NCBI GenBank assembly: GCA_024742355.1
Contig: JANSYM010000003.1
Span: 139,351-203,350 of the forward strand
Reading direction: 5' to 3'
DNA length: 64,000 nucleotides
Source: Hyphomonadaceae bacterium
Lineage (GTDB): Bacteria; Pseudomonadota; Alphaproteobacteria; Caulobacterales; Hyphomonadaceae
The notes below the pieces were generated by a model, which had not been told where the DNA came from, searched no databases, and worked only from the letters and a program-made list of their open reading frames with translations. The position numbers were made by a program, and so were the translations under genes. Shown piece by piece: positions 1 to 64,000 of this stretch (position 1 is its first letter; every line of letters starts with the position of its first letter).

Positions 1-1098
1 GACATTCAATCTCCGGCTGCGGCAGCGCATGATGTAAGAACCCGGGCGCAGCTGCGTGCGGCGGCGCAATCGGCGCGCGCGGCGCTGCAATTGGCCGACG
101 CCGATGTGCGGATGCGCGAAGCTGAATTGGAGTCGGTTCTAGCCGATCGTGATCGGATGCAGCGATTGGCGCGAACCGGGACGGTTTCGGAGCAGGCTCT
201 CGAACGGGCAGAAGTCTCCGCGAGATCGCACTTGGCGGCGGTAGCGGCGGCGCGATCTGCGCGAGAAGTTGCTAGGTTCGAAATCGCACGAGCAGATGCA
301 GCTTTGATCCCAAGCGGCGCACCCGCGCGGGAAGCAATCGTCGGGATCACATCTCCCGTAACCGGTATGGTCTTGCGTGTATTGCGCGATAGCGAAGGTC
401 CTGTTGCCGCCGGTGAACCCATCATCGAGATCGGTCAATCTTCGCAAATTGAAATTGTGGTGGACGTCCTGTCTGAAGATGCGGTGAGGGTAAGCGAGGG
501 CACGCGGGTCAGGATCCGGGGATGGGGAGGACCGCCGCAAATGGGGTATGTCGCTCGGGTGGAACCCTATGCGTTCACGAAAATCTCTGCGCTTGGGATT
601 GAAGAACAGCGGACCAACGTGATCGTACGTTTTGACAAAACCATGCCGGGTCTGGGCCACGGTTTTCGGGTGCGCGCCGACATTGTCCTTTGGGATGACG
701 AACAAGTCTTACGGTTGCCAATGTCGACCGTGTTCAAGTCCGCGGAAGGGTGGACCGTCTATCGGGTTGAGAATGGACGAGCGAAGCAGCGAGTGGTCCA
801 GCTTGGCCGCATGAATGGTCAACTCGCGGAAGTAATCGCTGGCGTATCTGAAGACGACACGCTGATACTACATCCATCCTCCAGTTTGTTTGATGGGGTC
901 AGGGTCAAGGCCAGAGATTATTCTAGCACAGCCCAAGAGCGGGCCATCGTGACCGATACAACGTTCGACGTGAAAATCGCACGCAAAGATCCCTGTGACG
1001 CTGCAGCCAGTGCATTTGAGGAACAAATGACATTGGATCCCGCTCAGTTGGCGGGTCGGGAACAGGTGTCGCAAGGCACAGAACGGCAAAGGCCTTAG
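1..1098 (+). CDS. RND/HlyD-type efflux periplasmic adaptor subunit (5' partial)
   Basis: The reading frame is open from base 1 and ends at TAG 1096-1098, so the true start lies left of the window; the TTG at 91 is only an internal codon. About 365 residues are visible. The first 100 or so are Ala/Arg/Glu-rich and heptad-like, as in the coiled-coil hairpin of membrane-fusion adaptors. A lipoyl/barrel-sandwich half follows (ITSPVTGMVLRV, near bases 346-381) and then a beta-barrel part. Such adaptors link an inner-membrane RND or ABC pump to an outer-membrane channel. The last 50 or so residues form a loosely conserved tail. The next gene is metabolic, so this is the end of its operon and the pump partner must lie upstream. 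Substrate unknown. Confidence 0.8.
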   Translation, partial: DIQSPAAAAHDVRTRAQLRAAAQSARAALQLADADVRMREAELESVLADRDRMQRLARTGTVSEQALERAEVSARSHLAAVAAARSAREVARFEIARADAALIPSGAPAREAIVGITSPVTGMVLRVLRDSEGPVAAGEPIIEIGQSSQIEIVVDVLSEDAVRVSEGTRVRIRGWGGPPQMGYVARVEPYAFTKISALGIEEQRTNVIVRFDKTMPGLGHGFRVRADIVLWDDEQVLRLPMSTVFKSAEGWTVYRVENGRAKQRVVQLGRMNGQLAEVIAGVSEDDTLILHPSSSLFDGVRVKARDYSSTAQERAIVTDTTFDVKIARKDPCDAAASAFEEQMTLDPAQLAGREQVSQGTERQRP

Positions 1099-1187
1099 GT
1101 CATGTCTTTCTTCGCCGCTATAGCCGCGATATTGATGGTGACGGTCGTCGAGTGCGAGTGTCTCGACATCAAGAGGGAACATGGTTG

Positions 1188-2513
1188 ATGGATGAACCAT
1201 ATCTGCAGGCATACACGTCCAAACTGGGATCGGCACACGATGCGCTTGCGAATGTGAGCAGTGGTGAAAACCTCTCGATGGGAATGGCGCTTGGGGAACC
1301 GCCCGCACTACTGAGAGCGCTGGCCGAAAGGATCGAGCAATCAGGTTTGTCGGACCTCAAGCTCTGGTATTTTCACTCGATGCCGGAAGCCGCCCGGACC
1401 GTTCTCAGATACGAGCTCATGGATCGCTTGACCCCGCACTGCATGTTTATGGGGCCGATAGAACGCGAGCTTGTGAAACAGGGAGAGCTAGAAGGCCGGA
1501 AGGTCGTCAACTTTGTTCCGGTTGCGTTTTCCGATGCACCAAAACTGTTGAGTGAGCACGTCGAGATCGACACCTTCATCACCGCCGTGTCACCGATGGA
1601 TCGTCACGGATACTTCTCTTTCGGGGCCAACAATGATTATGCGTCGACTGCGGCGCGTGCTGCACGGCACACGATTGTTGAAGTCAACGAGAACATGCCC
1701 CGCGTGTTCGGGGATTCGATGATCCATGTTAGTGAGGTGGACGCGATCGTCGAGAACCATGTTCCTTTGTTTGAAATGCCCGAGCGTCCGCCTTCGTCAG
1801 CGGAACAGACGATCGGCGAGATTGTTGCTGACCTGGTCCCCGATGGCGCGTGTTTGCAAATGGGGATCGGCGCCATTCCCAACGTCGTCTGCCAGCATCT
1901 GAAATCCCGGCATGATCTGGGCATTCACACGGAATTACTGTCGCCTGGCTTGGTTGACCTGATTGATTGCGGGGCGGTGAACAATCGCCGCAAGAAAACC
2001 TTCCCGGGTCGAACGGTCTTTACATTCGCCCTGGGCAACCGGCGAATGTATGAGCTCATCCACGATAATCCTTCCATCAACAGTCACCCGGTGGATATCG
2101 TCAATGACCCGCGACACATCGCCAAGAACACAAACGTTGTATCCGTAAACGCTACGCTTCAAGTTGATCTGACGGGTGCGTGCAATTCAGAAGCGCTTGG
2201 CCGACGACAGTATAGTGGGTCTGGTGGGCAACTCGATTTTGTGCGCGGTGCGCGGCGATCAGAGAATGGGCGGTCGATCATCGCAACCTGTTCCACCGCT
2301 AAGGAGGGTACGGTGTCGACAATTGTTCCGGAACTCACCGGAGCGGTAACAACACCGCGTAACGACGTTGACACTGTGGTGACTGAATTCGGAGCAGTCA
2401 GATTGATCGGGCTCAGTGCTGAAGACCGCGCCCGCGCGCTCATTCGGCTAGCCCATCCAGATCATCGCGCTGACCTCACACAGCAGGCGAAGCTTCAACA
2501 ATTGATCGATTGA
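1188..2513 (+). CDS. acetyl-CoA hydrolase/4-hydroxybutyrate CoA-transferase family protein
   Basis: 441 residues from ATG 1188, chosen because AAGAGGGA at 1171-1178 sits about 9 bases upstream; a GTG at 1152 would add 12 unconvincing residues. It is a class I CoA-transferase of the Cat1/AbfT type: the glycine-rich CoA loop MGIGAIPN lies at about 225-232, the HTELLSPG segment at about 247-254 carries the glutamate expected to form the gamma-glutamyl-CoA intermediate, and YSGSGGQLDFVRGA is the family hallmark. It would move CoA between acetyl-CoA and a small acid such as 4-hydroxybutyrate, or hydrolyse acetyl-CoA. It ends 6 bases from the convergent Fnr-type regulator gene. Given the PHA synthase 10 kb away, supply of 4-hydroxybutyryl-CoA is possible but unproven. 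Confidence 0.85.
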   Translation: MDEPYLQAYTSKLGSAHDALANVSSGENLSMGMALGEPPALLRALAERIEQSGLSDLKLWYFHSMPEAARTVLRYELMDRLTPHCMFMGPIERELVKQGELEGRKVVNFVPVAFSDAPKLLSEHVEIDTFITAVSPMDRHGYFSFGANNDYASTAARAARHTIVEVNENMPRVFGDSMIHVSEVDAIVENHVPLFEMPERPPSSAEQTIGEIVADLVPDGACLQMGIGAIPNVVCQHLKSRHDLGIHTELLSPGLVDLIDCGAVNNRRKKTFPGRTVFTFALGNRRMYELIHDNPSINSHPVDIVNDPRHIAKNTNVVSVNATLQVDLTGACNSEALGRRQYSGSGGQLDFVRGARRSENGRSIIATCSTAKEGTVSTIVPELTGAVTTPRNDVDTVVTEFGAVRLIGLSAEDRARALIRLAHPDHRADLTQQAKLQQLID

Positions 2514-2519
2514 TCGCGT

Positions 2520-3230
2520 TCAGGCGGCGATGCCTTCGAGGCAATCCACTTCGCCCGCCAGTGAAACCAGTTGTTCCCGCTTGCATACCGCGAACCGGGT
2601 GGCTTGCGGCAGATCAATAATGCCGCGCTGTTTCAGCTTGTTCATCATGCGGCTGACCGTTTCCAGGGTCAGCCCAAGATAGTCGGCGATATCGCAGCGG
2701 CTCATTCGGATTTCAACATAGCCCGTCTCAGGATTGCGAAAACGATGATCGAGGAAAAGTAGGAAGCTCGCCGTTCGCTCCATCGCGTTCTTGCGACCGA
2801 GCAATAGCGCTTGCTCACGCGCACTTTGAAGCTTGGTCCCCATCATCGTGAGAATCCGTTGACGAAACCCGGCTTCGTTCTGCAGCCGGCGATCGAACAT
2901 CGCGCGCGGCGTGCACAGGATTTCGACAGGTGTGATGGCTTCTGCGCTGACATCGTGTCGATCAGCAAAGGTCATTGCAAGATACTCTCCGCCGGACACA
3001 AAAGATTGAATTTGGCGCCGACCATCCGCCATCAATCGATACAGGATGACCGTCCCTCTGAGGACTTTGTAAATTCCTTTGGGCGCGTCTCCTTGCATGA
3101 AGACATGTTCCTGGGGTGCAAACTTGACGACGTTCCTGGGGTGCGCGGTCGCGCGATTGCACCCGAGATGAGTGCCTATCGTGCGGACTTCGAAATTACT
3201 CTCTGGAGAGAACAGCTCTTGATCTGCCAT
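2520..3230 (-). CDS. Crp/Fnr (FixK-like) transcription regulator
   Basis: 236 residues from ATG at 3230, preceded by GGAGGA with a 4-base gap; a GTG at 3245 would add five residues. The N-terminal half is a cyclic-nucleotide-binding-like beta roll (QEHVFMQGDAPKGIYKVLRG, about 45-65). The C-terminal half is a winged helix with recognition segment ETVSRMMNKLKQRGII; the E..SR pattern is that of Fnr/FixK proteins reading TTGAT-N4-ATCAA. The four-cysteine Fe-S arrangement of true FNR is not evident (one Cys near residue 25, one near 105, two near the C-terminus), so FixK-like is the better label. Box-like sites near 4554, 6360 and 8636 suggest it controls its neighbours. Confidence 0.88.
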   Translation of the reverse strand: MADQELFSPESNFEVRTIGTHLGCNRATAHPRNVVKFAPQEHVFMQGDAPKGIYKVLRGTVILYRLMADGRRQIQSFVSGGEYLAMTFADRHDVSAEAITPVEILCTPRAMFDRRLQNEAGFRQRILTMMGTKLQSAREQALLLGRKNAMERTASFLLFLDHRFRNPETGYVEIRMSRCDIADYLGLTLETVSRMMNKLKQRGIIDLPQATRFAVCKREQLVSLAGEVDCLEGIAA

Positions 3231-3362
3231 GATGTCCTCCGTCACCCTTTGTCGGACACAAGTGTCCGTGCTCCATAGTAAATATGTGAGGACGACAGGT
3301 TCGGGTTTAATCCCGTAAAACTACGTAGGCGCAGGGTGTATTCTTCGAAATTTTTGTAATGT

Positions 3363-4493
3363 TCAGGCTGCAACCACATCTGCGGAACGGTCCATGGGAT
3401 GGTGCAAGGCTTTTCGACGTCGGCCTTCCGCATCGGCGACTTTTAACGCCCAGACGACACGTTCCGGCGAGATGTCATGAGGTTCATTGTGGATCGTTTC
3501 GCCCGGTGCGCAAGCGGCTTCAGAGACCCGCTCCAGTTTTTCATCCGTGACCGGATCCAGGCCGATATCGCCCAGCGTGACTGGCAATCCGACATCCAGA
3601 CAAAAATCATATACTTCATCGATGCGGAAACTGTTTTGGTCGGTCAGAAACAGACTCGCCAGAACACCAATGGTAACCTTTTCTCCGTGCCAATAAGCAT
3701 GCGTATCCTCCAGCACGGTGAGCCCGTTGTGGATTGCATGGCAGGCCGCCAACCCGCCAGATTCAAAGCCGAGACCTGATAGCAATGTGTTCGCTTCGAC
3801 CACATGTTCAAGAGCCGGCGTAACGACTTCTTGCTCGCACGCAGTGACCGCAATTCGCCCATAGTCCATCAGTGTTTCGTAGCAGAGTTCGGCCAGCGCA
3901 TAAGCTGTCATCGTGCCCAGACGGCCGGTCATGTTTGCGGCACGGCGAATGCGACAACTGTCAGCTTCGAACCAGGTCGCGAGGGCATCACCCATGCCGG
4001 CGGCCAGGAATCGAACCGGCGCCTTTGCGATGAGGTCGGTATCAACAATGACTGTGTCGGGATTGTTCGGCAGAAGCTGATAACGCTCAAATTGCCCGTC
4101 CTGTTTGTAGATAACGGAAAGGGCAGAGCAGGGTGCGTCGGTTGAAGCAATCGTTGGTACAATAATCACGGCGCGACCCAAGGCATGCGCGACAGCTTTG
4201 GCGGTGTCCATTGTCTTGCCCCCGCCCACGCCAATTATCAAATCGACGCCCGCCGCGGTCGCAATCTCCAGAAGCCTGTCAATCTCGGCCTGGCTGCACT
4301 CGCCACTAAACTTTTCGAGGATCGGATTGAACGCGTTGAGAGGCTCAATCACCTGATCCTTCAAATGATCGATTGCGTACGGATCGGCGAGCACCAATGG
4401 GCATTGCCCTAATCGTTTCGTCTCCTCTCCGAGCAAGTCCAGCGCATTGGCTCCCTGCACGTATCGGCCGGGGAAAATTGAGGTGGTAATCAT
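3363..4493 (-). CDS. gldA: glycerol dehydrogenase (iron/zinc-type alcohol dehydrogenase)
   Basis: 376 residues, the usual GldA length. ATG 4493 is preferred over GTG 4505 because GGAG lies 8 bases upstream and the N-terminus then matches the family pattern (FPGRYVQG). The NAD-binding loop GVGGGKTMDTAKA and the metal site are visible: Asp in GMGDALATWFEA, then two His in the segments CHAIHNGL and THAYWHGEKV. It would oxidise glycerol to dihydroxyacetone with NAD+, or reduce small carbonyls such as methylglyoxal or glycolaldehyde. It lies 132 bases downstream of the Fnr/FixK-like regulator on the same strand's upstream side and diverges from the host-attachment gene, so it belongs to the low-oxygen block by position. 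Natural substrate not settled by sequence. Confidence 0.85.
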   Translation of the reverse strand: MITTSIFPGRYVQGANALDLLGEETKRLGQCPLVLADPYAIDHLKDQVIEPLNAFNPILEKFSGECSQAEIDRLLEIATAAGVDLIIGVGGGKTMDTAKAVAHALGRAVIIVPTIASTDAPCSALSVIYKQDGQFERYQLLPNNPDTVIVDTDLIAKAPVRFLAAGMGDALATWFEADSCRIRRAANMTGRLGTMTAYALAELCYETLMDYGRIAVTACEQEVVTPALEHVVEANTLLSGLGFESGGLAACHAIHNGLTVLEDTHAYWHGEKVTIGVLASLFLTDQNSFRIDEVYDFCLDVGLPVTLGDIGLDPVTDEKLERVSEAACAPGETIHNEPHDISPERVVWALKVADAEGRRRKALHHPMDRSADVVAA

Positions 4494-4553
4494 GATGCGC
4501 TCCACTTGCGGTTTTTACATTGATCAATCTTACGAAGATTGTTTTTGACGCAT

Positions 4554-4567
4554 TTGAGGAGGATCAA
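4554..4567. promoter_or_regulatory. candidate Fnr/FixK box
   Basis: TTGAGGAGGATCAA fits TTGA(N)-N4-(N)TCAA and is centred about 57 bases before ATG 4618. It would be a class II type site for the host-attachment gene. Inference from motif and neighbouring regulator gene. Confidence 0.45.
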
Positions 4568-4617
4568 ATCGCTGCGCGGTTTGGCGCAGCAAAGTGCGCT
4601 CAAACAGGAGGTGTGGG

Positions 4618-5052
4618 ATGAAACTGGAAACTGGGATCTGGGTTGCCGTCTGCGACGGTGGTCGGTTTTTGCTGCTTCAAAACCAAGGCGATGTGGATGT
4701 GTTAGATTTGCGGATAATCGCGCATGAAAAACCGGATGAAGGTTCGGAGGTCGGGCGATCAGCTCGCGGACCGTCACCAGACGGCAGCATGGCGCGACTG
4801 GGACGAGCGCAGAGTCATTCGGTTGAAGACCTCGCTGAACGTCGCTTCGTCGAGTCGATTGCTTCAGAGCTAGAGGCACGTATTGCAAACGGAAGCATCA
4901 ATCGGCTTGTGCTGATGGCTGACCCAAAAACGCTGGGTCTGCTCCGGGATAAACTCAGCGAGACCGCGCGTGGCAACATCACAGAGGAAATTGCCGCTGA
5001 TTTTGCGCACAATACTGTGGCTCAGATAGAGACGGCAATCGCGCGGTATTAG
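4618..5052 (+). CDS. host attachment family protein (Host_attach/baeRF-like)
   Basis: 144 residues from ATG 4618, with AGGAGGT at 4606-4612. The family, named from 'protein required for attachment to host cells', is related to bacterial eRF1-like (baeRF) folds; its true role is poorly known and probably intracellular stress-related. Visible hallmarks are an N-terminal beta strand (ETGIWVAVCDGG), a charged linker, then EDLAERRFVESIASELEARI and a segment resembling 'lvlmAdPktLGlLRdkLs' near the C-terminus. The gene ends 4 bases before the convergent MgtC/DUF4010 gene. The box at 4554 suggests induction under oxygen limitation. No signal peptide. Confidence 0.72.
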   Translation: MKLETGIWVAVCDGGRFLLLQNQGDVDVLDLRIIAHEKPDEGSEVGRSARGPSPDGSMARLGRAQSHSVEDLAERRFVESIASELEARIANGSINRLVLMADPKTLGLLRDKLSETARGNITEEIAADFAHNTVAQIETAIARY

Positions 5053-5056
5053 CTTG

Positions 5057-6313
5057 TTACGAAGTGACGAGGACGAGCGTTAAGAAGCCCACAGAAATCG
5101 TCGTTACGACCAAGGCGCCGATCGACCGAACATGCCTCCCTCTCGCAACAAATGTGAACAATACACCTTTGAAAATGGTGTTTGAGAAGATTGCCAAAGT
5201 GATCGCCACGATCGCAGCTTGCGCTGAGATCACCGTTCCGGCGAGTTTCGGCACAGACAGTGATACTGCCTCAATATCGATGGCGCCGGTCAGCGTGGAC
5301 ACAAACAAGAGTGCCTGGCTTCCGAACAGCGTTGCCGCGCCTTTCGAAGCCATCAGCGCGATGGTCAATATACCGGCGAATGTTGCCGCCTCAGTCAGAT
5401 CCAGTGGGTTCCTGAGCGCCATTTCGTCGGGGTGGCTTTGCTCTGTGGAGCGGTTGAGAGTCAACATAAATGCAAGTCCGAGAACGAAGAGCATGGTCGC
5501 CAGGATTGGCGCAAAGCCAGCCAGCAGCGTCGGCGCCAGTAACGTGACAACAATTCCTGTGCGAACCAGCATCATAATCCAAGCCAAACAAATGGCGGAA
5601 AGGCCAACGCCTTTGACCAGCTTCTCGTCGCGAACCATGCGCGCGATGGCCAGCGTCACCGCTGTAGAAGAAACCAATCCACCGAGTAGTGCAGTCAGGA
5701 GCAATCCGCTTTTTTGCCCAAACCATTTGGTGCCGACATAGGCGAGAAAGCTCAAGCCGCTGATCAGGACGACCATGAGCCAGATGGTGCGCGGATTCAA
5801 AGCTTCAAATGGGCCGAAATCTTCGTCGGGCAAAAGGGGTAAGACGACGATACTGATCAACAACCACCTCAGGAAGGCGCTGATTTCTGACTCGCTCAAT
5901 CGATTCAAGAATGCGTGAAGCGGCACTCGTATCCACAATAAGAATGTGGTGATCACCCCACCCATGGCGGCGATTTGCGGATGTCCGAGCACTGCGGTTG
6001 CACCAAGCGCATAGGCTAGAAGCGCGGCCATAAGCGTCGTCACGCTGACTTCATCAGAGGTTTCAAGCCGACCTTGATAGCCTTGTCGCAAAAGGAGGGC
6101 GATCGCGATCAGTCCGCCTGCCAGAACAAACCCCTGGCCTTGATCCGCCAGTGCGGCGAGGCCCCCAAAAAGGCCTATCAAGCCAATTGTCCGAAAACCT
6201 GCAATACGGCTGCCTTCAGGGTCGGCGCGATCTTTCCAACCACGCTCTAATCCGATCAGCAAGCCAATGCCGAGCGCTGTGGTTAGGCTCAAGAGAACGC
6301 TGAGATCGACCAT
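5057..6313 (-). CDS. MgtC/SapB family membrane protein with DUF4010 domain
   Basis: 418 residues from ATG 6313, preceded by GGAGGA; an upstream ATG at 6388 would add 25 residues without a better site. The N-terminal ~130 residues are MgtC/SapB-like (LGIGLLIGLERGWKDR, then FRTIGLIGL), and the remaining ~280 are a DUF4010 module with about eight hydrophobic helices, giving roughly twelve transmembrane segments in all. The function of this two-domain family is unknown; MgtC relatives affect Mg2+ and acid homeostasis and ATP synthase activity. It diverges from the lipoprotein gene at 6449, and a possible Fnr/FixK box lies between them. Confidence 0.85.
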   Translation of the reverse strand: MVDLSVLLSLTTALGIGLLIGLERGWKDRADPEGSRIAGFRTIGLIGLFGGLAALADQGQGFVLAGGLIAIALLLRQGYQGRLETSDEVSVTTLMAALLAYALGATAVLGHPQIAAMGGVITTFLLWIRVPLHAFLNRLSESEISAFLRWLLISIVVLPLLPDEDFGPFEALNPRTIWLMVVLISGLSFLAYVGTKWFGQKSGLLLTALLGGLVSSTAVTLAIARMVRDEKLVKGVGLSAICLAWIMMLVRTGIVVTLLAPTLLAGFAPILATMLFVLGLAFMLTLNRSTEQSHPDEMALRNPLDLTEAATFAGILTIALMASKGAATLFGSQALLFVSTLTGAIDIEAVSLSVPKLAGTVISAQAAIVAITLAIFSNTIFKGVLFTFVARGRHVRSIGALVVTTISVGFLTLVLVTS

Positions 6314-6359
6314 AAATCCTCCGGTTCGCGTGGAATAATTGAATTTTCTGCCGTCGAAT

Positions 6360-6373
6360 TTGACTTCGCTCAA
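6360..6373. promoter_or_regulatory. weak candidate Fnr/FixK box
   Basis: TTGACTTCGCTCAA has TTGA and TCAA arms at the right spacing but a C where the right half normally has A or G. It lies between the divergent DUF4010 (start 6313) and lipoprotein (start 6449) genes. Confidence 0.3.
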
Positions 6374-6448
6374 AGCGGCAATCTGCAATTCTCAGACGAT
6401 GTTGGTCAAATGCCGGTCCGGCAGATTAATCTCACAAAGGAGAAACCC

Positions 6449-6955
6449 ATGATTAGAACACTGCTTGCCGCAATTTTTGTGATCGGGATCGCAGCCTGCA
6501 CGTCGACGCCGATCTACGAAGCCGCGCAGGATCAGAATGACTTTGGATATTCCGACCAGAAGATTGAGGAAAACCGTTATCGCGTCACTTATAATGGAGA
6601 CGCGTCCACGTCTCGATCTACGGTCGAGAACTTCCTGTTGTATCGGATGTCGGAAATAACGCTCGAAAACGGCTTTGACTATTTCAAGGTCTTGGACACC
6701 GATACTGAGTGCCACACCGAATACCGCGCCACGAGTGAGGAGACTTGTCCACCCGCATCCCGGTATGGCCCAATGTTCCCGTATTGCGGCTTTGGCTATA
6801 TCTGCAATCCATCCCAAACCATCAAGGAAACCAAGCGCTACGAGGCTGTCGCCTATTTAACTTTGCACAAGGGTGAAAAGCCGGATGATGATGCTCACGC
6901 GTTTTTTGCGCGCGCCGTTCAGCAAAACCTGAGCGACCAAATTGTCCGCGATTAG
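6449..6955 (+). CDS. CC0125/CC1285-type lipoprotein
   Basis: 168 residues from ATG 6449, with AAAGGAGA just upstream; a start at 6410 would place the signal peptide internally. Residues 1-17 are a lipoprotein signal with lipobox GIAAC. The mature part has the pattern of the caulobacterial CC0125/CC1285 family: RYRVTYNGDASTSRSTVENF, then FLLYRMSEITLENGFDYFKV and a cysteine-containing C-terminal half. An envelope location is expected. Function unknown; the family is common in Caulobacterales and Hyphomonadaceae, which supports the lineage guess for this window. It lies in the low-oxygen/stress block, 41 bases ahead of a cytochrome c gene. Confidence 0.7.
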   Translation: MIRTLLAAIFVIGIAACTSTPIYEAAQDQNDFGYSDQKIEENRYRVTYNGDASTSRSTVENFLLYRMSEITLENGFDYFKVLDTDTECHTEYRATSEETCPPASRYGPMFPYCGFGYICNPSQTIKETKRYEAVAYLTLHKGEKPDDDAHAFFARAVQQNLSDQIVRD

Positions 6956-6996
6956 AGACTGTCTTACGCTAATGAACACCCTAGTGGGAGCCTAGC

Positions 6997-7386
6997 ATGA
7001 AATCGACTGAAAACAACCTGATTTGCACCTGTCTGCTATTGCTCGCGAGTAGCCTGTTGGTGCAAGCCTGTGCCGAACAAGTCGAGGCGCCGACTGCATA
7101 TGAAACGCCCGTAGCCGAACTCATGGGGCAAGGGGAGGCGATGGTGGAGAATCTCTGTGTCAGCTGTCACGCCATAAAGAGCAATGATCTGAGCGTTCAT
7201 CCAGACGCTCCAGCGTTGCGCGATCTATCGAAGAGGATGAACCTGGAAGAGCTTCGAACTCCGATGATGGAAGGCATGATCGTTGACCATCCCGACATGC
7301 CGGAATGGGCGTTCGAACCACATCATGTCGATGCCTTGCTGTACTATTTGAGTAGCATCCAATCAGATCAGAGTGATCGCCAATAA
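6997..7386 (+). CDS. mono-haem cytochrome c lipoprotein
   Basis: 129 residues. The N-terminal hydrophobic stretch ends in a lipobox-like LLVQAC, so the protein is probably anchored in the periplasm by a lipid. One haem-binding motif, CVSCH, lies at about residue 53, and methionines near DMPEWAFEPHH could give the sixth iron ligand. It resembles small class I cytochromes that carry single electrons between dehydrogenases or bc1 and an oxidase. It is preceded by the CC0125-type lipoprotein and followed by Hsp20. GTGGGAG at 6981-6987 serves as ribosome binding site. Confidence 0.8.
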   Translation: MKSTENNLICTCLLLLASSLLVQACAEQVEAPTAYETPVAELMGQGEAMVENLCVSCHAIKSNDLSVHPDAPALRDLSKRMNLEELRTPMMEGMIVDHPDMPEWAFEPHHVDALLYYLSSIQSDQSDRQ

Positions 7387-7489
7387 AGCTTGTGTGCGTG
7401 ATTGTCCTTATTCCGTAGGTCGCCGCGCGAACTTATCTTTTCCCCGGGTTTAGCCCGAGAAATTGAGCCTCACAGGAAAGGAGAGAGCT

Positions 7490-7981
7490 ATGCGATTTAG
7501 TCCTTTAATTCCGTTTCGGTCCAACGTCCCGTCTCGAACGGGTAATGGTCCGTTCTCGGATTTGAGGTCGGAGATGGATGATCTCTTCGCCAGGTTCTTT
7601 GAACTTGACACCACAGGCCGTTTTTCAGGCCTGGCTGACTTCGCACCGAGTATCGATGTGAGTGAATCCGAGTCTCAGATCATTGTGAAAGCGGATCTTC
7701 CGGGAGTCGAGAAAGACAACATTAATCTCGAGCTTCACGACGATGTGCTCGTTCTCAAAGGCGAGCGCAGTGATGAATCCGAATCTGGTGAAGGGGAAGA
7801 CCGTCGCGTCATAGAGCGCAGTTATGGTCGGTTCGAGCGATCGATGCGCCTGCCGTTCACACCGGCGGAGAGCGACGTCGAAACAAGCTATAAGAATGGC
7901 GTTCTGACGGTCACGGTAGCGAAGCCGCAAAAGCCGGAAGACAAAGCCAAGCAAATCCCGATTAGAGGGAAATGGGTCTAG
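7490..7981 (+). CDS. Hsp20/alpha-crystallin small heat-shock protein
   Basis: 163 residues from ATG 7490, with AAAGGAGAG immediately upstream. The N-terminal region has the class A small heat-shock form (MRFSPLIPF, then DLRSEMDDLFARFF). The alpha-crystallin domain spans about residues 45-145: SIDVSESESQIIVKADLPGV, the region around LVLKGER, RSYGRFERSMRLP, and the hallmark KNGVLTVTVAK. The C-terminal IPI-type anchor is present as KQIPIRGK. It is an ATP-independent holdase that keeps unfolding proteins soluble. Proximity to a cytochrome and an Fnr-type regulator suggests induction by oxygen limitation as well as heat. No CIRCE or ROSE-like element was recognised upstream. Confidence 0.92.
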   Translation: MRFSPLIPFRSNVPSRTGNGPFSDLRSEMDDLFARFFELDTTGRFSGLADFAPSIDVSESESQIIVKADLPGVEKDNINLELHDDVLVLKGERSDESESGEGEDRRVIERSYGRFERSMRLPFTPAESDVETSYKNGVLTVTVAKPQKPEDKAKQIPIRGKWV

Positions 7982-8097
7982 CATTGTACGCATCTCGGAG
8001 TGTGAGCTCTTCACGCTCCGCGAGCGTCAATACTAACGAAGCAGGACCGATTAGGATGAGCTGACCTTGATCGGCGCGTACGACGAAGCGGCAAACC

Positions 8098-8571
8098 CTA
8101 CCAATGTGGATAGGTGACATAGTCTGAACGTTCGAAAGGTTTCAGCGTGTAGTGCGCTTCCAGAAAGGTCACCAGATCCGTCAGCTGAGTCACCGTCATC
8201 ACGTCGTTATAGTTTATCATGTTGGTTTGGCCGTCGGTTTGCACCATCGTGCCGAGCCGCTCTTGTGATATCTTGTGGGACGGGTTCACAATTGATGTCA
8301 CCAACTCGCCATAGGTATAAACGCGCGTTTGTTCGCCGCCGAGCGGAATGGTCCGATCTGCCTCACGAATGGTGTCACGGACGGCCGGCGCCCCGGTCAC
8401 CGAGTGGCACGAGACGCACCCCAATTCGACAAAAGTCTGTGCGCCCGCTTCTGCGTCGCCTTCCGGGAACGAGAACGCCGCTGACCCTGACGGTTGGCAT
8501 GCGGCGAGGAACGACAGTGTCGCTCCGAGAGCGAGCGGCACGGAAAGTTGCAATTTGACAGGTCGCAACAT
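8098..8571 (-). CDS. mono-haem cytochrome c lipoprotein
   Basis: 157 residues from ATG 8571, preceded by GGGAGA; a longer in-frame start at 8748 would bury the signal peptide. The signal ends in the lipobox LSFLAAC. The haem motif CVSCHSVTG lies near residue 53, and a C-terminal stretch of about 50 residues ending in a tryptophan follows methionine-rich GTMVQTDGQTNMINYNDVM. Periplasmic, lipid-anchored electron carrier. It is the best candidate for direct Fnr/FixK control: a perfect consensus box lies 65-78 bases upstream of the start. Partner oxidase not in the window. Confidence 0.82.
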   Translation of the reverse strand: MLRPVKLQLSVPLALGATLSFLAACQPSGSAAFSFPEGDAEAGAQTFVELGCVSCHSVTGAPAVRDTIREADRTIPLGGEQTRVYTYGELVTSIVNPSHKISQERLGTMVQTDGQTNMINYNDVMTVTQLTDLVTFLEAHYTLKPFERSDYVTYPHW

Positions 8572-8635
8572 TTTTAGATCTCCCAATTTCTTTGAATACG
8601 CCGAAGTCTTCTGGGTGCTTTTGTGCCAGGTTGTG

Positions 8636-8649
8636 TTGATGCGGATCAA
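8636..8649. promoter_or_regulatory. Fnr/FixK box, perfect consensus
   Basis: TTGATGCGGATCAA matches TTGAT-N4-ATCAA exactly. Its centre is about 72 bases from the cytochrome start at 8571, so a class II promoter would start transcription near 8601 and give a leader of about 30 bases. Confidence 0.65.
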
Positions 8650-8858
8650 AGACGATGCCGATTGCGCCCCATATCCGCGATCAGTTATTTCTCCTGAATC
8701 GAGTTCGAGTAGGTTTTCGCCTTGAATCAAGCCATCATTACGCCGCAAGAAATGTACGCCGCAGAACAGGCTGTATGTGCATGAATGCTCATGAACAAGG
8801 GATACTCTATAACCCAGTGTTTACAAGGGTTTTTCGAACAGAAGCGAATAGGGATGAA

Positions 8859-8903
8859 TGGTGGTTCGGGGGAGACTTGAACTCCCGACCTCACGATTAT
8901 GAG
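8859..8903 (-). repeat. tRNA-Met(CAU) 3'-half remnant, left copy
   Basis: Read on the minus strand this is the anticodon loop CTCATAA, the variable region, a T arm (GGGAG TTCAAGT CTCCC), the 3' acceptor strand and ACCA. The matching 5' half (D arm and a GGTTCGG acceptor strand) is missing, so it is not a working tRNA. All 45 bases recur in the same orientation at 11274-11318, and after one mismatch CGAAAA also matches. Such 3' halves are the usual footprint of tyrosine-recombinase integration into tRNA genes. Confidence 0.75.
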
Positions 8904-9161
8904 GCGAAAAGACTTTCGGTGGCTACTGGCTCATTCTGAACATTCGCCATCTGTTCACGGTCGGAAAACGCTGGAGTTTTTGCGGGTGTTCAGAACACGG
9001 CAAGCTTGATCAGATTCCTTGCGTGCGTCGCTGAACGAGCGGGTCCGAGACATACCCTAATTCTCAGTCTGGAAGTTATTTAGCTGCGGCACTCCACCAG
9101 TTCGAACGCCTGAGCCGTTAATGCAAATCGATCTTCCATTGCTCTTTTGTCGGACGGTCCT

Positions 9162-9863
9162 ATGAAATTGACGCAAGAAGAAATTTCGCTCAGAAATCAG
9201 TCTACACCGATTAAGGATGTCATGCGTTTTTCGCTCGTTTATCATGGCCCTCTCTCTTCTGGCGGCAACAGAAAGACCGGGAAACAAAATGAGATTCAGA
9301 AAATACGAGAACACTTCAGTGAACAGCTGGAGTTTTTGTGGCGAACTAATGCGGCGCTTTCCGAACTAAAGAAGCAGGCGTGGGCCGTATCGACGAACGG
9401 CTTGCAGTTCATTCCGTTTCTTACGCAGGCAATCGACTATCCGAAATTGGCAGAGGAATATCCCGAAGATTTTACGCCTCTCTGGGGAGACATTGGCGTA
9501 TCAGATGTGAACTACCGACCATTGGTGCGGCAGACATTGAACTTGGCCTGCGCATTGGATGTTCAGTTTTTGAGACAAGAAGATCCTGGCGCCCTTATCT
9601 CGCAGGCGGGTGATATCGATGGTCGATTGAAAATCCTTCTGGATGCACTGAGGATGCCCACCGTTGCAGAACAGGAACGTGCCGTTCCAACTGAGAAGCA
9701 GGTTTTTTGTTTAATGGAGAGCGACACCCTCGTTTCCGCGTTGAATATTGAAACCGAGAGGCTGCTGTTTCCCAAAACAGAATACCCGAACGAAGTTCAT
9801 TTAATCGTGGGCGTCGAATTGAGATTGCTGAGAATCACTCCCGAAAATACGTGCTTGCTTTGA
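9162..9863 (+). CDS. hypothetical protein of accessory island
   Basis: 233 residues from ATG 9162; only a weak GGACGG precedes it, and a TTG 15 bases earlier is also possible. Not recognised with certainty. The N-terminus (RFSLVYHGPLSSGGN, then EIQKIREHFSEQLEFLW) resembles a recurrent bacterial hypothetical family with a 'y-G-Lps-gn...K..IR..fh.QL..LW' signature. The C-terminus has conserved-looking short blocks (LFPKTEYPNEVHLIVGVEL). Soluble, no membrane segment, no catalytic motif seen. It is convergent with the HEPN-like gene and enclosed by the tRNA-Met repeats, so it is likely cargo of a mobile insertion, and defence-related at a guess. Confidence 0.6.
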   Translation: MKLTQEEISLRNQSTPIKDVMRFSLVYHGPLSSGGNRKTGKQNEIQKIREHFSEQLEFLWRTNAALSELKKQAWAVSTNGLQFIPFLTQAIDYPKLAEEYPEDFTPLWGDIGVSDVNYRPLVRQTLNLACALDVQFLRQEDPGALISQAGDIDGRLKILLDALRMPTVAEQERAVPTEKQVFCLMESDTLVSALNIETERLLFPKTEYPNEVHLIVGVELRLLRITPENTCLL

Positions 9864-9924
9864 GTCGTTTGGTGATCGAGATCGATGTTGTTGCGATTAT
9901 CAACCTCAAGATGACTGCAGTCAT

Positions 9925-10566
9925 CTACAGATCGCAGCCGACGTCAGCTAGCGTTCGGTCCATTATCAAGACCAATGGGATCAAATCGCCCACAGAGAGC
10001 TTCGTTTCGAATAATTCTGTTCCGTGATCAGCGTGTGAAATAGTGACACCCGCGAACGTAACTGATCTTGATGTGGGTTTAGGCATGTAGACTCGCCCGC
10101 CATGAGAGCAAGCGTTTCTCACCACGCGTGCAAAATCCCACTCTACAGGCCATTTCGTTGCATCCGTTGACACGTATTCATGAATCCAGTCGAGAAAATG
10201 CTCATAGTAAGCGTTGAAGAACTGCCTAAGGACGAGTTCGAGCGGCGTTTTTAACCCCGTTGTGACGTGTTGGAACGCCGTTTGAAGATCGATTTTTTCA
10301 GTCGGAGTAAGAGCGATCCGAATCCCTCCCACAGCGTTATTATTGATGGCGGCCCGCGCGGGGCCGAACGCCGGGAGTATTGCGTCAATCTGGAAATGCT
10401 TGCACTCGATCGTAACCCAGTCAGTGTCCTTGCGTTCAGAGACCTTATCTAACGCAAAAAATTCTCCCGCTACCGCCACACAGCCACACAATACACAAAG
10501 CTGGTAAAAGTGTTCGTACAGTCTCGTGCCACTTTCCATGGCGTGGATGCCGATAGGCGGCTTCAT
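9925..10566 (-). CDS. hypothetical protein with HEPN-like RNACSH motif
   Basis: 213 residues from ATG 10566, with CGGGGGA just upstream. No family is recognised over the full length. A helix-rich centre (LELVLRQFFNAYYEHFLDWIHEY split over about 110-131) leads into VVRNACSHGGRVY, where R150-N151-x3-H155 fits the R-(N/polar)-x3-H active-site motif of HEPN ribonucleases in toxins, abortive-infection proteins and CRISPR effectors. The N-terminal 60 residues carry several cysteines (QLCVLCGCV). It lies between the tRNA-Met repeats next to an unrelated unknown gene. HEPN assignment is inference from one motif and predicted helices; a non-catalytic function is possible. Confidence 0.6.
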   Translation of the reverse strand: MKPPIGIHAMESGTRLYEHFYQLCVLCGCVAVAGEFFALDKVSERKDTDWVTIECKHFQIDAILPAFGPARAAINNNAVGGIRIALTPTEKIDLQTAFQHVTTGLKTPLELVLRQFFNAYYEHFLDWIHEYVSTDATKWPVEWDFARVVRNACSHGGRVYMPKPTSRSVTFAGVTISHADHGTELFETKLSVGDLIPLVLIMDRTLADVGCDL

Positions 10567-10645
10567 TTGGTCCCCCGAATGTAATGACTACGTTGGATAC
10601 TCGGCAAACATTGGACTTCTCCGCGTGCAAGTCCGGAAAATCAAA

Positions 10646-10671
10646 GAGACGTGCACCTAAGCGCACGTCTC
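10646..10671 (-). terminator. intrinsic terminator of the micro-ORF
   Basis: A perfect 9-bp stem (GAGACGTGC with GCACGTCTC) and 8-base loop, followed on the minus strand by TTTGATTTT. It ends a transcript about 10 bases after the stop of the 24-codon ORF at 10681-10755. Confidence 0.6.
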
Positions 10672-10680
10672 CCATGCGTT

Positions 10681-10755
10681 TCAGAGAAGAATGAGGACCA
10701 GGATGAGCAGTGCTCGGAAGTCCAACTTTACTGAAACAGCGACTTGAATAGACAT
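10681..10755 (-). CDS. 24-residue hydrophobic micro-protein
   Basis: ATG 10755 to TGA 10681, 24 codons. GAGGAGA sits 5 bases before the ATG, one of the strongest ribosome binding sites in the island. The peptide begins MSIQVAVS, has a short polar centre (VKLDFR) and ends in an uninterrupted hydrophobic run, ALLILVLILL, long enough to insert in a membrane only as a short helix. It is followed by its own intrinsic terminator and preceded by a structured leader with the perfect palindrome GCGGCATGCCGC and an AT-rich TATATA about 50-60 bases upstream. The layout resembles type I toxin or small membrane regulator genes. No homologue is claimed. Confidence 0.5.
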   Translation of the reverse strand: MSIQVAVSVKLDFRALLILVLILL

Positions 10756-11273
10756 TGCTGTCTCCTCAGGTCGCGGCATGCCGCAACCAAAAGGTTGTGA
10801 CGAAACTTATATACCGCGCTGCCACGCGGTCGGGGTGGAATAGGGCCCCTATCCATTCCCATTATCCGACAGAAGCACGTCTGTTACATGCCCTCGCTGC
10901 CTTCGCCGCTCGAAACGGAACGACTACTAGCCCGCGTTCCGGGCTTCCCGCCGCTTATCCAAGTACCACCTCGGAGCGACAAGCAGAGACAATCTATTTT
11001 ATTTGCCCATTAAAGTCGATACTGCTGGAAACATTTGGCGATCGCTGCTTTCTCGCTGACTGTCAGGCTTCCTTGCCCACTTTAAATTGATGGTTGGGTA
11101 GCTGAGGCGAGCCGCTAATTCTGAACATTGTATTGCACTTTTGAAGCGTTTTTGCGCTCCGGAGTTCAGAATGAACTCTGTGGATAGGATTGGATCACAC
11201 GACGATGTTCAGAATGGAGTTGAAAAATGTTCAGAATGACTTTGTGGATAACTCCGTAAGTCATTGAAAACAT
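10756..11273. other. non-coding stretch of island
   Basis: Holds the leader of the micro-ORF (palindromes near 10773-10800) and four copies of a GTTCAGAATG-type repeat from 11117 to 11238. The ORF from 10755 to 11090 on the plus strand has no ribosome binding site and atypical composition, and is not called. Confidence 0.5.
11117..11250. repeat. cluster of GTTCAGAATG repeats
   Basis: GTTCAGAATG occurs at 11164-11173, 11207-11216 and 11229-11238. An inverted copy with one mismatch (AATTCTGAAC) lies at 11117-11126, and another exact inverted copy lies at the far end of the island (8932-8941). The copies at 11164 and 11229 are extended by a shared CT.TGTGGATA. They resemble iterated protein-binding sites. 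Confidence 0.6.
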
Positions 11274-11318
11274 TGGTGGTTCGGGGGAGACTTGAACTCC
11301 CGACCTCACGATTATGAG
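11274..11318 (-). repeat. tRNA-Met(CAU) 3'-half remnant, right copy
   Basis: Identical over 45 bases to 8859-8903 and in the same orientation. It again lacks the 5' half of the tRNA. Together the copies bracket about 2.4 kb of accessory DNA. Confidence 0.75.
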
Positions 11319-11391
11319 TCGAAAACTGGCAAACCCAAAAAGAAAAATAAAGATAAAAAACAGAGTGTTGTCGATCGTAAAAGATCACGGA

Positions 11392-11596
11392 GTGTCACGC
11401 AAAACCGCAAAAAACCGTAGTTTGCGTTACAATTGCGTTACACCTAAAACCCTCGCGCAACCCCACGATCAAACGACAAAATGTGACAAATGAATCGTGG
11501 TGGCGCGGTAAACTGTGTAACGCAAACAGACTTAGAAAGTCGTCTGAAGATCAACATTCATTGCGGCTCGGGCGGCGTTGTCAGTGTCACGCAAAT
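11392..11596. repeat. five copies of a GTGTnACGCAAA repeat
   Basis: Direct copies lie at 11392-11403, 11515-11526 and 11585-11596; inverted copies with one mismatch lie at 11421-11432 and 11432-11443. GTTTGCGTTACA (11420-11431) and TGTAACGCAAAC (11516-11527) form a perfect 12-bp inverted repeat. The cluster begins 74 bases from the tRNA-Met remnant, in the manner of arm-type integrase sites. Confidence 0.6.
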
Positions 11597-12119
11597 TGAG
11601 CAATCAAAGTGAGCGATCAGCCCGGCCAGAAGTTCTGACTCTTCCGTGTCCAACTAAGCCAGATTTCGGACTTGCCGGCAAACACCTGTTGTGTTTCGGC
11701 GATGAGATTCGAACTCGCGACCCCAACCTTGGCAAGGTCCACCAGAAACGCCAAGTCGTTGAAAACAAGGTAGTATTGGGAGGCGCAACGTAGCAATCCG
11801 TAGCGTAATGTAGCGGATTAGGGCCGATTGAAGCGCGCCGTCGTGGCCAGTTCGTAGCCAGGTTATCTCATGTGACCGTCGTGAGCTCGATGGATGAATA
11901 CGCGTTAGAAGTCGCTGTGGTCAGTTGAATTGACCACAATCTTCGCAGGGCGGTGAATTCAACATCCGCTTTTGACGCCAAAATGGACCTTGGCGTGCGC
12001 GAAAATGCAAAAATTTGCAGTATGGGAAAAAGCCGAAGACGGGTTCATTCGAGATTAATCAGTCCACTTGAGAACAATTCCCACCGGATTGTTTGTGTCC
12101 GTCGCAACGGTGTGAATCC
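11597..12119. other. non-coding stretch with a second tRNA remnant
   Basis: Apart from the tRNA-Gly-like fragment at about 11694-11741 and short degenerate GTAGC repeats near 11790-11815, nothing gene-like is seen. ORFs here read through the tRNA fragment. Confidence 0.5.
11694..11741 (-). repeat. tRNA-Gly(GCC) 3'-half remnant
   Basis: On the minus strand the stretch reads ACCTTGCCAAGGT (anticodon stem-loop, anticodon GCC), then TGGGGTCGCG, GAGTTCGAATCTC and an imperfect T stem and acceptor end. No D arm or 5' acceptor strand is present, and the T stem contains a mismatch, so it is a relic and not a gene. A second integration footprint in the same island. Confidence 0.55.
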
Positions 12120-12689
12120 TCATCTAGACGCAGCCATACGAGCTGCCGCACCTGCAACGTCGCACGACATAATCACGATGTCGTGGTCTTCGCCATTGCG
12201 ATCGCGCACGTGATCGCGGAGTAAAGCCTCTTGTTGGAACCCCAATTCCTGAAACACAGCCCGAGCGGCGGACTGGTCGAGGGTCATTTGGGCAATGATT
12301 TTCTCGATGCCTTGTGCCACCGCCTGCGCAAACGTTTCCTGGATCATGACGCGCCCCAATCCGTTGCCGCGTGCACCTGCGCCGATCAGCACGCGGATTT
12401 CCCCGACATGGGGTGACCAGGATTTGCGATCCAGCATAAGGCCGGACATACCGATGAGATCACCTTCCTTCTCGGCAAGAAGTGCCAAACTTTCGCTCTT
12501 CGCGACGCTTTCGAGCCAGGCATCAACCACGGGCCGCTTGGAAATGTCCCGGCGCATATAAAGCAGATCGTGATTTGGCAGGCCTAATGCGAATGCGTGA
12601 ATGGCGTCAGCGTCGCTGACATCGGGCACTCGAAGTATGAACTCGCCAGATCCGATCGGAACAGTTTTTCGAAAAGCAGATTTTGTCAT
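12120..12689 (-). CDS. GNAT family N-acetyltransferase
   Basis: 189 residues; the ATG overlaps the phaC stop (ATGA, 12686-12689), so it is translationally coupled and is the last gene of the PHA operon. GNAT features are the beta4-alpha3 acetyl-CoA loop (EIRVLIGAGARGNGLGRVMI, about 110-129) and the C-terminal segment with a single-residue-rich helix (SAARAVFQELGFQQEALL). The substrate amine is not predictable. Its position after phaE-phaC suggests a role tied to polymer metabolism, perhaps modification of a granule protein, but this is inference only. Confidence 0.8.
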   Translation of the reverse strand: MTKSAFRKTVPIGSGEFILRVPDVSDADAIHAFALGLPNHDLLYMRRDISKRPVVDAWLESVAKSESLALLAEKEGDLIGMSGLMLDRKSWSPHVGEIRVLIGAGARGNGLGRVMIQETFAQAVAQGIEKIIAQMTLDQSAARAVFQELGFQQEALLRDHVRDRNGEDHDIVIMSCDVAGAAARMAASR

Positions 12690-13765
12690 GCAGACCTCTC
12701 AGAAAGCCAGTCGTCGAGAACCGGCCACATTCGGCCAACTGCGTTGGCCCCACACACCAGGCTGACATGTCCCCCTTTGAGAACAATGTCAGTTTTGTCT
12801 TTAGACCCCACCAGTTTAGCTAGGGGTGCACTCGCTGATAGCGGCACAAGCGCGTCATGTCGCGCGCTCGCATGGAACAAAGGCACCGTAATGTTGCGCA
12901 GCTTAACAGGCTGCCCGCCCACAATCAGTTCGCCCGTCAAAAGCCCGTTCTTCCAAAACAGTTCTTTCACGGTTTCGCGGAAGTACTCGCCGGCGAGTGG
13001 CAAAGTATCCGTGCTCCAGCGATCATATTTGCGGAAGTTCTCGACAAAGTCGCTGTCCCACATATTCGTCCACAGTGCCAACTGAGCGACAGATTGCGTC
13101 GCCGGGGCGGTCATCTGGAACCCTTGCAAGACAAAGTTTGGCGGGACGTTTCCAATCAAATCGACCATGCGGTCCACTTCAAAGTGCTTCTTGTTCGTGG
13201 TCTTGGTGAACATGCCCATTTCATGGAAGTCGATGGGTGTCGTGAAACAGGCGAGATTGCGTACGCCCGCGCCTTTGAACGAGGCGGTAAATATCGTCGC
13301 CAGCACCCCGCCCATGCAATAACCAATGAGGCTGGCTTCAGGCTCTCCGGTCTCGCGCGCGACAATGTCGAGGCATTCCTGAATGAAGGTCTGTGAATAG
13401 TCTTGCAGCGAGAGCTTCTTCTCTTCAGGCCGAGGTGGTTGCCAATCCATCAGGAACACATCGTACCCTGCCTTCAATAGAAACTCGACCAGGCTGACGC
13501 CTGGCATCATGTCGAGCACATAGGATCGATTGGAGGTCGGGGTGACGATCAGGACCGGTGTCTTATACACCTCGTCGCTGAGCGGATGATAGTGGAACAG
13601 TTGCAAGGTGCCGCGTTGGTGAATGATATCCTTGCGTGATTGGCCGACCGGCGGATCGTCCGACAGGAAGTAGGAAACACCATTAATGTTGCGCTGAATG
13701 GTCCGATCCACGAGTTTGCGAATGCGATCTCCGGTCGACTTCTCTTTGGTTTTCGTCTTGGCCAA
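12686..13765 (-). CDS. phaC: class III poly(R)-hydroxyalkanoate synthase subunit PhaC
   Basis: 359 residues, the size of class III PhaC (about 355), not the ~590 of class I. It polymerises (R)-3-hydroxyacyl-CoA on granule surfaces. The lipase-like box GYCMGG carries the catalytic Cys at about residue 150; the Asp (ASARHDALVP, about 306) and His (KGGHVSLV, about 334) complete the triad. The frame has no ATG near its start: an in-frame stop lies just upstream and TTG 13765, behind GGGAG, is the likely start. Downstream of the PhaE-like gene by 23 bases and overlapping the GNAT gene. Confidence 0.92.
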   Translation of the reverse strand: MAKTKTKEKSTGDRIRKLVDRTIQRNINGVSYFLSDDPPVGQSRKDIIHQRGTLQLFHYHPLSDEVYKTPVLIVTPTSNRSYVLDMMPGVSLVEFLLKAGYDVFLMDWQPPRPEEKKLSLQDYSQTFIQECLDIVARETGEPEASLIGYCMGGVLATIFTASFKGAGVRNLACFTTPIDFHEMGMFTKTTNKKHFEVDRMVDLIGNVPPNFVLQGFQMTAPATQSVAQLALWTNMWDSDFVENFRKYDRWSTDTLPLAGEYFRETVKELFWKNGLLTGELIVGGQPVKLRNITVPLFHASARHDALVPLSASAPLAKLVGSKDKTDIVLKGGHVSLVCGANAVGRMWPVLDDWLSERSA

Positions 13766-13788
13766 TGCACCTGCTCCCGCTCAGATCT

Positions 13789-14166
13789 TCACGTGGCGTC
13801 CGGCTTCTTCGAACGGGTCGCCGATTTCGGCTTCTTAGTACGCGCGGGGCCTTTCTGCGCACCGCCAGATTTCTGGCTCAGCAATTGGTGCAGCATAGAT
13901 TCGATCGCGACCATACGTTCTTCAATCCGCCCGCACTGCTCGGCTAATTGAACCACGTCCTCTTGGCTCGGCATGTTGTAAAAGTGCAGGTTTTTCGCCA
14001 TGCGGTCAGAGAAACGCTTTTGCACGCGCGCTTGCGTCGTGACGGCTGTGTTCATGACTTTTCCGAAGTTCTCGGACCCGAAAACGGCCTTGCCGAGCAC
14101 GTTCACGCGCTCTTCCAGAGACACGATAGTTCTCTGAACCGGGTCTCCTCCTTTTTTTCCAGTCAT
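13789..14166 (-). CDS. phaE: short PhaE-like subunit of class III PHA synthase
   Basis: 125 residues from ATG 14166, with AAAGGAG upstream. It is much shorter than the ~360-residue PhaE of Allochromatium. The middle is a predicted amphipathic/coiled-coil segment (SQEDVVQLAEQCGRIEERMV and onward to about residue 95), like the PhaE part that binds PhaC; the tail is a Lys/Ala/Pro-rich stretch like that of phasins and histone H1-like PHA proteins. It would activate PhaC or coat the granule. Placement directly before phaC supports the call over a generic phasin. Confidence 0.7.
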   Translation of the reverse strand: MTGKKGGDPVQRTIVSLEERVNVLGKAVFGSENFGKVMNTAVTTQARVQKRFSDRMAKNLHFYNMPSQEDVVQLAEQCGRIEERMVAIESMLHQLLSQKSGGAQKGPARTKKPKSATRSKKPDAT

Positions 14167-14284
14167 GGTGCTACTCCTTTTGCTCTTCTAAGACGCAGAT
14201 GGCCCCGAATACTGACGCATGCTTCTTGCTGAGAGAGAGAATGCGCAGCTGTCATGCGCAGCGGACCGTATGATGTGCATCTTT

Positions 14285-14941
14285 CTACCCACTCTTTCCT
14301 TGCGAATAAGGTTCCAATGATAGCTTGATCGTGGCGGCGATGGATTGAGTGATCAGGCGACGCACGATCTTGCGATCCACGGCCGAACCGACAAATGTTG
14401 CACCCGGCTCCAACTGATCAATGAGATGCAATACATAGTGAGACAGCGGACGCAGTTGAGCATCTGACCATTGCGAACCCACCTTTTTCAGCACACTCGA
14501 AATCTGTTTAGCGAGCCGTTCACGATACTCATCCCGGACCCCGCCGACTTTTTCGTCGATGTTCGCTGCAGCGTGAATTTCTGAGTCCAGGACCGACCAG
14601 AACCCAGCTTCGTACATTGCGCACCGATATATCCCGACAAAGTCATGAAAATTTCCGCTAGATGGTGTTTCCGCGAGTGCACCATCAAAAACCTCCAGTC
14701 GCTTAGCGAACCAAGTTTGAGCGATTTCGCACAAAAGATCTGATCTGCTTGGAAAATAATCATAGACGGTTCCGAGCCCCACATTTGCGTGACGGGCAAC
14801 CTCTCGCATATTCAGGTTGTCGGCCCCGGATGCCAACAGCGCCGCCAATGCGCCGTCCACTATTTGTGAACGCTTTTTGACGGCGCGCTTCTGTTTGGGC
14901 TGCCGCCTCACCTTGGAATCTGGATGTTTTGTGACCACCAA
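14285..14941 (-). CDS. TetR/AcrR family regulator
   Basis: 218 residues. The N-terminal basic lead (RRQPKQKRAVKKRSQIV) is followed by the TetR helix-turn-helix at about residues 28-75: ALAALLASGADNLNMREVAR and HANVGLGTVYDYFPSRSDLL. The C-terminal ligand-binding part is helical and unassigned. It is divergent from the TonB receptor at 15081 across 139 bases that hold two GAAC...GTTC inverted repeats, so it probably represses the lipid/ester uptake locus and itself, released by an acyl-CoA or the substrate. Confidence 0.88.
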   Translation of the reverse strand: MVVTKHPDSKVRRQPKQKRAVKKRSQIVDGALAALLASGADNLNMREVARHANVGLGTVYDYFPSRSDLLCEIAQTWFAKRLEVFDGALAETPSSGNFHDFVGIYRCAMYEAGFWSVLDSEIHAAANIDEKVGGVRDEYRERLAKQISSVLKKVGSQWSDAQLRPLSHYVLHLIDQLEPGATFVGSAVDRKIVRRLITQSIAATIKLSLEPYSQGKSG

Positions 14942-14986
14942 ATCACGCTCCCGAAGAACCCTTCACGGACACCTTGACACAAATAC

Positions 14987-15026
14987 GAACATTTGTTCAA
15001 GTTTTAAAAGTTGAACAAGCGTTCGG
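14987..15026. promoter_or_regulatory. candidate TetR operators
   Basis: GAACATTTGTTC (14987-14998) and GAACAAGCGTTC (15013-15024) are two imperfect palindromes of the same GAAC-N4-GTTC form, 26 bases apart, between divergent tetR and TonB-receptor genes. Assignment to the adjacent TetR protein is inference. Confidence 0.5.
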
Positions 15027-15080
15027 AGCATGCCTTCGCGGCTACAATGATTCCGCACGCAAGCTTCTCGGGAGGAATGA

Positions 15081-17642
15081 ATGAAGCAACGAAACAAAAG
15101 ACTGACCCATCTATTGGCAGGGGTCTCACTCGCCGCGATCGCGACGCCACTTACCGTCGCCGCTCAAGATGCAGGCGAATCTGATGAGGCGGACACACGA
15201 CGGTTGAACACCGTCGAGATTACAGCCACGCGCAGGGATGGCGCGACGGTGCAGGATGTTCCAATCGCTATCACCGTGCTCGATCCGGAGACCCTGGAGC
15301 GCGCCGGGGTCGCCGATATCAAGAGTTTGGACTCTGTTGCCCCGTCATTCAGCATGAACACATCAAACTCTGAGTCTGGCGGCATCACGCTCCGGCTTAG
15401 AGGCGTAGGCACCACAGGAAACAATATCGGGCTCGAAAGTTCGGTAGGCGTATTCCTGGATGGGGTTTATCTTTCTCGGCCCGGCATTGCGCTCGCCGAC
15501 TTGTTAGATGTCGCGCAAATCGAAGTTGCACGGGGCCCACAAGGCACATTGTTCGGTCGCAATACTTCGGCGGGCGCTCTGGTTATCCAGACGAAAAAGC
15601 CTGACTTCGACGGTTTCTCAGGCTTCGCGAACGCAACACTCGGTAATTACAATCTTCAAAACTACCAACTCGGTCTCAATATTCCTGTCTCAGACAATGT
15701 CGCATTTCGTGTCTCCGGTGCACTCCGCGATCGCGATGGCTTCTTGACGAACGCAGATGGGGACGACGTCAATGACCGCGATCGACTGACGCTGCGCGGC
15801 CAGGCATTGGTTGATTTCGGAGACATGGGGGAGCTGCGACTGATCGCAGATTACGCAGAAGGTGATGACAAATGCTGCGACGCTGTCTGGTTCCGTGAAA
15901 CGGGTCGGGCAGCCGCGTTTGCGGCGGCGCCGATTGGGAGCGGTGTCACAAATGTCGGCACTTCCGCGCTGGATAACTATGACTCAAATGGAACGTCGAA
16001 CTTTTCAAACCCGTTCGAACAGACCGGGTTCTCATTGACATATGAGAAAGATCTCGGGTTTGGCGATCTCACCTACATCGGATCTTACCGCGATTACACC
16101 GCTATGGCGACGAGGGACGACGATTATACGAGCAATGCCGTATTCACGACGGGAGCCTCGCCGGACGCTCGGGCAACCGGTAACTTCGATCCGAATGGTG
16201 GAAGCAACATCGAAACAACGACTCATGAGTTGCGCCTTCAAGGTATAAACGGAAACTTGGATTGGCTGGTCGGCGCCTATTACTCTGATGAGCAAATCAA
16301 CTCGCGCGGTTCTCTAACCTTGCTGGCTGACTTCCAACAAGCCACATCAACTGGCATCCTAGGCTCCCCAGCAAACATCTTCAATCTAGCCGCCAATGGG
16401 GTGAGCGCAGAGGGCGACTTTGCGATCAACCGCTTCGAACAATCGGGAGAATCTTTCTCGATCTTCACGCACAACGTCTACAACTTCACCGATCAACTCA
16501 GTCTCACTGTCGGGTTGCGATATGTCGATGAAAGCAAGGATGGCAGCTTTGAGCAGCTCGGCGGGCAACACAATGCTTGTCTGAGCACATTCGCTAATCT
16601 GGGCGGCATTGCCACGAATCCAAACCTAGGCGCTGCCTTGGTAGGACCTTCAGTGGCTTTGAATTGCTTCGTTTTTGCGGCGCCGGTCTACGATCCAAAC
16701 AACCCAACGCCGCTGTTCGGGGCGATTGGTGCGTCGCCATTTGCTGGAACACTTGGGCTTCTGCCTCAAGAGTTCGATGATACATTTGAGGACGATGAAC
16801 TCGTCTACACGCTCAAAGGCGGATACAAGCTCAACGAAGACCTCAATTTCTACGCTGGCTTGACCCACGGCTTCAAGTCGGGCGGTTTCAACTTGGATGC
16901 ATCCGCGGCAGCGGGCGGAGCTGACCCGCGGTTTGATTCTGAAAAAATCGATGCCTATGAGGTCGGCATGAAAGCCACGCTTTGGGATGGACGCGCAAAT
17001 GTAAATATCGCCGCGTTCCATCAGGATATGGAAGATTTCCAAGTTCTCGAGTTTACCGGAACCCGCTTTCAGACATTTAATGTCGACAAAGCGAAAAGCA
17101 CGGGCATTGAGTTGGAATCTCAAGCTCAATTGACTGATAACTTTGTCGGCAGTTTTGCTTTGACATACGCTGACGCGCGGTATCCAGACGATTGCGCAAC
17201 GCAAGTTGCAACAGATCCTGATTTCATTGCAAACGCGGCCAATCTATGTGGAGAGTCGCTCACGAATGCGCCTGAATGGACGTCGATTATTGGCGGGACC
17301 TGGGAACAGCCAATCAATGATGGACGCCAGAACCTCTTCATCGCTGGTTCGGCGCGTTACGAGGATGACCGCCGCACCAGCACGCAAGCAACCGAAGTTA
17401 CATCGAATGCTCTACTCCCCGGTGATATCCAGGAGGCTCATACTAAGTTCAACTTGCGCATAGGGTTAGAGGCTGAAGACGAACGGTGGGCGATTGAGCT
17501 CTGGGGCAACAACATTACCGATGAGCGCACCAAAAATGTGACTATCAGCATTCCATTGCGAGGGGGCGCGGGTGATCGTGCCCGAGGTCAGTTTGTGCAA
17601 GATCCATCAACCTACGGAGTGACACTGCGAACAAAATTCTAA
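15081..17642 (+). CDS. TonB-dependent outer-membrane receptor
   Basis: 853 residues with an N-terminal signal peptide (about 1-28, LAGVSLAAIATPLTVAAQ). The plug domain (about 45-165) shows TVEITATRR, QDVPIAITVLDPETLERAGV and the GPQGTLFGRNTSAGAL hallmark; the rest is a 22-strand-type barrel ending in an aromatic residue (TLRTKF). Energised by TonB-ExbBD, it imports a scarce, probably hydrophobic or bulky molecule. Behind it come acyl-CoA dehydrogenases, a lipase and an acyl-CoA ligase, so a lipid, steroid-like or ester substrate is likely. GGGAGGAATGA precedes the start. An intrinsic terminator follows. Confidence 0.93.
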   Translation: MKQRNKRLTHLLAGVSLAAIATPLTVAAQDAGESDEADTRRLNTVEITATRRDGATVQDVPIAITVLDPETLERAGVADIKSLDSVAPSFSMNTSNSESGGITLRLRGVGTTGNNIGLESSVGVFLDGVYLSRPGIALADLLDVAQIEVARGPQGTLFGRNTSAGALVIQTKKPDFDGFSGFANATLGNYNLQNYQLGLNIPVSDNVAFRVSGALRDRDGFLTNADGDDVNDRDRLTLRGQALVDFGDMGELRLIADYAEGDDKCCDAVWFRETGRAAAFAAAPIGSGVTNVGTSALDNYDSNGTSNFSNPFEQTGFSLTYEKDLGFGDLTYIGSYRDYTAMATRDDDYTSNAVFTTGASPDARATGNFDPNGGSNIETTTHELRLQGINGNLDWLVGAYYSDEQINSRGSLTLLADFQQATSTGILGSPANIFNLAANGVSAEGDFAINRFEQSGESFSIFTHNVYNFTDQLSLTVGLRYVDESKDGSFEQLGGQHNACLSTFANLGGIATNPNLGAALVGPSVALNCFVFAAPVYDPNNPTPLFGAIGASPFAGTLGLLPQEFDDTFEDDELVYTLKGGYKLNEDLNFYAGLTHGFKSGGFNLDASAAAGGADPRFDSEKIDAYEVGMKATLWDGRANVNIAAFHQDMEDFQVLEFTGTRFQTFNVDKAKSTGIELESQAQLTDNFVGSFALTYADARYPDDCATQVATDPDFIANAANLCGESLTNAPEWTSIIGGTWEQPINDGRQNLFIAGSARYEDDRRTSTQATEVTSNALLPGDIQEAHTKFNLRIGLEAEDERWAIELWGNNITDERTKNVTISIPLRGGAGDRARGQFVQDPSTYGVTLRTKF

Positions 17643-17670
17643 CGACAGACCTCCTCCGTCGTTACGTACT

Positions 17671-17703
17671 GGGGCGGTGGACGTCCACCGCCCCCATTTT
17701 TTT
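17671..17703 (+). terminator. intrinsic terminator after TonB receptor
   Basis: GGGGCGGTGGAC and GTCCACCGCCCC form a 12-bp stem followed by CA and seven T. Partial read-through would allow lower expression of the catabolic genes behind the receptor. Confidence 0.85.
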
Positions 17704-17726
17704 CCGAGATTCGAAAGGCAAAAAAA

Positions 17727-18830
17727 ATGAGCACACTGTCGAATGAAGAACGACAAGCCCTTTGCGATATGTTTGAGCGCCTTTTACGCGATCGGGCATC
17801 CTTGGAATCGTTGCGGTCGGTGGTCGCACAGCCAGAAAAGTACGACCGCAGTGTCTGGAAGGAATTGGCAGAACTGGGACTATTGTCTCTGATGATAAAC
17901 GAAGAATCCGACGGTATTGGCGGTGATGCCCAAGACCTTCAAGCAATCATGGAGATCGCCGGTAGAGTGCTGTTTCCGTCCCCGTTTCTCTCCACCGCTG
18001 TATTCGCTGTCGAACTTTTGCAAGCTTGCAAAAACGACCAGCTTAAACAGGAATGCTTGTCTGACATCGCCGCTGGCGAAACGATTTTCGCAGTCTCAAA
18101 AGGCAGTTCGACGGGAAGCTGGTTGGACGAGACCAAGCTCTCCGCCTCTAAATCGAGCGACACCTGGTCACTCAACGGAGTGGCTTCCTACGTTGTGGAC
18201 GCACCACGCGCGGACGAAATCTTGGTTTGCGCTAACACTTCTTCGGGACTGCGCATGTTTTGCGTCTCAGCCTCGGACGCAGATGTCCAGATACTCGAAA
18301 CAGACGATCCGAGCATTTGTCTAGGCAATGTAAGCTTTGAGGGAGTCCATGCGGAGATTCTAGACGACCTCGACGAGGCTGCGATTGCTCATGCGTTAAA
18401 CACAACGCTCGTTGGGTTTGCCGCACACCAAGCAGGTGCCACACACGCCATTTTTGAGCAGACGGTCGAATACTTGAAGACCCGGTATCAATTTGGTCGA
18501 CCGATTGGATCATATCAGGCGCTCAAACACATGGCGGCGGATCTTTTGATCGAGGTTGAGTCCGCAATAACGGTGTCACGTGAGGCGGCTGCGGCGCTAG
18601 CGAACGGGAAACCGAACGCCGCGCAACTTGTTTCGTTGGCAGCGTTTGCATGCGCCGACAGTTTCCGGGATGTCAGCGCAGCAGCCATCCAACTCCATGG
18701 CGGTATTGCATATACGATGGAGCACGATGCGCATCTGTTCTGGCGACACGCGCGCGCAGGACAGTGGCTGTTCGGAACGTCTGACCAGTTCCGAGAACAG
18801 TATCTACAAACATGGGAGGACGCAGCATGA
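17727..18830 (+). CDS. acyl-CoA dehydrogenase, small subunit-like
   Basis: 367 residues. Acyl-CoA dehydrogenase fold: N-terminal helical domain (SVWKELAELGLLSLMINEES), beta middle with a degenerate FAD/substrate signature, and C-terminal helices with QFGRPIGSYQALKHMAADL and AIQLHGGIAYTMEHD. Short and divergent in its middle domain compared with standard ~385-residue enzymes. Its stop overlaps the start of a second, canonical dehydrogenase (ATGA). Such coupled unequal pairs form alpha2-beta2 enzymes in steroid side-chain degradation, where one subunit keeps the catalytic base; a heteromer is proposed here on that basis. Confidence 0.85.
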   Translation: MSTLSNEERQALCDMFERLLRDRASLESLRSVVAQPEKYDRSVWKELAELGLLSLMINEESDGIGGDAQDLQAIMEIAGRVLFPSPFLSTAVFAVELLQACKNDQLKQECLSDIAAGETIFAVSKGSSTGSWLDETKLSASKSSDTWSLNGVASYVVDAPRADEILVCANTSSGLRMFCVSASDADVQILETDDPSICLGNVSFEGVHAEILDDLDEAAIAHALNTTLVGFAAHQAGATHAIFEQTVEYLKTRYQFGRPIGSYQALKHMAADLLIEVESAITVSREAAAALANGKPNAAQLVSLAAFACADSFRDVSAAAIQLHGGIAYTMEHDAHLFWRHARAGQWLFGTSDQFREQYLQTWEDAA

Positions 18831-20029
18831 CGAAGCTTGTTCATGATGGAACGCCTGAGGGGATTCACGCCGCGGTGACCGGATGGCTCGAGCTGAACTG
18901 GACCACTGAAGCTGAGCGCGGCGCGAATGCTTCAGATGAAGGCATGCGGGCGTGGCTGACCAAGGTTCGCGACGCGGGGCTCGCAACACCGTCATGGCCC
19001 GAGGAGTGGTTTGGTCTGGGAATCTCAGCCCGCAAGGCTGGCATTATTGAGAAGGCGTTTCGCGCACGCAAGGCGCACGGGTGGGGACGCGATCGCTTTC
19101 ATCTTGGAGCGATCTCAGTATTCAAGATGGGTAGCGAAGAGCTCAAGCGAGAAGTTCTGCCCGATCTGCTCGCTGGCCCGATCTGCTGCCTGCTCTATTC
19201 CGAGCCAAACGCAGGCTCTGACCTGGCTGGCGTCCGAACGCGCGCAGAGCAGGACGGCGACGAGTTTGTCGTGAATGGCCAAAAAGTCTGGACGTCCAAC
19301 GCTGTCGAAGCCGATTATGGTATGCTGCTCGCCCGAACGAATTGGGACGTTCCCAAACACAAGGGATTGACGTTCTTTCTATTTCCAATGCGTCAGGACG
19401 GCGTCGAAATTCGACCGATCAATCAAATCACCGGAGAATCTGAGTTCAATGAAGTCTTCATAACCGACGCACGCGTTCCGGCGCGATACGCAATCGGTGA
19501 AGTCAGCGAAGGATGGAAATCGTTTCAAACAGCCATCGCCTATGAGCGACTAATCATGGCCCAGGGCGGCACTGAGCGACGCGGTCGCCAGAACGAACCT
19601 ACCACCCCCTTGCTGATAGATTTGGCGCGACGAAAAAACCGTATCGATGATACATCCTTGCGCCAGAAAATTGCGCAAGCCATTGCCTATCGACAACTCA
19701 ACAGTCTGAACAATAAGCGGGCTAAGGCGGAGATCGCCGAAAACGGCGCCTCGTCATTAATGTCCCTCGGGAAGCTCGCAATGTCCCGCATTCAGCACGG
19801 TGATGCCAGGGTTGCTGCAGAAGTGCTTGGGCCAGAGGCCTTGCTTTCTGGAACACCAAATCCTGATGCCGCGAATGCGAGTTTCGACGCAGCCAAAGCG
19901 TATATGAACTCCATTGGCGGTGGCACCGACCAGATTCAACGCAACATCATTTCCGAACGAATCCTCGGACTTCCGAAGGATGATGCTGTGGATCGAGACT
20001 TGCCATTCAAAGATGTAAAAACGGGGTAG
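18827..20029 (+). CDS. acyl-CoA dehydrogenase, large subunit-like
   Basis: 400 residues from ATG 18827, with GGGAGGA at 18814-18820 and coupling to the previous gene. It has the full signature: YSEPNAGSDLAGVRTRAEQD, VNGQKVWTSNA, then the C-terminal GGGTDQIQRNIISERILGLP. A flavoenzyme that makes the alpha,beta-double bond of an acyl-CoA and passes electrons to ETF. The family resemblance is to the steroid/long-chain type of Actinobacteria and sphingomonads, not short-chain FadE. It is followed after 3 bases by a lipase gene. Confidence 0.9.
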   Translation: MTKLVHDGTPEGIHAAVTGWLELNWTTEAERGANASDEGMRAWLTKVRDAGLATPSWPEEWFGLGISARKAGIIEKAFRARKAHGWGRDRFHLGAISVFKMGSEELKREVLPDLLAGPICCLLYSEPNAGSDLAGVRTRAEQDGDEFVVNGQKVWTSNAVEADYGMLLARTNWDVPKHKGLTFFLFPMRQDGVEIRPINQITGESEFNEVFITDARVPARYAIGEVSEGWKSFQTAIAYERLIMAQGGTERRGRQNEPTTPLLIDLARRKNRIDDTSLRQKIAQAIAYRQLNSLNNKRAKAEIAENGASSLMSLGKLAMSRIQHGDARVAAEVLGPEALLSGTPNPDAANASFDAAKAYMNSIGGGTDQIQRNIISERILGLPKDDAVDRDLPFKDVKTG

Positions 20030-20032
20030 CCA

Positions 20033-21310
20033 ATGACGTTCATTCGAATTCTTGCCGCCGGAGCGCTTTTCGCAACCGTTACGGCGTGCTCGACTGAAAT
20101 CAGCGCGCCCGGAGTCGATGACGCAAGCCCGCAGCCTGCTGTTGAAATCGCAGGCCCAATGGCTCGTCCGTTGCGAGGAGAAGGCGGCGTGTCCGGTTTC
20201 TACCAGTTCGAGGGGCAACTGCCGAAACAGCCCGGCGTGCTGCTGAAGACGACGCCTCTGGAAGAACATCAATCTGTTCCGAGCGCAGCAACAAACACGC
20301 GGCTGCTGTATTCCTCTACGGACGGAATCGATCAGACAACTCGAATTTCTGTATCTGGAAGCTTGTTTCTGCCCGAAGGTACACCACCAGAAGGCGGTTG
20401 GCCTCTCATACTTTGGTCTCACGGCACGGTCGGAATCTCGGATCGCTGTGCGCCTAGTTGGACTGGATATCGACCGTTCCATCAGGAGTATTTGAACCAG
20501 TGGCTCGATCAGGGCTATGCGATCGTCGCGTCTGACTACCAAGGCCTCGGTACGCCGGGGACGCACCCCTATCTGGCGACACGGCCTGCTTCCTATAGCA
20601 ATCTTGATATCATTCGTGCCGTGCAATCTGAAGAATTTCCTGTTTCCGATTCCGTAGTACTTGTGGGTCAATCTCAAGGGGCTGCAGCGGCATTTGCAAC
20701 TGCAGGATACGCTCCAGACTACGCCCCAGAACTCGACATTAGAGGCGTCGTCGCGACCGGCATCCCGTACTTCACCCCCCGGGCGCTTGAGGTCTTGAAC
20801 CAAACGCGGCCGCGCGATGTAGTAGACCCGATGCTGGGATACAATTTTCTTGCAATGACGTTGATCGAGCAGATCCATCCAAGTTTCGACCATACGGAGT
20901 ACGTGTCCGACAAAGCGCTTCCGAGCTATATCGAAGCCCAATCGGCCTGCTATCAAGAGATGAAGCCTCGTATCGCTGAACGCGGTCTCACTTATAATGA
21001 CTCATTTGATCAATCCCCAGAACAACCATTGAACGTTGCGTTCGCTCAAATGGGATATCCTAGAATGGACCTGAGTGTACCCGCCTATATCGGCTCTGGT
21101 GCCGTTGATCGCGACACTCCTTTGCGCATGCAGGCCGGACTCATCAAAACCGCATGCGCCGCAGGATCAACCATTCAATCCCACGTCTACGAAGGGTTGG
21201 ACCATTTAACAGTCCTCAACCATTCGACGGTCGACTCAATGCCGTTTGTCTCTGCTGTGTTCGCAAATGAATCAATCCCGGGGAATTGCTCCTCACTGCC
21301 GTTCGAGTAG
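20033..21310 (+). CDS. exported lipase-family alpha/beta hydrolase (lipoprotein)
   Basis: 425 residues. The signal ends in lipobox TVTAC near residue 19. The protein matches the secretory-lipase type: SHGTVGISDRCAPS, SDYQGLGTPGTHPYL, nucleophile in VGQSQGAAAAF (about residue 213), and a C-terminal histidine in YEGLDHLTVLNHS. It probably cleaves esters at the cell surface or in the periplasm and feeds alcohol or acid parts to the acyl-CoA genes on either side. It starts 3 bases after the dehydrogenase gene, which places it in the same transcript. Exact substrate unknown. Confidence 0.85.
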   Translation: MTFIRILAAGALFATVTACSTEISAPGVDDASPQPAVEIAGPMARPLRGEGGVSGFYQFEGQLPKQPGVLLKTTPLEEHQSVPSAATNTRLLYSSTDGIDQTTRISVSGSLFLPEGTPPEGGWPLILWSHGTVGISDRCAPSWTGYRPFHQEYLNQWLDQGYAIVASDYQGLGTPGTHPYLATRPASYSNLDIIRAVQSEEFPVSDSVVLVGQSQGAAAAFATAGYAPDYAPELDIRGVVATGIPYFTPRALEVLNQTRPRDVVDPMLGYNFLAMTLIEQIHPSFDHTEYVSDKALPSYIEAQSACYQEMKPRIAERGLTYNDSFDQSPEQPLNVAFAQMGYPRMDLSVPAYIGSGAVDRDTPLRMQAGLIKTACAAGSTIQSHVYEGLDHLTVLNHSTVDSMPFVSAVFANESIPGNCSSLPFE

Positions 21311-21486
21311 TCGCCCACAAGAAGGTAGCAAATGCGACGAAGGCCAGCGCCCCGAAACAGCGGATACCCAAGTAAGTGCAGGTCTTCAGAGAAGTTACTC
21401 ATCACTTTGCAAAGCGCTTAGCTTTTTGATTGAGGACGTTGATGTAGCTTGGTCTTCGACCGAACACGTCGCCGGAGGATTGTTAA

Positions 21487-23139
21487 ATGACGGACCTAAG
21501 TAAGTGGCATCTTGCAAATATTTGGGAGGGAATCGCTGACGCGCTTCCGGATTCTGAAGCCGTCATTTTTGAAGACAGACGCATCACTTGGCGCGAGTAT
21601 AATGAGATGGCTTCGCGTCTTGCGCAGGCTTTCGTGGATCACGGCCTAAAGCCCGGCGCAAAGGTCTCTCTCTACTCGTACAACAGCGTCGAATATCTGG
21701 TCGCGCAATTTGCTGCATTCAAAGCCCGGCTCTGCCCAATCAATGTCAACTATCGCTACCTCGAAACCGAACTCGCTCATGTCATCAATAATAGCGATAG
21801 CGAAGCGATCGTTTTCCAGGCCGGGTTTGCTCCGCGCCTCGATGCCATTCGTGACCAACTTACAGACGTGAAGCTCTTCGTGAGCGTAGACGACGGAAGC
21901 CATGCAGAGTTTGCAGGTGCAGTTGGCTTTAACCAACTCATAGATCAGTCTTCGCCAATGCCAGCGATCGAACGATCAGAGGATGATATCTACATGCTGT
22001 ACACGGGCGGCACGACCGGCCTGCCCAAAGGGGTGATGTACGATCATGTCACGTTTTCAAAGTCTCTGGTTTCAAAAGCGATGGAACTTCGCGGGCTGCC
22101 GCTGCCCGACACGCCGGCAGACATCGTCCCAGTCGCCAGGAAACTCGCTGCCGCCGGAGCTGCACCAAAGTGCATTCCGGGCTGCCCGCTGATGCATGGC
22201 ACGGGCATGTGGGTGGGCGTTGTCATACCTCACTCTCTCGGAGGCTGCGTCACGCTCTTCGACAATCGATCCTTCGATCCAGACGCGTTATTGGCTTTAA
22301 TCGAGCAAGAGAGAGCTCAGGAAATCGTCATAGTCGGCGACGTATTTGCTAAACCGATGGTGGCGGCGATGCAGCAGCAAAAAACGGCGGGTCTTGCTCG
22401 TGATTTCTCGTCTCTGCGTATGGTGAACTCTTCCGGCGTCATGTTCTCAGCAGAGTCGAAGCGCGCGTTGCTCGAACATATGGATGTGACGATTTTTGAT
22501 AGTATGGGCTCGACGGAAGGAAGCATAGGCGTCTCCATCGCGACGCGAGAGTCGATATCGGGAGACAAAACCGCAAGATTCAAACTTTCTCCTACATCAA
22601 AAGTGATGGCAGAAGATGGGCGCGAAATCGCTCCTGGATCGGGCGAAGTGGGTCTGCTTTGTAACGGCGGCATGGTTCCCATTGGATACTATAAAGACGA
22701 GGCGAAGAGTAAGGAGACTTTTCGGGTGTTCAATGGTGTCCGTTACTCGGTCCCAGGCGACTATGCTCAACTTGAAGAAGATGGAACAATCACACTTCTC
22801 GGCAGAGGCTCGACATGCATCAATAGTGGTGGGGAAAAGATCTTCCCTGAGGAAGTCGAGGAGGCGATCAAGTCACATGCATCCGTATACGATTGCCTGG
22901 TCGTCGGGGTTCCGGATGAGCGCTTCGGGGAGTGCGTAACGGCCGTCATCTCTGCAGTTGACGACGCCACGATCAGCCCCGATCAACTAAAGCAACACGT
23001 GCGCGGATTGCTCGCAGATTATAAAGCACCTCGCCATTATGTCGAAACCGAGCGTGTTCCACGCGCCGACAATGGTAAGGCCGATTACAAGACCGCTAAA
23101 TCTATAGCGCTCAAGTCTCTGGGACTCGAAGCCGGATGA
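21487..23139 (+). CDS. fatty-acyl-CoA synthetase (AMP-dependent)
   Basis: 550 residues; CGGAGG lies 8 bases before the ATG. Adenylate-forming enzyme: P-loop YTGGTTGLPKGVMYD (about 171-185), a second core motif FDSMGSTEGSIGV, the hinge GRGSTCINSGGEKIFPEEVE, and the C-terminal lysine in RADNGKADYKT. It activates a carboxylic acid to its CoA thioester with ATP. The family resembles FadD-type enzymes acting on steroid or long-chain acids. The 176 bases before it contain no other gene; together with the lipase and dehydrogenases it forms one catabolic unit. Confidence 0.9.
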   Translation: MTDLSKWHLANIWEGIADALPDSEAVIFEDRRITWREYNEMASRLAQAFVDHGLKPGAKVSLYSYNSVEYLVAQFAAFKARLCPINVNYRYLETELAHVINNSDSEAIVFQAGFAPRLDAIRDQLTDVKLFVSVDDGSHAEFAGAVGFNQLIDQSSPMPAIERSEDDIYMLYTGGTTGLPKGVMYDHVTFSKSLVSKAMELRGLPLPDTPADIVPVARKLAAAGAAPKCIPGCPLMHGTGMWVGVVIPHSLGGCVTLFDNRSFDPDALLALIEQERAQEIVIVGDVFAKPMVAAMQQQKTAGLARDFSSLRMVNSSGVMFSAESKRALLEHMDVTIFDSMGSTEGSIGVSIATRESISGDKTARFKLSPTSKVMAEDGREIAPGSGEVGLLCNGGMVPIGYYKDEAKSKETFRVFNGVRYSVPGDYAQLEEDGTITLLGRGSTCINSGGEKIFPEEVEEAIKSHASVYDCLVVGVPDERFGECVTAVISAVDDATISPDQLKQHVRGLLADYKAPRHYVETERVPRADNGKADYKTAKSIALKSLGLEAG

Positions 23140-23187
23140 TTGCTCTGTTCTATGTTGTCTTATGCCTATCCAGAAAGGCGAGCGCTG

Positions 23188-23955
23188 ATGTCAGATCTTA
23201 ACTCGAGGAAGTCGGAATTCAGAACACCTCGCTTGATAGCAACCGCCCTGGAACCACGGAGCATTGGTGAGCTGGGCGCGCATTATGCATCCCAGCGCTG
23301 GCTTAAGAAGCTTCCAAAAGGAGATGGCCACTCCGTCATCGTGTTTCCGGGTTTTTTGACGAGTGGTCTATCAACCCGTCCTTTGCGTCGGCTGCTGCGT
23401 GAGTTGAATTACGACGTGCATGATTGGGGGTTTGGACGAAACATTCGCTTCAATCCACAATTCGAGAGCGAGATGCAGGAGATGGTGCGAGAAAAAAGCG
23501 CCGCAACTGGCGAGAAAGTGAGTTTGGTCGGATGGAGTCTTGGCGGTGTTTTTGCACGCGAAATTGCACGGGAAATGCCAGACCGGGTCCGCAATGTGGT
23601 TACGCTTGGTAGTCCGATAACCGGCACAGATCACGTAGCCTTATTGCGGCCGGTATTTGAGTATTTGAACGGGCCGCTGAATCAGGAAATCAAGGATCGC
23701 ATCGAGACGATGGGCGCCCCAATGCCCGTTCCGACGACGTCAGTGTACTCGAAGTCTGATGGTATCGTTCACTGGCATGGCGCCGTACAAACCGAAACAT
23801 CCACATCTGAGAATATCAGAGTCCCCGCCAGCCATATGGGGATGGGAGTGCACCCACTCGTGATGTATGTAATAGCCAATCGACTGGCCCAGGCCGATGG
23901 GGCTTGGGCGCCATTCGAAGCAGCTGGCGTTTTCAAGTATCTGTTACGGCAATAA
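23188..23955 (+). CDS. alpha/beta hydrolase
   Basis: 255 residues from ATG 23188 (AGAAAGGCGAG upstream); a start at 23140 is possible but gives a hydrophobic odd extension. No signal peptide. The nucleophile elbow is GWSLGGVFAREIAREMPDRV (about 112-131), and a late His is visible in PASHMGMGVHPLV. The pattern (VIVFPGFLTSGLSTRPLRR at the start) is that of cytosolic lipase/esterase-like proteins found beside acyl-CoA synthetases. Likely an intracellular esterase or thioesterase for the same substrate. Confidence 0.8.
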   Translation: MSDLNSRKSEFRTPRLIATALEPRSIGELGAHYASQRWLKKLPKGDGHSVIVFPGFLTSGLSTRPLRRLLRELNYDVHDWGFGRNIRFNPQFESEMQEMVREKSAATGEKVSLVGWSLGGVFAREIAREMPDRVRNVVTLGSPITGTDHVALLRPVFEYLNGPLNQEIKDRIETMGAPMPVPTTSVYSKSDGIVHWHGAVQTETSTSENIRVPASHMGMGVHPLVMYVIANRLAQADGAWAPFEAAGVFKYLLRQ

Positions 23956-24020
23956 GTTATCAGCCAAACGCGCAGAATTTGGCATCCACGCTGCCCTGCA
24001 CGTGGTTCTCAGCCACAGTT

Positions 24021-24791
24021 TTATAGGCTCTGTCCATCGTCGACGACGAACTCTCCGCCCGTCACCGTCGCGGACGCGTCTGAACAGAGGAATGCCAACA
24101 TTTCGTCCATCTCATCGATTCCCACGAGGCTTCGACGAGGAAAGCTATTTAGAAACATCTTTCCGGCGTCTGTCTGAAAAGCGCCGCTCGTCAAATCTGT
24201 TTCAATGTATCCTGGCAAGAGCATGTTGACGTTGATGCCTGATGACGCCCACTCGCGGGCGAAGATCCGACCCATATGATTGATAGCCGCTTTGGACGCA
24301 GAATAGGCCGAAATCCCCGGGGTCACCATCTTGGCGGTGATGGAAGAAACAATCACAATCCGCCCGCGTTTATGCTCTCGAGGGAATGCTTTTTTCATGC
24401 GACGAGCTCCTTCGCGCGCACTCAAAAACACACCTCGGAGATTCACCGACATGAGCGCATCAAAATCTTCCACTGGAAGATCGATGGCGCGTCCATCCGC
24501 GTTGCGTCCGGCATTCGCAATGACGGTGTCAATTGCTCCGATTTTCTCCTGCACTTCATCATAGGCGGCGATGATAGAATCTTCGTCTGCTACATCCATC
24601 TGAACCGCTATGGCTTCGCCTCCTGCGTTTTGAATCTGTTCCACCTGAGTCTCAAGCTTGCTCATCCGGCGAGCTGCCAATGCTACTTTCGCTCCTTTGC
24701 TCGCTAAAAACGCCGCAAAGTGGGCTCCAATACCAGATGACGCACCCGATACAATTACGGTTCGACCTTGCAGCTCAGTTCCGTGTTTCAT
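24021..24791 (-). CDS. SDR family NAD(P)-dependent oxidoreductase
   Basis: 256 residues. Classical short-chain dehydrogenase: cofactor loop SGASSGIGAHFAAFL near residue 15, NAG at about 92, catalytic Ser in IVSSITAKM and YSASKAAINH with the Tyr-x3-Lys pair. Basic residues after the second strand (ARRMSKLE) hint at NADP(H). In a beta-oxidation-like route it would act as a 3-hydroxyacyl-CoA dehydrogenase or act on a ring/side-chain alcohol. It is 21 bases downstream of the thiolase-hydratase fusion gene on the same strand, so the two are co-transcribed. Confidence 0.9.
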   Translation of the reverse strand: MKHGTELQGRTVIVSGASSGIGAHFAAFLASKGAKVALAARRMSKLETQVEQIQNAGGEAIAVQMDVADEDSIIAAYDEVQEKIGAIDTVIANAGRNADGRAIDLPVEDFDALMSVNLRGVFLSAREGARRMKKAFPREHKRGRIVIVSSITAKMVTPGISAYSASKAAINHMGRIFAREWASSGINVNMLLPGYIETDLTSGAFQTDAGKMFLNSFPRRSLVGIDEMDEMLAFLCSDASATVTGGEFVVDDGQSL

Positions 24792-24812
24792 CGCCAGACT
24801 TTCCTTTGTGAT

Positions 24813-27152
24813 TTATTCATTGCGCCAGACAGGATTTCGTTTTTCGGCGAACGCTTGAACGCCTTCCTTGGCATCCTTCGACTTCAAGACGGCCTTGATC
24901 TCAGTTTGACTCAGCGCCAGGACATCGCTCCAGCTGTGCAACTCATCCATTTGATTTAGGACGCGCTTTGAGGCGCGAACGGACGTGGGCGAGTTCTGGC
25001 ATATGGCGGTTGCGAGATCGAAGGCATGTTCCAACGCCAGACCTGGCATCGAGACTCGATTGATCAAGCCTAATCCTTTCGCCGTCTCGGCGTCGATACC
25101 TTTTCCTGTCAAGATTAGTTCCAAAGCGTCTTTTCGACCGATCTGACGCACCAATCTCTGAACCCCGCCAGCTGCCGCAAATAGGCCAACTTTGACCTCT
25201 GGCAATGCAAACGTTGCGCCTTGATCTGCAATAGCAAGATCGCAGGCCAAAACAATTTCCAGGCCTCCACCCATTGCAACGCCATTGACGGCCGCGATGA
25301 TTGGCTTCTCACGGTTGGTTCTGGCGCATAACCCTGCGAACCCCGATGACGGCATCGACATATTGCCGCCGCGCGCCGTCACTTTCAGGTCATTCCCGCT
25401 GCAAAACGCTTTGTCTCCTGCGCCGGTTATGATCGCCGCCCACAAATCTTGATCAGCCTCATAGGCATCAAACACTTCCGCTAACTCAAAGTGGGCCGCA
25501 CTGTGTAATGCGTTTCGTTGTTTCGGCCGGTTGAGTGTTACGACGAGTATTCGCCCGTCACGTTCGACTTTGATATGATCGTATGCTCTCCCGAGCTCAT
25601 TCTTGCTCTGCTTCTCTCCCAACCGGGACTCATTTAGCAGGAGATTGCGCTCATTCGAGGTGCCGATTGAGACCGACTGCCCTACTACGTTCTCAGAACG
25701 AGAGAGCGCGTTCATCGTGGCGCGATGGTTCGCGTCAACCTTGGCCAGAACCCTGTCCTTCCCCACCCGTGCACACACATAAGCCCGCTCCACGCCGTCG
25801 CGCCCATGCTGTACGCAATAGCTCTCGATGGTTCCTTGGCAATCCTCTGAGAGAACCCCGGGAGCCTTACGCTCATCTAGTCTGTGCTGCGCAGATTCAG
25901 AACTCTGAGGACTCCATGCTTTCGGAGCGCTGGCCGAGTATACCCCGGCTGCTTGTTTGCTCATGAAGCCGCCATTGGCCAAGACCAACCCGCGGCTCTT
26001 TGGGGCCTCGCGCAAGCGGGACACCATTTCGGCGATCGCATGGGTTGAGTAGTTATTTCCGGGCCCGCCGAAGAATGGCAGCCCGCCCGTGACCGTCAAG
26101 TCAGTCTCGGTCGGATCGATCCCCAGATATTCTGCGGCGAGCAAAACCACGGACGGGAAGCAGCTGTAGATGTCAAAGAAACTTATCGCGTCTGCATCGA
26201 GACCGGACCCTGATAGCGCCAAATCTAATGCTTCTCGAACGACGTCGGAGTGTGAGAGATCAGGTCTATCAGTCACAAGCTTGTCCACGACGGCGGAGTG
26301 GCCGTGCAAGTAAACCCATTTATCTTCTTCTATTCCGAGCTCTCTGGCTTTACCCACCGTGGTCAGCAGAACGGCCGCAGACTGATTTACGGCGTCCTGG
26401 GCGATGTGCCATTTCAGAAATGGATCGCAAATCGGATAGTTCTCATCGGACGGTTCCGCCAGAAATGCCTCGGTTCGTTTCTCGGGAAACTGCGAATAGG
26501 GGTTCGCCGATGCTACCTCGGAAAAACGCGCGAGCACTGCACTCACGCGACGCCGATACTGCTCCGTGCTCAGTCCTAGCCGTGCGCGCAATGCCTGTTC
26601 AAACAGTGCGTATGTTTGCGGCGGCATTCCCAGACCGTTTTCGATTTCGTATTTGGATATGAAGTCGGTTTGGGCTCCGCGGTCTTCTATCTCGCCTTCG
26701 CCATGATCTGCCCATCGGAGTTTTTGGCGCCGCTTCAAAGCTGTTTTCAGCGCCCCGGTGACTTCGCCACCAGCAATTAGTGCGACCGAGACCTTACCGG
26801 CGTGGAGCTCTGCGGCCAGCTCGTTCACGAGCGCTTGTGGCTGCTCGCCGCCCGCAGAGGAGTAGACGACCTTGGCGGGATCGAGTCCAATTCGTTTCAG
26901 CACCGCTCGCGGCAAATTCTCGACCGCACCAAACGGAACAACCGGCGCGCTCAATGAATCGGGGAACGTGCGCACGAACGCCGCACAATCGATAGAATCT
27001 GCGACAATCGAAGCTTCCGTGTCGGAGATCGCTTTGCCGATCGCTTTTTCAATGATCGTGACGGGATGCGGAGCCGCGCTCATCGGTTCGCCGTCCCAAT
27101 GCTCCGTCACTTGCCCCACTCCGACAATGATCGGAAAATTGTCATTAGCCAT
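24813..27152 (-). CDS. thiolase-like (TLP1) and enoyl-CoA hydratase fusion protein
   Basis: 779 residues in one uninterrupted frame. Residues 1-410 are a thiolase-like type 1 domain (PIIVGVGQVTEHW at the start; DIYSCFPSVVLLAAEYLG; TVTGGLPFFGGPGNNYSTHA). Residues about 430-510 match the TLP1 additional C-terminal domain (CQGTIESYCVQHGRDGVERA). Residues about 522-779 are a crotonase with both expected glutamates (NGVAMGGGLEIVLACD and FALPEVKVGL) and oxyanion segment AFCSGNDLK. Thiolase and hydratase steps of a beta-oxidation-like route would be joined in one chain. The usual nucleophilic Cys position near residue 120 reads SSAGGEQPQ, so the thiolase chemistry may differ or be lost. Divergent from a Crp-type regulator. 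Confidence 0.88.
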   Translation of the reverse strand: MANDNFPIIVGVGQVTEHWDGEPMSAAPHPVTIIEKAIGKAISDTEASIVADSIDCAAFVRTFPDSLSAPVVPFGAVENLPRAVLKRIGLDPAKVVYSSAGGEQPQALVNELAAELHAGKVSVALIAGGEVTGALKTALKRRQKLRWADHGEGEIEDRGAQTDFISKYEIENGLGMPPQTYALFEQALRARLGLSTEQYRRRVSAVLARFSEVASANPYSQFPEKRTEAFLAEPSDENYPICDPFLKWHIAQDAVNQSAAVLLTTVGKARELGIEEDKWVYLHGHSAVVDKLVTDRPDLSHSDVVREALDLALSGSGLDADAISFFDIYSCFPSVVLLAAEYLGIDPTETDLTVTGGLPFFGGPGNNYSTHAIAEMVSRLREAPKSRGLVLANGGFMSKQAAGVYSASAPKAWSPQSSESAQHRLDERKAPGVLSEDCQGTIESYCVQHGRDGVERAYVCARVGKDRVLAKVDANHRATMNALSRSENVVGQSVSIGTSNERNLLLNESRLGEKQSKNELGRAYDHIKVERDGRILVVTLNRPKQRNALHSAAHFELAEVFDAYEADQDLWAAIITGAGDKAFCSGNDLKVTARGGNMSMPSSGFAGLCARTNREKPIIAAVNGVAMGGGLEIVLACDLAIADQGATFALPEVKVGLFAAAGGVQRLVRQIGRKDALELILTGKGIDAETAKGLGLINRVSMPGLALEHAFDLATAICQNSPTSVRASKRVLNQMDELHSWSDVLALSQTEIKAVLKSKDAKEGVQAFAEKRNPVWRNE

Positions 27153-27235
27153 TCTCTGAAACCATCCCGAAATAAACCACCAGGATCGTATCTCAGAGCG
27201 TTTCCAAACAAAGCTAAGTCGTTTACATTCTTGAA

Positions 27236-27919
27236 ATGACCAGCCCCATAGACTTCTCCATTTCGAAATTTTCAGATTTCGTCGATGCCACCGTATTGGA
27301 CGAGTTTCGCGCGGTTGCGACTAAGCGAAAGCTAAAACGCGGCGCCGGAATTGAGGTTCGGGGCGAGCGCGCGCGCACAATGTACTTCATTGAGGACGGG
27401 CTGGTGCAGCTCGGCCTCGAAAGCGCGGACGGCTCAACATTCAATCTGACTCGCCTTGGCGCCGGACACACCTTTGGTGAAATTGGGATCTTTCAAGATC
27501 GGGTCGTGATTCACGATTCTCACGCCGCAACGGACGTCTCACTGTTATCGCTTTCACACGATCAGGTGTTTAAGTTCATGAGCCGAAGCCCTTCATTCGG
27601 TCAAGCCTTGCTTCGCGTCGCTTACATGCGACTACATACGACGCTTCGATACATCGGAGACAGCCTGAATACGACGCTCGAGGCGCGAACGGCAAAACTG
27701 ATCTGGAGTATTCACGAGGCAACCGACCCCGCTGAGAACATAATTCAATGCCGCCAGATTGATCTGGCGCACGGATTGGGTGTCTCGCGCGTGTCCATTG
27801 GTAAGTCTCTAAAATCGCTATCTCAGCGAGGACTCATCAAAGTCGGATATGGAAAGATTGAGATCATTTCGAAGAGCAATCTTAAGGAGTTCATCCGAGA
27901 GACTCACGTAGAGTTCTGA
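27236..27919 (+). CDS. Crp/Fnr family transcription regulator
   Basis: 227 residues. Cyclic-nucleotide-binding-like roll at about 20-130 (RGERARTMYFIEDGLVQLGL, FGEIGIFQDR) and C-terminal winged helix at about 165-215 (QIDLAHGLGVSRVSIGKSLK). Arginine and glutamate in the FGEI segment leave cAMP binding open. No clear ribosome binding site precedes the ATG, so a leaderless message is possible. It faces away from the thiolase-hydratase fusion gene across 83 bases and probably controls it. Ends 21 bases before an IS3 element. Confidence 0.85.
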   Translation: MTSPIDFSISKFSDFVDATVLDEFRAVATKRKLKRGAGIEVRGERARTMYFIEDGLVQLGLESADGSTFNLTRLGAGHTFGEIGIFQDRVVIHDSHAATDVSLLSLSHDQVFKFMSRSPSFGQALLRVAYMRLHTTLRYIGDSLNTTLEARTAKLIWSIHEATDPAENIIQCRQIDLAHGLGVSRVSIGKSLKSLSQRGLIKVGYGKIEIISKSNLKEFIRETHVEF

Positions 27920-28003
27920 CGGCGATCTATTAGCGCAAATGACCTAGCCCCCTGAACTGCAGCCACGTTTTGGTTATAGAAATAGGCTGTTCAGGAGAGA
28001 ATT

Positions 28004-28213
28004 ATGGCTCGCAAACGTTACACGACCGAGGAGATCATCAGAAAGCTGCGTGAGGCAGACGTTCTGATTGGACAAGGTCAAACGGTGGCGGATGTTATCC
28101 GTCATCTTGGGGTATCAGATGTCACCTACTTTAGGTGGCGCAAAGAGTATGGCGGTCTGAAGGTTGATCAGGCCAAGCGGTTCAAAGAGCTGGAAAAGAA
28201 AACGCTCGATTGA
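28004..28213 (+). pseudogene. IS3-family transposase OrfA, frameshifted
   Basis: A helix-turn-helix OrfA (EEIIRKLREADVLIGQGQTV) of 69 residues that stops early after ELEKKTLD. One inserted base near 28199 would restore the usual end (ENARLKRLLADAELDKSIL, then a stop at 28279). The leucine-zipper region and the normal programmed frameshift into orfB are lost. Confidence 0.85.
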
Positions 28214-28277
28214 AGCGATTGCTGGCTGATGCGGAATTGGACAAGTCGATCTTACGTGAAGCTGCCTCGGGAAACTT

Positions 28278-29150
28278 CTGAGCCCTGAGCGCCGCCGTAA
28301 GTTTGTTGATCACGTCAAGAAAAAGCTTGGCGTTTCCGAGCGCCGGGCTTGTCGATGTGTGGGGCAAACACGCTCCACGCAATGGCGACGACTAAGGATC
28401 ACTGATGATGAGCATGCGCTGACATCAGCGATCATCAATCTTGCGCGTCAGTATGGTCGCTATGGCTACCGGCGGATCACAGCATTGCTGCGCACTCAGG
28501 GCTGGCATGTAAATCACAAACGGGTTGCACGTATATGGCAGCGCGAAGGGCTGAAGGTCCCGAGCAAACAGCCCAAGCGAAAACGGCTTTGGTTGAATGA
28601 TGGATCATGCATGCGGCTCAGGCCGGAGCATAAGAACCATGTCTGGGCCTATGACTTCGTTCAGGACCGCACGCATGATGGAACCGCATTCCGCATGCTG
28701 ACGCTCATCGATGAGTACACTCGCGAATGCCTCACCATCGAAGTGCAACGCAAGCTGCGTTCCGGTGACGTGCTATACGCCGTTGCGGACGCGATGCTGA
28801 AGCATGGTGTGCCGAGATATATCCGATCTGACAATGGTCCAGAGTTTATCGCTTTAGCCCTTCGAGAATGGTTTGAGCGGATCGGCGTGCAGACCCTCTT
28901 CATCGAACCAGGAAGTCCGTGGGAGAATGGATACAATGAAAGCTTCAACGGCAAGCTCAGAGATGAGCTGCTCAACGGGGAGATTTTCTGTTCGATTAAA
29001 GAGGCTAGGACACTGATCGAACAATGGCGTCAGCACTACAATACGGTGCGCCCACACTCATCACTCGGCTATCGTCCGCCAGCACCGGAAACCAAATCAC
29101 CCTTCCAAATCCACGCTCAAAACACTACACAGAAAATGGCTGCGCTATAG
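28278..29150 (+). CDS. IS3-family transposase OrfB (integrase core)
   Basis: About 290 codons open from 28278, in the -1 frame relative to the restored orfA end, as is normal for IS3 elements where OrfAB is made by programmed frameshifting; a GTG at 28359 is the first plausible independent start. The HTH_21-like start ([16 protein letters not shown]) is followed by the rve integrase core: Asp in [10 protein letters not shown], Asp in IRSDNGPEF and Glu in [17 protein letters not shown]. The DDE triad is intact, so the damage is limited to orfA. Confidence 0.88.
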
Positions 29151-29161
29151 GGGGCGGGCCA

Positions 29162-29370
29162 ATCAGACGCGTCTTGTCCCGAGATGGCTTGGATATGTGC
29201 TGATTTTGGGCGGAGTTGGCTATCAGTTGAACTTATTCGGCCCGCTTGTAGCTCCCAAGATATACGTTGGCAGTATTCTGCCCATCGCTCTGGCATCAAT
29301 TTCAGCGATTGGTGAGCTGGGCCTGGCATTCTGGTTGGTGTTGGTTGGTGTTCCTACCGCCCCACGCTGA
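29162..29370 (+). pseudogene. C-terminal remnant of a DUF4386-like membrane protein
   Basis: Directly after the IS right end the frame continues through TRLVPRWLGYVLILGGVGYQ, then NLFGPL and a last transmembrane-like stretch (SISAIGELGLAFWLVLVGV), and stops at 29368-29370. This is the typical end of DUF4386 proteins. No N-terminal part lies left of the IS, so the IS insertion was accompanied by a deletion. About 69 codons remain. Confidence 0.65.
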
Positions 29371-32891
<3,521 letters not shown>

Positions 32892-32942
32892 TCTCATACG
32901 GCATACTGGAAATTCCGGGATTCCGAGAATAAGTCGGTCAAC

Positions 32943-33488
32943 TCAGGAATTTGGAGGCACGTAATCAAAGATGAAATTTACGCGCGCTTCTTGGCCCGCA
33001 TTCATGACGCTGTGCGGTTTCTGATTGTTGATCTCATAGGCGCGCCCGACTTCCATCGTGAAGGGCTGTCCACCGATCACGTATCGAACGCCTGCATTCG
33101 AGACCAGCGGCAAATGGATGCGATGCCCAGCATGGAAGGATTGCAGGTGATCTACATGGGGAGAGATATTGCAGCCCGCATGAAGGCGCGCAGCCATGGC
33201 TCTCAGGATTTGCCCACCAGGCTCATAATGAGTGCCAATAATCTCATTCATGAGTGGTTCGGCTACTTCGCCAAGCGTCGACCATCCAAGATCCTTTTTC
33301 ACCGTAACGTCGGGCCATGCATCATCGCAAAACAAAAGGACGATCGAACTTGTATCCTTGTGAACATCATAGGCACTTTGTCGATGATCCTGTTCGAACC
33401 ATGTCGATTCTTCGAGCGCGGTGGTGGCTTCGATAAGCCGATTAGCGTCGATTTGACCGAGATCCCGAAGTGATGCGCCGAAATCCAT
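32943..33488 (-). CDS. aspartyl/asparaginyl beta-hydroxylase-like dioxygenase
   Basis: 181 residues, one cupin-like AspH domain. Fe(II) ligands are H111 and D113 (SPHVDH) and H159 (KPHSVMN), with R169 placed to bind 2-oxoglutarate. The TPR part found in animal AspH is absent. Bacterial members hydroxylate Asp/Asn/His side chains of proteins or peptides, or free amino-acid derivatives. It is divergent from a TPR-sulfotransferase gene; the pair recurs to my knowledge near TonB receptors of marine Proteobacteria. Substrate unknown. Confidence 0.8.
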   Translation of the reverse strand: MDFGASLRDLGQIDANRLIEATTALEESTWFEQDHRQSAYDVHKDTSSIVLLFCDDAWPDVTVKKDLGWSTLGEVAEPLMNEIIGTHYEPGGQILRAMAARLHAGCNISPHVDHLQSFHAGHRIHLPLVSNAGVRYVIGGQPFTMEVGRAYEINNQKPHSVMNAGQEARVNFIFDYVPPNS

Positions 33489-33644
33489 GAGAGCCTCTTA
33501 CACTAGAATTGAAAACAAAAAAGCAGCTATTCCAAAGCTCTGCAACAGAAGTCTAACAGCATTCTTACGTCTCATATGGATGTACCACATTCGAGGTTTT
33601 TGGCAGACAGTGTAGAGAACACATCGAGCAGCAGACAGATAAAA

Positions 33645-35669
33645 ATGACCGAACAATCGACAACCGACACACAAATCCAAAAGATCGTCCAGCTTCTAAA
33701 GGAAGGTCGTCCAAAGGACGCCGAAGCATTGTGCCATTCAGCGTTAGCGGTATCGGCTTCCAATCCTTTCTTGATGCGTTTGCTTGGTCACGCATTCGTG
33801 CGCCAACGCCGTTTGGACGATGCTGAGCAGCAATTTCGGTTGGCTTTGACTTTGCAACCAGAGTTTCCGCCATTGTTGAAAGACTTGGGAAGTCTGTTGG
33901 CGACCAAAGGACAGGTAGACGAAGCAGAGAAACTACTTCTCAAGGCCTCTCGCCTGGATCCAGGAAATGCGTCGATCTTATACAAACTAGCCGAGATACA
34001 AGCGGTGTCTGGCCAAGCTGAACTCTCAAACGAGACGCTGAGCGATTTTGCCGAAATCGACTCGCAAGGAGAAAAACTCATTATCAGTGGCGAACACTTG
34101 CGGGCCGGACGAGTTGCTGAAGGTGTTTCTTTGTTGAAAGAGCTCGTGCAGTCACATCCCAACAACGTGGATGCGCTAAGACTGCTCGCAAGTGCGTATC
34201 GGATGCAGGATGAACGGCTTTCGGATGCTGAAGCCCTGTTGAGACGCGCAGTCGCACTCGCGCCAGATTACGTCGTCGCATGGCTAAACCTCGGTGCCTT
34301 GCTCCAGGACCAGATGCGTCCAATCGAGGCGATCACATGTTACGAAGCGGCGCTCAGGCATGAGCCTGAAAACGAGATCGCCAAAGCGGGCATGGCTGGC
34401 GCTTTCGCATCGTCCGGACAGCCCGAGAAAGCTGTCGAAATGTTGGAAACGCTTACTTCAAGCGGCACTTCATCGGCGGGCATCGAAATGACGTTTGGTC
34501 ACGTGCTGAAAACTGTTGGCCGGCAAGACGATTCTCTTCGAGCGTACAAACGTTCTTTGCAAATCGACCCTCAACTGGGAGAAGCTTATTGGAGCATGGC
34601 TAACCTGAAAGTGCATAAGTTTCAGGATGATGAAGTGACTGAGATGATGCAGTTACTGGATCAGTCACAAATTTCGGAAGCCTCCAGGGTACACGTAAAT
34701 TTCGCATTGGGAAAAGCGTTCGAGGACCGCGGCGACTTCGGCTCAGCATGGAATTACTATAAAGCCGGAAATGCGTTGCGGCGAAAACAGGTAAACTATG
34801 ATCCGGTTGAAGTCGCAGATCTTCATGCCGGACTCGCATCGACCTTGACACCAGAGTTTATTGCTGAACGGCAGGAAGTTGGTTCCAAGAACGGAAAGGT
34901 AATCTTCATTGTCGGTCTGCCGCGATCAGGATCCACTCTCATCGAGCAAATTTTGGCGAGTCACAGTCAAGTCGAAGGTACCGCTGAGCTTCCTTATCTT
35001 GGGAGAATTGCTGCCTCGATGGGAAGGTATCGGCAAGATGGCCGGTCTTATCCAGAAGTTCTGACCGATCTCAGACGGATTGATTGGCGCGGATTTGGCG
35101 ATGAATACCTTGAGTTCGCGTCACGCCACCGAACGACCGATGCACCGGTATTCACAGACAAACTGCCAAACAACTTCTCACACATAGGTTTTGCTGCGCT
35201 TTGCTTGCCGAATGCGAAATTCATAAACACGCGTAGGTTTCCTCTAGATAGCTGTCTTGGAGTGTTCAAGCAGCTGTTTGCGAGCGGGCAGAACTTCTCT
35301 TATGACGAATTCGAGCTCGCGGAATACTACAAGGACTACGTCCGAATGATGGAGCATTGGCACACTGTTCTACCGGGCAGAGTGCTGGACATTCACTACG
35401 AAGATACTGTGCTGGATCTGGAAGCTCAAACGCGCCGCATTCTGGATTTTTGCGAACTTCCATTCGAAGAGCAATGCTTGGAGTTTTACCGAACCGAGAG
35501 GTCGGTTCAAACGGCGAGCTCTGAGCAAGTTCGCCAGCCCATTTATAAGGGTGCGCTTGGGCGTTGGAGCCAATACGGTCAAAACATCGAATTCTGGAAG
35601 GATTCGCTGCGTCCGATAATTGATGGTTTACCTGAACGCATTGTTTCAGCAGCGAAATGGAGCGGCTAA
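33645..35669 (+). CDS. TPR-repeat sulfotransferase
   Basis: 674 residues from ATG 33645; an in-frame ATG at 33576 would add 23 residues, and neither has a strong ribosome binding site. Residues about 15-400 are tandem tetratricopeptide repeats (ADALCH-type helices; LGHAFVRQRRLDDAEQQFRL is one). The C-terminal ~250 residues are a sulfotransferase: 5'-phosphosulfate loop IVGLPRSGSTLIEQILAS (about 422-439), DKLPNNFSHIG and a 3'-phosphate region near RVLDIHYEDTVLD. It would transfer sulfate from PAPS to a protein or glycan bound by the TPRs. No signal peptide. Its stop overlaps by 4 bases the convergent propeller gene. Confidence 0.88.
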   Translation: MTEQSTTDTQIQKIVQLLKEGRPKDAEALCHSALAVSASNPFLMRLLGHAFVRQRRLDDAEQQFRLALTLQPEFPPLLKDLGSLLATKGQVDEAEKLLLKASRLDPGNASILYKLAEIQAVSGQAELSNETLSDFAEIDSQGEKLIISGEHLRAGRVAEGVSLLKELVQSHPNNVDALRLLASAYRMQDERLSDAEALLRRAVALAPDYVVAWLNLGALLQDQMRPIEAITCYEAALRHEPENEIAKAGMAGAFASSGQPEKAVEMLETLTSSGTSSAGIEMTFGHVLKTVGRQDDSLRAYKRSLQIDPQLGEAYWSMANLKVHKFQDDEVTEMMQLLDQSQISEASRVHVNFALGKAFEDRGDFGSAWNYYKAGNALRRKQVNYDPVEVADLHAGLASTLTPEFIAERQEVGSKNGKVIFIVGLPRSGSTLIEQILASHSQVEGTAELPYLGRIAASMGRYRQDGRSYPEVLTDLRRIDWRGFGDEYLEFASRHRTTDAPVFTDKLPNNFSHIGFAALCLPNAKFINTRRFPLDSCLGVFKQLFASGQNFSYDEFELAEYYKDYVRMMEHWHTVLPGRVLDIHYEDTVLDLEAQTRRILDFCELPFEEQCLEFYRTERSVQTASSEQVRQPIYKGALGRWSQYGQNIEFWKDSLRPIIDGLPERIVSAAKWSG

Positions 35670-36583
35670 TAGGGCCAAACCTCCAAACCGTGAATTGCGT
35701 TGCGAACATCCATCGTCAAATTCACCGAAACGAGCGGTTCGCTTTGCCGCAGATTGTAGATCGTAACGGTGGAGGGAGAGGAGCCTCCCGCAACCGTTTC
35801 ATCATCGATCACGCAGAGTCCGCGCGCGAATCCCTGACGCGCGATCCGGCTATCGTCTTGCGAAACATTGGTTAGCGATTGAGGGTCATACATCGCGACT
35901 TTGATCGCTCGGTCTTCTTCTCCAGATCGACTGGCGTATCGAACAGCGTCAGACTCGGTATCATTAAACAGGACGCCATCTCTGAAAGGTTGAGCATTAT
36001 GAGTGCCGGACGGAAGTATGGCAGACATCTGAACGCGTTTTCCGTTGAACAGCAGGAGACCGCCAGATTTTGTGCCGCTGATATAGAGCCCGCCTGAACT
36101 CGCGAAAACAGAATTCAGGTGCAGCTTATTCAATGGAAGTGGGCCATCTCCTTGTGCGGGGTCGAAGACGCTGCCTTTGAAATTCAATCCATCAAGTTCG
36201 ACGTGTAACGCCCATGAGAATGCGCGTTTTTTCAGATCAAACCCCAAGATAGTATCGAACCCTGTCGAGGTTAGAAAAAGCGTATCTTCATAGACGGAGA
36301 TTTCGTGGCAATGCTTGAGGAATGAATTGCGCCAGGACCCGACGCGCTGAAATTCGGGGGTGTATGCGAATAACTCATCGCTTGCTGCAATCCAAACCAG
36401 ACCGCCGTGAAAAGCGATTCCGCGCAAACCGCGATCCCATCCTCGGCCGCGCCAATCGATGTCTTCTGTGTTCCAATCCAGTTTTTGTTGAACGGATTGG
36501 GAGTGCATGTCGAGCAAGTATATTCCGCCATGGCTTTCTCCTTGAAAGCTGCCGCGTACGACGGATGAAGCGATGAGTTTCAT
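35666..36583 (-). CDS. beta-propeller-like hypothetical protein
   Basis: 305 residues. No signal peptide. Repeated strand-rich units each end in hydrophobic-G patterns (GIAFHGGLVWIAASDELFAY, CHEISVYEDTLFLTSTGFDT, NSVFASSGGLYISGTKSGGL, NAQPFRDGVLFNDTESDAVR), spaced about 50 residues apart, as in a six-blade propeller. It resembles DUF4915/TIGR03032-type proteins that often accompany TPR-sulfotransferases. A binding or sugar-nucleotide-related role is possible; none is shown by the sequence. The gene overlaps the tail of the sulfotransferase gene and is divergent from a LysR regulator. Confidence 0.65.
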   Translation of the reverse strand: MKLIASSVVRGSFQGESHGGIYLLDMHSQSVQQKLDWNTEDIDWRGRGWDRGLRGIAFHGGLVWIAASDELFAYTPEFQRVGSWRNSFLKHCHEISVYEDTLFLTSTGFDTILGFDLKKRAFSWALHVELDGLNFKGSVFDPAQGDGPLPLNKLHLNSVFASSGGLYISGTKSGGLLLFNGKRVQMSAILPSGTHNAQPFRDGVLFNDTESDAVRYASRSGEEDRAIKVAMYDPQSLTNVSQDDSRIARQGFARGLCVIDDETVAGGSSPSTVTIYNLRQSEPLVSVNLTMDVRNAIHGLEVWPY

Positions 36584-36640
36584 TTAGCTTGTGCGGCTCC
36601 GTTTTGGTGTTCGCTACGGTGAGTGCGCTAACTGACGCCG

Positions 36641-36659
36641 ATTGACAAGGCGGATCAAT
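36641..36659. promoter_or_regulatory. inverted repeat in propeller-LysR intergenic region
   Basis: ATTGA and TCAAT flank nine bases, a T-N11-A-like layout suitable for a LysR protein, 48-66 bases before the LysR start. TTGACA inside it may also be a -35 box. Weak evidence. Confidence 0.25.
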
Positions 36660-36706
36660 TGGCCCTTGGTTGAAAAAAATGAACGCTCAGTTCAATCGAG
36701 GACGCC

Positions 36707-37648
36707 ATGTCGCGAAAGCTGCCACCCCTCAATTCGATTAAGGCATTTGAAGCGGCCGCTCGCCTTAGATCGTTTCGCGCCGCTGCCGAGTCACTGCGAG
36801 TTTCACATTCTGCGGTGTCACACCAAATCAAAAACCTGGAGCGGTTTCTCGATCAAGACTTATTCGTAAGGCATGCGCGGTCTGTCGAGCTCACCAGCGC
36901 CGGGCATGACTATTTCCTGGTCGTGCGAGATGCACTCGATAAGATTGAACAAGGAACCAAAAAATTCCTGAGACCGTCTCAGAAGGACATTCTGACCGTT
37001 CAAACCTACTCAACGATTGCCATTCGCTGGTTGGTTCCAAAGCTGGCAGAGTTCACGAAACTACATCCCGATCTTGAGGTCAGGCTTACGACGACCCAAG
37101 AAAACCCCAACTTTGGCAGCCAGCGATTTGATGTTGCGGTTATGATTGGCCGTCCAGATGAACCAGGCATCGCGAGCGAATACTTGTTTACACCTTTAAT
37201 GTCGCCGGTTTGCGCGCCAACCTTGCTCAGAGGAGAAGAACCCCTCACCGAACCAGCCGATCTGGTGAATCATGACATTTTGCAAGTTCACCCCTCTGAA
37301 CGCGATTGGCGCGTTTGGCTCAAAAGGTACAGCGTTGCCGAGATCGATTTATCAGCCGGTCTGAACTTCGATTCATATGATCACGCCCTAAAAATGGCTG
37401 CCCGAGGACTGGGTGTCGCGCTGGGAATGCAGCCCTATGTTGCTGAGGATTTGGAAACGGGTTTGCTGGTGCAACCATTTCCCGAATGCTCCGAACGAGC
37501 GCCGTTCAGCTGGTACATCGCACATCAGGATAGTCGGCGCATAGCCAGAAAGGTGTCGCGGTTTCGCGATTGGCTGATCGATCAGATCGCCGATGATCCG
37601 AATCTGTCGGAACATAGAATTCCCGATCTGGCTCGGACACCTGTCTGA
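36707..37648 (+). CDS. LysR family regulator (GcvA-like)
   Basis: 313 residues. N-terminal winged helix of the GcvA type (PPLNSIKAFEAAARLRSFRA, AAESLRVSHSAVSHQIKNLE) and a type 2 periplasmic-binding-like effector domain from about 95 (LTVQTYSTIAIRWLVPKL). It lies between the propeller gene (divergent) and a TonB receptor gene 178 bases downstream on the same strand. It may regulate the receptor and galactose genes or the AspH-sulfotransferase group; the effector is unknown. Confidence 0.9.
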   Translation: MSRKLPPLNSIKAFEAAARLRSFRAAAESLRVSHSAVSHQIKNLERFLDQDLFVRHARSVELTSAGHDYFLVVRDALDKIEQGTKKFLRPSQKDILTVQTYSTIAIRWLVPKLAEFTKLHPDLEVRLTTTQENPNFGSQRFDVAVMIGRPDEPGIASEYLFTPLMSPVCAPTLLRGEEPLTEPADLVNHDILQVHPSERDWRVWLKRYSVAEIDLSAGLNFDSYDHALKMAARGLGVALGMQPYVAEDLETGLLVQPFPECSERAPFSWYIAHQDSRRIARKVSRFRDWLIDQIADDPNLSEHRIPDLARTPV

Positions 37649-37826
37649 TCTCCATCCCCAGACAACGTAGCTGGTGGTGCGCACACTTTCTCCGGTATTG
37701 CGTTAGAAAATTAGACCAGCAGTGGACTTTTTTGTGAGGTGAAATCCAGCGCGCAACATGGTTCACTTTGTCGTGACGATGCCATCAGAGCATCTAGGAA
37801 AGTCTATCGCTTCGGGGAGGAAGCTA

Positions 37827-40235
37827 ATGAGCCGCAAAAACCCAACTCGCCTCAATCTGCTGTGTAGTGTTTCTATTTGTGCATTGGCCTTGTTGCCTAT
37901 CCAAGCTGTTGCTCAAGAGTCTGATGACGCGGCTACCGAGGAGACCGCGTCTGAAGAAGAGGCGCGCATGCGCACGATCACCGTCACCGGGACGAAGCGT
38001 GAGTCGGATCTGCAAGATGTGGCGCAGAGCATCAGCGCCTTCACGGAAGATGATATCGACCGGCAAGGGCTCGATAACCTCGAAGACTATGTGAAGTCAC
38101 TTCCCTCGGTGACATTCTATACGACGCAGCCAGGACGAAACGAGATCATATTCCGCGGGATCGCAAACAACACAGAGGAATGGCGAACCGACAGCTCCGT
38201 ATCGGTTTATCTGGACGAGCAGCCTATGACCTCCATCTCCCAGCAGGTCGACCCTCGAACCGTAGATATTGAGCGGATTGAATCGCTTCCCGGACCGCAA
38301 GGCACGCTGTTCGGCTCTAGTTCGCAATCGGGTACTTTGCGTATCATCACGAACAAACCCGATCCAACGGCTTTCACCGCAGATTTTGACACCGCTTTCA
38401 GCTACCTGGAGGAGGGAGAACCTTCGTACGATTTGTCGGCAGTACTAAACGTGCCCCTTATTGAAGATAAGCTCGCGATTCGCGCAGTCGGTTTTACCGT
38501 GCAAGATGGCGGATACGTAGACAATGTGCTCGGCGCCTTTGACAGCAGCGGCGCGACCAATGCCGGCGTAGTCGAAGAAGACTTCAATGATTGGGGCGTC
38601 GACGGAGGCCGGATCTCCGCCCTGTGGAATGTAAATGAAAATTGGAAGGTCCTCGCGACCGGGTTGTACGAGAAGAGTCGAACCTCAGGTGACTGGAAGA
38701 GTGATCCAACGCTCGGCGAATACAAGATTGTCCGCTTCTTAGACGATCAAAGAGATGATGAGTGGTGGTCAACAGCGCTCACAGTCACCGGTGATCTTGG
38801 GTTTGCAGAACTCACCAGCGCTTCCGCTTACTTGGAGCGCGAGATTGCATACATCAATGATTCGTCAGTTTATGAGCAAGCTCGATCAGCCTACTTCGCG
38901 TACGGCTTGTATGACACGTTGACGGGGCTTGGCGCTGACCACCGTGACTTTAGCCGCACATTCAACGATCAGAATCAACAGCGCTTTTCTCAGGAATTGC
39001 GGCTGACCTCTAAGGGCGAGGGTCGTTTTCAGTGGATGCTTGGCGCATTCTACGAGGATGTAAACGACGAGTGGTTTTTCGGCGTTCGCACACCGCGTTT
39101 GCTGGATACCCAGTCTTGGCAGGTCGCGAACAGCTACGCTTACAATTACTACGCCTACTACGATGGAATAAACTTCCCGCTCGAAGAAACCGATGTTTAC
39201 TGGGCGCAGTTTTACGACCGCTCCGTGACCCAGAAAGCAATTTTTGGCGAAATTACATATGATCTCACCGATAAGCTGCGCGTCGCTGCGGGCGGTCGGT
39301 GGTTCGAATATGAACGTGATCGATCCGAGACGAACCAACTTCCGCTGGGGCTTCCGACTTTTGTCTCAACCGGAATTGACGACAATCTCGGGACGGATGC
39401 TGTACAAAGCAAAGACAGTGACACAGTCTGGAAGCTTGGACTTCAATACGACATCGACGAAGATCGTATGTTGTACGCGCTCTATAGTGAGGGTTTCAGG
39501 CTCGGCGGCACAAACAGCTTGCGGGTATTCAATGAGGGATTGGCGCCGCGCGAGTATGAGCCCGACACGCTTCGCAACTACGAAGTCGGTTTCAAGACCA
39601 CCTGGTTTGACGATCGTGTCACACTAAATGCTTCGGCGTTTAAAATGGAATGGGACCAGATTCAAAGTTCTATTTTTGGTGGCGGATTCCAGTGGTGGCA
39701 AAACGGCAACGTCAACGCTGGAACAGCTGAAACGACTGGACTTGAAGCCTCTGCCTGGGCGCAGGTAACCGACCGACTGACCTTGAACGGCAGTGTGTTC
39801 GTGGCAGATGCGAAGTATACAGAAGACTTCGATCAGTTCGTCACGAGGCGAAAAGGCGAACCACTTCTTTTCGCGCCTGACTCGAAATTCTGGCTCGCGG
39901 CTGAATACACGATACCAGATGTCGCATTTGGAGCGGATTTATGGTTCCGCTACGATTATTGGCGCCAGTCCAAAAGTTTCCAGAACGCAGGGGATCCTCC
40001 CACAATTATCCCAGCATCGGAAAGCAGCGACTTCCAGGTCGGATTCTGGAAGGATGACGATTGGAATTTGACACTGACCGTCAATAATGTCTGGGATCAA
40101 CGGCAAATCTATTCATTCGATCAGAGCGGCGAATTTTACGCTGACTTTTTCGGGACCAACCAATATCGAAGCCTGATCAATTACAATCGGCCACGCGAGT
40201 TTACGGTTCGCTTGCGAAAATCGTTTGGGAAGTAA
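37827..40235 (+). CDS. TonB-dependent outer-membrane receptor
   Basis: 802 residues from ATG 37827, behind GGGGAGGAAG; an ATG at 37758 would place the signal peptide internally. Signal peptide about 1-28 (LALLPIQAVAQ). Plug at about 45-160 (RTITVTGTKRESDLQDVAQS, GPQGTLFGSSSQSGTLRI), then a barrel ending in RLRKSFGK. It lies in front of a serine hydrolase, a Na+/sugar symporter and galT-galK, so it probably imports galactose-containing oligosaccharides. Two Cys are rare or absent, as usual. Confidence 0.92.
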   Translation: MSRKNPTRLNLLCSVSICALALLPIQAVAQESDDAATEETASEEEARMRTITVTGTKRESDLQDVAQSISAFTEDDIDRQGLDNLEDYVKSLPSVTFYTTQPGRNEIIFRGIANNTEEWRTDSSVSVYLDEQPMTSISQQVDPRTVDIERIESLPGPQGTLFGSSSQSGTLRIITNKPDPTAFTADFDTAFSYLEEGEPSYDLSAVLNVPLIEDKLAIRAVGFTVQDGGYVDNVLGAFDSSGATNAGVVEEDFNDWGVDGGRISALWNVNENWKVLATGLYEKSRTSGDWKSDPTLGEYKIVRFLDDQRDDEWWSTALTVTGDLGFAELTSASAYLEREIAYINDSSVYEQARSAYFAYGLYDTLTGLGADHRDFSRTFNDQNQQRFSQELRLTSKGEGRFQWMLGAFYEDVNDEWFFGVRTPRLLDTQSWQVANSYAYNYYAYYDGINFPLEETDVYWAQFYDRSVTQKAIFGEITYDLTDKLRVAAGGRWFEYERDRSETNQLPLGLPTFVSTGIDDNLGTDAVQSKDSDTVWKLGLQYDIDEDRMLYALYSEGFRLGGTNSLRVFNEGLAPREYEPDTLRNYEVGFKTTWFDDRVTLNASAFKMEWDQIQSSIFGGGFQWWQNGNVNAGTAETTGLEASAWAQVTDRLTLNGSVFVADAKYTEDFDQFVTRRKGEPLLFAPDSKFWLAAEYTIPDVAFGADLWFRYDYWRQSKSFQNAGDPPTIIPASESSDFQVGFWKDDDWNLTLTVNNVWDQRQIYSFDQSGEFYADFFGTNQYRSLINYNRPREFTVRLRKSFGK

Positions 40236-40280
40236 CCTGAGCAGTCTCGGTTTATAAGTTGAGTGAAAGGCGGCCTGGTG

Positions 40281-41477
40281 ATGCGTTCGGTCTCTACGGT
40301 TTCGTATATGTGTGGAGCGCTTGCCTTGGCAGCATGTTCAGGGTCCGGTGCGCAAGGCACGCATGATCAGGTGGAAAGCGTTGCTCAGAGTTTTCTTGAT
40401 GAACGCATGACTGTGTTCGACCGGGCGGACGCGCCTGGTTGCACCGCTACGCTTTCCAGGAATGGGGTGACGTTGGCGTCAGGTGCGTATGGTTTGGCAA
40501 ATCTGGACCATGACATTCCACTATCGACTGACAGCGTTTTTCGAGTTGCGTCAGTTTCCAAACAGTTCACGGCGTTTGCAATCCTCCTCCTCGCAGATGA
40601 TGGTGCGCTAGACCTCGAAGACGATATTCGCGAATGGCTTCCAGAATTGCCTGATTACGGGCACGTCGTGAACATTTTACACCTCTTGGAGCATTCTTCG
40701 GGGCTGCCCTATTATGGCGATATTGGGTTTCCCTACGAAGATGTACCAGACTATATTCGCGCGTCAGAAGGAGATGACACCTCCTACGGTAACCCGATCT
40801 TCTTGTCAGATTCAGAGTTCTTTGAGCGCGTGCTCAAAGTCGAAACACTTCACTACCCGCCGGGCGAGAAGAGCTCGTACAATAATGTCGGATACTATCT
40901 CCTGGGCAAAATTGTCGAGCGAGCAAGCGGTCAACACCTTCGCGATTTCGCGAAGGAGAGAATATTCCAGCCGCTCGGAATGGACGATACTTTCTTCAAC
41001 ACCCATACCCACGTCACGGTAAAGCGACGCGCGAGTCCGTATTTTCGATTGAAGGATGGCCGCTATATCGAGTGGCAGACGGATCTGAACTGGATTGGAG
41101 ATGGGGGCTTGTTTACGACCGTGGAAGACTTGGCGAGATGGGAGGCCAACTTTCAGGACAATCAGCTTGGAGGCGGCGCTGAACTCATCGAGCTAATGGT
41201 GAGGCCGAATCCAAACCTTGAATATGATGATGATTTTGACACCGATGGCGGCGGCGGCGCAGCAAAAGGGCTGTTCATCGTTCCCACGGATTTCGGGCTG
41301 GTTGCCGAGCACGGTGGTGCATGGGTTGGGTTTCGCACGCATACGGAACGTCACCTGGAAAGCGGCTACAGCATTTTCATGCTCTGCAACACGTTCGAAG
41401 CGGCAGAGATGCTACCGGACCTCCCGCGCGGGATTTTAAAAGCCGCTATCCAAAGCGATCTCAGCCAGGACCAATGA
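40281..41477 (+). CDS. serine hydrolase (class C beta-lactamase-like lipoprotein)
   Basis: 398 residues from ATG 40281; a GTG at 40263 adds six residues. The signal peptide ends at lipobox ALAAC. The beta-lactamase/transpeptidase-like fold has SxxK as SVSK (about 91-94), the YxN motif as YNNVGYYLLG, and HGGAWVGFRTH in place of the KTG element. Such proteins are esterases, D-aminopeptidases or amidases rather than resistance enzymes. In this sugar locus it may remove acyl groups from imported glycans; that is inference from position only, 45 bases after the receptor gene. Confidence 0.85.
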   Translation: MRSVSTVSYMCGALALAACSGSGAQGTHDQVESVAQSFLDERMTVFDRADAPGCTATLSRNGVTLASGAYGLANLDHDIPLSTDSVFRVASVSKQFTAFAILLLADDGALDLEDDIREWLPELPDYGHVVNILHLLEHSSGLPYYGDIGFPYEDVPDYIRASEGDDTSYGNPIFLSDSEFFERVLKVETLHYPPGEKSSYNNVGYYLLGKIVERASGQHLRDFAKERIFQPLGMDDTFFNTHTHVTVKRRASPYFRLKDGRYIEWQTDLNWIGDGGLFTTVEDLARWEANFQDNQLGGGAELIELMVRPNPNLEYDDDFDTDGGGGAAKGLFIVPTDFGLVAEHGGAWVGFRTHTERHLESGYSIFMLCNTFEAAEMLPDLPRGILKAAIQSDLSQDQ

Positions 41478-41524
41478 TGCTGACCTTGCGTCGCGCGTTG
41501 ATAATAAAAATAGAGGAAGTGTAG

Positions 41525-43105
41525 ATGGGCCTTGAAACGCTGGACTTGATTATCCTCGTTGCCTACGGCGTTGCGCTCGTTGGGATCGCCTGGTTTGTTT
41601 CGCGAGAAAAAGCAGGGCACGCCAAGAATACAGAAGACTATTTTCTGGCTGGGCGAGCGCTGCCCTGGTGGGCGATCGGAGCATCGTTGATCGCGGCGAA
41701 CATCTCGGCTGAACAAATCATTGGAATGTCGGGATCAGGATATGTGGTCGGTCTAGCCATTGCTTCTTATGAATGGATGGCGGCAGCGACGCTGCTGATC
41801 GTCGGCAAGTTTTTCCTCCCCATATTCCTAAAACGAGGCATCTTCACCATGCCTCAGTTTCTAGAGCAGCGTTATGACGCACGGGTCAAATTCGTGATGT
41901 CAATTTTCTGGCTGGGATTGTACACGTTCGTGAACTTGACTGCGATCTTGTGGCTTGGTGCGACTGCAATCAATACTTTAACTGGCCTCAATGTGACGCT
42001 CGCGCTCGGAGCGCTGGCGGCATTCGCGGTACTTTATTCCCTATATGGCGGCTTAAAAGCGGTCGCACTGACAGACATTTTTCAAGTCGTGTTGCTGGTG
42101 CTTGGCGGATTGCTAATCGCGTGGATATCGCTGGATACTGTCGCGAATGGGGCAGGTCCCGTCGCCGGATTTCAGGTCTTGTTAGATAACGCTCCGGACA
42201 AGTTCGACATGATCCTTGATCGTCAGCATGCCGAGTACGTAAATTTGCCAGGCCTCGGCGTATTGATTGGCGGTATGTGGATGATGAATTTGTCGTATTG
42301 GGGGTTTAATCAATACATCATTCAGCGCGCGCTCGGTGCGAAAAGTCTAAACGAAGCGCAAAAAGGAATCGTGTTTGCTGCATTCCTGAAACTGCTCATG
42401 CCGCTGATCATTGTTATCCCAGGTATCGCCGCGTTTGTTCTCTCTCAAAATCCCGATAGTGCGGTTCAAGTCACGCGCCCTGATGCGGCCTATCCCAGTG
42501 TTCTTGCGCTTGCTCCGGTAGGGATCCGTGGGCTGATCTTCGCAGCTCTAGTCGCGGCGATCGTTTCCTCACTTGGATCAATGATGAACTCAATATCAAC
42601 GATCTTCACGCTGGATGTTTACAAGCCGCTGCATAAAGGAATCGAGAGTGAGCGGCATCTGGTTGGAATCGGCAGAATTGCCAGCCTGACCGCAATCGTC
42701 ATCGCCGTTTGCGTCGCACAACCATTGCTTGGCGGATTTCCTCAGGCTTTCCAGTACATTCAGGAATTTACCGGCTTCTTCACGCCAGGCATTTGCGCAA
42801 TCTTCTTGCTAGGCCTGTTCTGGAAGAGCGCCAACGGAGACGGCGCCCTCGCCGCCGCGCTCGGATCATTTCTGCTTTCCGTGGGCGGTAAACTGGTCTT
42901 TCCTGAAATCCCATTTATGGACCGCGTCCTCTACGTGTTTTTTGCCTGCGTGTTCCTGATGGTGATCCTGGGCATTGTACGTCGGCGTGATCAACACGGC
43001 GCCGTTGACCTCAAGGATGTCGATTTCAGTACATCGACGGGTTATCTTGCTGGTTCAGCGATGATTGTGGGTGCGCTCATCGCCCTATACTGGGCATTCT
43101 GGTAA
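41525..43105 (+). CDS. sodium:solute symporter (SGLT-like sugar transporter)
   Basis: 526 residues with about 14 hydrophobic segments. SSS/SLC5 hallmarks: TEDYFLAGRALPWWAIGASL near the start, NISAEQIIGMSG in helix 1, and the GLIFAALVAAIVSSLGSMMN segment. It resembles galactose/glucose transporters of the vSGLT type. It drives uptake of a monosaccharide with Na+ across the inner membrane. AGAGGAAGTGTAG lies just before the start. The stop overlaps the galT start (TAATG), so transport and galactose phosphorylation are coupled at translation. Confidence 0.9.
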   Translation: MGLETLDLIILVAYGVALVGIAWFVSREKAGHAKNTEDYFLAGRALPWWAIGASLIAANISAEQIIGMSGSGYVVGLAIASYEWMAAATLLIVGKFFLPIFLKRGIFTMPQFLEQRYDARVKFVMSIFWLGLYTFVNLTAILWLGATAINTLTGLNVTLALGALAAFAVLYSLYGGLKAVALTDIFQVVLLVLGGLLIAWISLDTVANGAGPVAGFQVLLDNAPDKFDMILDRQHAEYVNLPGLGVLIGGMWMMNLSYWGFNQYIIQRALGAKSLNEAQKGIVFAAFLKLLMPLIIVIPGIAAFVLSQNPDSAVQVTRPDAAYPSVLALAPVGIRGLIFAALVAAIVSSLGSMMNSISTIFTLDVYKPLHKGIESERHLVGIGRIASLTAIVIAVCVAQPLLGGFPQAFQYIQEFTGFFTPGICAIFLLGLFWKSANGDGALAAALGSFLLSVGGKLVFPEIPFMDRVLYVFFACVFLMVILGIVRRRDQHGAVDLKDVDFSTSTGYLAGSAMIVGALIALYWAFW

Positions 43106-44187
43106 TGCCAATTGAAACTAAGAAGTTTGCATCTGTCTTTGGCGGAAAGTCCGTTTACAAACATACTCACCACAATCAGGACGGACGCAAAGTTTGGCTA
43201 TATGGCCATGAGCAAGAAATCAAAGGCCCCATCAGCCCTGAGCTAGTGAGTGAGCCGGACGCAACGACATTGCGCTGGCACCCCCTCCGGCAGGAATGGA
43301 ATATTTACGCTCCGGGCCGCCAAAACCGAACTCACAAACCAAGCTCTGCGAACGATCCGCTTGCAGCAGCGAAAACTGGCCATTCGCCAACGGAGATTCC
43401 CTACGCAGATTTTGAAGTCGTTGTCTTCGAGAACAGATTCCCAAGTCTGAGAATGAGTGCGCCTTCGCGATGCGATCTTTCTCATGCAACCGCAACACGC
43501 TCCGCTAATGGCCGGTGCGAGGTCGTCGTATATGGAACCGACGAAAAGGGCAGTCTCGCAAGTCTTTCCCAAGCGAGACGTCGGTTGTTGGTCGAAGTCT
43601 GGATCGATCGATACAAAGCGGCGTTTGATGATGGGTTGGAATATGTTCTGCCATTCGAGAATCGCGGCGATGAAGTTGGCGTCACGCTCGCGCATCCCCA
43701 CGGCCAAATATACGCATTCGATTTTGTGCCACCCGTCCAGGCGAAGTTTGTCGATTCATTCGCTAATGGGTTCGACCTTGAGTCCGAGCTCACTGCGTGG
43801 GTTGAGGATTTTGGGATCGCTGAACAAGGCGGCGTCATCGCGTTTTGCCCGCCATTCGCCCGGTTTCCGTTCGAGGTCTGGATCGCGTCTCGCCGTCGAT
43901 GCGCTGGTCCTTGGGAGTATACAGACGAAGAACGCGAGGCTTATGCCAGCCTGCTAGGAGAAGTAACGAAGCGTTATGACGCATACTTCGGACGTGCCAC
44001 GCCAAATATGATGAGTTTACACGCCGCACCGAGATCTGGTGCCGGCGGATTTCATTTCACCACGCAATTCTATCCGCTCCTGCGAAGTGCAGAAAAAATA
44101 AAATACCTGGCGTCCGTGGAGCAGTCGACAGGTGTCTTTACAATAGATGTCATGCCGGAATGGGCCGCGCGGGAACTGCGCGCATGA
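43105..44187 (+). CDS. galT: galactose-1-phosphate uridylyltransferase
   Basis: 360 residues. Leloir enzyme converting galactose-1-phosphate and UDP-glucose to glucose-1-phosphate and UDP-galactose. Visible motifs: LRWHPLRQEWNIYAPGRQNR (about 56-75), ENRFPSLR, and the HPHGQIYAF active site with the nucleophilic His at 199. C-terminal FHFTTQFYPLLRS matches the second domain. The GalT zinc ligands are not all obvious. ATGA overlap with galK. No galE or galM is found in the window. Confidence 0.93.
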   Translation: MPIETKKFASVFGGKSVYKHTHHNQDGRKVWLYGHEQEIKGPISPELVSEPDATTLRWHPLRQEWNIYAPGRQNRTHKPSSANDPLAAAKTGHSPTEIPYADFEVVVFENRFPSLRMSAPSRCDLSHATATRSANGRCEVVVYGTDEKGSLASLSQARRRLLVEVWIDRYKAAFDDGLEYVLPFENRGDEVGVTLAHPHGQIYAFDFVPPVQAKFVDSFANGFDLESELTAWVEDFGIAEQGGVIAFCPPFARFPFEVWIASRRRCAGPWEYTDEEREAYASLLGEVTKRYDAYFGRATPNMMSLHAAPRSGAGGFHFTTQFYPLLRSAEKIKYLASVEQSTGVFTIDVMPEWAARELRA

Positions 44188-45227
44188 GTGGCGCCGGTCG
44201 AGATGAGGCGCGAGTGTTCACACCAGGCCGTGTCAACCTGATCGGCGAACATCTCGACTATAATGGCGGCAAGGTTATGCCCGTCGCGTTGAAACTCGGC
44301 CTGAACATATCGGCTCGTAAAAACTCCGACGGGGTGCTCAATGTGTCGTCGGCCCAATTCAATGATCAAGTATGTCGCGCGCTCGATGAAGCCGCGAATG
44401 GGCATTGGTCTGACCACGTTCTGGGCGCGGTCAAATTCGCGCACACAAAGGCACAAGGTTTTGACATTCGGATAGAAAGCACGCTGCCATTTGGGTCGGG
44501 ATTGTCGTCTTCGGCCGCGCTATCAGTGGGTGTCACCAAGGCGGTCCGAAGATTGTCAGAGATGCCTGTCAATGATGTGGATGCGGCCTTGCTTGCGCAG
44601 CAGGTCGAACACGAATTCATCGGCGTGCCGTGCGGTATCATGGACCAGATGGCGGTTTCAGTCCTCGATTCTGGTGATGCTATGATACTCGATACAGAGT
44701 CGCGCGAATTTCGTTTGCTCGAAATTCCCAGAGGCTGGCGCTTTGCGGTACATCACTCTGGCGTCGTCCGATCTCTGGATGAAGGGCGATATGGCGTGCG
44801 GCGAGCGGAGTGCGAGGCAGCAGCACGCACGTTACACGTCGATTTGCTGTGCCATCTCGAACAGCGAAATGAATTCTGTTTGGGCGCGCAGTCCCAGCTC
44901 GCTCCGGAAGAGGTGAAGCGAACACGGCATGTGCTGTCGGAGAATGCCCGCGTTAAGGCTGCTGCAAATTCACTGGAAGCTAACTCGATCGAGGCATTTG
45001 GTGCGTTGATGAATGAGAGCCATGTCTCGATGCGAGATGATTTCGAGATAAGCACTCCTGAAGTAGACGCTGTGGTTGAAGCCTCTCAAGAGGCTGGCGC
45101 GTTCGGGGCGCGGATGACGGGCGGCGGCTTTGGAGGTTGTATCGTTTCTCTGGTATCAGAAGCAGCGTTTTCGAGTTGGAACGAGCGATTGATTGCGCTG
45201 GCGCCGGATTGCCGATTTATCTGCTGA
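44184..45227 (+). CDS. galK: galactokinase
   Basis: 347 residues from ATG 44184, overlapping the galT stop; an in-frame start at 44160 inside galT is unlikely. GHMP kinase motifs: GRVNLIGEHLDYNGG (about residues 13-27), the phosphate loop LPFGSGLSSSAALSVGV, and GARMTGGGFGGCIVSL near the C-terminus. Phosphorylates galactose with ATP. Slightly shorter than E. coli GalK (382). Confidence 0.93.
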   Translation: MSGAGRDEARVFTPGRVNLIGEHLDYNGGKVMPVALKLGLNISARKNSDGVLNVSSAQFNDQVCRALDEAANGHWSDHVLGAVKFAHTKAQGFDIRIESTLPFGSGLSSSAALSVGVTKAVRRLSEMPVNDVDAALLAQQVEHEFIGVPCGIMDQMAVSVLDSGDAMILDTESREFRLLEIPRGWRFAVHHSGVVRSLDEGRYGVRRAECEAAARTLHVDLLCHLEQRNEFCLGAQSQLAPEEVKRTRHVLSENARVKAAANSLEANSIEAFGALMNESHVSMRDDFEISTPEVDAVVEASQEAGAFGARMTGGGFGGCIVSLVSEAAFSSWNERLIALAPDCRFIC

Positions 45228-45308
45228 AGGAATACGGTCATATTGTTTTGCGCAGTTCAAAAGACGCTGCACGTCCGAAACTTAGTGAAAATCAGGAGCA
45301 GTCCGAAC

Positions 45309-46724
45309 ATGCGATATGGAAGTCACGCAACGGTGGTCCCATCACTCAGAGCTTGTATCTTTGTGGTGCTCAGCCTTTGCATTTCCAATTGTATCTCCAC
45401 GCCAGCTCAAACCAAAGACACGCTTACCGAGCAGCCAAGCCAAGTAATATCTTTGGCCGAACCAATCACTATCGATCGCGAGCAATACGCTGATCGCTTG
45501 CATGGATTCTGGCTGGGCCAATCGATCGGCAACTGGACGGGCCTGGTCACCGAAATGGACAAGATCGGCGGGGAAGGAGCGCCTGGCGAGTTTTACACGC
45601 GCGAAGATTGGCGCGGCCCTGACCAACCGGCGATCTGGAGTGATAGTCCAAGCGATCTATCTCCGAGCATCGATTTTGTGCTGCGTGGACCGGACGAAGT
45701 ATGGGGCGCCGACGACGACACAGATATTGAATATATCTACCAGACTGCGCTCCACGCCCATCAAACGAGCTTGCTCTCTCCTGAGCAAATTCGAACCGCC
45801 TGGATTGCGCACATTTATGACGAAACCCAGCCAACGCCCTATGGCCCGGACGAAGATCGGTTCCAGAACTTTTTATGGGTCTCCAACCAACGCGCACATG
45901 AACTCATGCTAGCGGGTATGGCGCCCCCTGAGACGAGCGATCCGGAGAACAATCCGCATTGGGACATGATTGATGCTCAGCTGACAACCGAGATATTTGG
46001 ACTGTACGCGCCCGGTCGCCGCGACATCGCATTGCAGATGGCGCATCTGCCGATCCGAACATCTGCGCGCGGCGAGGCGGCGCTCGCCGCGGAGTTTTAT
46101 GTCATCCTCCATGCGCTCGCGCCGATTGCGCCGGATGACCAGTCATTGAAGCAAAACCTGCAATCAATGGCGGCGGTGGCGCGCGCCCACCTGCCGGAGG
46201 GGTCGTACACAGCGGCCATGTATGATTTCGTCAAAGCCCAATACGAGTCCGGCACGCCCTGGGAGACGGCGCGAGACAGGCTGTACGAACGCTACCAGGT
46301 GCAGCAAGCAGACGGCTATGACGTCTCATCGCGTGGATTGTATTGTAATGGCTGTTTCGCCTCTGGGATCAATTTCGGATCCAGCCTGATCAGTCTGTTC
46401 TACGGCGAAGGCGACATCAAAGAAACGATCAAGATCGCAGCTCTATGCGGGTGGGACTCAGATAACCCAGCCGCGACCTGGGGCGGATTGCTGGGCTTCA
46501 TGATCGGGAAAGACGGGATCGAGGCGGCTTTTGATCAATCCTTCTCGACCAAGTTCAACATTCATCGGACGCGCAAAGGCTTTCCCAATGACGGCCTTGA
46601 TGATTTTGACAGCATGGCACGTGTCGGGATTGAGGTAACGGATCGCGCTGTGACGGAACTAATGGGTGGAAGCGTGAGCGAAACCGCTTGGATCATCCCA
46701 GCCTCAAATTCTGGAGAAGAGTGA
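45309..46724 (+). CDS. exported ADP-ribosylglycohydrolase-family protein
   Basis: 471 residues from ATG 45309, with AGGAG at 45295-45299. The N-terminal signal ends in a lipobox-like SLCISNC, so it is exported and probably lipid-anchored. The ADP-ribosylglycohydrolase fold shows the start HGFWLGQSIGNWTGL, the metal-binding DDDTDIEYIYQ and the late CGWDSDNPAATWGGLLGFM. Cytosolic relatives remove ADP-ribose from proteins. An exported copy inside a galactoside locus, coupled to a glycosidase gene, is more likely a glycan hydrolase. Stop overlaps the next start (TGATG). Confidence 0.8.
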   Translation: MRYGSHATVVPSLRACIFVVLSLCISNCISTPAQTKDTLTEQPSQVISLAEPITIDREQYADRLHGFWLGQSIGNWTGLVTEMDKIGGEGAPGEFYTREDWRGPDQPAIWSDSPSDLSPSIDFVLRGPDEVWGADDDTDIEYIYQTALHAHQTSLLSPEQIRTAWIAHIYDETQPTPYGPDEDRFQNFLWVSNQRAHELMLAGMAPPETSDPENNPHWDMIDAQLTTEIFGLYAPGRRDIALQMAHLPIRTSARGEAALAAEFYVILHALAPIAPDDQSLKQNLQSMAAVARAHLPEGSYTAAMYDFVKAQYESGTPWETARDRLYERYQVQQADGYDVSSRGLYCNGCFASGINFGSSLISLFYGEGDIKETIKIAALCGWDSDNPAATWGGLLGFMIGKDGIEAAFDQSFSTKFNIHRTRKGFPNDGLDDFDSMARVGIEVTDRAVTELMGGSVSETAWIIPASNSGEE

Positions 46725-48016
46725 TGCCCAATCGACGGCAATTTGTGACAGGCGCAGCCGCGCTCCCGTTTCTTGGCGCGTGCGCCTCGGCTTCCCGGTC
46801 TCGTGTTTCACCCGCCACGCAACGCGAAATGTATGACCGCGCTTTGCAGATCGCGGAAACCAAGATTCGCGGCGGCGTCGATCACCCAGTTTACAAGAAA
46901 CCGTTTGTCGATGCAGCGTTCAGTGAGAGTATCTTCCTCTGGGATACATGCTTCATCGCCAGCTACGCAAAGTATCATCAGGACCGACTTCCGATCGGCC
47001 AAGCCCTGGACAATTTCTACGACCGCCAAGAACCAGACGGTTATATTTGCCGAGAGTATACGGGCGCAGGCGAACCGTTCTGGCCTAAGGATCATCCGGT
47101 CGCCACCAATCCACCACTGCTCGCCTTCGCAGAGCTGGAGCTCCACAGCGTATCTGGTGATGTAACGCGGCTAGAACAGAACTACTCCAAGCTCGTTCAG
47201 TTCCACGACTATATTCGGCGGTCCCTTCGGCAGTCGGACGGGCTCTATATCAGTGATGCGTTTGGCTCGGGTATGGACAATGTCCCGCGCTATCCCGACG
47301 GCTGGGAAGATGATGGGCAAGGCATTGCCCTCACAAATCTTCACCCAGAGATCTTCGTCTATGACGGGCTCAGTCCGAAGTGGAACCGACAAGGACGAAG
47401 CGTCGATATGTCGGCGCAGATGGTCCTGTTCGCGAATGACCTGGCCAAGATCGCGCGGCTGATCGGGAGGGGAGAGGACGTGTCCGCGTGGCAGGCGATT
47501 GCGACCGAGACGGCAGATGCGATCAATGAGAAATGCTGGAATGAGGGCGATGGATTCTACTACGACCTCGGCTACGACCAGCAAATCCCGCGCGCTCATA
47601 TTGGCGCTTACTGGATGTTGATCGCCGACGCCGTTCCACAGGAGAGACTTCCGAAGTTTTTGAACGCGTTGAACGATCCAGCCAAATTCAATCGGAAGCT
47701 TCCGACGGCAACAATGCCTGGAGATTCCGACTTGTTTCAACACGCCGGAGGCTATTGGCGCGGCAGCATCTGGGCACCGACCAGCTATATGGTGATCCGC
47801 GGGCTAGAGACAGTGGGCCAGCCCGATATGGCGCGGTCCATGGCGCTTCGGCTTTATGACGCGGTCGCCGAAGTTTATCGAGATACTGACACGTTCTGGG
47901 AGAATTATGCACCCGATGCTTTTGCGCCCGGAGATGAGTCGCGTCCCGATTTCTGTGGCTGGACCGCAATCTTCCCGATCACGCTTTGGCATGAGTACAT
48001 CGACCAGCGATTCTGA
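46724..48016 (+). CDS. exported (alpha/alpha)6-type glycoside hydrolase (GH37/GH63-like)
   Basis: 430 residues from ATG 46724. Tat-type signal (NRRQFVTGAAALPFLGAC), ending in a possible lipobox. Family pattern: FLWDTCFIASYAKYHQDR, DGYICREYTG, SGMDNVPRYPDGWEDDGQG, RGSIWAPTSYMVIRGLE and CGWTAIFPITLWHEYI, as in trehalase/glucosidase clans (GH37, GH63). It probably cleaves an alpha-linked sugar in the periplasm. Coupled to the ADP-ribosylglycohydrolase-fold gene. Acid and base residues are not assigned here. The last gene of the galactoside locus before the LacI-operator region. Confidence 0.8.
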   Translation: MPNRRQFVTGAAALPFLGACASASRSRVSPATQREMYDRALQIAETKIRGGVDHPVYKKPFVDAAFSESIFLWDTCFIASYAKYHQDRLPIGQALDNFYDRQEPDGYICREYTGAGEPFWPKDHPVATNPPLLAFAELELHSVSGDVTRLEQNYSKLVQFHDYIRRSLRQSDGLYISDAFGSGMDNVPRYPDGWEDDGQGIALTNLHPEIFVYDGLSPKWNRQGRSVDMSAQMVLFANDLAKIARLIGRGEDVSAWQAIATETADAINEKCWNEGDGFYYDLGYDQQIPRAHIGAYWMLIADAVPQERLPKFLNALNDPAKFNRKLPTATMPGDSDLFQHAGGYWRGSIWAPTSYMVIRGLETVGQPDMARSMALRLYDAVAEVYRDTDTFWENYAPDAFAPGDESRPDFCGWTAIFPITLWHEYIDQRF

Positions 48017-48090
48017 TCGTGGCTTATCGAGCCCGCTCTAACGCTTCTCATCGGCGGCGCTGCGCCCATTTTGCAACACCTGAAGCGAAA

Positions 48091-48106
48091 TTGACTTCGA
48101 ATGCGA
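48091..48106. promoter_or_regulatory. LacI-type operator O1
   Basis: TTGACTTCGAATGCGA, 15 of 16 bases fitting a B/A half-site pair. It lies 82-97 bases before the TonB receptor start at 48188, and with O2 forms a tandem pair 34 bases apart. Confidence 0.7.
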
Positions 48107-48124
48107 GTGGTTAAAAATTCAGTC

Positions 48125-48140
48125 TTGCATTCGAAGTCAA
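48125..48140. promoter_or_regulatory. LacI-type operator O2
   Basis: TTGCATTCGAAGTCAA, an A/B half-site pair, 48 bases before the TonB receptor start at 48188. Central TTCGAA holds the CG pair typical of LacI operators. Confidence 0.75.
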
Positions 48141-48187
48141 AAAGTGCATTCGTTATCGAGAACAAGAAGATTCTAGGGAGGAATGCC

Positions 48188-50590
48188 ATGAGCAAACGCT
48201 CGATTTTCGTGAAAAACCTGTTTAGCGGAGCGGCCATCATCGCTCTGTCGGCGACCGCGCTTACCGCCGTGGCGCAAGATGATGCCGACGCATCAGCGGA
48301 AGAGGCGGATGACCGTCGCCGCATGGGAACCATCACTGTGACGGCGACCAAGGTTGAAGAGAGCGTCCAGGATGTTTCGGCCTCAATCACCGCACTAGAT
48401 GGTGAGTCGCTGGATATGGCGGGGATCGTCGACCCGACGCGCCTCGGCCTGGTTGTGCCAGGTATGACGGTCGGTTACTCCGGCGGTGAAGCACGCATCG
48501 CGATGCGCGGCGCGCGCACGAACAATGTCGGTCCGCAGGCTGCGCAAGTTGTGGGTATCTTCAATGACGGCGCCTATGTCGCGACAACGACACAAGTCAT
48601 GGCAAGCTATCTCGACCTGAACCGCGTGGAAGTTCTTCGCGGACCGCAAGGTACGCTTTATGGTCGAAACACGTTTGCTGGTACCATCAATCTCATCTCG
48701 AACGAACCAGACTTTGATGAGTTTAGCGGCAACCTTCAAGGGACGCTGGGCGACTATAACAGAACGCGTGTGACTGGTGTGCTCAATGTTCCGGTCACGG
48801 ACACATTTGCGCTGCGATTCGCCGGTTTGGGTGAGCAGCATGATGGATACATCGTAAATTCTTACATCGATGGTCCGCGCGATGACCTTCGAAACGAAGA
48901 CGTTCAAATCTTCCGAGCTACAGCACGCTGGCAACCGACCGACAAGCTCGATGCTACACTTCGATACACGACTTCTGAGCGCGACACCAACGGCGATGCG
49001 ATCTGGGGATACACGCAAATCGGCTGCTATAGAAACAACCTGGATGGAACAACATCGACAGGACTATCAGCCAATTCGACGTTCGTCTCAGGGCACTGCT
49101 ATCAGCCGGGTCCGAATGCTTCAGGTAGAACCTCGCCCGGCGGCGAGGCGACGCAGCAGGATGCTGGGCCGTGGGATGTGGCGCGAAATACACCATCTCG
49201 CAATGCCAATGAAACCGATTCCTGGAACCTGCAAGTCGAATATGATCTTGGTTGGGCCACGGTAGATTTCATCGGGTCATTCGACACGTTCGAGGGAATT
49301 CAATACTACGACCCAGACTACTCTGACGGCAATTTCGACGGTTTGGATGATCTGAACAATTTCTTTGCAGGATACGATACCAGCCAGGACACTCAATCTT
49401 ATGAGCTGCGTCTGACATCCAATCCGGATTCCAATAGCCGCTTGGAGTGGTTGATCGGGGCCTTCTTCTACAAGTCGGAAGCAGACTGGCAGTTCGGTTT
49501 CCTGAACAATGGTCAGTTCCAGCGTTACAATACGGCCACGAATGACACGTTTGACAGTGAGTCATCAGCCCTGTTTGGTAACCTGACTTTCTCTGTAACA
49601 GATCAGCTGAGACTCATTGGCGGCCTTCGTGTGAACGACGATGACACGGTCTTGATCGGCGGGGGAGAAGGTGGAAGCTCCGATGAAACGCTGTGGAAAG
49701 CAGGGCTGGAGTTCGACTTCGGCGATGATGAAATGTTCTACGCCACCGCGTCGACAGGATACAGAATTGGAGGCGTGAACGGTTCTGCCTTGGTGGCCGC
49801 TGGAGCACCGCCTTCTTATGGTCCGGAAAAGGTCACCGCATACGAAGCGGGTGTTAAGAGCACGCTGCTAGATGGCACGTTGACCCTTAATGCGGCACTG
49901 TTCCACAACAAGTACGAAGATATGCATGCGCAATCGTTTGTAACAGCTTGTATTGATCCAAATGACCCACTGACCTGCATCGCGTCTGAATTCACCGAAA
50001 ACGGTGGCGAAATCGATGCGACCGGTCTTGAGATCGAGTTCAACTGGCTGCCGGGTGATGCCTGGTTCTTCAACGGTTCTGCGTCGTTCCTCGACTCCGA
50101 GTTCGGCGAGTACAATGTAGGCCGGGTAAATGGTCTGGGTAATCTTGGCGGACGTCAGGATGTGACCATGACCACCGGCGAGATTGTTGCGGCTGGCGGT
50201 GTACCATCGCTCTCCTTGGCAGGCTGGACACCAGCATTGAACCCTGAGTTCACGGCGTCGCTTCAGGCGGGATACGTTTTCGACCTGGGTGGCGGTAACT
50301 TCCTGACGCCAATGCTGCAAACCTCTTACTCTGACGACTATTGGACCTTCGACTTCAACGTCCCTGGTTCAGAGCAGGATGCATACACGAAAACAGATCT
50401 GCGTCTGACTTGGCGGAACGAAGAGCACGGGTTCGAACTGGAAGGTTTCGTCGAAAACCTCGAAGATGAAGCTGTCATCACGCGCTCTGTGATCTTCACA
50501 CCGAGCCAGGCCGATGTCCCAACGGCATCGATCCAGGCGAACTATGCTGACCCGCAGATTTGGGGCGTGCGTCTCGGCGTGGATTTCTAA
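48188..50590 (+). CDS. TonB-dependent outer-membrane receptor of the LacI regulon
   Basis: 800 residues from ATG 48188, behind AGGGAGG. Signal peptide about 1-27 (ATALTAVAQ). Plug domain with GTITVTATKVEESVQDVSAS and RGPQGTLYGRNTFAGTINLI. The barrel contains an unusually Gly/Asn/Ser-rich extracellular loop near residues 285-330 and ends in GVRLGVDF. Two operators O1/O2 precede it. It supplies the substrate of the catabolic genes to its right. A strong terminator follows. Confidence 0.92.
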   Translation: MSKRSIFVKNLFSGAAIIALSATALTAVAQDDADASAEEADDRRRMGTITVTATKVEESVQDVSASITALDGESLDMAGIVDPTRLGLVVPGMTVGYSGGEARIAMRGARTNNVGPQAAQVVGIFNDGAYVATTTQVMASYLDLNRVEVLRGPQGTLYGRNTFAGTINLISNEPDFDEFSGNLQGTLGDYNRTRVTGVLNVPVTDTFALRFAGLGEQHDGYIVNSYIDGPRDDLRNEDVQIFRATARWQPTDKLDATLRYTTSERDTNGDAIWGYTQIGCYRNNLDGTTSTGLSANSTFVSGHCYQPGPNASGRTSPGGEATQQDAGPWDVARNTPSRNANETDSWNLQVEYDLGWATVDFIGSFDTFEGIQYYDPDYSDGNFDGLDDLNNFFAGYDTSQDTQSYELRLTSNPDSNSRLEWLIGAFFYKSEADWQFGFLNNGQFQRYNTATNDTFDSESSALFGNLTFSVTDQLRLIGGLRVNDDDTVLIGGGEGGSSDETLWKAGLEFDFGDDEMFYATASTGYRIGGVNGSALVAAGAPPSYGPEKVTAYEAGVKSTLLDGTLTLNAALFHNKYEDMHAQSFVTACIDPNDPLTCIASEFTENGGEIDATGLEIEFNWLPGDAWFFNGSASFLDSEFGEYNVGRVNGLGNLGGRQDVTMTTGEIVAAGGVPSLSLAGWTPALNPEFTASLQAGYVFDLGGGNFLTPMLQTSYSDDYWTFDFNVPGSEQDAYTKTDLRLTWRNEEHGFELEGFVENLEDEAVITRSVIFTPSQADVPTASIQANYADPQIWGVRLGVDF

Positions 50591-50653
50591 TCCTCCTGGC
50601 ATTTGCGCGTTTCCGTAATCCTCCGATCTGGCGGAGTGTGCAGATGACACCTG

Positions 50654-50684
50654 AAGGGAGGCCTTTTCGAGGCCTCCCTTTTTC
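50654..50684 (+). terminator. intrinsic terminator after TonB receptor
   Basis: AAGGGAGGCC and GGCCTCCCTT form a perfect 10-bp stem with a 7-base loop, followed by TTTCT. Confidence 0.88.
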
Positions 50685-50720
50685 TTAATGTAGCCGAATT
50701 GAATGGGGAGCCGGAACAGC

Positions 50721-52220
50721 ATGGGCTTTAGAGGTGCGTTCTCGAGACCAGTGATTGTTGCCGGTGCCTTCGCGGTTGCGGCGTGCACCAGCGGATTGAT
50801 GAACGAACGAGACAGCAATTCCAATTCCTCATTGGCTGGCGGTCAATTAGAGCGGCTTGCAGACCTCTCCATCGACGCGCTTCGAGAGCGAACATATGGC
50901 GAGAGTGAACTTTCAATCATTGGGCCGATTGAACGGCTCTGTACAAGCCAGGAGCGCGATAGAGAGCGGCCTCGCCAAGCTGAGCGGTTTATGGCGCAAT
51001 ATCAGTCTGAAGGGCACTCGGTGTATACGAGAATCGACGTCCCGTTCGCTGAGCCGCCGCTTCAAGGCTATCCCGTCATGGTATTTGCGCACGGCTGGGT
51101 CGGGGCTGAAAATGCACCGAACTGGCATTTCGGATGTACGCTGGAGTCCAGCTATGGTGACATCTACGGCAATGTGATCAATGCGTGGGCTGAAGCCGGT
51201 TACGTCGTCCTCGTGCCTGGCTATCGTGGCCACGGAACGGTGGATAACAATCCGGCAGAGGGCCATGCAGACATGCTGGCTTGGGACAACGGCACATATT
51301 TGATGCCAAGCTTTTACGCTGTGGATGTCCTCAATTTGATCGCCGGTATAAAACTTGGTGGCGGAGTTCTTGTGCCTGACGAAACCGGCGCGGCGCAAAG
51401 TGTCCGGATCGACCACTCGCGCATTTTCATGAACGGTCATTCCCAGGGCGGTGATGTGACACTGACCGTTCTTGCAGCGACCGGGGAAGGCGCGGCATCA
51501 GGACTCGAACTTGCGGGGGGCTCAATCTGGGCCGGAAATATCGCAGACCGATTTGAGCAGCTCGCGACATTCGAGGCTATGGCCACGAGCCCCGAGGCAT
51601 TCTTATCGGGGGACGGCTCATGGACGGCAACCACGACCGGGGCTGACGGCTCAACAAACCCAAACTTCGTTTTTGGCTATCCACCCGATTGGATTGGATC
51701 CCCTCATCCGGACGAGTGGACGTGGCAATCGGAAACCTTCTCGCGAGACCGTGTGGTAGACGCGCTGCGTGCGAAAGCAAGCGTGATGTACGAAACGTTG
51801 AACAACCAAATCAGCGAATTCGGAGACCTTTCCTGGACGCTGGAAACGACTGAGGATGGACGGGATATCATCGTGCACGATGTTCGCCTGCTGGACTCGC
51901 TGCGTCAGGTTGGCGGCGCAGATGCCGCGGCCTTTCTCACTGAACCGCTCAACCTGCATTTCTCCGATCGTGACTATTACTCTCTTCCGACATGGAATTA
52001 TGAGCTTTGTGAACGGGCGAATGCTGCAGGCGGCGCGTGCCGCACATTCGAGTATTTTGGTAACACTCACAGCTTGGGGATAAGCGAACATGAGTGGTTT
52101 TCTCCACCCGAAACGCTGGAAGGGCATCGCCAGTTTATAGAGCATGATCTTTGTCGTTTTGGGCGGGCGAGTTCGGACGAAGAAGGATCCCGTCATTGCC
52201 AGGCTCAGGATAATCGCTAA
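50721..52220 (+). CDS. exported alpha/beta hydrolase (esterase-like lipoprotein)
   Basis: 499 residues from ATG 50721 (GGGGAG upstream); ATG 50703 adds six residues. The signal ends in FAVAACT, a lipobox. Hydrolase features: VMVFAHGWVGAENAPNWHFG, RGHGTVDNNPAEGHADMLAW, the nucleophile elbow MNGHSQGGDVTLTVL (about 240) and a late His in EYFGNTHSLGISEHEW. Probably a periplasmic ester hydrolase that trims the substrate brought in by the adjacent receptor. No operator stands directly before it, so it may be read through the terminator or have its own promoter. Divergent in sequence from the lipase at 20033. Confidence 0.8.
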   Translation: MGFRGAFSRPVIVAGAFAVAACTSGLMNERDSNSNSSLAGGQLERLADLSIDALRERTYGESELSIIGPIERLCTSQERDRERPRQAERFMAQYQSEGHSVYTRIDVPFAEPPLQGYPVMVFAHGWVGAENAPNWHFGCTLESSYGDIYGNVINAWAEAGYVVLVPGYRGHGTVDNNPAEGHADMLAWDNGTYLMPSFYAVDVLNLIAGIKLGGGVLVPDETGAAQSVRIDHSRIFMNGHSQGGDVTLTVLAATGEGAASGLELAGGSIWAGNIADRFEQLATFEAMATSPEAFLSGDGSWTATTTGADGSTNPNFVFGYPPDWIGSPHPDEWTWQSETFSRDRVVDALRAKASVMYETLNNQISEFGDLSWTLETTEDGRDIIVHDVRLLDSLRQVGGADAAAFLTEPLNLHFSDRDYYSLPTWNYELCERANAAGGACRTFEYFGNTHSLGISEHEWFSPPETLEGHRQFIEHDLCRFGRASSDEEGSRHCQAQDNR

Positions 52221-52227
52221 GAGTATT

Positions 52228-52243
52228 TGCATTCGAAGTCATA
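52228..52243. promoter_or_regulatory. LacI-type operator O3
   Basis: TTGCATTCGAAGTCAT, an A/B half-site pair with one outer mismatch, 58 bases before the symporter start at 52301. Confidence 0.72.
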
Positions 52244-52300
52244 AATCGCTCTTAAAAGAGCAACTTCGCGCTTAGTAGCGGGTTGGGAGGCCTGACGATT

Positions 52301-53932
52301 ATGGAATTCGGCGCACTAAACTGGGCAATCGTCGCGGCCTATTTGATTGGGAATCTATTTCTCGGCTACATGATGAGCCGCAAAGTTAAAACGGCCGCCG
52401 ACTATCAGTTAGGAGACCGGTCTGCGCCTTGGTGGGCAATCGGGATTTCAGTCGTGGCGACTTATGTCAGCGCCTTGTCCTTCCTCGGGGGACCGGCCTG
52501 GGCCTATGGCGATGGAATGGCGGCGCTCGCCATCCATATCAATTATCCGCTCGTAATTTTTGTCGTCATCGTTTTGTTTTTGCCGTTCTTTTACAATAGC
52601 GGTGTCGCCTCGATATATGAATATCTCGAGCAGCGGTTCGGACTCGCATCGCGGACCGTCATGTCGGCCATTTTCCTGCTGACGCAAACGATCACAACCG
52701 CGTCTATTCTGACCGCCACTGCCGTGGTGATTACGTTCGCGACAGGTATTGATGTGGGCGTGGCGATCATTGGCATGACCCTCGTTGTGCTCGTTTACAC
52801 CCTGATGGGGGGTATGAATGCCGTGATCTGGACCGATGTGCTTCAAGGCGTGATCCTGTTCCTCGGGGCGGGCATCGTGCTGTGGGGTTTGTTGGGCGAA
52901 GTCAGCCCGCTCTCAGTAGCGCTTGATTCGCTGGCATCAGACGGCAAGCTCAATCCCATTAACACGGACCTTGATTTCTCCGTCGCGCCAACCGTTTGGG
53001 CCGGCGTTCTTGCGATGACCCTGTTTCACATCACGGTTTATGGCACCAATCAGATGATGGTGCAGCGCGCGCTCGCCGCGAAGACGCTTGGGGATGCCAA
53101 GAAGTCCTATCTGATGATGGGCTTTGCGGCATTCTTCATCTACTTCTTATTCTTCTTCATCGGCGCGCTCCTCTATGTGCATTTCAAGGGTGAACCATTC
53201 AAGCAACCGAATGAAATCATCTTGGTCTTTGCACAATCGCTCGCGATTCCAGGATTGATGGGGATCTTGGCGGCTGCGGTTCTGTCCGCTTCCATGTCGA
53301 GCCTCTCTTCAGCTCTCAATTCTCTGGCGACTATTTCTGTTACTGACTTCTATCAGAGGTTTTATAAGCAAGAAGCGAGTGCGGAACATTTCCTCGGGGC
53401 TTCGCGACTGTTTACGTTCGTCTGGGCAGCGCTCGCTGTTCCGGTCGCATTTGCATTCATCAATAGTGGCGGGTCGATCCTGGAATCCTTGAGCCGAGTT
53501 GCGTCCTATTTCGTGGGTGCCAAGCTCGCCATGTTCGGGTTGGGCTTTCTATCCAAGCACACCAGCGAACGGGGCCTCCTTGTCGGTGTTGTAGCTGGGT
53601 TCCTGGGCTTGTTCGCAATTGTCGCTGGGGTCCCGGCCATTGGCCTCGAGCCTGCCAATGTCGCCTGGCCTTGGTATGTCGTCATTGGCGGCGTCATCAA
53701 CATTATCGTATCGTGGACTGCTAGTGTCCTGCTGGATGGGTTTCAGAAGGACTGGCATCCGCAGACTGTGGTGGGGCAGCTGCGTCGGTTCAAATCCGAA
53801 GGTCTCGCTGAGAAGCAAAACGGTTGGTACGTGGTGCCGGGGCGGGTTGATAACATCGCTTGGTACCTGCTCGGCTTCTTCGTTTTGATTGTGCTCTTCC
53901 TAACCTGGTTTGGCACGCTTGGGGGCGCTTAG
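52301..53932 (+). CDS. sodium:solute symporter of the LacI regulon
   Basis: 543 residues from ATG 52301, with GGGAGG 12 bases upstream; a GTG-type extension from 52283 is less likely. Fourteen or so membrane segments with SSS marks: TAADYQLGDRSAPWWAIGIS, ATYVSALSFLGGPAWAYGDG and the NSLATISVTDFYQRF helix boundary. It moves the periplasmic product of the receptor substrate inward with Na+. Similarity is to sugar/organic-acid symporters rather than proline or pantothenate carriers. Operator O3 is in front. Confidence 0.9.
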   Translation: MEFGALNWAIVAAYLIGNLFLGYMMSRKVKTAADYQLGDRSAPWWAIGISVVATYVSALSFLGGPAWAYGDGMAALAIHINYPLVIFVVIVLFLPFFYNSGVASIYEYLEQRFGLASRTVMSAIFLLTQTITTASILTATAVVITFATGIDVGVAIIGMTLVVLVYTLMGGMNAVIWTDVLQGVILFLGAGIVLWGLLGEVSPLSVALDSLASDGKLNPINTDLDFSVAPTVWAGVLAMTLFHITVYGTNQMMVQRALAAKTLGDAKKSYLMMGFAAFFIYFLFFFIGALLYVHFKGEPFKQPNEIILVFAQSLAIPGLMGILAAAVLSASMSSLSSALNSLATISVTDFYQRFYKQEASAEHFLGASRLFTFVWAALAVPVAFAFINSGGSILESLSRVASYFVGAKLAMFGLGFLSKHTSERGLLVGVVAGFLGLFAIVAGVPAIGLEPANVAWPWYVVIGGVINIIVSWTASVLLDGFQKDWHPQTVVGQLRRFKSEGLAEKQNGWYVVPGRVDNIAWYLLGFFVLIVLFLTWFGTLGGA

Positions 53933-53963
53933 TCGCAAAGATCCGATGTATTAAATTTTCAAT

Positions 53964-53979
53964 TTGCATTCGAATGCAA
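53964..53979. promoter_or_regulatory. LacI-type operator O4 (perfect palindrome)
   Basis: TTGCATTCGAATGCAA, perfect over 16 bases and over 18 with flanking T/A, 37 bases before the start at 54017. Confidence 0.82.
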
Positions 53980-54016
53980 AAATGCTAAGACGGCTCCGTT
54001 AGTACGGAGACTAGTC

Positions 54017-55315
54017 ATGGCCAAATGGCTCAAAGAGGGCATTGATCCCGACATCAAGCAAAAAGCCGATGCGCAGGTTCGCAAGACGGTTGAGGATATT
54101 CTCGAGGACATCGACACGCGCGGTGATGCCGCCGTGCGCGACCTGTCAGAAAAGTTCGATAAGTGGAGCCCGGACAGCTACCGCCTGAGCCGGGAAGAGA
54201 TCGATGCTTGCTACAAAGAGCTCGACGAACAGGCAATCAGCGATATCCGCTTCGCCCAGGAGCAGGTGCGCAACTTCGCGCAAATCCAGAGGGATGCGCT
54301 ACAAGATGTCGAAGTCGAAACACTCCCCGGCGTAATCCTGGGGCATAAGAATGTGCCGGTGAACTCGGTCGGCTGTTACATTCCAGGCGGCAAATATCCG
54401 CTGATCGCGTCCGCACATATGAGCGTTGTTACGGCGAAGGTGGCGGGCGTTCCGCGTATTATCGCGACGGCTCCGCCATTTGAGGGGCGTCCGCATCCCG
54501 CCATCGTTGTTGCTATGGATATGGCTGGCGCGGACGAGATTTACTCTCTCGGCGGCGTGCAGGGCATTGGCGCCATGGCGATCGGGACGGAATCCATCGC
54601 ACCGGTCGATATGATTGTCGGACCCGGGAATGCCTATGTCGCTGAGGCCAAGCGCCAGCTGTTTGGACGCGTCGGGATCGACTTATTTGCTGGGCCAACT
54701 GAAACGCTGATTATCGCAGATGAAAGCGTCGATGAGGACTTTTGCGCCGCTGATTTACTTGGGCAGGCGGAGCACGGCCCGACCTCACCGGCCGTCTTGC
54801 TCACCAACTCGGAGAGCCTTGCCAAGCGCACGATGGAGGCGGTCGAGCGACAGCTTGAATGGCTGCCAACTGCCGACGTTGCTGGCGAAGCCTGGCGCGA
54901 ATATGGTCAGGTCATCGTATGCGATAGCTACGAAGAAATGGTCGAAGTTGCCGACGAGATCGCTTCAGAGCACGTCCAGGTTATGACGAAAGACCCTGAC
55001 TACTTCTTGGACAATATGACCAATTACGGGGCGCTGTTCCTGGGACAGGAAACGAACGTGTCCTACGGCGACAAAGTCATCGGGACAAACCACACGCTGC
55101 CAACCATGAAAGCGGCGCGCTATACAGGCGGGCTTTGGGTTGGTAAGTTCATTAAAACTTGTACGTTCCAGCGCGCTACGCGGGAAGCTTCTGTTATGGT
55201 TGGAGAATATTGTTCTCGTCTTTGCGCATTAGAAGGATTTGCAGGTCATAAAGAACAGGCAGATATTCGTGTGAGACGCTATGGCCAACAACCCGCGCAA
55301 AAAGAACCCGCCTGA
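54017..55315 (+). CDS. HisD-superfamily dehydrogenase, HpsN-like
   Basis: 432 residues. It belongs to the histidinol-dehydrogenase superfamily but is a poor fit for histidine synthesis: no other his gene is nearby and it sits in a catabolic regulon. Family marks: [49 protein letters not shown] and, near the end, [11 protein letters not shown], a segment typical of the (R)-sulfopropanediol 3-dehydrogenase (HpsN) group. It would perform a two-step NAD+-dependent oxidation of a primary alcohol to an acid. Substrate is not settled. Overlaps lacI by 35 bases. Confidence 0.82.
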
Positions 55316-56351
55316 GGACGAGTCCAAAGTCATTCCTCTGATCAAAGGAAGACGCGCCACGTCGTATGATGTTGCGCGTCTTGCCGGCGTATCACAATCA
55401 GCAGTTTCGCGCTGTTTCAAGCCTGGTTCCAGCATTTCTGGGAAAATGCGCGAGCGCGTGATGAAGGCGGCGAAGGAGTTGGAGTATCAGCCCAATGCAA
55501 TAGCTCGAGGTCTGATAACACAACGCTCAAATCTGGTTGCGGTGCTGGTGTCGGGCAGATTGAATCTCTACTATCCAGAAGTGTTATTCAAAATCACTGA
55601 AGAGCTTTCGGCCGCCGGATTGCGCGCGTTGCTTTTCACAGTCGATAGCGAAGATGATGCCGATATGGTGATAGAACAGGCATGGCAGTTTCAGGTCGAT
55701 GGCGTGATTTCGGCGTCACATATGTCGAAAGAGCAGTATGCGGTATTGGAGAAGCGCCAAATTCCTGTCGTTTTCTTCAATCGGTACTTCGCTGATCATC
55801 CGAACACAGTCGTATATTGCGACCCATCCGAACAAGTAGAAGAGGTCGTGAAGCAGCTTAGCGATCTGGGACACCGCAACGCATCGATGATCACTGGTCC
55901 GTCGGCGAATATGGTGAGTCGCGAACGTGCGAGGTTGGTAGAGACCAGTCTGAAGCGAAACGGCATCGAACTCATTTCGACAGTCCAGGGCGATTTTACA
56001 TATGAAAGTGGAGCAGCTGGGCTGCAGGAAATTCAGCTGCATGGATCCGGTGCGCCAACCGTCATTATCTGTGTTAACGACATGATGGCGATGGGATGCA
56101 TGGACGAAGCGCGGTCAGTTTTGGAGCTTGATGTTCCAAAGGACCTTTCGATTGTGGGCTTTGATGGCATCGGCATGAGCCAATTTTCCAGCTACGAGCT
56201 AACAACGATCCGTCAGCCTATTGGCAGGATGTCGGAGTCAGCTGTGCGCATGATCACCGAACGCGTTGAACGTCCCGATCAGTCCCACGAAAAACGAGTC
56301 TTCGAAGGCGCAGTAATTCCTGGCGGTTCTATTGCCCGCGCGCCCACATAG
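55281..56351 (+). CDS. LacI family transcription regulator
   Basis: 356 residues. N-terminal LacI helix-turn-helix and hinge at about 25-80 ([37 protein letters not shown]), then a periplasmic-binding-like effector domain ([50 protein letters not shown]). The ATG lies 35 bases inside the HisD-like gene, so both are expressed together from O4. Most likely the repressor that binds the seven TTGCATTCGAATGCAA-type sites here and controls its own synthesis. Inducer unknown. Confidence 0.9.
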
Positions 56352-56355
56352 ACGT

Positions 56356-56371
56356 ATGACTTCGAATGCAT
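56356..56371. promoter_or_regulatory. LacI-type operator O5
   Basis: ATGACTTCGAATGCAT, a B/A half-site pair with both outermost bases changed, beginning 4 bases after the lacI stop and ending 17 bases before the start at 56389. Close to the ribosome binding site, so it could act as a roadblock. Confidence 0.68.
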
Positions 56372-56388
56372 ATTCGGAGTGAAACGTC

Positions 56389-57543
56389 ATGAAAACCAGC
56401 CAGGATCGAATTCTCACGACACATGTTGGCAGCCTGCCGCGGTCGAAGAAAGTCACGGAGTTGGTGTTTGGCCATGAGGCTGGAGATCCCATCGATCAAT
56501 CTGAATTTGATGCGGTCATCTCCAACGCTGTCTCCGAGACAGTGAAAAGACAGCGCGAGTCTTCTGTCGACATTGTTAGCGATGGTGAGATGAGCAAGAT
56601 CTCTTATGCGACATATATCAAAGACCGCATTACCGGATTTGACGGCGATAGCCCAAGGCGCGCGCCGGCAGACCTTGAAGAATTTCCGGGCTTCCTCGAG
56701 CGTCAGGCCAAGGGCGGCGGCACGCCGACATATCGCCGCCCCAAATGCGTTGGCGAAATCACCGTCAAAAGCATGGAGCCGTTGCAGGCTGACTTGCGCC
56801 ATTTTTCTGCGGCACTGGACGGGGCAGGTCATAGCGACAGCTTCATGAACGCGGCCAGCCCCGGCGTCATCGCACTGTTCCAGCCAAACGAGTATTACGG
56901 CACACAAGACGAATATCTGGAGGCATTGGCTGAAGCGATGCGGCCTGAATATGAGGCGATTGTTGAGGCTGGCCACATCTTGCAACTCGACACGCCAGAC
57001 CTCGGTCTCGGTCGTCATATGATGTTCAAGGACAAACCGCTAGAAGACTATCACCGCCTCGCCAGTCAGCATGTGGAAGTGCTGAACCATGCCTTGCGCA
57101 ATGTGCCGGGCGATCGGGTTCGGATGCATATCTGTTGGGGCAATTATGAAGGACCGCATCATTGCGACGCGCCAATGGACGAAGTGCTGCCTGTCGCGCT
57201 CAAAGCGAAACCACAAGGTCTCTTATTCGAGAACGCCAATCCTCGCCACGGTCATGAATGGACTGTCTTCGCCGACGCCGAAAAGCGCGGCGAGCTAAAA
57301 GACAAAATCCTCATCCCAGGCGTAATCGACTCCACCACGAATTTCATCGAGCACCCCGAGCTCGTGGCACAGCGAATTGAGCGGTTCATCGATATTGTCG
57401 GGAAAGAGCGCGTGATTGCCGGGACCGATTGTGGCTTTTCGACTTTTGCCGGGTTCGGGGCCGTCGATGAGGATATCGTTTATGCCAAGCTCGGCGCGTT
57501 GGCTGAAGGCGCTGAGCTTGCGTCCGAGAGACTGTGGGCATGA
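56389..57543 (+). CDS. MetE-like (cobalamin-independent methionine synthase II family) zinc protein
   Basis: 384 residues, the C-terminal catalytic half of MetE only (TTHVGSLPRS at the start). All four zinc ligands are present: His and Cys in MHICWGN (about 244-250), Glu in LFENANPRHGHE, Cys in AGTDCGFSTFAG. Without the N-terminal domain it is unlikely to be the housekeeping methionine synthase; this family includes thiol-activating and demethylating enzymes, such as epoxyalkane:CoM transferase. In this regulon it probably handles a methylated or thiol-bound intermediate. ATGA-coupled to the aldolase gene. Confidence 0.85.
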   Translation: MKTSQDRILTTHVGSLPRSKKVTELVFGHEAGDPIDQSEFDAVISNAVSETVKRQRESSVDIVSDGEMSKISYATYIKDRITGFDGDSPRRAPADLEEFPGFLERQAKGGGTPTYRRPKCVGEITVKSMEPLQADLRHFSAALDGAGHSDSFMNAASPGVIALFQPNEYYGTQDEYLEALAEAMRPEYEAIVEAGHILQLDTPDLGLGRHMMFKDKPLEDYHRLASQHVEVLNHALRNVPGDRVRMHICWGNYEGPHHCDAPMDEVLPVALKAKPQGLLFENANPRHGHEWTVFADAEKRGELKDKILIPGVIDSTTNFIEHPELVAQRIERFIDIVGKERVIAGTDCGFSTFAGFGAVDEDIVYAKLGALAEGAELASERLWA

Positions 57544-58292
57544 GCCTGAAACAAATGCTCCGCGATCAGACGCCTCTGGTCGGTACGTTTTTGAAGACAC
57601 CATCGGCGATGGTTTGCGAAGTCTTGGGTCGAAGCGATTTGGATGTAATCTGTCTCGATGCCGAGCATTCGCCATTCGATCGCGGCGATATCAATGATTG
57701 TGTGCTCGCCTTGCGGCATGTGGGTAAGCCGAGTCTAGTGCGCATCCCGGCCAATCGGCCTGAGCAAATTCTCAACGCGCTCGACTGCGGGGCGACGGGT
57801 GTCTTGGTGCCGCATGTGATCACAGGCGAAGATGCCGAGTCCTTGGCTGGAAACGCGCATTTCGGAACGGGTCGTGGCTATGCCGGCTCGTCTCGCGCAG
57901 CGGGATATGGCGCGCGCAATATGGCTGAGCACAAAGCCAGAAGCGCCGAGGAAACGGTGGTCATCGCGCAAATCGAAGACGCCGAAGCGCTCGACAATCT
58001 CGATGCGATTTTTGCTGCCGCGACCATCGATGCCTTTTTTATTGGGCGGGCCGACTTGTCGGTGTCGCTTGGCGCAGATGGGCCCAACGACCCTCAAGTC
58101 ATTGAAGCCGTCGAGGCGATCTGTGCCAAGGGTAGAGAGGCGGGTGTCTCAATTGGCATGTTCACAGGGAACCTGGATGAGCTGCCAAAATGGTGCGCTG
58201 CTGGAGCGAGCCTTTTTCTGCTCGGGTCAGATCATGGATTCATGCTGACCGGCGCAGCGCAAATGGCCAAGCAGGTTCGGTCTCACTTCTAG
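57540..58292 (+). CDS. HpcH/HpaI family aldolase
   Basis: 250 residues from ATG 57540, coupled to the MetE-like gene. Class II metal-dependent aldolase of the 2,4-dihydroxyhept-2-enedioate type: GTFLKTPSAMVCEVLGRSDL, the DAEHSPFDRGD metal-ligand region, GVLVPHV and FIGRADLSVSLG. It would cleave a 2-keto-3-deoxy acid to pyruvate and an aldehyde. End converges with the amidohydrolase gene (4-base overlap at 58289-58292). Confidence 0.87.
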   Translation: MSLKQMLRDQTPLVGTFLKTPSAMVCEVLGRSDLDVICLDAEHSPFDRGDINDCVLALRHVGKPSLVRIPANRPEQILNALDCGATGVLVPHVITGEDAESLAGNAHFGTGRGYAGSSRAAGYGARNMAEHKARSAEETVVIAQIEDAEALDNLDAIFAAATIDAFFIGRADLSVSLGADGPNDPQVIEAVEAICAKGREAGVSIGMFTGNLDELPKWCAAGASLFLLGSDHGFMLTGAAQMAKQVRSHF

Positions 58293-59185
58293 ATGCGATA
58301 AAAGCGCTCCGCCACGGACCTGAACATCTGATCGCGCTCGCTTGGCGAGTACGCACCGCAAATGCTCAGATAGGTGCCCATCGTGTCTTCGTAGGATGCG
58401 TAGAGTTTATCGACCGGGAAGTTCGATCCAAACGCAACCCGCTCCGGGCCAAAAATCTCGATCGCGCGATGGATGAGCGGGGCTATTGAGTCCGGCGTCC
58501 AGTCATGTTGAAACATGCCGAAACCGGAGAGCTTGCAGATCATGTTTGGAAGGTCGGCCAGCGCTTGTAGCCCGCGAGTCCATTCGGCGAGGCTGGGCTC
58601 ATCAAACGCGCTCAAAGAGCCGCCATGACAAAGCGCTACTTGCAAGTTGGGGACTTTCGCAAACAGCGCCGCTGATGCTTGCATCAATGGCGGCGTCAAC
58701 TGCAGGTCAAAAGAGAGGTCTTTCTTTGCCAGAGCGCGCAGACCTTGTTCAAACCTGGTATCGCTTAGCAGTGCGGATGTGCCGGTCTTGCGATCTTCTT
58801 CGGCGCTGCGTCCGATGATCTGACGAACGCCGCGAACGGCTGAATGCGCCAGATGAGTGTCCAGCTCAGCTTCAACGGATTCACTGGTCAGATCACAGAA
58901 TGGAATTATCGCCGTTGGCAATCCAAACTGGTCTGCCTGGTCTTGCAGCCAGGCGGTCTCGTTGACGCTGTCATCAACCTCAACGCCAACCTGAATATGA
59001 ACTGATTTCTTGACCGGGATCGCGCCGAAATCGGCCCTCAGGTCAGAAACGTGATAGTTCTTTTGAATTGGCGCAGGATCACCAAAGAAACGAACCACGC
59101 CGCGTTCGGAGAGCCAGGTGTGTCGACACGCATCAAGGTCCCACAAATGGTGGTGGGCGTCGACAAGGTAGGGCAGGTCAGTCAC
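58289..59185 (-). CDS. amidohydrolase (fuconolactonase/rhamnonolactonase-like)
   Basis: 298 residues from GTG 59185, which overlaps the previous gene's stop (GTGACTGA); the long frame up to 59263 would run inside that gene. The start VDAHHHLWDL carries the first metal-binding His pair, the segment ALCHGGSLSAFD a later one, and FGSNFPVDKLYASY the end-of-barrel Asp region changed to Asn. Amidohydrolase-2 proteins of this kind open sugar lactones or cleave pyrone-type rings. Last gene of the bicupin operon. Confidence 0.82.
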   Translation of the reverse strand: MTDLPYLVDAHHHLWDLDACRHTWLSERGVVRFFGDPAPIQKNYHVSDLRADFGAIPVKKSVHIQVGVEVDDSVNETAWLQDQADQFGLPTAIIPFCDLTSESVEAELDTHLAHSAVRGVRQIIGRSAEEDRKTGTSALLSDTRFEQGLRALAKKDLSFDLQLTPPLMQASAALFAKVPNLQVALCHGGSLSAFDEPSLAEWTRGLQALADLPNMICKLSGFGMFQHDWTPDSIAPLIHRAIEIFGPERVAFGSNFPVDKLYASYEDTMGTYLSICGAYSPSERDQMFRSVAERFYRI

Positions 59186-60245
59186 GCTGATATCTCGCGG
59201 TCGCAATTTGGCGGCGCAGCGCGATGTCATCCCAAATCGTGATTTGCTCGCGCACACGACCATTCATGACGCGGAAATGCGTCACACCAAGAATGTAGAC
59301 AGGCGCGTCGCTTGGCTGCCCATAGCGCCCTGCGCCGCTATGTGTTCCGGTTGCGGCCCAGCGCAGCGACACATCGCGCGCCTCACCAAGATATGGGATG
59401 TCCGCGACATGATCGATCGATACTGTCAAATCCGGAAAGGCCTTGCGCAACGCCGCGCACCAGCTCTGGATCTGATCGGGTCCATATAGAGACACATCGC
59501 CTGGGAAAGACGCCCCAACGCGATAGTCATACAGCGCTTGCAGCTGCTCCAGATCCGCGCCGGAAAACGACGCGCGCAGAGCTTTTGCGGCAACTGCAAC
59601 CGCATCAGATAGATCTGTAGCGACCGCGTCGCCAGAAAGAGCTGCCTCACGGTTCGCTGCATGGAAATCGATCAGACTGAAACTGTTCACCTTGTCGGCC
59701 TGCGCCTGCTCTTTGGCGACACGGTCTGGATCGAACCCGAGCTGCTGGACGGCAGCCAGATTGTCTCGCACAAGCCATTCTTCGATGACGCGGTTATCCT
59801 TGCACAGACACTCAGCGATTGTCTGAATTCTTAACTGCTTGCCCGTCACCGGGCCGAACTCGCTTGGCCCCTCATTGGTCATCTTGGAAGTGATGAGGTG
59901 CGACGAATAGAATGCGCCATCCCCTTCGTCCGACCATATCACATTGTCCGCGTCGAGGCGGCGGTCGGGAAACGCTTTCAAGGTCGCCCAGGTGTTCTCA
60001 ACTACGGTTTGCGCTCCAGCAATGTCGCCGGCCATCGTATGAATGGCACAATCTTCAGCATACCAATCGAGACATTTCTCTACGTCGCGATCATGCCAGA
60101 TCCGCTCAGTGATGCGGATAATATAATGCGGGAAGTCGACAAACTCGTCATCAAAGCCGGGAAGGTCCATGCGGCGCTCCAGGCCAGGCGCCATCATCTC
60201 GGCAATATCTGTGGTCGCGACATGGGTGATCGGTTTCTTGCTCAT
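59178..60245 (-). CDS. tandem SnoaL/NTF2-like protein
   Basis: 355 residues from ATG 60245 (AGGA 5 bases upstream). Two NTF2-like folds in one chain: residues about 40-180 (YIIRITERIWHDRDVEKCLD, TWATLKAFPDRRLDADNVIW, EWLVRDNLAAVQQLG) and about 230-350 (ADLEQLQALYDYRVGASFPG, AALRKAFPDLTVSIDHVAD, REQITIWDDIALRRQI). The SnoaL superfamily holds cyclases, isomerases and dehydratases with few fixed residues. In this operon it may shape or isomerise an intermediate; two domains suggest a pseudo-dimer. Downstream of the SDR gene by 7 bases. Confidence 0.78.
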   Translation of the reverse strand: MSKKPITHVATTDIAEMMAPGLERRMDLPGFDDEFVDFPHYIIRITERIWHDRDVEKCLDWYAEDCAIHTMAGDIAGAQTVVENTWATLKAFPDRRLDADNVIWSDEGDGAFYSSHLITSKMTNEGPSEFGPVTGKQLRIQTIAECLCKDNRVIEEWLVRDNLAAVQQLGFDPDRVAKEQAQADKVNSFSLIDFHAANREAALSGDAVATDLSDAVAVAAKALRASFSGADLEQLQALYDYRVGASFPGDVSLYGPDQIQSWCAALRKAFPDLTVSIDHVADIPYLGEARDVSLRWAATGTHSGAGRYGQPSDAPVYILGVTHFRVMNGRVREQITIWDDIALRRQIATARYQRD

Positions 60246-60252
60246 ACTATTC

Positions 60253-60978
60253 CTATTGTGCGGTCCAGCCGCCATCGACCACAAGGGAGTGGCCGGTAAT
60301 CATCTTGCCTGCGGGGCCACATAGATAAAGCACGGCTTCAGCAATGTCCTCGGTGCTGGCAACCGTGCCAAGCGGGATCATGCGTTTCACGAAGGCTGAA
60401 AATTCCGGATCCGCCAGCATTGGTTTGGTCATCGGTGTTTCGACAAAAGTCGGTGCAACCGAATTTACACGAATGCCCTTTTCAGCGAGTTCCACCGCCA
60501 TCGCTTTGGTTAGGCCTTCAATGGCATGCTTGGTCATGCAGTAAACGGTTCGCTTGGGCGATCCGACATGACCCATCTGAGAACTGATATGCACAATGCG
60601 TCCGCCCGATGGCATGACGCCAAGCGTCGCGCGTGAAACGCGATAGGTGGTACGCACATTCAGATCGAGCATGCGATCAAGATCTTCATCGGTGACGTCG
60701 GTCATCGGTTTGGGAATATTGGTACCAACATTGTTGACCAAAATGTCGATGCGCTCCTGGCTCGCAATGAAGTCCAGCAATGCGTCAGATCCCGCGTCTC
60801 CTGTCCACGGCGTACAGCGCTCAGAGAATGACGCGGCGAGGTCATCCATCGCCTCCGACGCCCGCGCGACTGGAATGATCTCTGCTCCCGCGTCGTGCAA
60901 AGATTCGCAGATGGCTCGCCCAATACCGCGACTTGCACCGGTGACAACGGCTCGCTTGCCGCTCAAGTCTTGGTTCAT
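60253..60978 (-). CDS. SDR family oxidoreductase
   Basis: 241 residues from ATG 60978, overlapping the bicupin stop (ATGA); GTG 60984 is the alternative. Motifs: VVTGASRGIGRAICESL at about 12, NNVG near 80, YCMTKHAIEGLTKAM with the catalytic Tyr/Lys, and MITGHSLVVDGGW at the end. It oxidises a secondary alcohol such as a sugar or hydroxy acid. Together with the amidohydrolase it resembles the dehydrogenase plus lactonase steps of non-phosphorylative sugar routes. Confidence 0.9.
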   Translation of the reverse strand: MNQDLSGKRAVVTGASRGIGRAICESLHDAGAEIIPVARASEAMDDLAASFSERCTPWTGDAGSDALLDFIASQERIDILVNNVGTNIPKPMTDVTDEDLDRMLDLNVRTTYRVSRATLGVMPSGGRIVHISSQMGHVGSPKRTVYCMTKHAIEGLTKAMAVELAEKGIRVNSVAPTFVETPMTKPMLADPEFSAFVKRMIPLGTVASTEDIAEAVLYLCGPAGKMITGHSLVVDGGWTAQ

Positions 60979-61967
60979 GTCCACTCGACTTCTGGAATAT
61001 TGTCGCCTCCGCGAACCGCGACGAGCCGTGCTGCGACATCGTTTGCATTTGTGAGCGATCTCGTCGCGCCAATTGGGAAGGTGATCGTATCGCCAGCCGT
61101 GAGGATTGTTTTCTCACCGTCTAAAGTGACGATGATCTTGCCCGATTGAACGAAATATACGTCGGCAACGCTCAAGCTATGCGCGGGAAGCGTTGTTCCC
61201 GGCTCAATGTCCAATTCGCTAAGTGTAAACCCATGCGACCAGTCGATTGGCTTGGGGCCAATCAATGCGGTCTCGCGGATCCCATTGAGCGTGTTGAATG
61301 GCCCAAAGTTCACACTGGCGCCGGATCGAATCACGCACGCCTCTAACTCAGCGTTGCCAAAAACATCCAGCGCGGCAACTTGAGCTTCCGTCGTGACTGG
61401 CATCACCGCTTTTCCAGCAGGAACTTTCTCGCCCTTATTGATATCAATCAACATACCGTCTTCGAGAAGGATCAAGCCATAATCCCGCGCCATATCGAAT
61501 ACTTTTGGAGCCCACAGCACATGGCCAGGATCGTCACCGCCTAGAACCGCCCAAAGAAAACCATCACTTTCGCCAATATTGGTGAAACCCCGAAAGACAT
61601 TCGTTGGGATCGAAATCAGGTCTCCCGGCCCGAGGCAGATCTGGGCGTCATCGGCGTTTTCACCAAGGTCAAATCGCCACTGGCCTGTGTGGACGTAGAA
61701 GACTTCAACGGTCTCGTGGCTGTGTTGCGAGTTGGTGCAACGCGGCGGTTGGCGCGCGCCGCCAATGTTGAAGCCGTGTGGCTCAGCAATATGAACATGC
61801 TGGTTTGGATTTTCCGATACGCCAGGACCGATAATGGTGAAGTTTTCTTTCTTGTCAGAGCCGGGCGTGCGTGTGTCAATAAATGCATCATAGCACGGTT
61901 CAAGTTCGGCATAGCGAACGATCCGGTCTTCGATTTTGGAGCGTTCCTGTACAATAGTATCTGGCAT
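60975..61967 (-). CDS. bicupin (gentisate-dioxygenase-like) protein
   Basis: 330 residues, first gene of a four-gene operon (bicupin, SDR, NTF2, amidohydrolase). Two cupin barrels: the first with HSHETVEVFYVHTGQWRFDL (about 83-102) and LGPGDLISIPTNVFRGF, the second with LPAHSLSVADVYFVQSGKII (about 252-271) and LTAGDTITFPIG. The first has metal-type His/Glu ligands (H.H....E); the second keeps only part of them. It may be a metal dioxygenase or isomerase. Operator O6 stands 35 bases upstream. Confidence 0.8.
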   Translation of the reverse strand: MPDTIVQERSKIEDRIVRYAELEPCYDAFIDTRTPGSDKKENFTIIGPGVSENPNQHVHIAEPHGFNIGGARQPPRCTNSQHSHETVEVFYVHTGQWRFDLGENADDAQICLGPGDLISIPTNVFRGFTNIGESDGFLWAVLGGDDPGHVLWAPKVFDMARDYGLILLEDGMLIDINKGEKVPAGKAVMPVTTEAQVAALDVFGNAELEACVIRSGASVNFGPFNTLNGIRETALIGPKPIDWSHGFTLSELDIEPGTTLPAHSLSVADVYFVQSGKIIVTLDGEKTILTAGDTITFPIGATRSLTNANDVAARLVAVRGGDNIPEVEWT

Positions 61968-62001
61968 GGCGATGATCCTTCTATGCCTATGCTTATCAGT
62001 T

Positions 62002-62017
62002 TTGCATTCGAAGTCAA
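62002..62017. promoter_or_regulatory. LacI-type operator O6
   Basis: TTGCATTCGAAGTCAA, identical to O2. It overlaps the last bases of the hydrolase gene (stop at 62014-62016) and lies 35 bases before the bicupin start. Confidence 0.78.
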
Positions 62018-62769
62018 TTTGGTGTTTCTACGACTTCGAGTTTGCAGTTTCCGTTTCTTGTGGCGTAAGCGCCTGGTCGCGCGAGCAACTCGAGAATCGC
62101 GCCCGATACCGCCTCTGGCTGTTCAAGCGTAGAAATGTGCCCACAGTTCGAAAGCACGGTTAGCTGCGACGCTCCAATTCGATTTGCGATTTCCTCGTGG
62201 CGGTCGATCGGACAGACTGTATCGTCCGCACCTGCAATCACGAGCGTTGGGCAAAGGATCGACGACGCTGTCTCGAGATAGGCGTCCCGAATGGTCAAAG
62301 CCATCGTTTGCCTGCAAAACACATCCTTACCGAGCGCCACTCCCATGGCTTCCAATAGTTCGAGGCGCTCCGGCGTCCTGTTCAAAGGGGCCAGATATTG
62401 AGGTTTCAGCTCCTCGCGCAGTACTAGATCGAGTTCACCGGCGGCAACCCGTCCCAGTTGCTTCTTTCTTGCTAGTCCGGCTGCATCGGCGCGAGCAGTT
62501 GTATTCATGAGTGCGAGATGCGTGACGCGCTCCGGCGCTTGTTTGTAAATCTCCAAAGCGACAATCCCGCCCATCGAGAGACCGGCGACGGCGAACCTTT
62601 TGGGAGCATCTTTCAATACCATTTGAGCCATACGCTCGATCGAACAGGCCTGGGTCAAATCGCCCACGGAGCAAGCGACCCCTTTTCTAGAAAGCGCTTC
62701 AATCTGGGGGCGGAACAACCGCCCATCGCACATGAAACCGGGAAGAAATACGACTGACTGACGTTTCAT
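62014..62769 (-). CDS. alpha/beta hydrolase
   Basis: 251 residues from ATG 62769; a longer frame up to 62847 would cross operator O7. Motifs: VVFLPGFMCDGRLFRPQIEA at the start, nucleophile elbow AGLSMGGIVALEIYKQAPER (about 88-107), Asp in VIAGADDTVCPIDRHE and His in LSNCGHISTLEQPEAV. No signal peptide. Likely an intracellular ester or C-C bond hydrolase in the same route; similar folds act on ring-cleavage products and enol lactones. Faces sdaA across O7. Confidence 0.83.
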   Translation of the reverse strand: MKRQSVVFLPGFMCDGRLFRPQIEALSRKGVACSVGDLTQACSIERMAQMVLKDAPKRFAVAGLSMGGIVALEIYKQAPERVTHLALMNTTARADAAGLARKKQLGRVAAGELDLVLREELKPQYLAPLNRTPERLELLEAMGVALGKDVFCRQTMALTIRDAYLETASSILCPTLVIAGADDTVCPIDRHEEIANRIGASQLTVLSNCGHISTLEQPEAVSGAILELLARPGAYATRNGNCKLEVVETPN

Positions 62770-62811
62770 GACACTGATTCCATGGCTGGCAATCTCTGAT
62801 AAAAGCACATA

Positions 62812-62827
62812 TTGCATTCGAATGCAA
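62812..62827. promoter_or_regulatory. LacI-type operator O7 (perfect palindrome)
   Basis: TTGCATTCGAATGCAA, identical to O4, between divergent hydrolase (start 62769) and sdaA (start 62848) genes, so one site can control both. Confidence 0.82.
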
Positions 62828-62847
62828 AACGGGAAGGTGCTTGTCAC

Positions 62848-64000
62848 ATGTTATCTGTCCTAGAAGTCTTTCGGGTGGGAATCGGCCCATCCAGTTCCCA
62901 CACGGTCGGGCCAATGCGCATCGCTCGACGCTTCATGCGCTCGGTTGCTAGTTTGCCGGAATTGAAAGCGGGCCGGCGGCTCGAAGTCTCACTGAGAGGG
63001 TCGCTCGCGTTCACAGGCGAAGGGCATGGAACTCCGAGGGCCGTAACACTCGGATTGCTCGGATTTGACCCCGAAACAATCGATTTGGACCGCGCCGCTC
63101 AGGCGCTGCAGACACTCACCCACAGCAAGCGTTTGCAGTTGACCGCTGACATAGAACTCGATTTCGATCCTGCGCGCGACATTGCAATGGATTTTGAGCA
63201 GCCTGCCGATCTCCATCCAAACGAAATGGAGTGCTGCATACTAAACGAGCAAGGTGAGCGGCTGGTATCGGAAGTGTTCTATTCCACAGGTGGCGGTTTC
63301 ATCGCATCGCAAGCGCAATTGAAGAGGCCCGTCGAAAGCGACTTTGTAACAGCAGGGAGCTCCGTTCCCTTCGAATTTGGCTCAGCGGCAGAATTGCTCG
63401 AGCATTGTGAACGAGAAGGGGTGAGTGTTCACGAGATCGTTCTTGCAAATGAGGATGCCAAGCGAGCACGACTGGCGACAAAATCCGCACTGGCTGAAAT
63501 CATGTCCGTCATGATGAATTGCATCGATCGCGGACTAGAAACCGAAGGCATTCTTCCGGGCGCGCTCGAGGTAACCAGGCGCGCTCCTAAACTTTGGGGC
63601 AAACTTTGCGCGCAGCTGCGGGCGAATGAAAAAGAACAACTCTTCGATTGGCTGAACACTTATGCCATGGCGGTCAATGAAGAAAATGCCGCAGGCGGCA
63701 AAGTTGTGACCGCGCCGACAAATGGCGCAGCGGGAATAATCCCCGCAGTCCTGAGACACTATTGCGCTGATAGCCCGAGATCAGTGCAGGATGTCGAAAC
63801 GTTCTTGCTTACAGCCGGCGGTATCGGCCTCCTTTATAAACAACGCGCTTCGATTTCTGGCGCAGAGATGGGATGCCAAGGCGAGGTGGGCGTTGCCTGC
63901 TCAATGGCGGCGGGCGGCCTTGCGGCGGTGTGGGGAGGTACGCCGCAACAAGTGGCGCAAGCGGCCGAAATCGGGATGGAGCACAATTTAGGATTAACCT
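62848..64000 (+). CDS. sdaA: L-serine ammonia-lyase (3' partial)
   Basis: 384 codons open to the window end; ATG 62848 follows GGGAAGG. Start [20 protein letters not shown] is the signature of one-chain iron-sulfur L-serine dehydratases. The catalytic alpha part shows [20 protein letters not shown] and [20 protein letters not shown] with Fe-S cysteines; a third is expected beyond the window. It converts serine to pyruvate and ammonia. Under operator O7, it suggests that the pathway yields serine or uses the enzyme on a related hydroxy-amino acid. Confidence 0.93.

Follow-up and report, generated by a model that had tools for sequence, protein, structure and literature searches.

The closest described counterparts of the locus studied here are local LacI sugar regulons. 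In these regulons (RegPrecise; main text of Ravcheev et al. 2014, PMC4052901), a LacI-family regulator is encoded inside the cluster and its sites precede transporter and catabolic operons; nearly 90% of the LacI-family regulators studied there are local regulators of sugar use, a figure given without the sign of regulation. The cluster that we analyzed in a 64,000-nucleotide stretch of a Hyphomonadaceae genome (hereafter, the window) is alike in its regulator, site placement and even palindrome with a central CG, but differs in that its genes do not make up a recognised sugar pathway. The terms histidinol, Sphingomonadales and Alteromonadales have no occurrences in the main text of that study. 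On sequence grounds, the locus is a genuine local regulon of the LacI type and belongs to a known kind. A preliminary description of the window had presented it as new, which is not proven; among the papers listed in literature searches with the enzyme names, none describes such a cluster, as judged by title and the opening of the abstract.

Clusters with the same enzyme families around a bicupin are found on Roseobacter and rhizobial plasmids (for example in Octadecabacter arcticus, Ruegeria spp. and Marinovum algicola). By automatic annotation they contain an ABC transporter, hisD, ester cyclases, a short-chain dehydrogenase (SDR), lacI, a cupin, an alpha/beta hydrolase and rraA, in many cases together with a MetE-like gene. 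They possess ABC importers, whereas the window has a TonB receptor and a symporter, and most of them have RraA in place of HpcH. The LacI proteins of the Octadecabacter, Sinorhizobium and Alloyangia clusters are 31-35% identical to the one described here, and no site was found in these three at threshold except a weak one in Sinorhizobium.

The operators (no strand assigned) and genes of the cluster in the window are as follows.

48091..48106, operator O1, TTGACTTCGAATGCGA, the more distal of two tandem sites preceding the TonB receptor gene
48125..48140, operator O2, TTGCATTCGAAGTCAA, 34 bp from O1
48188..50590, plus strand, TonB-dependent receptor, 800 aa (PF00593, PF07715)
50703..52220, plus strand, probable secreted alpha/beta hydrolase, 505 aa (no Pfam match)
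52227..52242, operator O3, TTGCATTCGAAGTCAT
52301..53932, plus strand, sodium:solute symporter, SSF (PF00474, TIGR00813; scanned from 52283)
53964..53979, operator O4, TTGCATTCGAATGCAA, precedes hisD-like and lacI
54017..55315, plus strand, HisD-superfamily dehydrogenase, motif G-K-Y-P-L (PF00815)
55281..56351, plus strand, LacI-family regulator (PF00356, 2.4e-14; PF13377, 1.6e-21)
56356..56371, operator O5, ATGACTTCGAATGCAT, matrix score 22.3
56389..57543, plus strand, MetE-like protein, cobalamin-independent methionine synthase II type (PF01717), zinc-site motifs kept
57534..58292, plus strand, HpcH/HpaI-family aldolase (PF03328)
58289..59263, minus strand, amidohydrolase-2 family hydrolase, lactonase-like (PF04909)
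59178..60284, minus strand, double-SnoaL (NTF2-like) protein (PF07366, two stretches)
60253..60984, minus strand, short-chain dehydrogenase (PF13561)
60975..61967, minus strand, bicupin, the pathway marker (cupin domains)
62002..62017, operator O6, TTGCATTCGAAGTCAA, reads TTGACTTCGAATGCAA towards the bicupin operon
62014..62769, minus strand, alpha/beta hydrolase (PF00561); reading frame open from 62847, with the start codon probably the ATG at 62769
62812..62827, operator O7, TTGCATTCGAATGCAA, between the divergent hydrolase and sdaA genes
62848..64000, continuing to 64224 beyond the window, plus strand, sdaA, L-serine dehydratase (SDH_alpha, SDH_beta)

The gene families named previously were confirmed by Pfam. 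The TonB receptor starts at ATG 48188, as read from the sequence, the ORF-list start (48101) falling inside O1; the symporter probably starts at ATG 52301, likewise chosen from the sequence.

The sites are 16-bp palindromes with the approximate consensus W-T-G-[CA/AC]-TTCGAA-[TG/GT]-C-A-W, and an even palindrome with a central CG is a general feature of LacI operators. Searching both strands of the window with TTGCATTCGAATGCAA and up to three mismatches yielded six matches (48091, 48125, 52227, 53964, 62002 and 62812), compared with a mean of 0.60 in 100 dinucleotide-preserving shuffles, none of which reached six. The site at 56356 (ATGACTTCGAATGCAT) is absent from this search because it has four mismatches to TTGCATTCGAATGCAA. 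A seven-site matrix scored 13 or higher in the window only at the known positions, all at 22.2 or above; the matrix was trained on the same sites, and the informative part of this result is the absence of further window positions. All seven sites proposed in the preliminary description are present, six of them at the positions given there and the third at 52227 rather than 52228. Its range of 17-97 bases to the start codon is correct when the distance is counted from the site start for O1 (97) and from the site end for O5 (17 between). Since it is located between two divergent genes, O7 can serve both the hydrolase and sdaA genes.

Rather than being scattered widely over the genome, strong sites are confined to two clusters. 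Eight of the 15 are on the contig holding the window (C1) and seven on another contig (C8), where most of the cluster occurs again with its sites in matching places, among them the two tandem sites in front of the TonB receptor gene (C8:297499/297535). The eighth C1 site lies just beyond the window end between two double-SnoaL genes, and because these share it, the regulon comprises at least 16 genes; the extent of 14 genes proposed earlier is too small, and most of the cluster is present twice. Outside the clusters, a mismatch search gave eight weaker matches (C8:177025 with two mismatches and seven with three) against five for the reversed control. In five of the stretches with weaker matches (two each on C1 and C5, one on C8) the main matches score 12.4, 13.9, 17.7, 12.1 and 10.6; the site at C1:65952 (13.9) lies between mechanical ORFs, 89 bp before a 254-aa ORF, and the other four, including the one at 17.7 (threshold 17), are within mechanical ORFs. 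Among 385 genomes of the class, the exact 16-mer TTGACTTCGAATGCAA occurs only in the own genome, which says little because by our estimate about 0.5 chance matches are expected in that DNA. A recent duplication of the cluster is not supported, as an eight-protein tree (from which the C8 SDR and the bicupin of genome G022 were missing) groups C1 with genome G019 and C8 with G022, each with support of 1.000. This placement suggests that the copies are old paralogs or that one was acquired.

In other genera, and in other classes too, sites are found in front of the same genes. Across 93 cluster sequences, a set in which some genomes count twice (C1 and C8; G022 and apparently L027), 186 sites reached the matrix threshold of 17, in 65 of the sequences, compared with 2.0 in block shuffles; they were found down to 41% LacI identity. 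For 132 of them, a recognised cluster gene has its mechanical start no more than 200 bp downstream, and 42 of these sites fall between divergent cluster genes; the other 54 were unassigned to a cluster gene, partly because they are covered by mechanical ORFs. The O5-equivalent position is kept in C8, G019, G022, G024 and G016. Nine site pairs fall within 60 bp, eight of which, G024 included, are spaced 33-36 bp and precede the TonB receptor gene. The 349-aa double-SnoaL gene likewise has a strong site in front of it in Kordiimonadaceae G491, where the site is on a different contig (70% identical), and in Sphingorhabdus G489, where it lies just beyond the stretch analyzed (74% identical). In HTCC2148, the ORF that follows a site scoring 20.8, again on a separate contig, has 218 aa and is not a cluster gene. 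With one mismatch allowed, a loose pattern was not enriched over the control in G490 (16 vs 50) and hardly so in G491 (12 vs 11). An order-wide degenerate search gave matches in 74 of 299 genomes; six genomes of group f174 among them have two or three strict sites each, and neighbouring sites are separated by 2.8 kb.

The LacI protein at 55281-56351 has both a helix-turn-helix and a periplasmic-binding-like effector domain by Pfam, and matches CcpA, PurR and LacI structures over nearly its full length. Its tie to the sites is well supported by co-occurrence. Within the genus (29 genomes), the five with this lacI (match at E 1e-60 or better) contain 40 core TGMMTTCGAAKKCA sites (13, 6, 7, 9 and 5 per genome), compared with nine, in seven genomes, among the 24 without it; the reversed control gave one site in all 29, and one strict-type site in a member without this lacI is within a mechanical ORF. 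Among the cluster sequences, stretches with a LacI of at least 40% identity have one or more sites in 49 of 56 cases and two or more in 43, the remaining seven having none; a site is present in two of seven stretches with LacI below 40% and in 14 of 30 without LacI, many stretches being incomplete. Palindromic operators before cluster genes are therefore conserved along with the regulator. The cluster-confined sites, the co-occurrence with lacI in the genus and the placement before the same genes elsewhere all support the earlier proposal that LacI operators mark a catabolic regulon.

The operators could instead belong to another regulator, for example mainly to the C8 LacI or to an unlinked one, with the local LacI being a bystander or sharing the work. 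The C1 and C8 paralogs share 83% identity and do not differ in their recognition segments (15 residues), and either or both could bind all the sites; however, four genus members with a single matching lacI retain sites, and clustering places a LacI of this family in 62 of the 93 cluster sequences, which makes such an arrangement unlikely. It is scarcely credible that the palindromes are chance strings or a repetitive element, such as a mobile repeat, devoid of a regulatory role. Similar strings do arise by chance, as the weaker matches outside the clusters and their control show, but the positions before start codons are kept in diverged genomes, the strong sites are grouped in clusters, and they are tied to lacI.

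The sign of regulation is a separate matter. LacI might be a dual regulator or an activator at some operons, with sites off the -35 box acting differently from those over it; O1 and O2 lie about 81 and 47 bases upstream of the TonB receptor start codon, and a properly spaced -10 box is hard to see at O5. LacI-family proteins are, however, mostly repressors, and we consider a dual or activating role improbable. It is very probable, in our judgement, that the LacI protein at 55281-56351 represses both clusters through the 16-bp palindrome until released by an inducer, and that the genes serve one pathway. The repressor would occupy eight sites here and seven in the second copy of the cluster, shutting off the uptake and catabolic genes together with its own hisD-lacI operon, and an inducer derived from the substrate would release it. 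Operators and -35 boxes may coincide in part: the gene-facing half-site (TTGACT or TTGCAT) would also act as the -35 box, in which case RNA polymerase would be blocked by bound repressor, and two operators 34 bp apart would give the TonB receptor gene tighter control. Over 88 sites, and counting from the first hexamer, TATAAT-like strings are enriched at spacers of 16 (z 2.7) and 17 (z 2.9); this -10 signal is weak (2.0 vs 1.6 matches of 6), and spacer 10 is equally high (z 2.7).

The automatic names 'histidinol dehydrogenase' and 'methionine synthase' appear misleading for this cluster. The best solved relatives of the HisD-like protein are sulfopropanediol dehydrogenases, the closest being sulfopropanediol 3-dehydrogenase HpsN (PDB 8v35; PMC11382572). 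The alignment retains the Glu-His, Asp and Lys positions pointed out in that report, but the diagnostic HpsN motif it gives, G-R-Y-A/S-H, is G-K-Y-P-L here, with the sulfonate-binding His missing; given this, and with no sulfonate lyase among the 20 proteins scanned against Pfam, an HpsN-type sulfonate pathway was rejected. Biosynthetic histidinol dehydrogenase was also rejected: the protein scores above the TIGR00069 cut-off, but it lacks the HisD motif G-S-A-P-L and is closer to HpsN (1.2e-120) than to HisD (2.8e-85). Among 64 HisD-like ORFs, all 56 motifs read conform to [KR][YF]P[LM], eight ORFs being unmatched by the pattern.

The MetE-like protein shares with methionine synthase the PF01717 catalytic domain and the zinc-site motifs HxCWGN and TDCGF, whose His-x-Cys and Cys we take to be zinc ligands. 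H-x-C-x-G is present in 48 of 50 MetE-like ORFs and a DCGF-type motif in 47; the two without both are fragments at stretch ends, and L062 lacks only the second. In contrast to MetE, the protein is part of a catabolic cluster, and it falls below the cut-offs of all seven NCBIfam methionine-synthase models (best 99.9 bits vs 406); a biosynthetic MetE function was not accepted.

The order of reactions is proposed as follows. Uptake would consist of an outer-membrane step, probable periplasmic ester hydrolysis and sodium symport. The 505-aa protein has an HSQGG serine motif and, late in the sequence, a His, both unchanged across the seven sequences aligned; its AlphaFold2 model (mean pLDDT 70, indicating fold class only) has acetyl esterases, lipases and S9 peptidases among its Foldseek matches. 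The HisD-like and SDR dehydrogenases would then carry out oxidation, the MetE-like protein would transfer an alkyl group, and the double-SnoaL proteins would catalyse isomerisation or dehydration; lactone or ester opening (the amidohydrolase-2 protein scores below the NCBIfam fuconolactonase cut-off) and the bicupin step would come next. The bicupin model (mean pLDDT 91.4) has oxalate decarboxylase as the top Foldseek match, followed by quercetin dioxygenase, vicilins and other bicupins. Aldol cleavage would give a pyruvate-type product; solved relatives of the HpcH/HpaI aldolase are mostly hydroxyketoacid-type aldolases.

One doubtful candidate for the substrate, based on chemistry reasoned from known structures, is the mycosporine-like sunscreens, which have methoxylated cyclohexenone or cyclohexenimine rings with CH2OH, glycine and often serine. 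The HisD-like enzyme would turn the ring CH2OH into COOH, the MetE-like protein would take off the O-methyl group, and hydrolases would free glycine and serine, which would explain the presence of sdaA and of the PF03458 'glycine transporter' gene that follows it. The bicupin would open the resulting enediol ring to 4-carboxy-4-hydroxy-2-oxoadipate, and an HpcH- or RraA-type aldolase would split the latter into pyruvate and oxaloacetate. No paper on mycosporine breakdown genes was apparent among the matches listed in a literature search.

Whatever the substrate, about 16 genes with no annotation beyond 'histidinol dehydrogenase', 'methionine synthase', 'ester cyclase' or 'cupin' would become one co-regulated pathway, with the operator as an address label that suggests genes working together in alpha- and gammaproteobacteria. 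Gene blocks of this type, together with the switches, are also present in other bacteria from water and soil, and the bicupin has at least 573 relatives, so many bacteria seem to use the pathway's compound. Several record titles or sources mention bloom, algal, coral or soil settings, a suggestive observation only.

All seven palindromic sites claimed in the preliminary description were found in the window, which occupies C1:139351-203350 of a 3.46 Mb genome in 18 contigs (completeness 99.76%). A search of this genome allowing up to three mismatches returned 21 distinct places, compared with 5 for the reversed control; 13 lie within two clusters, on the window's contig (C1) and on a further contig (C8), and 8 elsewhere. 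Two more cluster sites of the O5 type (the operator preceding the MetE-like gene), with four mismatches, came from a separate search, giving 15 cluster sites in total. Seven of the non-cluster places carry three mismatches and one carries two (C8:177025, with an altered central CG); the highest non-cluster score noted, 17.7, falls within an open reading frame (ORF) called by length alone. The C1 sites are the seven in the window and an eighth at C1:205241 (window coordinate 65891). This eighth site is flanked by two divergent genes whose products, of 337 aa and 349 aa, both have SnoaL domains. If every site serves the genes downstream, the regulon would contain at least 16 genes on C1 and 14 on C8. 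The proposed regulon is thus upheld but not its size of 14 genes, since that count ended near the window edge. We consider it highly probable from the sequence comparisons that a local LacI represses the two clusters through these palindromes.

The second cluster (C8:297499-314403) contains 14 genes in the C1 order, including its own LacI, with 64-97% identity, and seven sites at positions matching those of C1. Neither sdaA nor its partner gene was found in the C8 stretch taken. In the tree, the C1 and C8 copies each group with a different species, so that they may be old paralogs, or one of them may have been acquired.

Protein families of the clusters: number of the 93 compared sequences with the family (lower bounds, as many stretches are short and ORFs called by length alone conceal some genes); identity of C8 to C1 copy
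Bicupin: 80; 81%
LacI: 63; 83%
HisD-like: 61; 97%
SDR: 58; 84%
SnoaL (identity for the in-window protein): 56; 83%
Aldolase: 50; 82%
MetE-like: 50; 91%
Hydrolase: 48; 69%
TonB receptor: 45; 92%
349-aa protein: 41; 81%
Symporter: 36; 89%
337-aa protein: 29; 77%
Amidohydrolase: 23; 75%
505-aa hydrolase: 11; 64%
SdaA: 9
PF03458 protein: 4

Within the family, the local LacI was detected at an E-value of 1e-60 or better in 7 of 105 genomes, five of them in the genus (the studied genome included); of the 29 genus genomes, these same five are the ones with the bicupin. They contain 13, 6, 7, 9 and 5 copies of the core TGMMTTCGAAKKCA, and the remaining 24 contain 9 between them (two each in G006 and G027; one each in G009, G010, G014, G023 and G029), with 1 reversed-control match across all 29. 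Among those nine, the G014 site alone has strict CA/AC half-sites; its position is within an ORF called by length alone. Three more sites examined in G019 and G022 are all in cluster pieces, namely a TonB receptor end, a 337-aa/349-aa pair, and another TonB-type gene carrying a pair of sites of its own. In G016 (L024, reverse orientation, 7128-8279), identity of the MetE-like gene to the C1, C8 and G024 versions is 60%, against about 91% or more among those three; as the operator is kept, this is likely a gene replacement under unchanged control.

For conservation beyond the genus, we used the best 80 loci of at least 573 relatives in the bicupin alignment (A1), mainly from α- and γ-proteobacteria with few β-proteobacteria, judging by titles. 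The 93 sequences comprise these loci, 8 stretches from the same genome (two), genus or family, and 5 plasmid stretches; some loci share one genome, and organism and habitat names follow record titles. At a matrix score of at least 17, with the matrix trained on the window's own sites, 186 sites were found in 65 of the 93 sequences, compared with a mean of 2.0 in dinucleotide-block shuffles. Sites are retained in Sphingorhabdus, HTCC2148, Colwellia, Pseudoalteromonas, Kordiimonadaceae and others. In 42 sequences a site is combined with a best LacI at 41-54% identity, and the recognition segment VSQSAVSR is conserved in most readable cases. A site is present in 49 of 56 sequences with LacI at 40% identity or more, compared with 2 of 7 below 40%; 14 of the 30 sequences lacking LacI in the stretch also have one. 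A related cluster on a Sinorhizobium medicae plasmid (L018) has TTGCATACGTATGCAA-type palindromes instead, at 4182, 4204, 11964 and 15470, which may serve as operators for the more divergent LacI of that cluster.

In Sphingorhabdus (L117, G489:C2:684000-696000), an operator just beyond the fetched cluster lies beside the 349-aa gene and, on its other side, faces a divergent group (a 156-aa ORF, an ORF resembling aldehyde dehydrogenase by eye, and an alpha/beta hydrolase), so that this regulon may have extra members. In HTCC2148, a site scoring 20.8 with three mismatches (L118:3112; G488:C28:205111) is on a non-cluster contig, 40 bp ahead of a 218-aa ORF that by eye resembles a TetR-type regulator. 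A loose one-mismatch pattern gave 19, 22, 16 and 12 places in four genomes reached via the loci, compared with 12, 8, 50 and 11 for the control; therefore, strict forms alone are informative.

The operator's TTGACT or TTGCAT could double as a -35 box. In a set of 88 distinct one-direction sites, TATAAT-like hexamers are over-represented at spacings of 16 and 17 bp past the operator's first hexamer (2.03 and 2.07 of 6 positions matching, z 2.7 and 2.9; background 1.61); as spacer 10, adjoining the A-rich edge of the site, also reaches z 2.7, the overlap is supported rather than proven. Eight of the nine site pairs within 60 bp are spaced 33-36 bp and precede a TonB receptor gene (that of G024 placed there by separate comparison); the ninth is spaced 16 bp. 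Since lacI comes after hisD behind O4, we propose that lacI is autoregulated.

The MetE-like protein retains the zinc-site motifs, which we take to be zinc ligands. The aldolase is similar to hydroxyketoacid aldolases, and the 505-aa protein has a predicted alpha/beta-hydrolase fold. The predicted bicupin structure (pLDDT 91.4) matched oxalate decarboxylases first in Foldseek, then MncA, quercetin dioxygenase and seed storage bicupins (TM about 0.5-0.6); three residues in the first domain (H82, H84 and E88) do not vary across 37 sequences. The HisD-like protein resembles the sulfopropanediol dehydrogenase HpsN more closely than it does HisD, but the diagnostic His of HpsN is missing (PMC11382572). 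Among many possibilities, the substrate may be a small molecule, methylated and rich in oxygen, from which glycine or serine is released.

Related plasmid clusters differ in having a sugar-type ABC importer, and RraA mostly replaces the HpcH of the window cluster. The Vibrio pelagius plasmid (NZ_CP090616.1, 29078-48055) carries four ester-cyclase genes and such an importer, neighbored by genes for four sarcosine oxidase subunits, purU and a gene for L-serine ammonia-lyase. On the plasmid of the haloarchaeon Halobellus limi (NZ_CP031313.1, 138164-163123), five ester-cyclase genes are grouped with a MetE-like gene and an ABC importer, suggesting that the pathway type crosses domains. Strong operator sites are absent from the gene group at 36707-48016 of the window (LysR-like gene, TonB receptor, symporter, GHMP kinase, ADP-ribosylglycohydrolase and MGH1-like hydrolase). 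The ADP-ribosylglycohydrolase of this group has a homolog (80%) in G022 (L127), next to a 349-aa gene that is under operator control.
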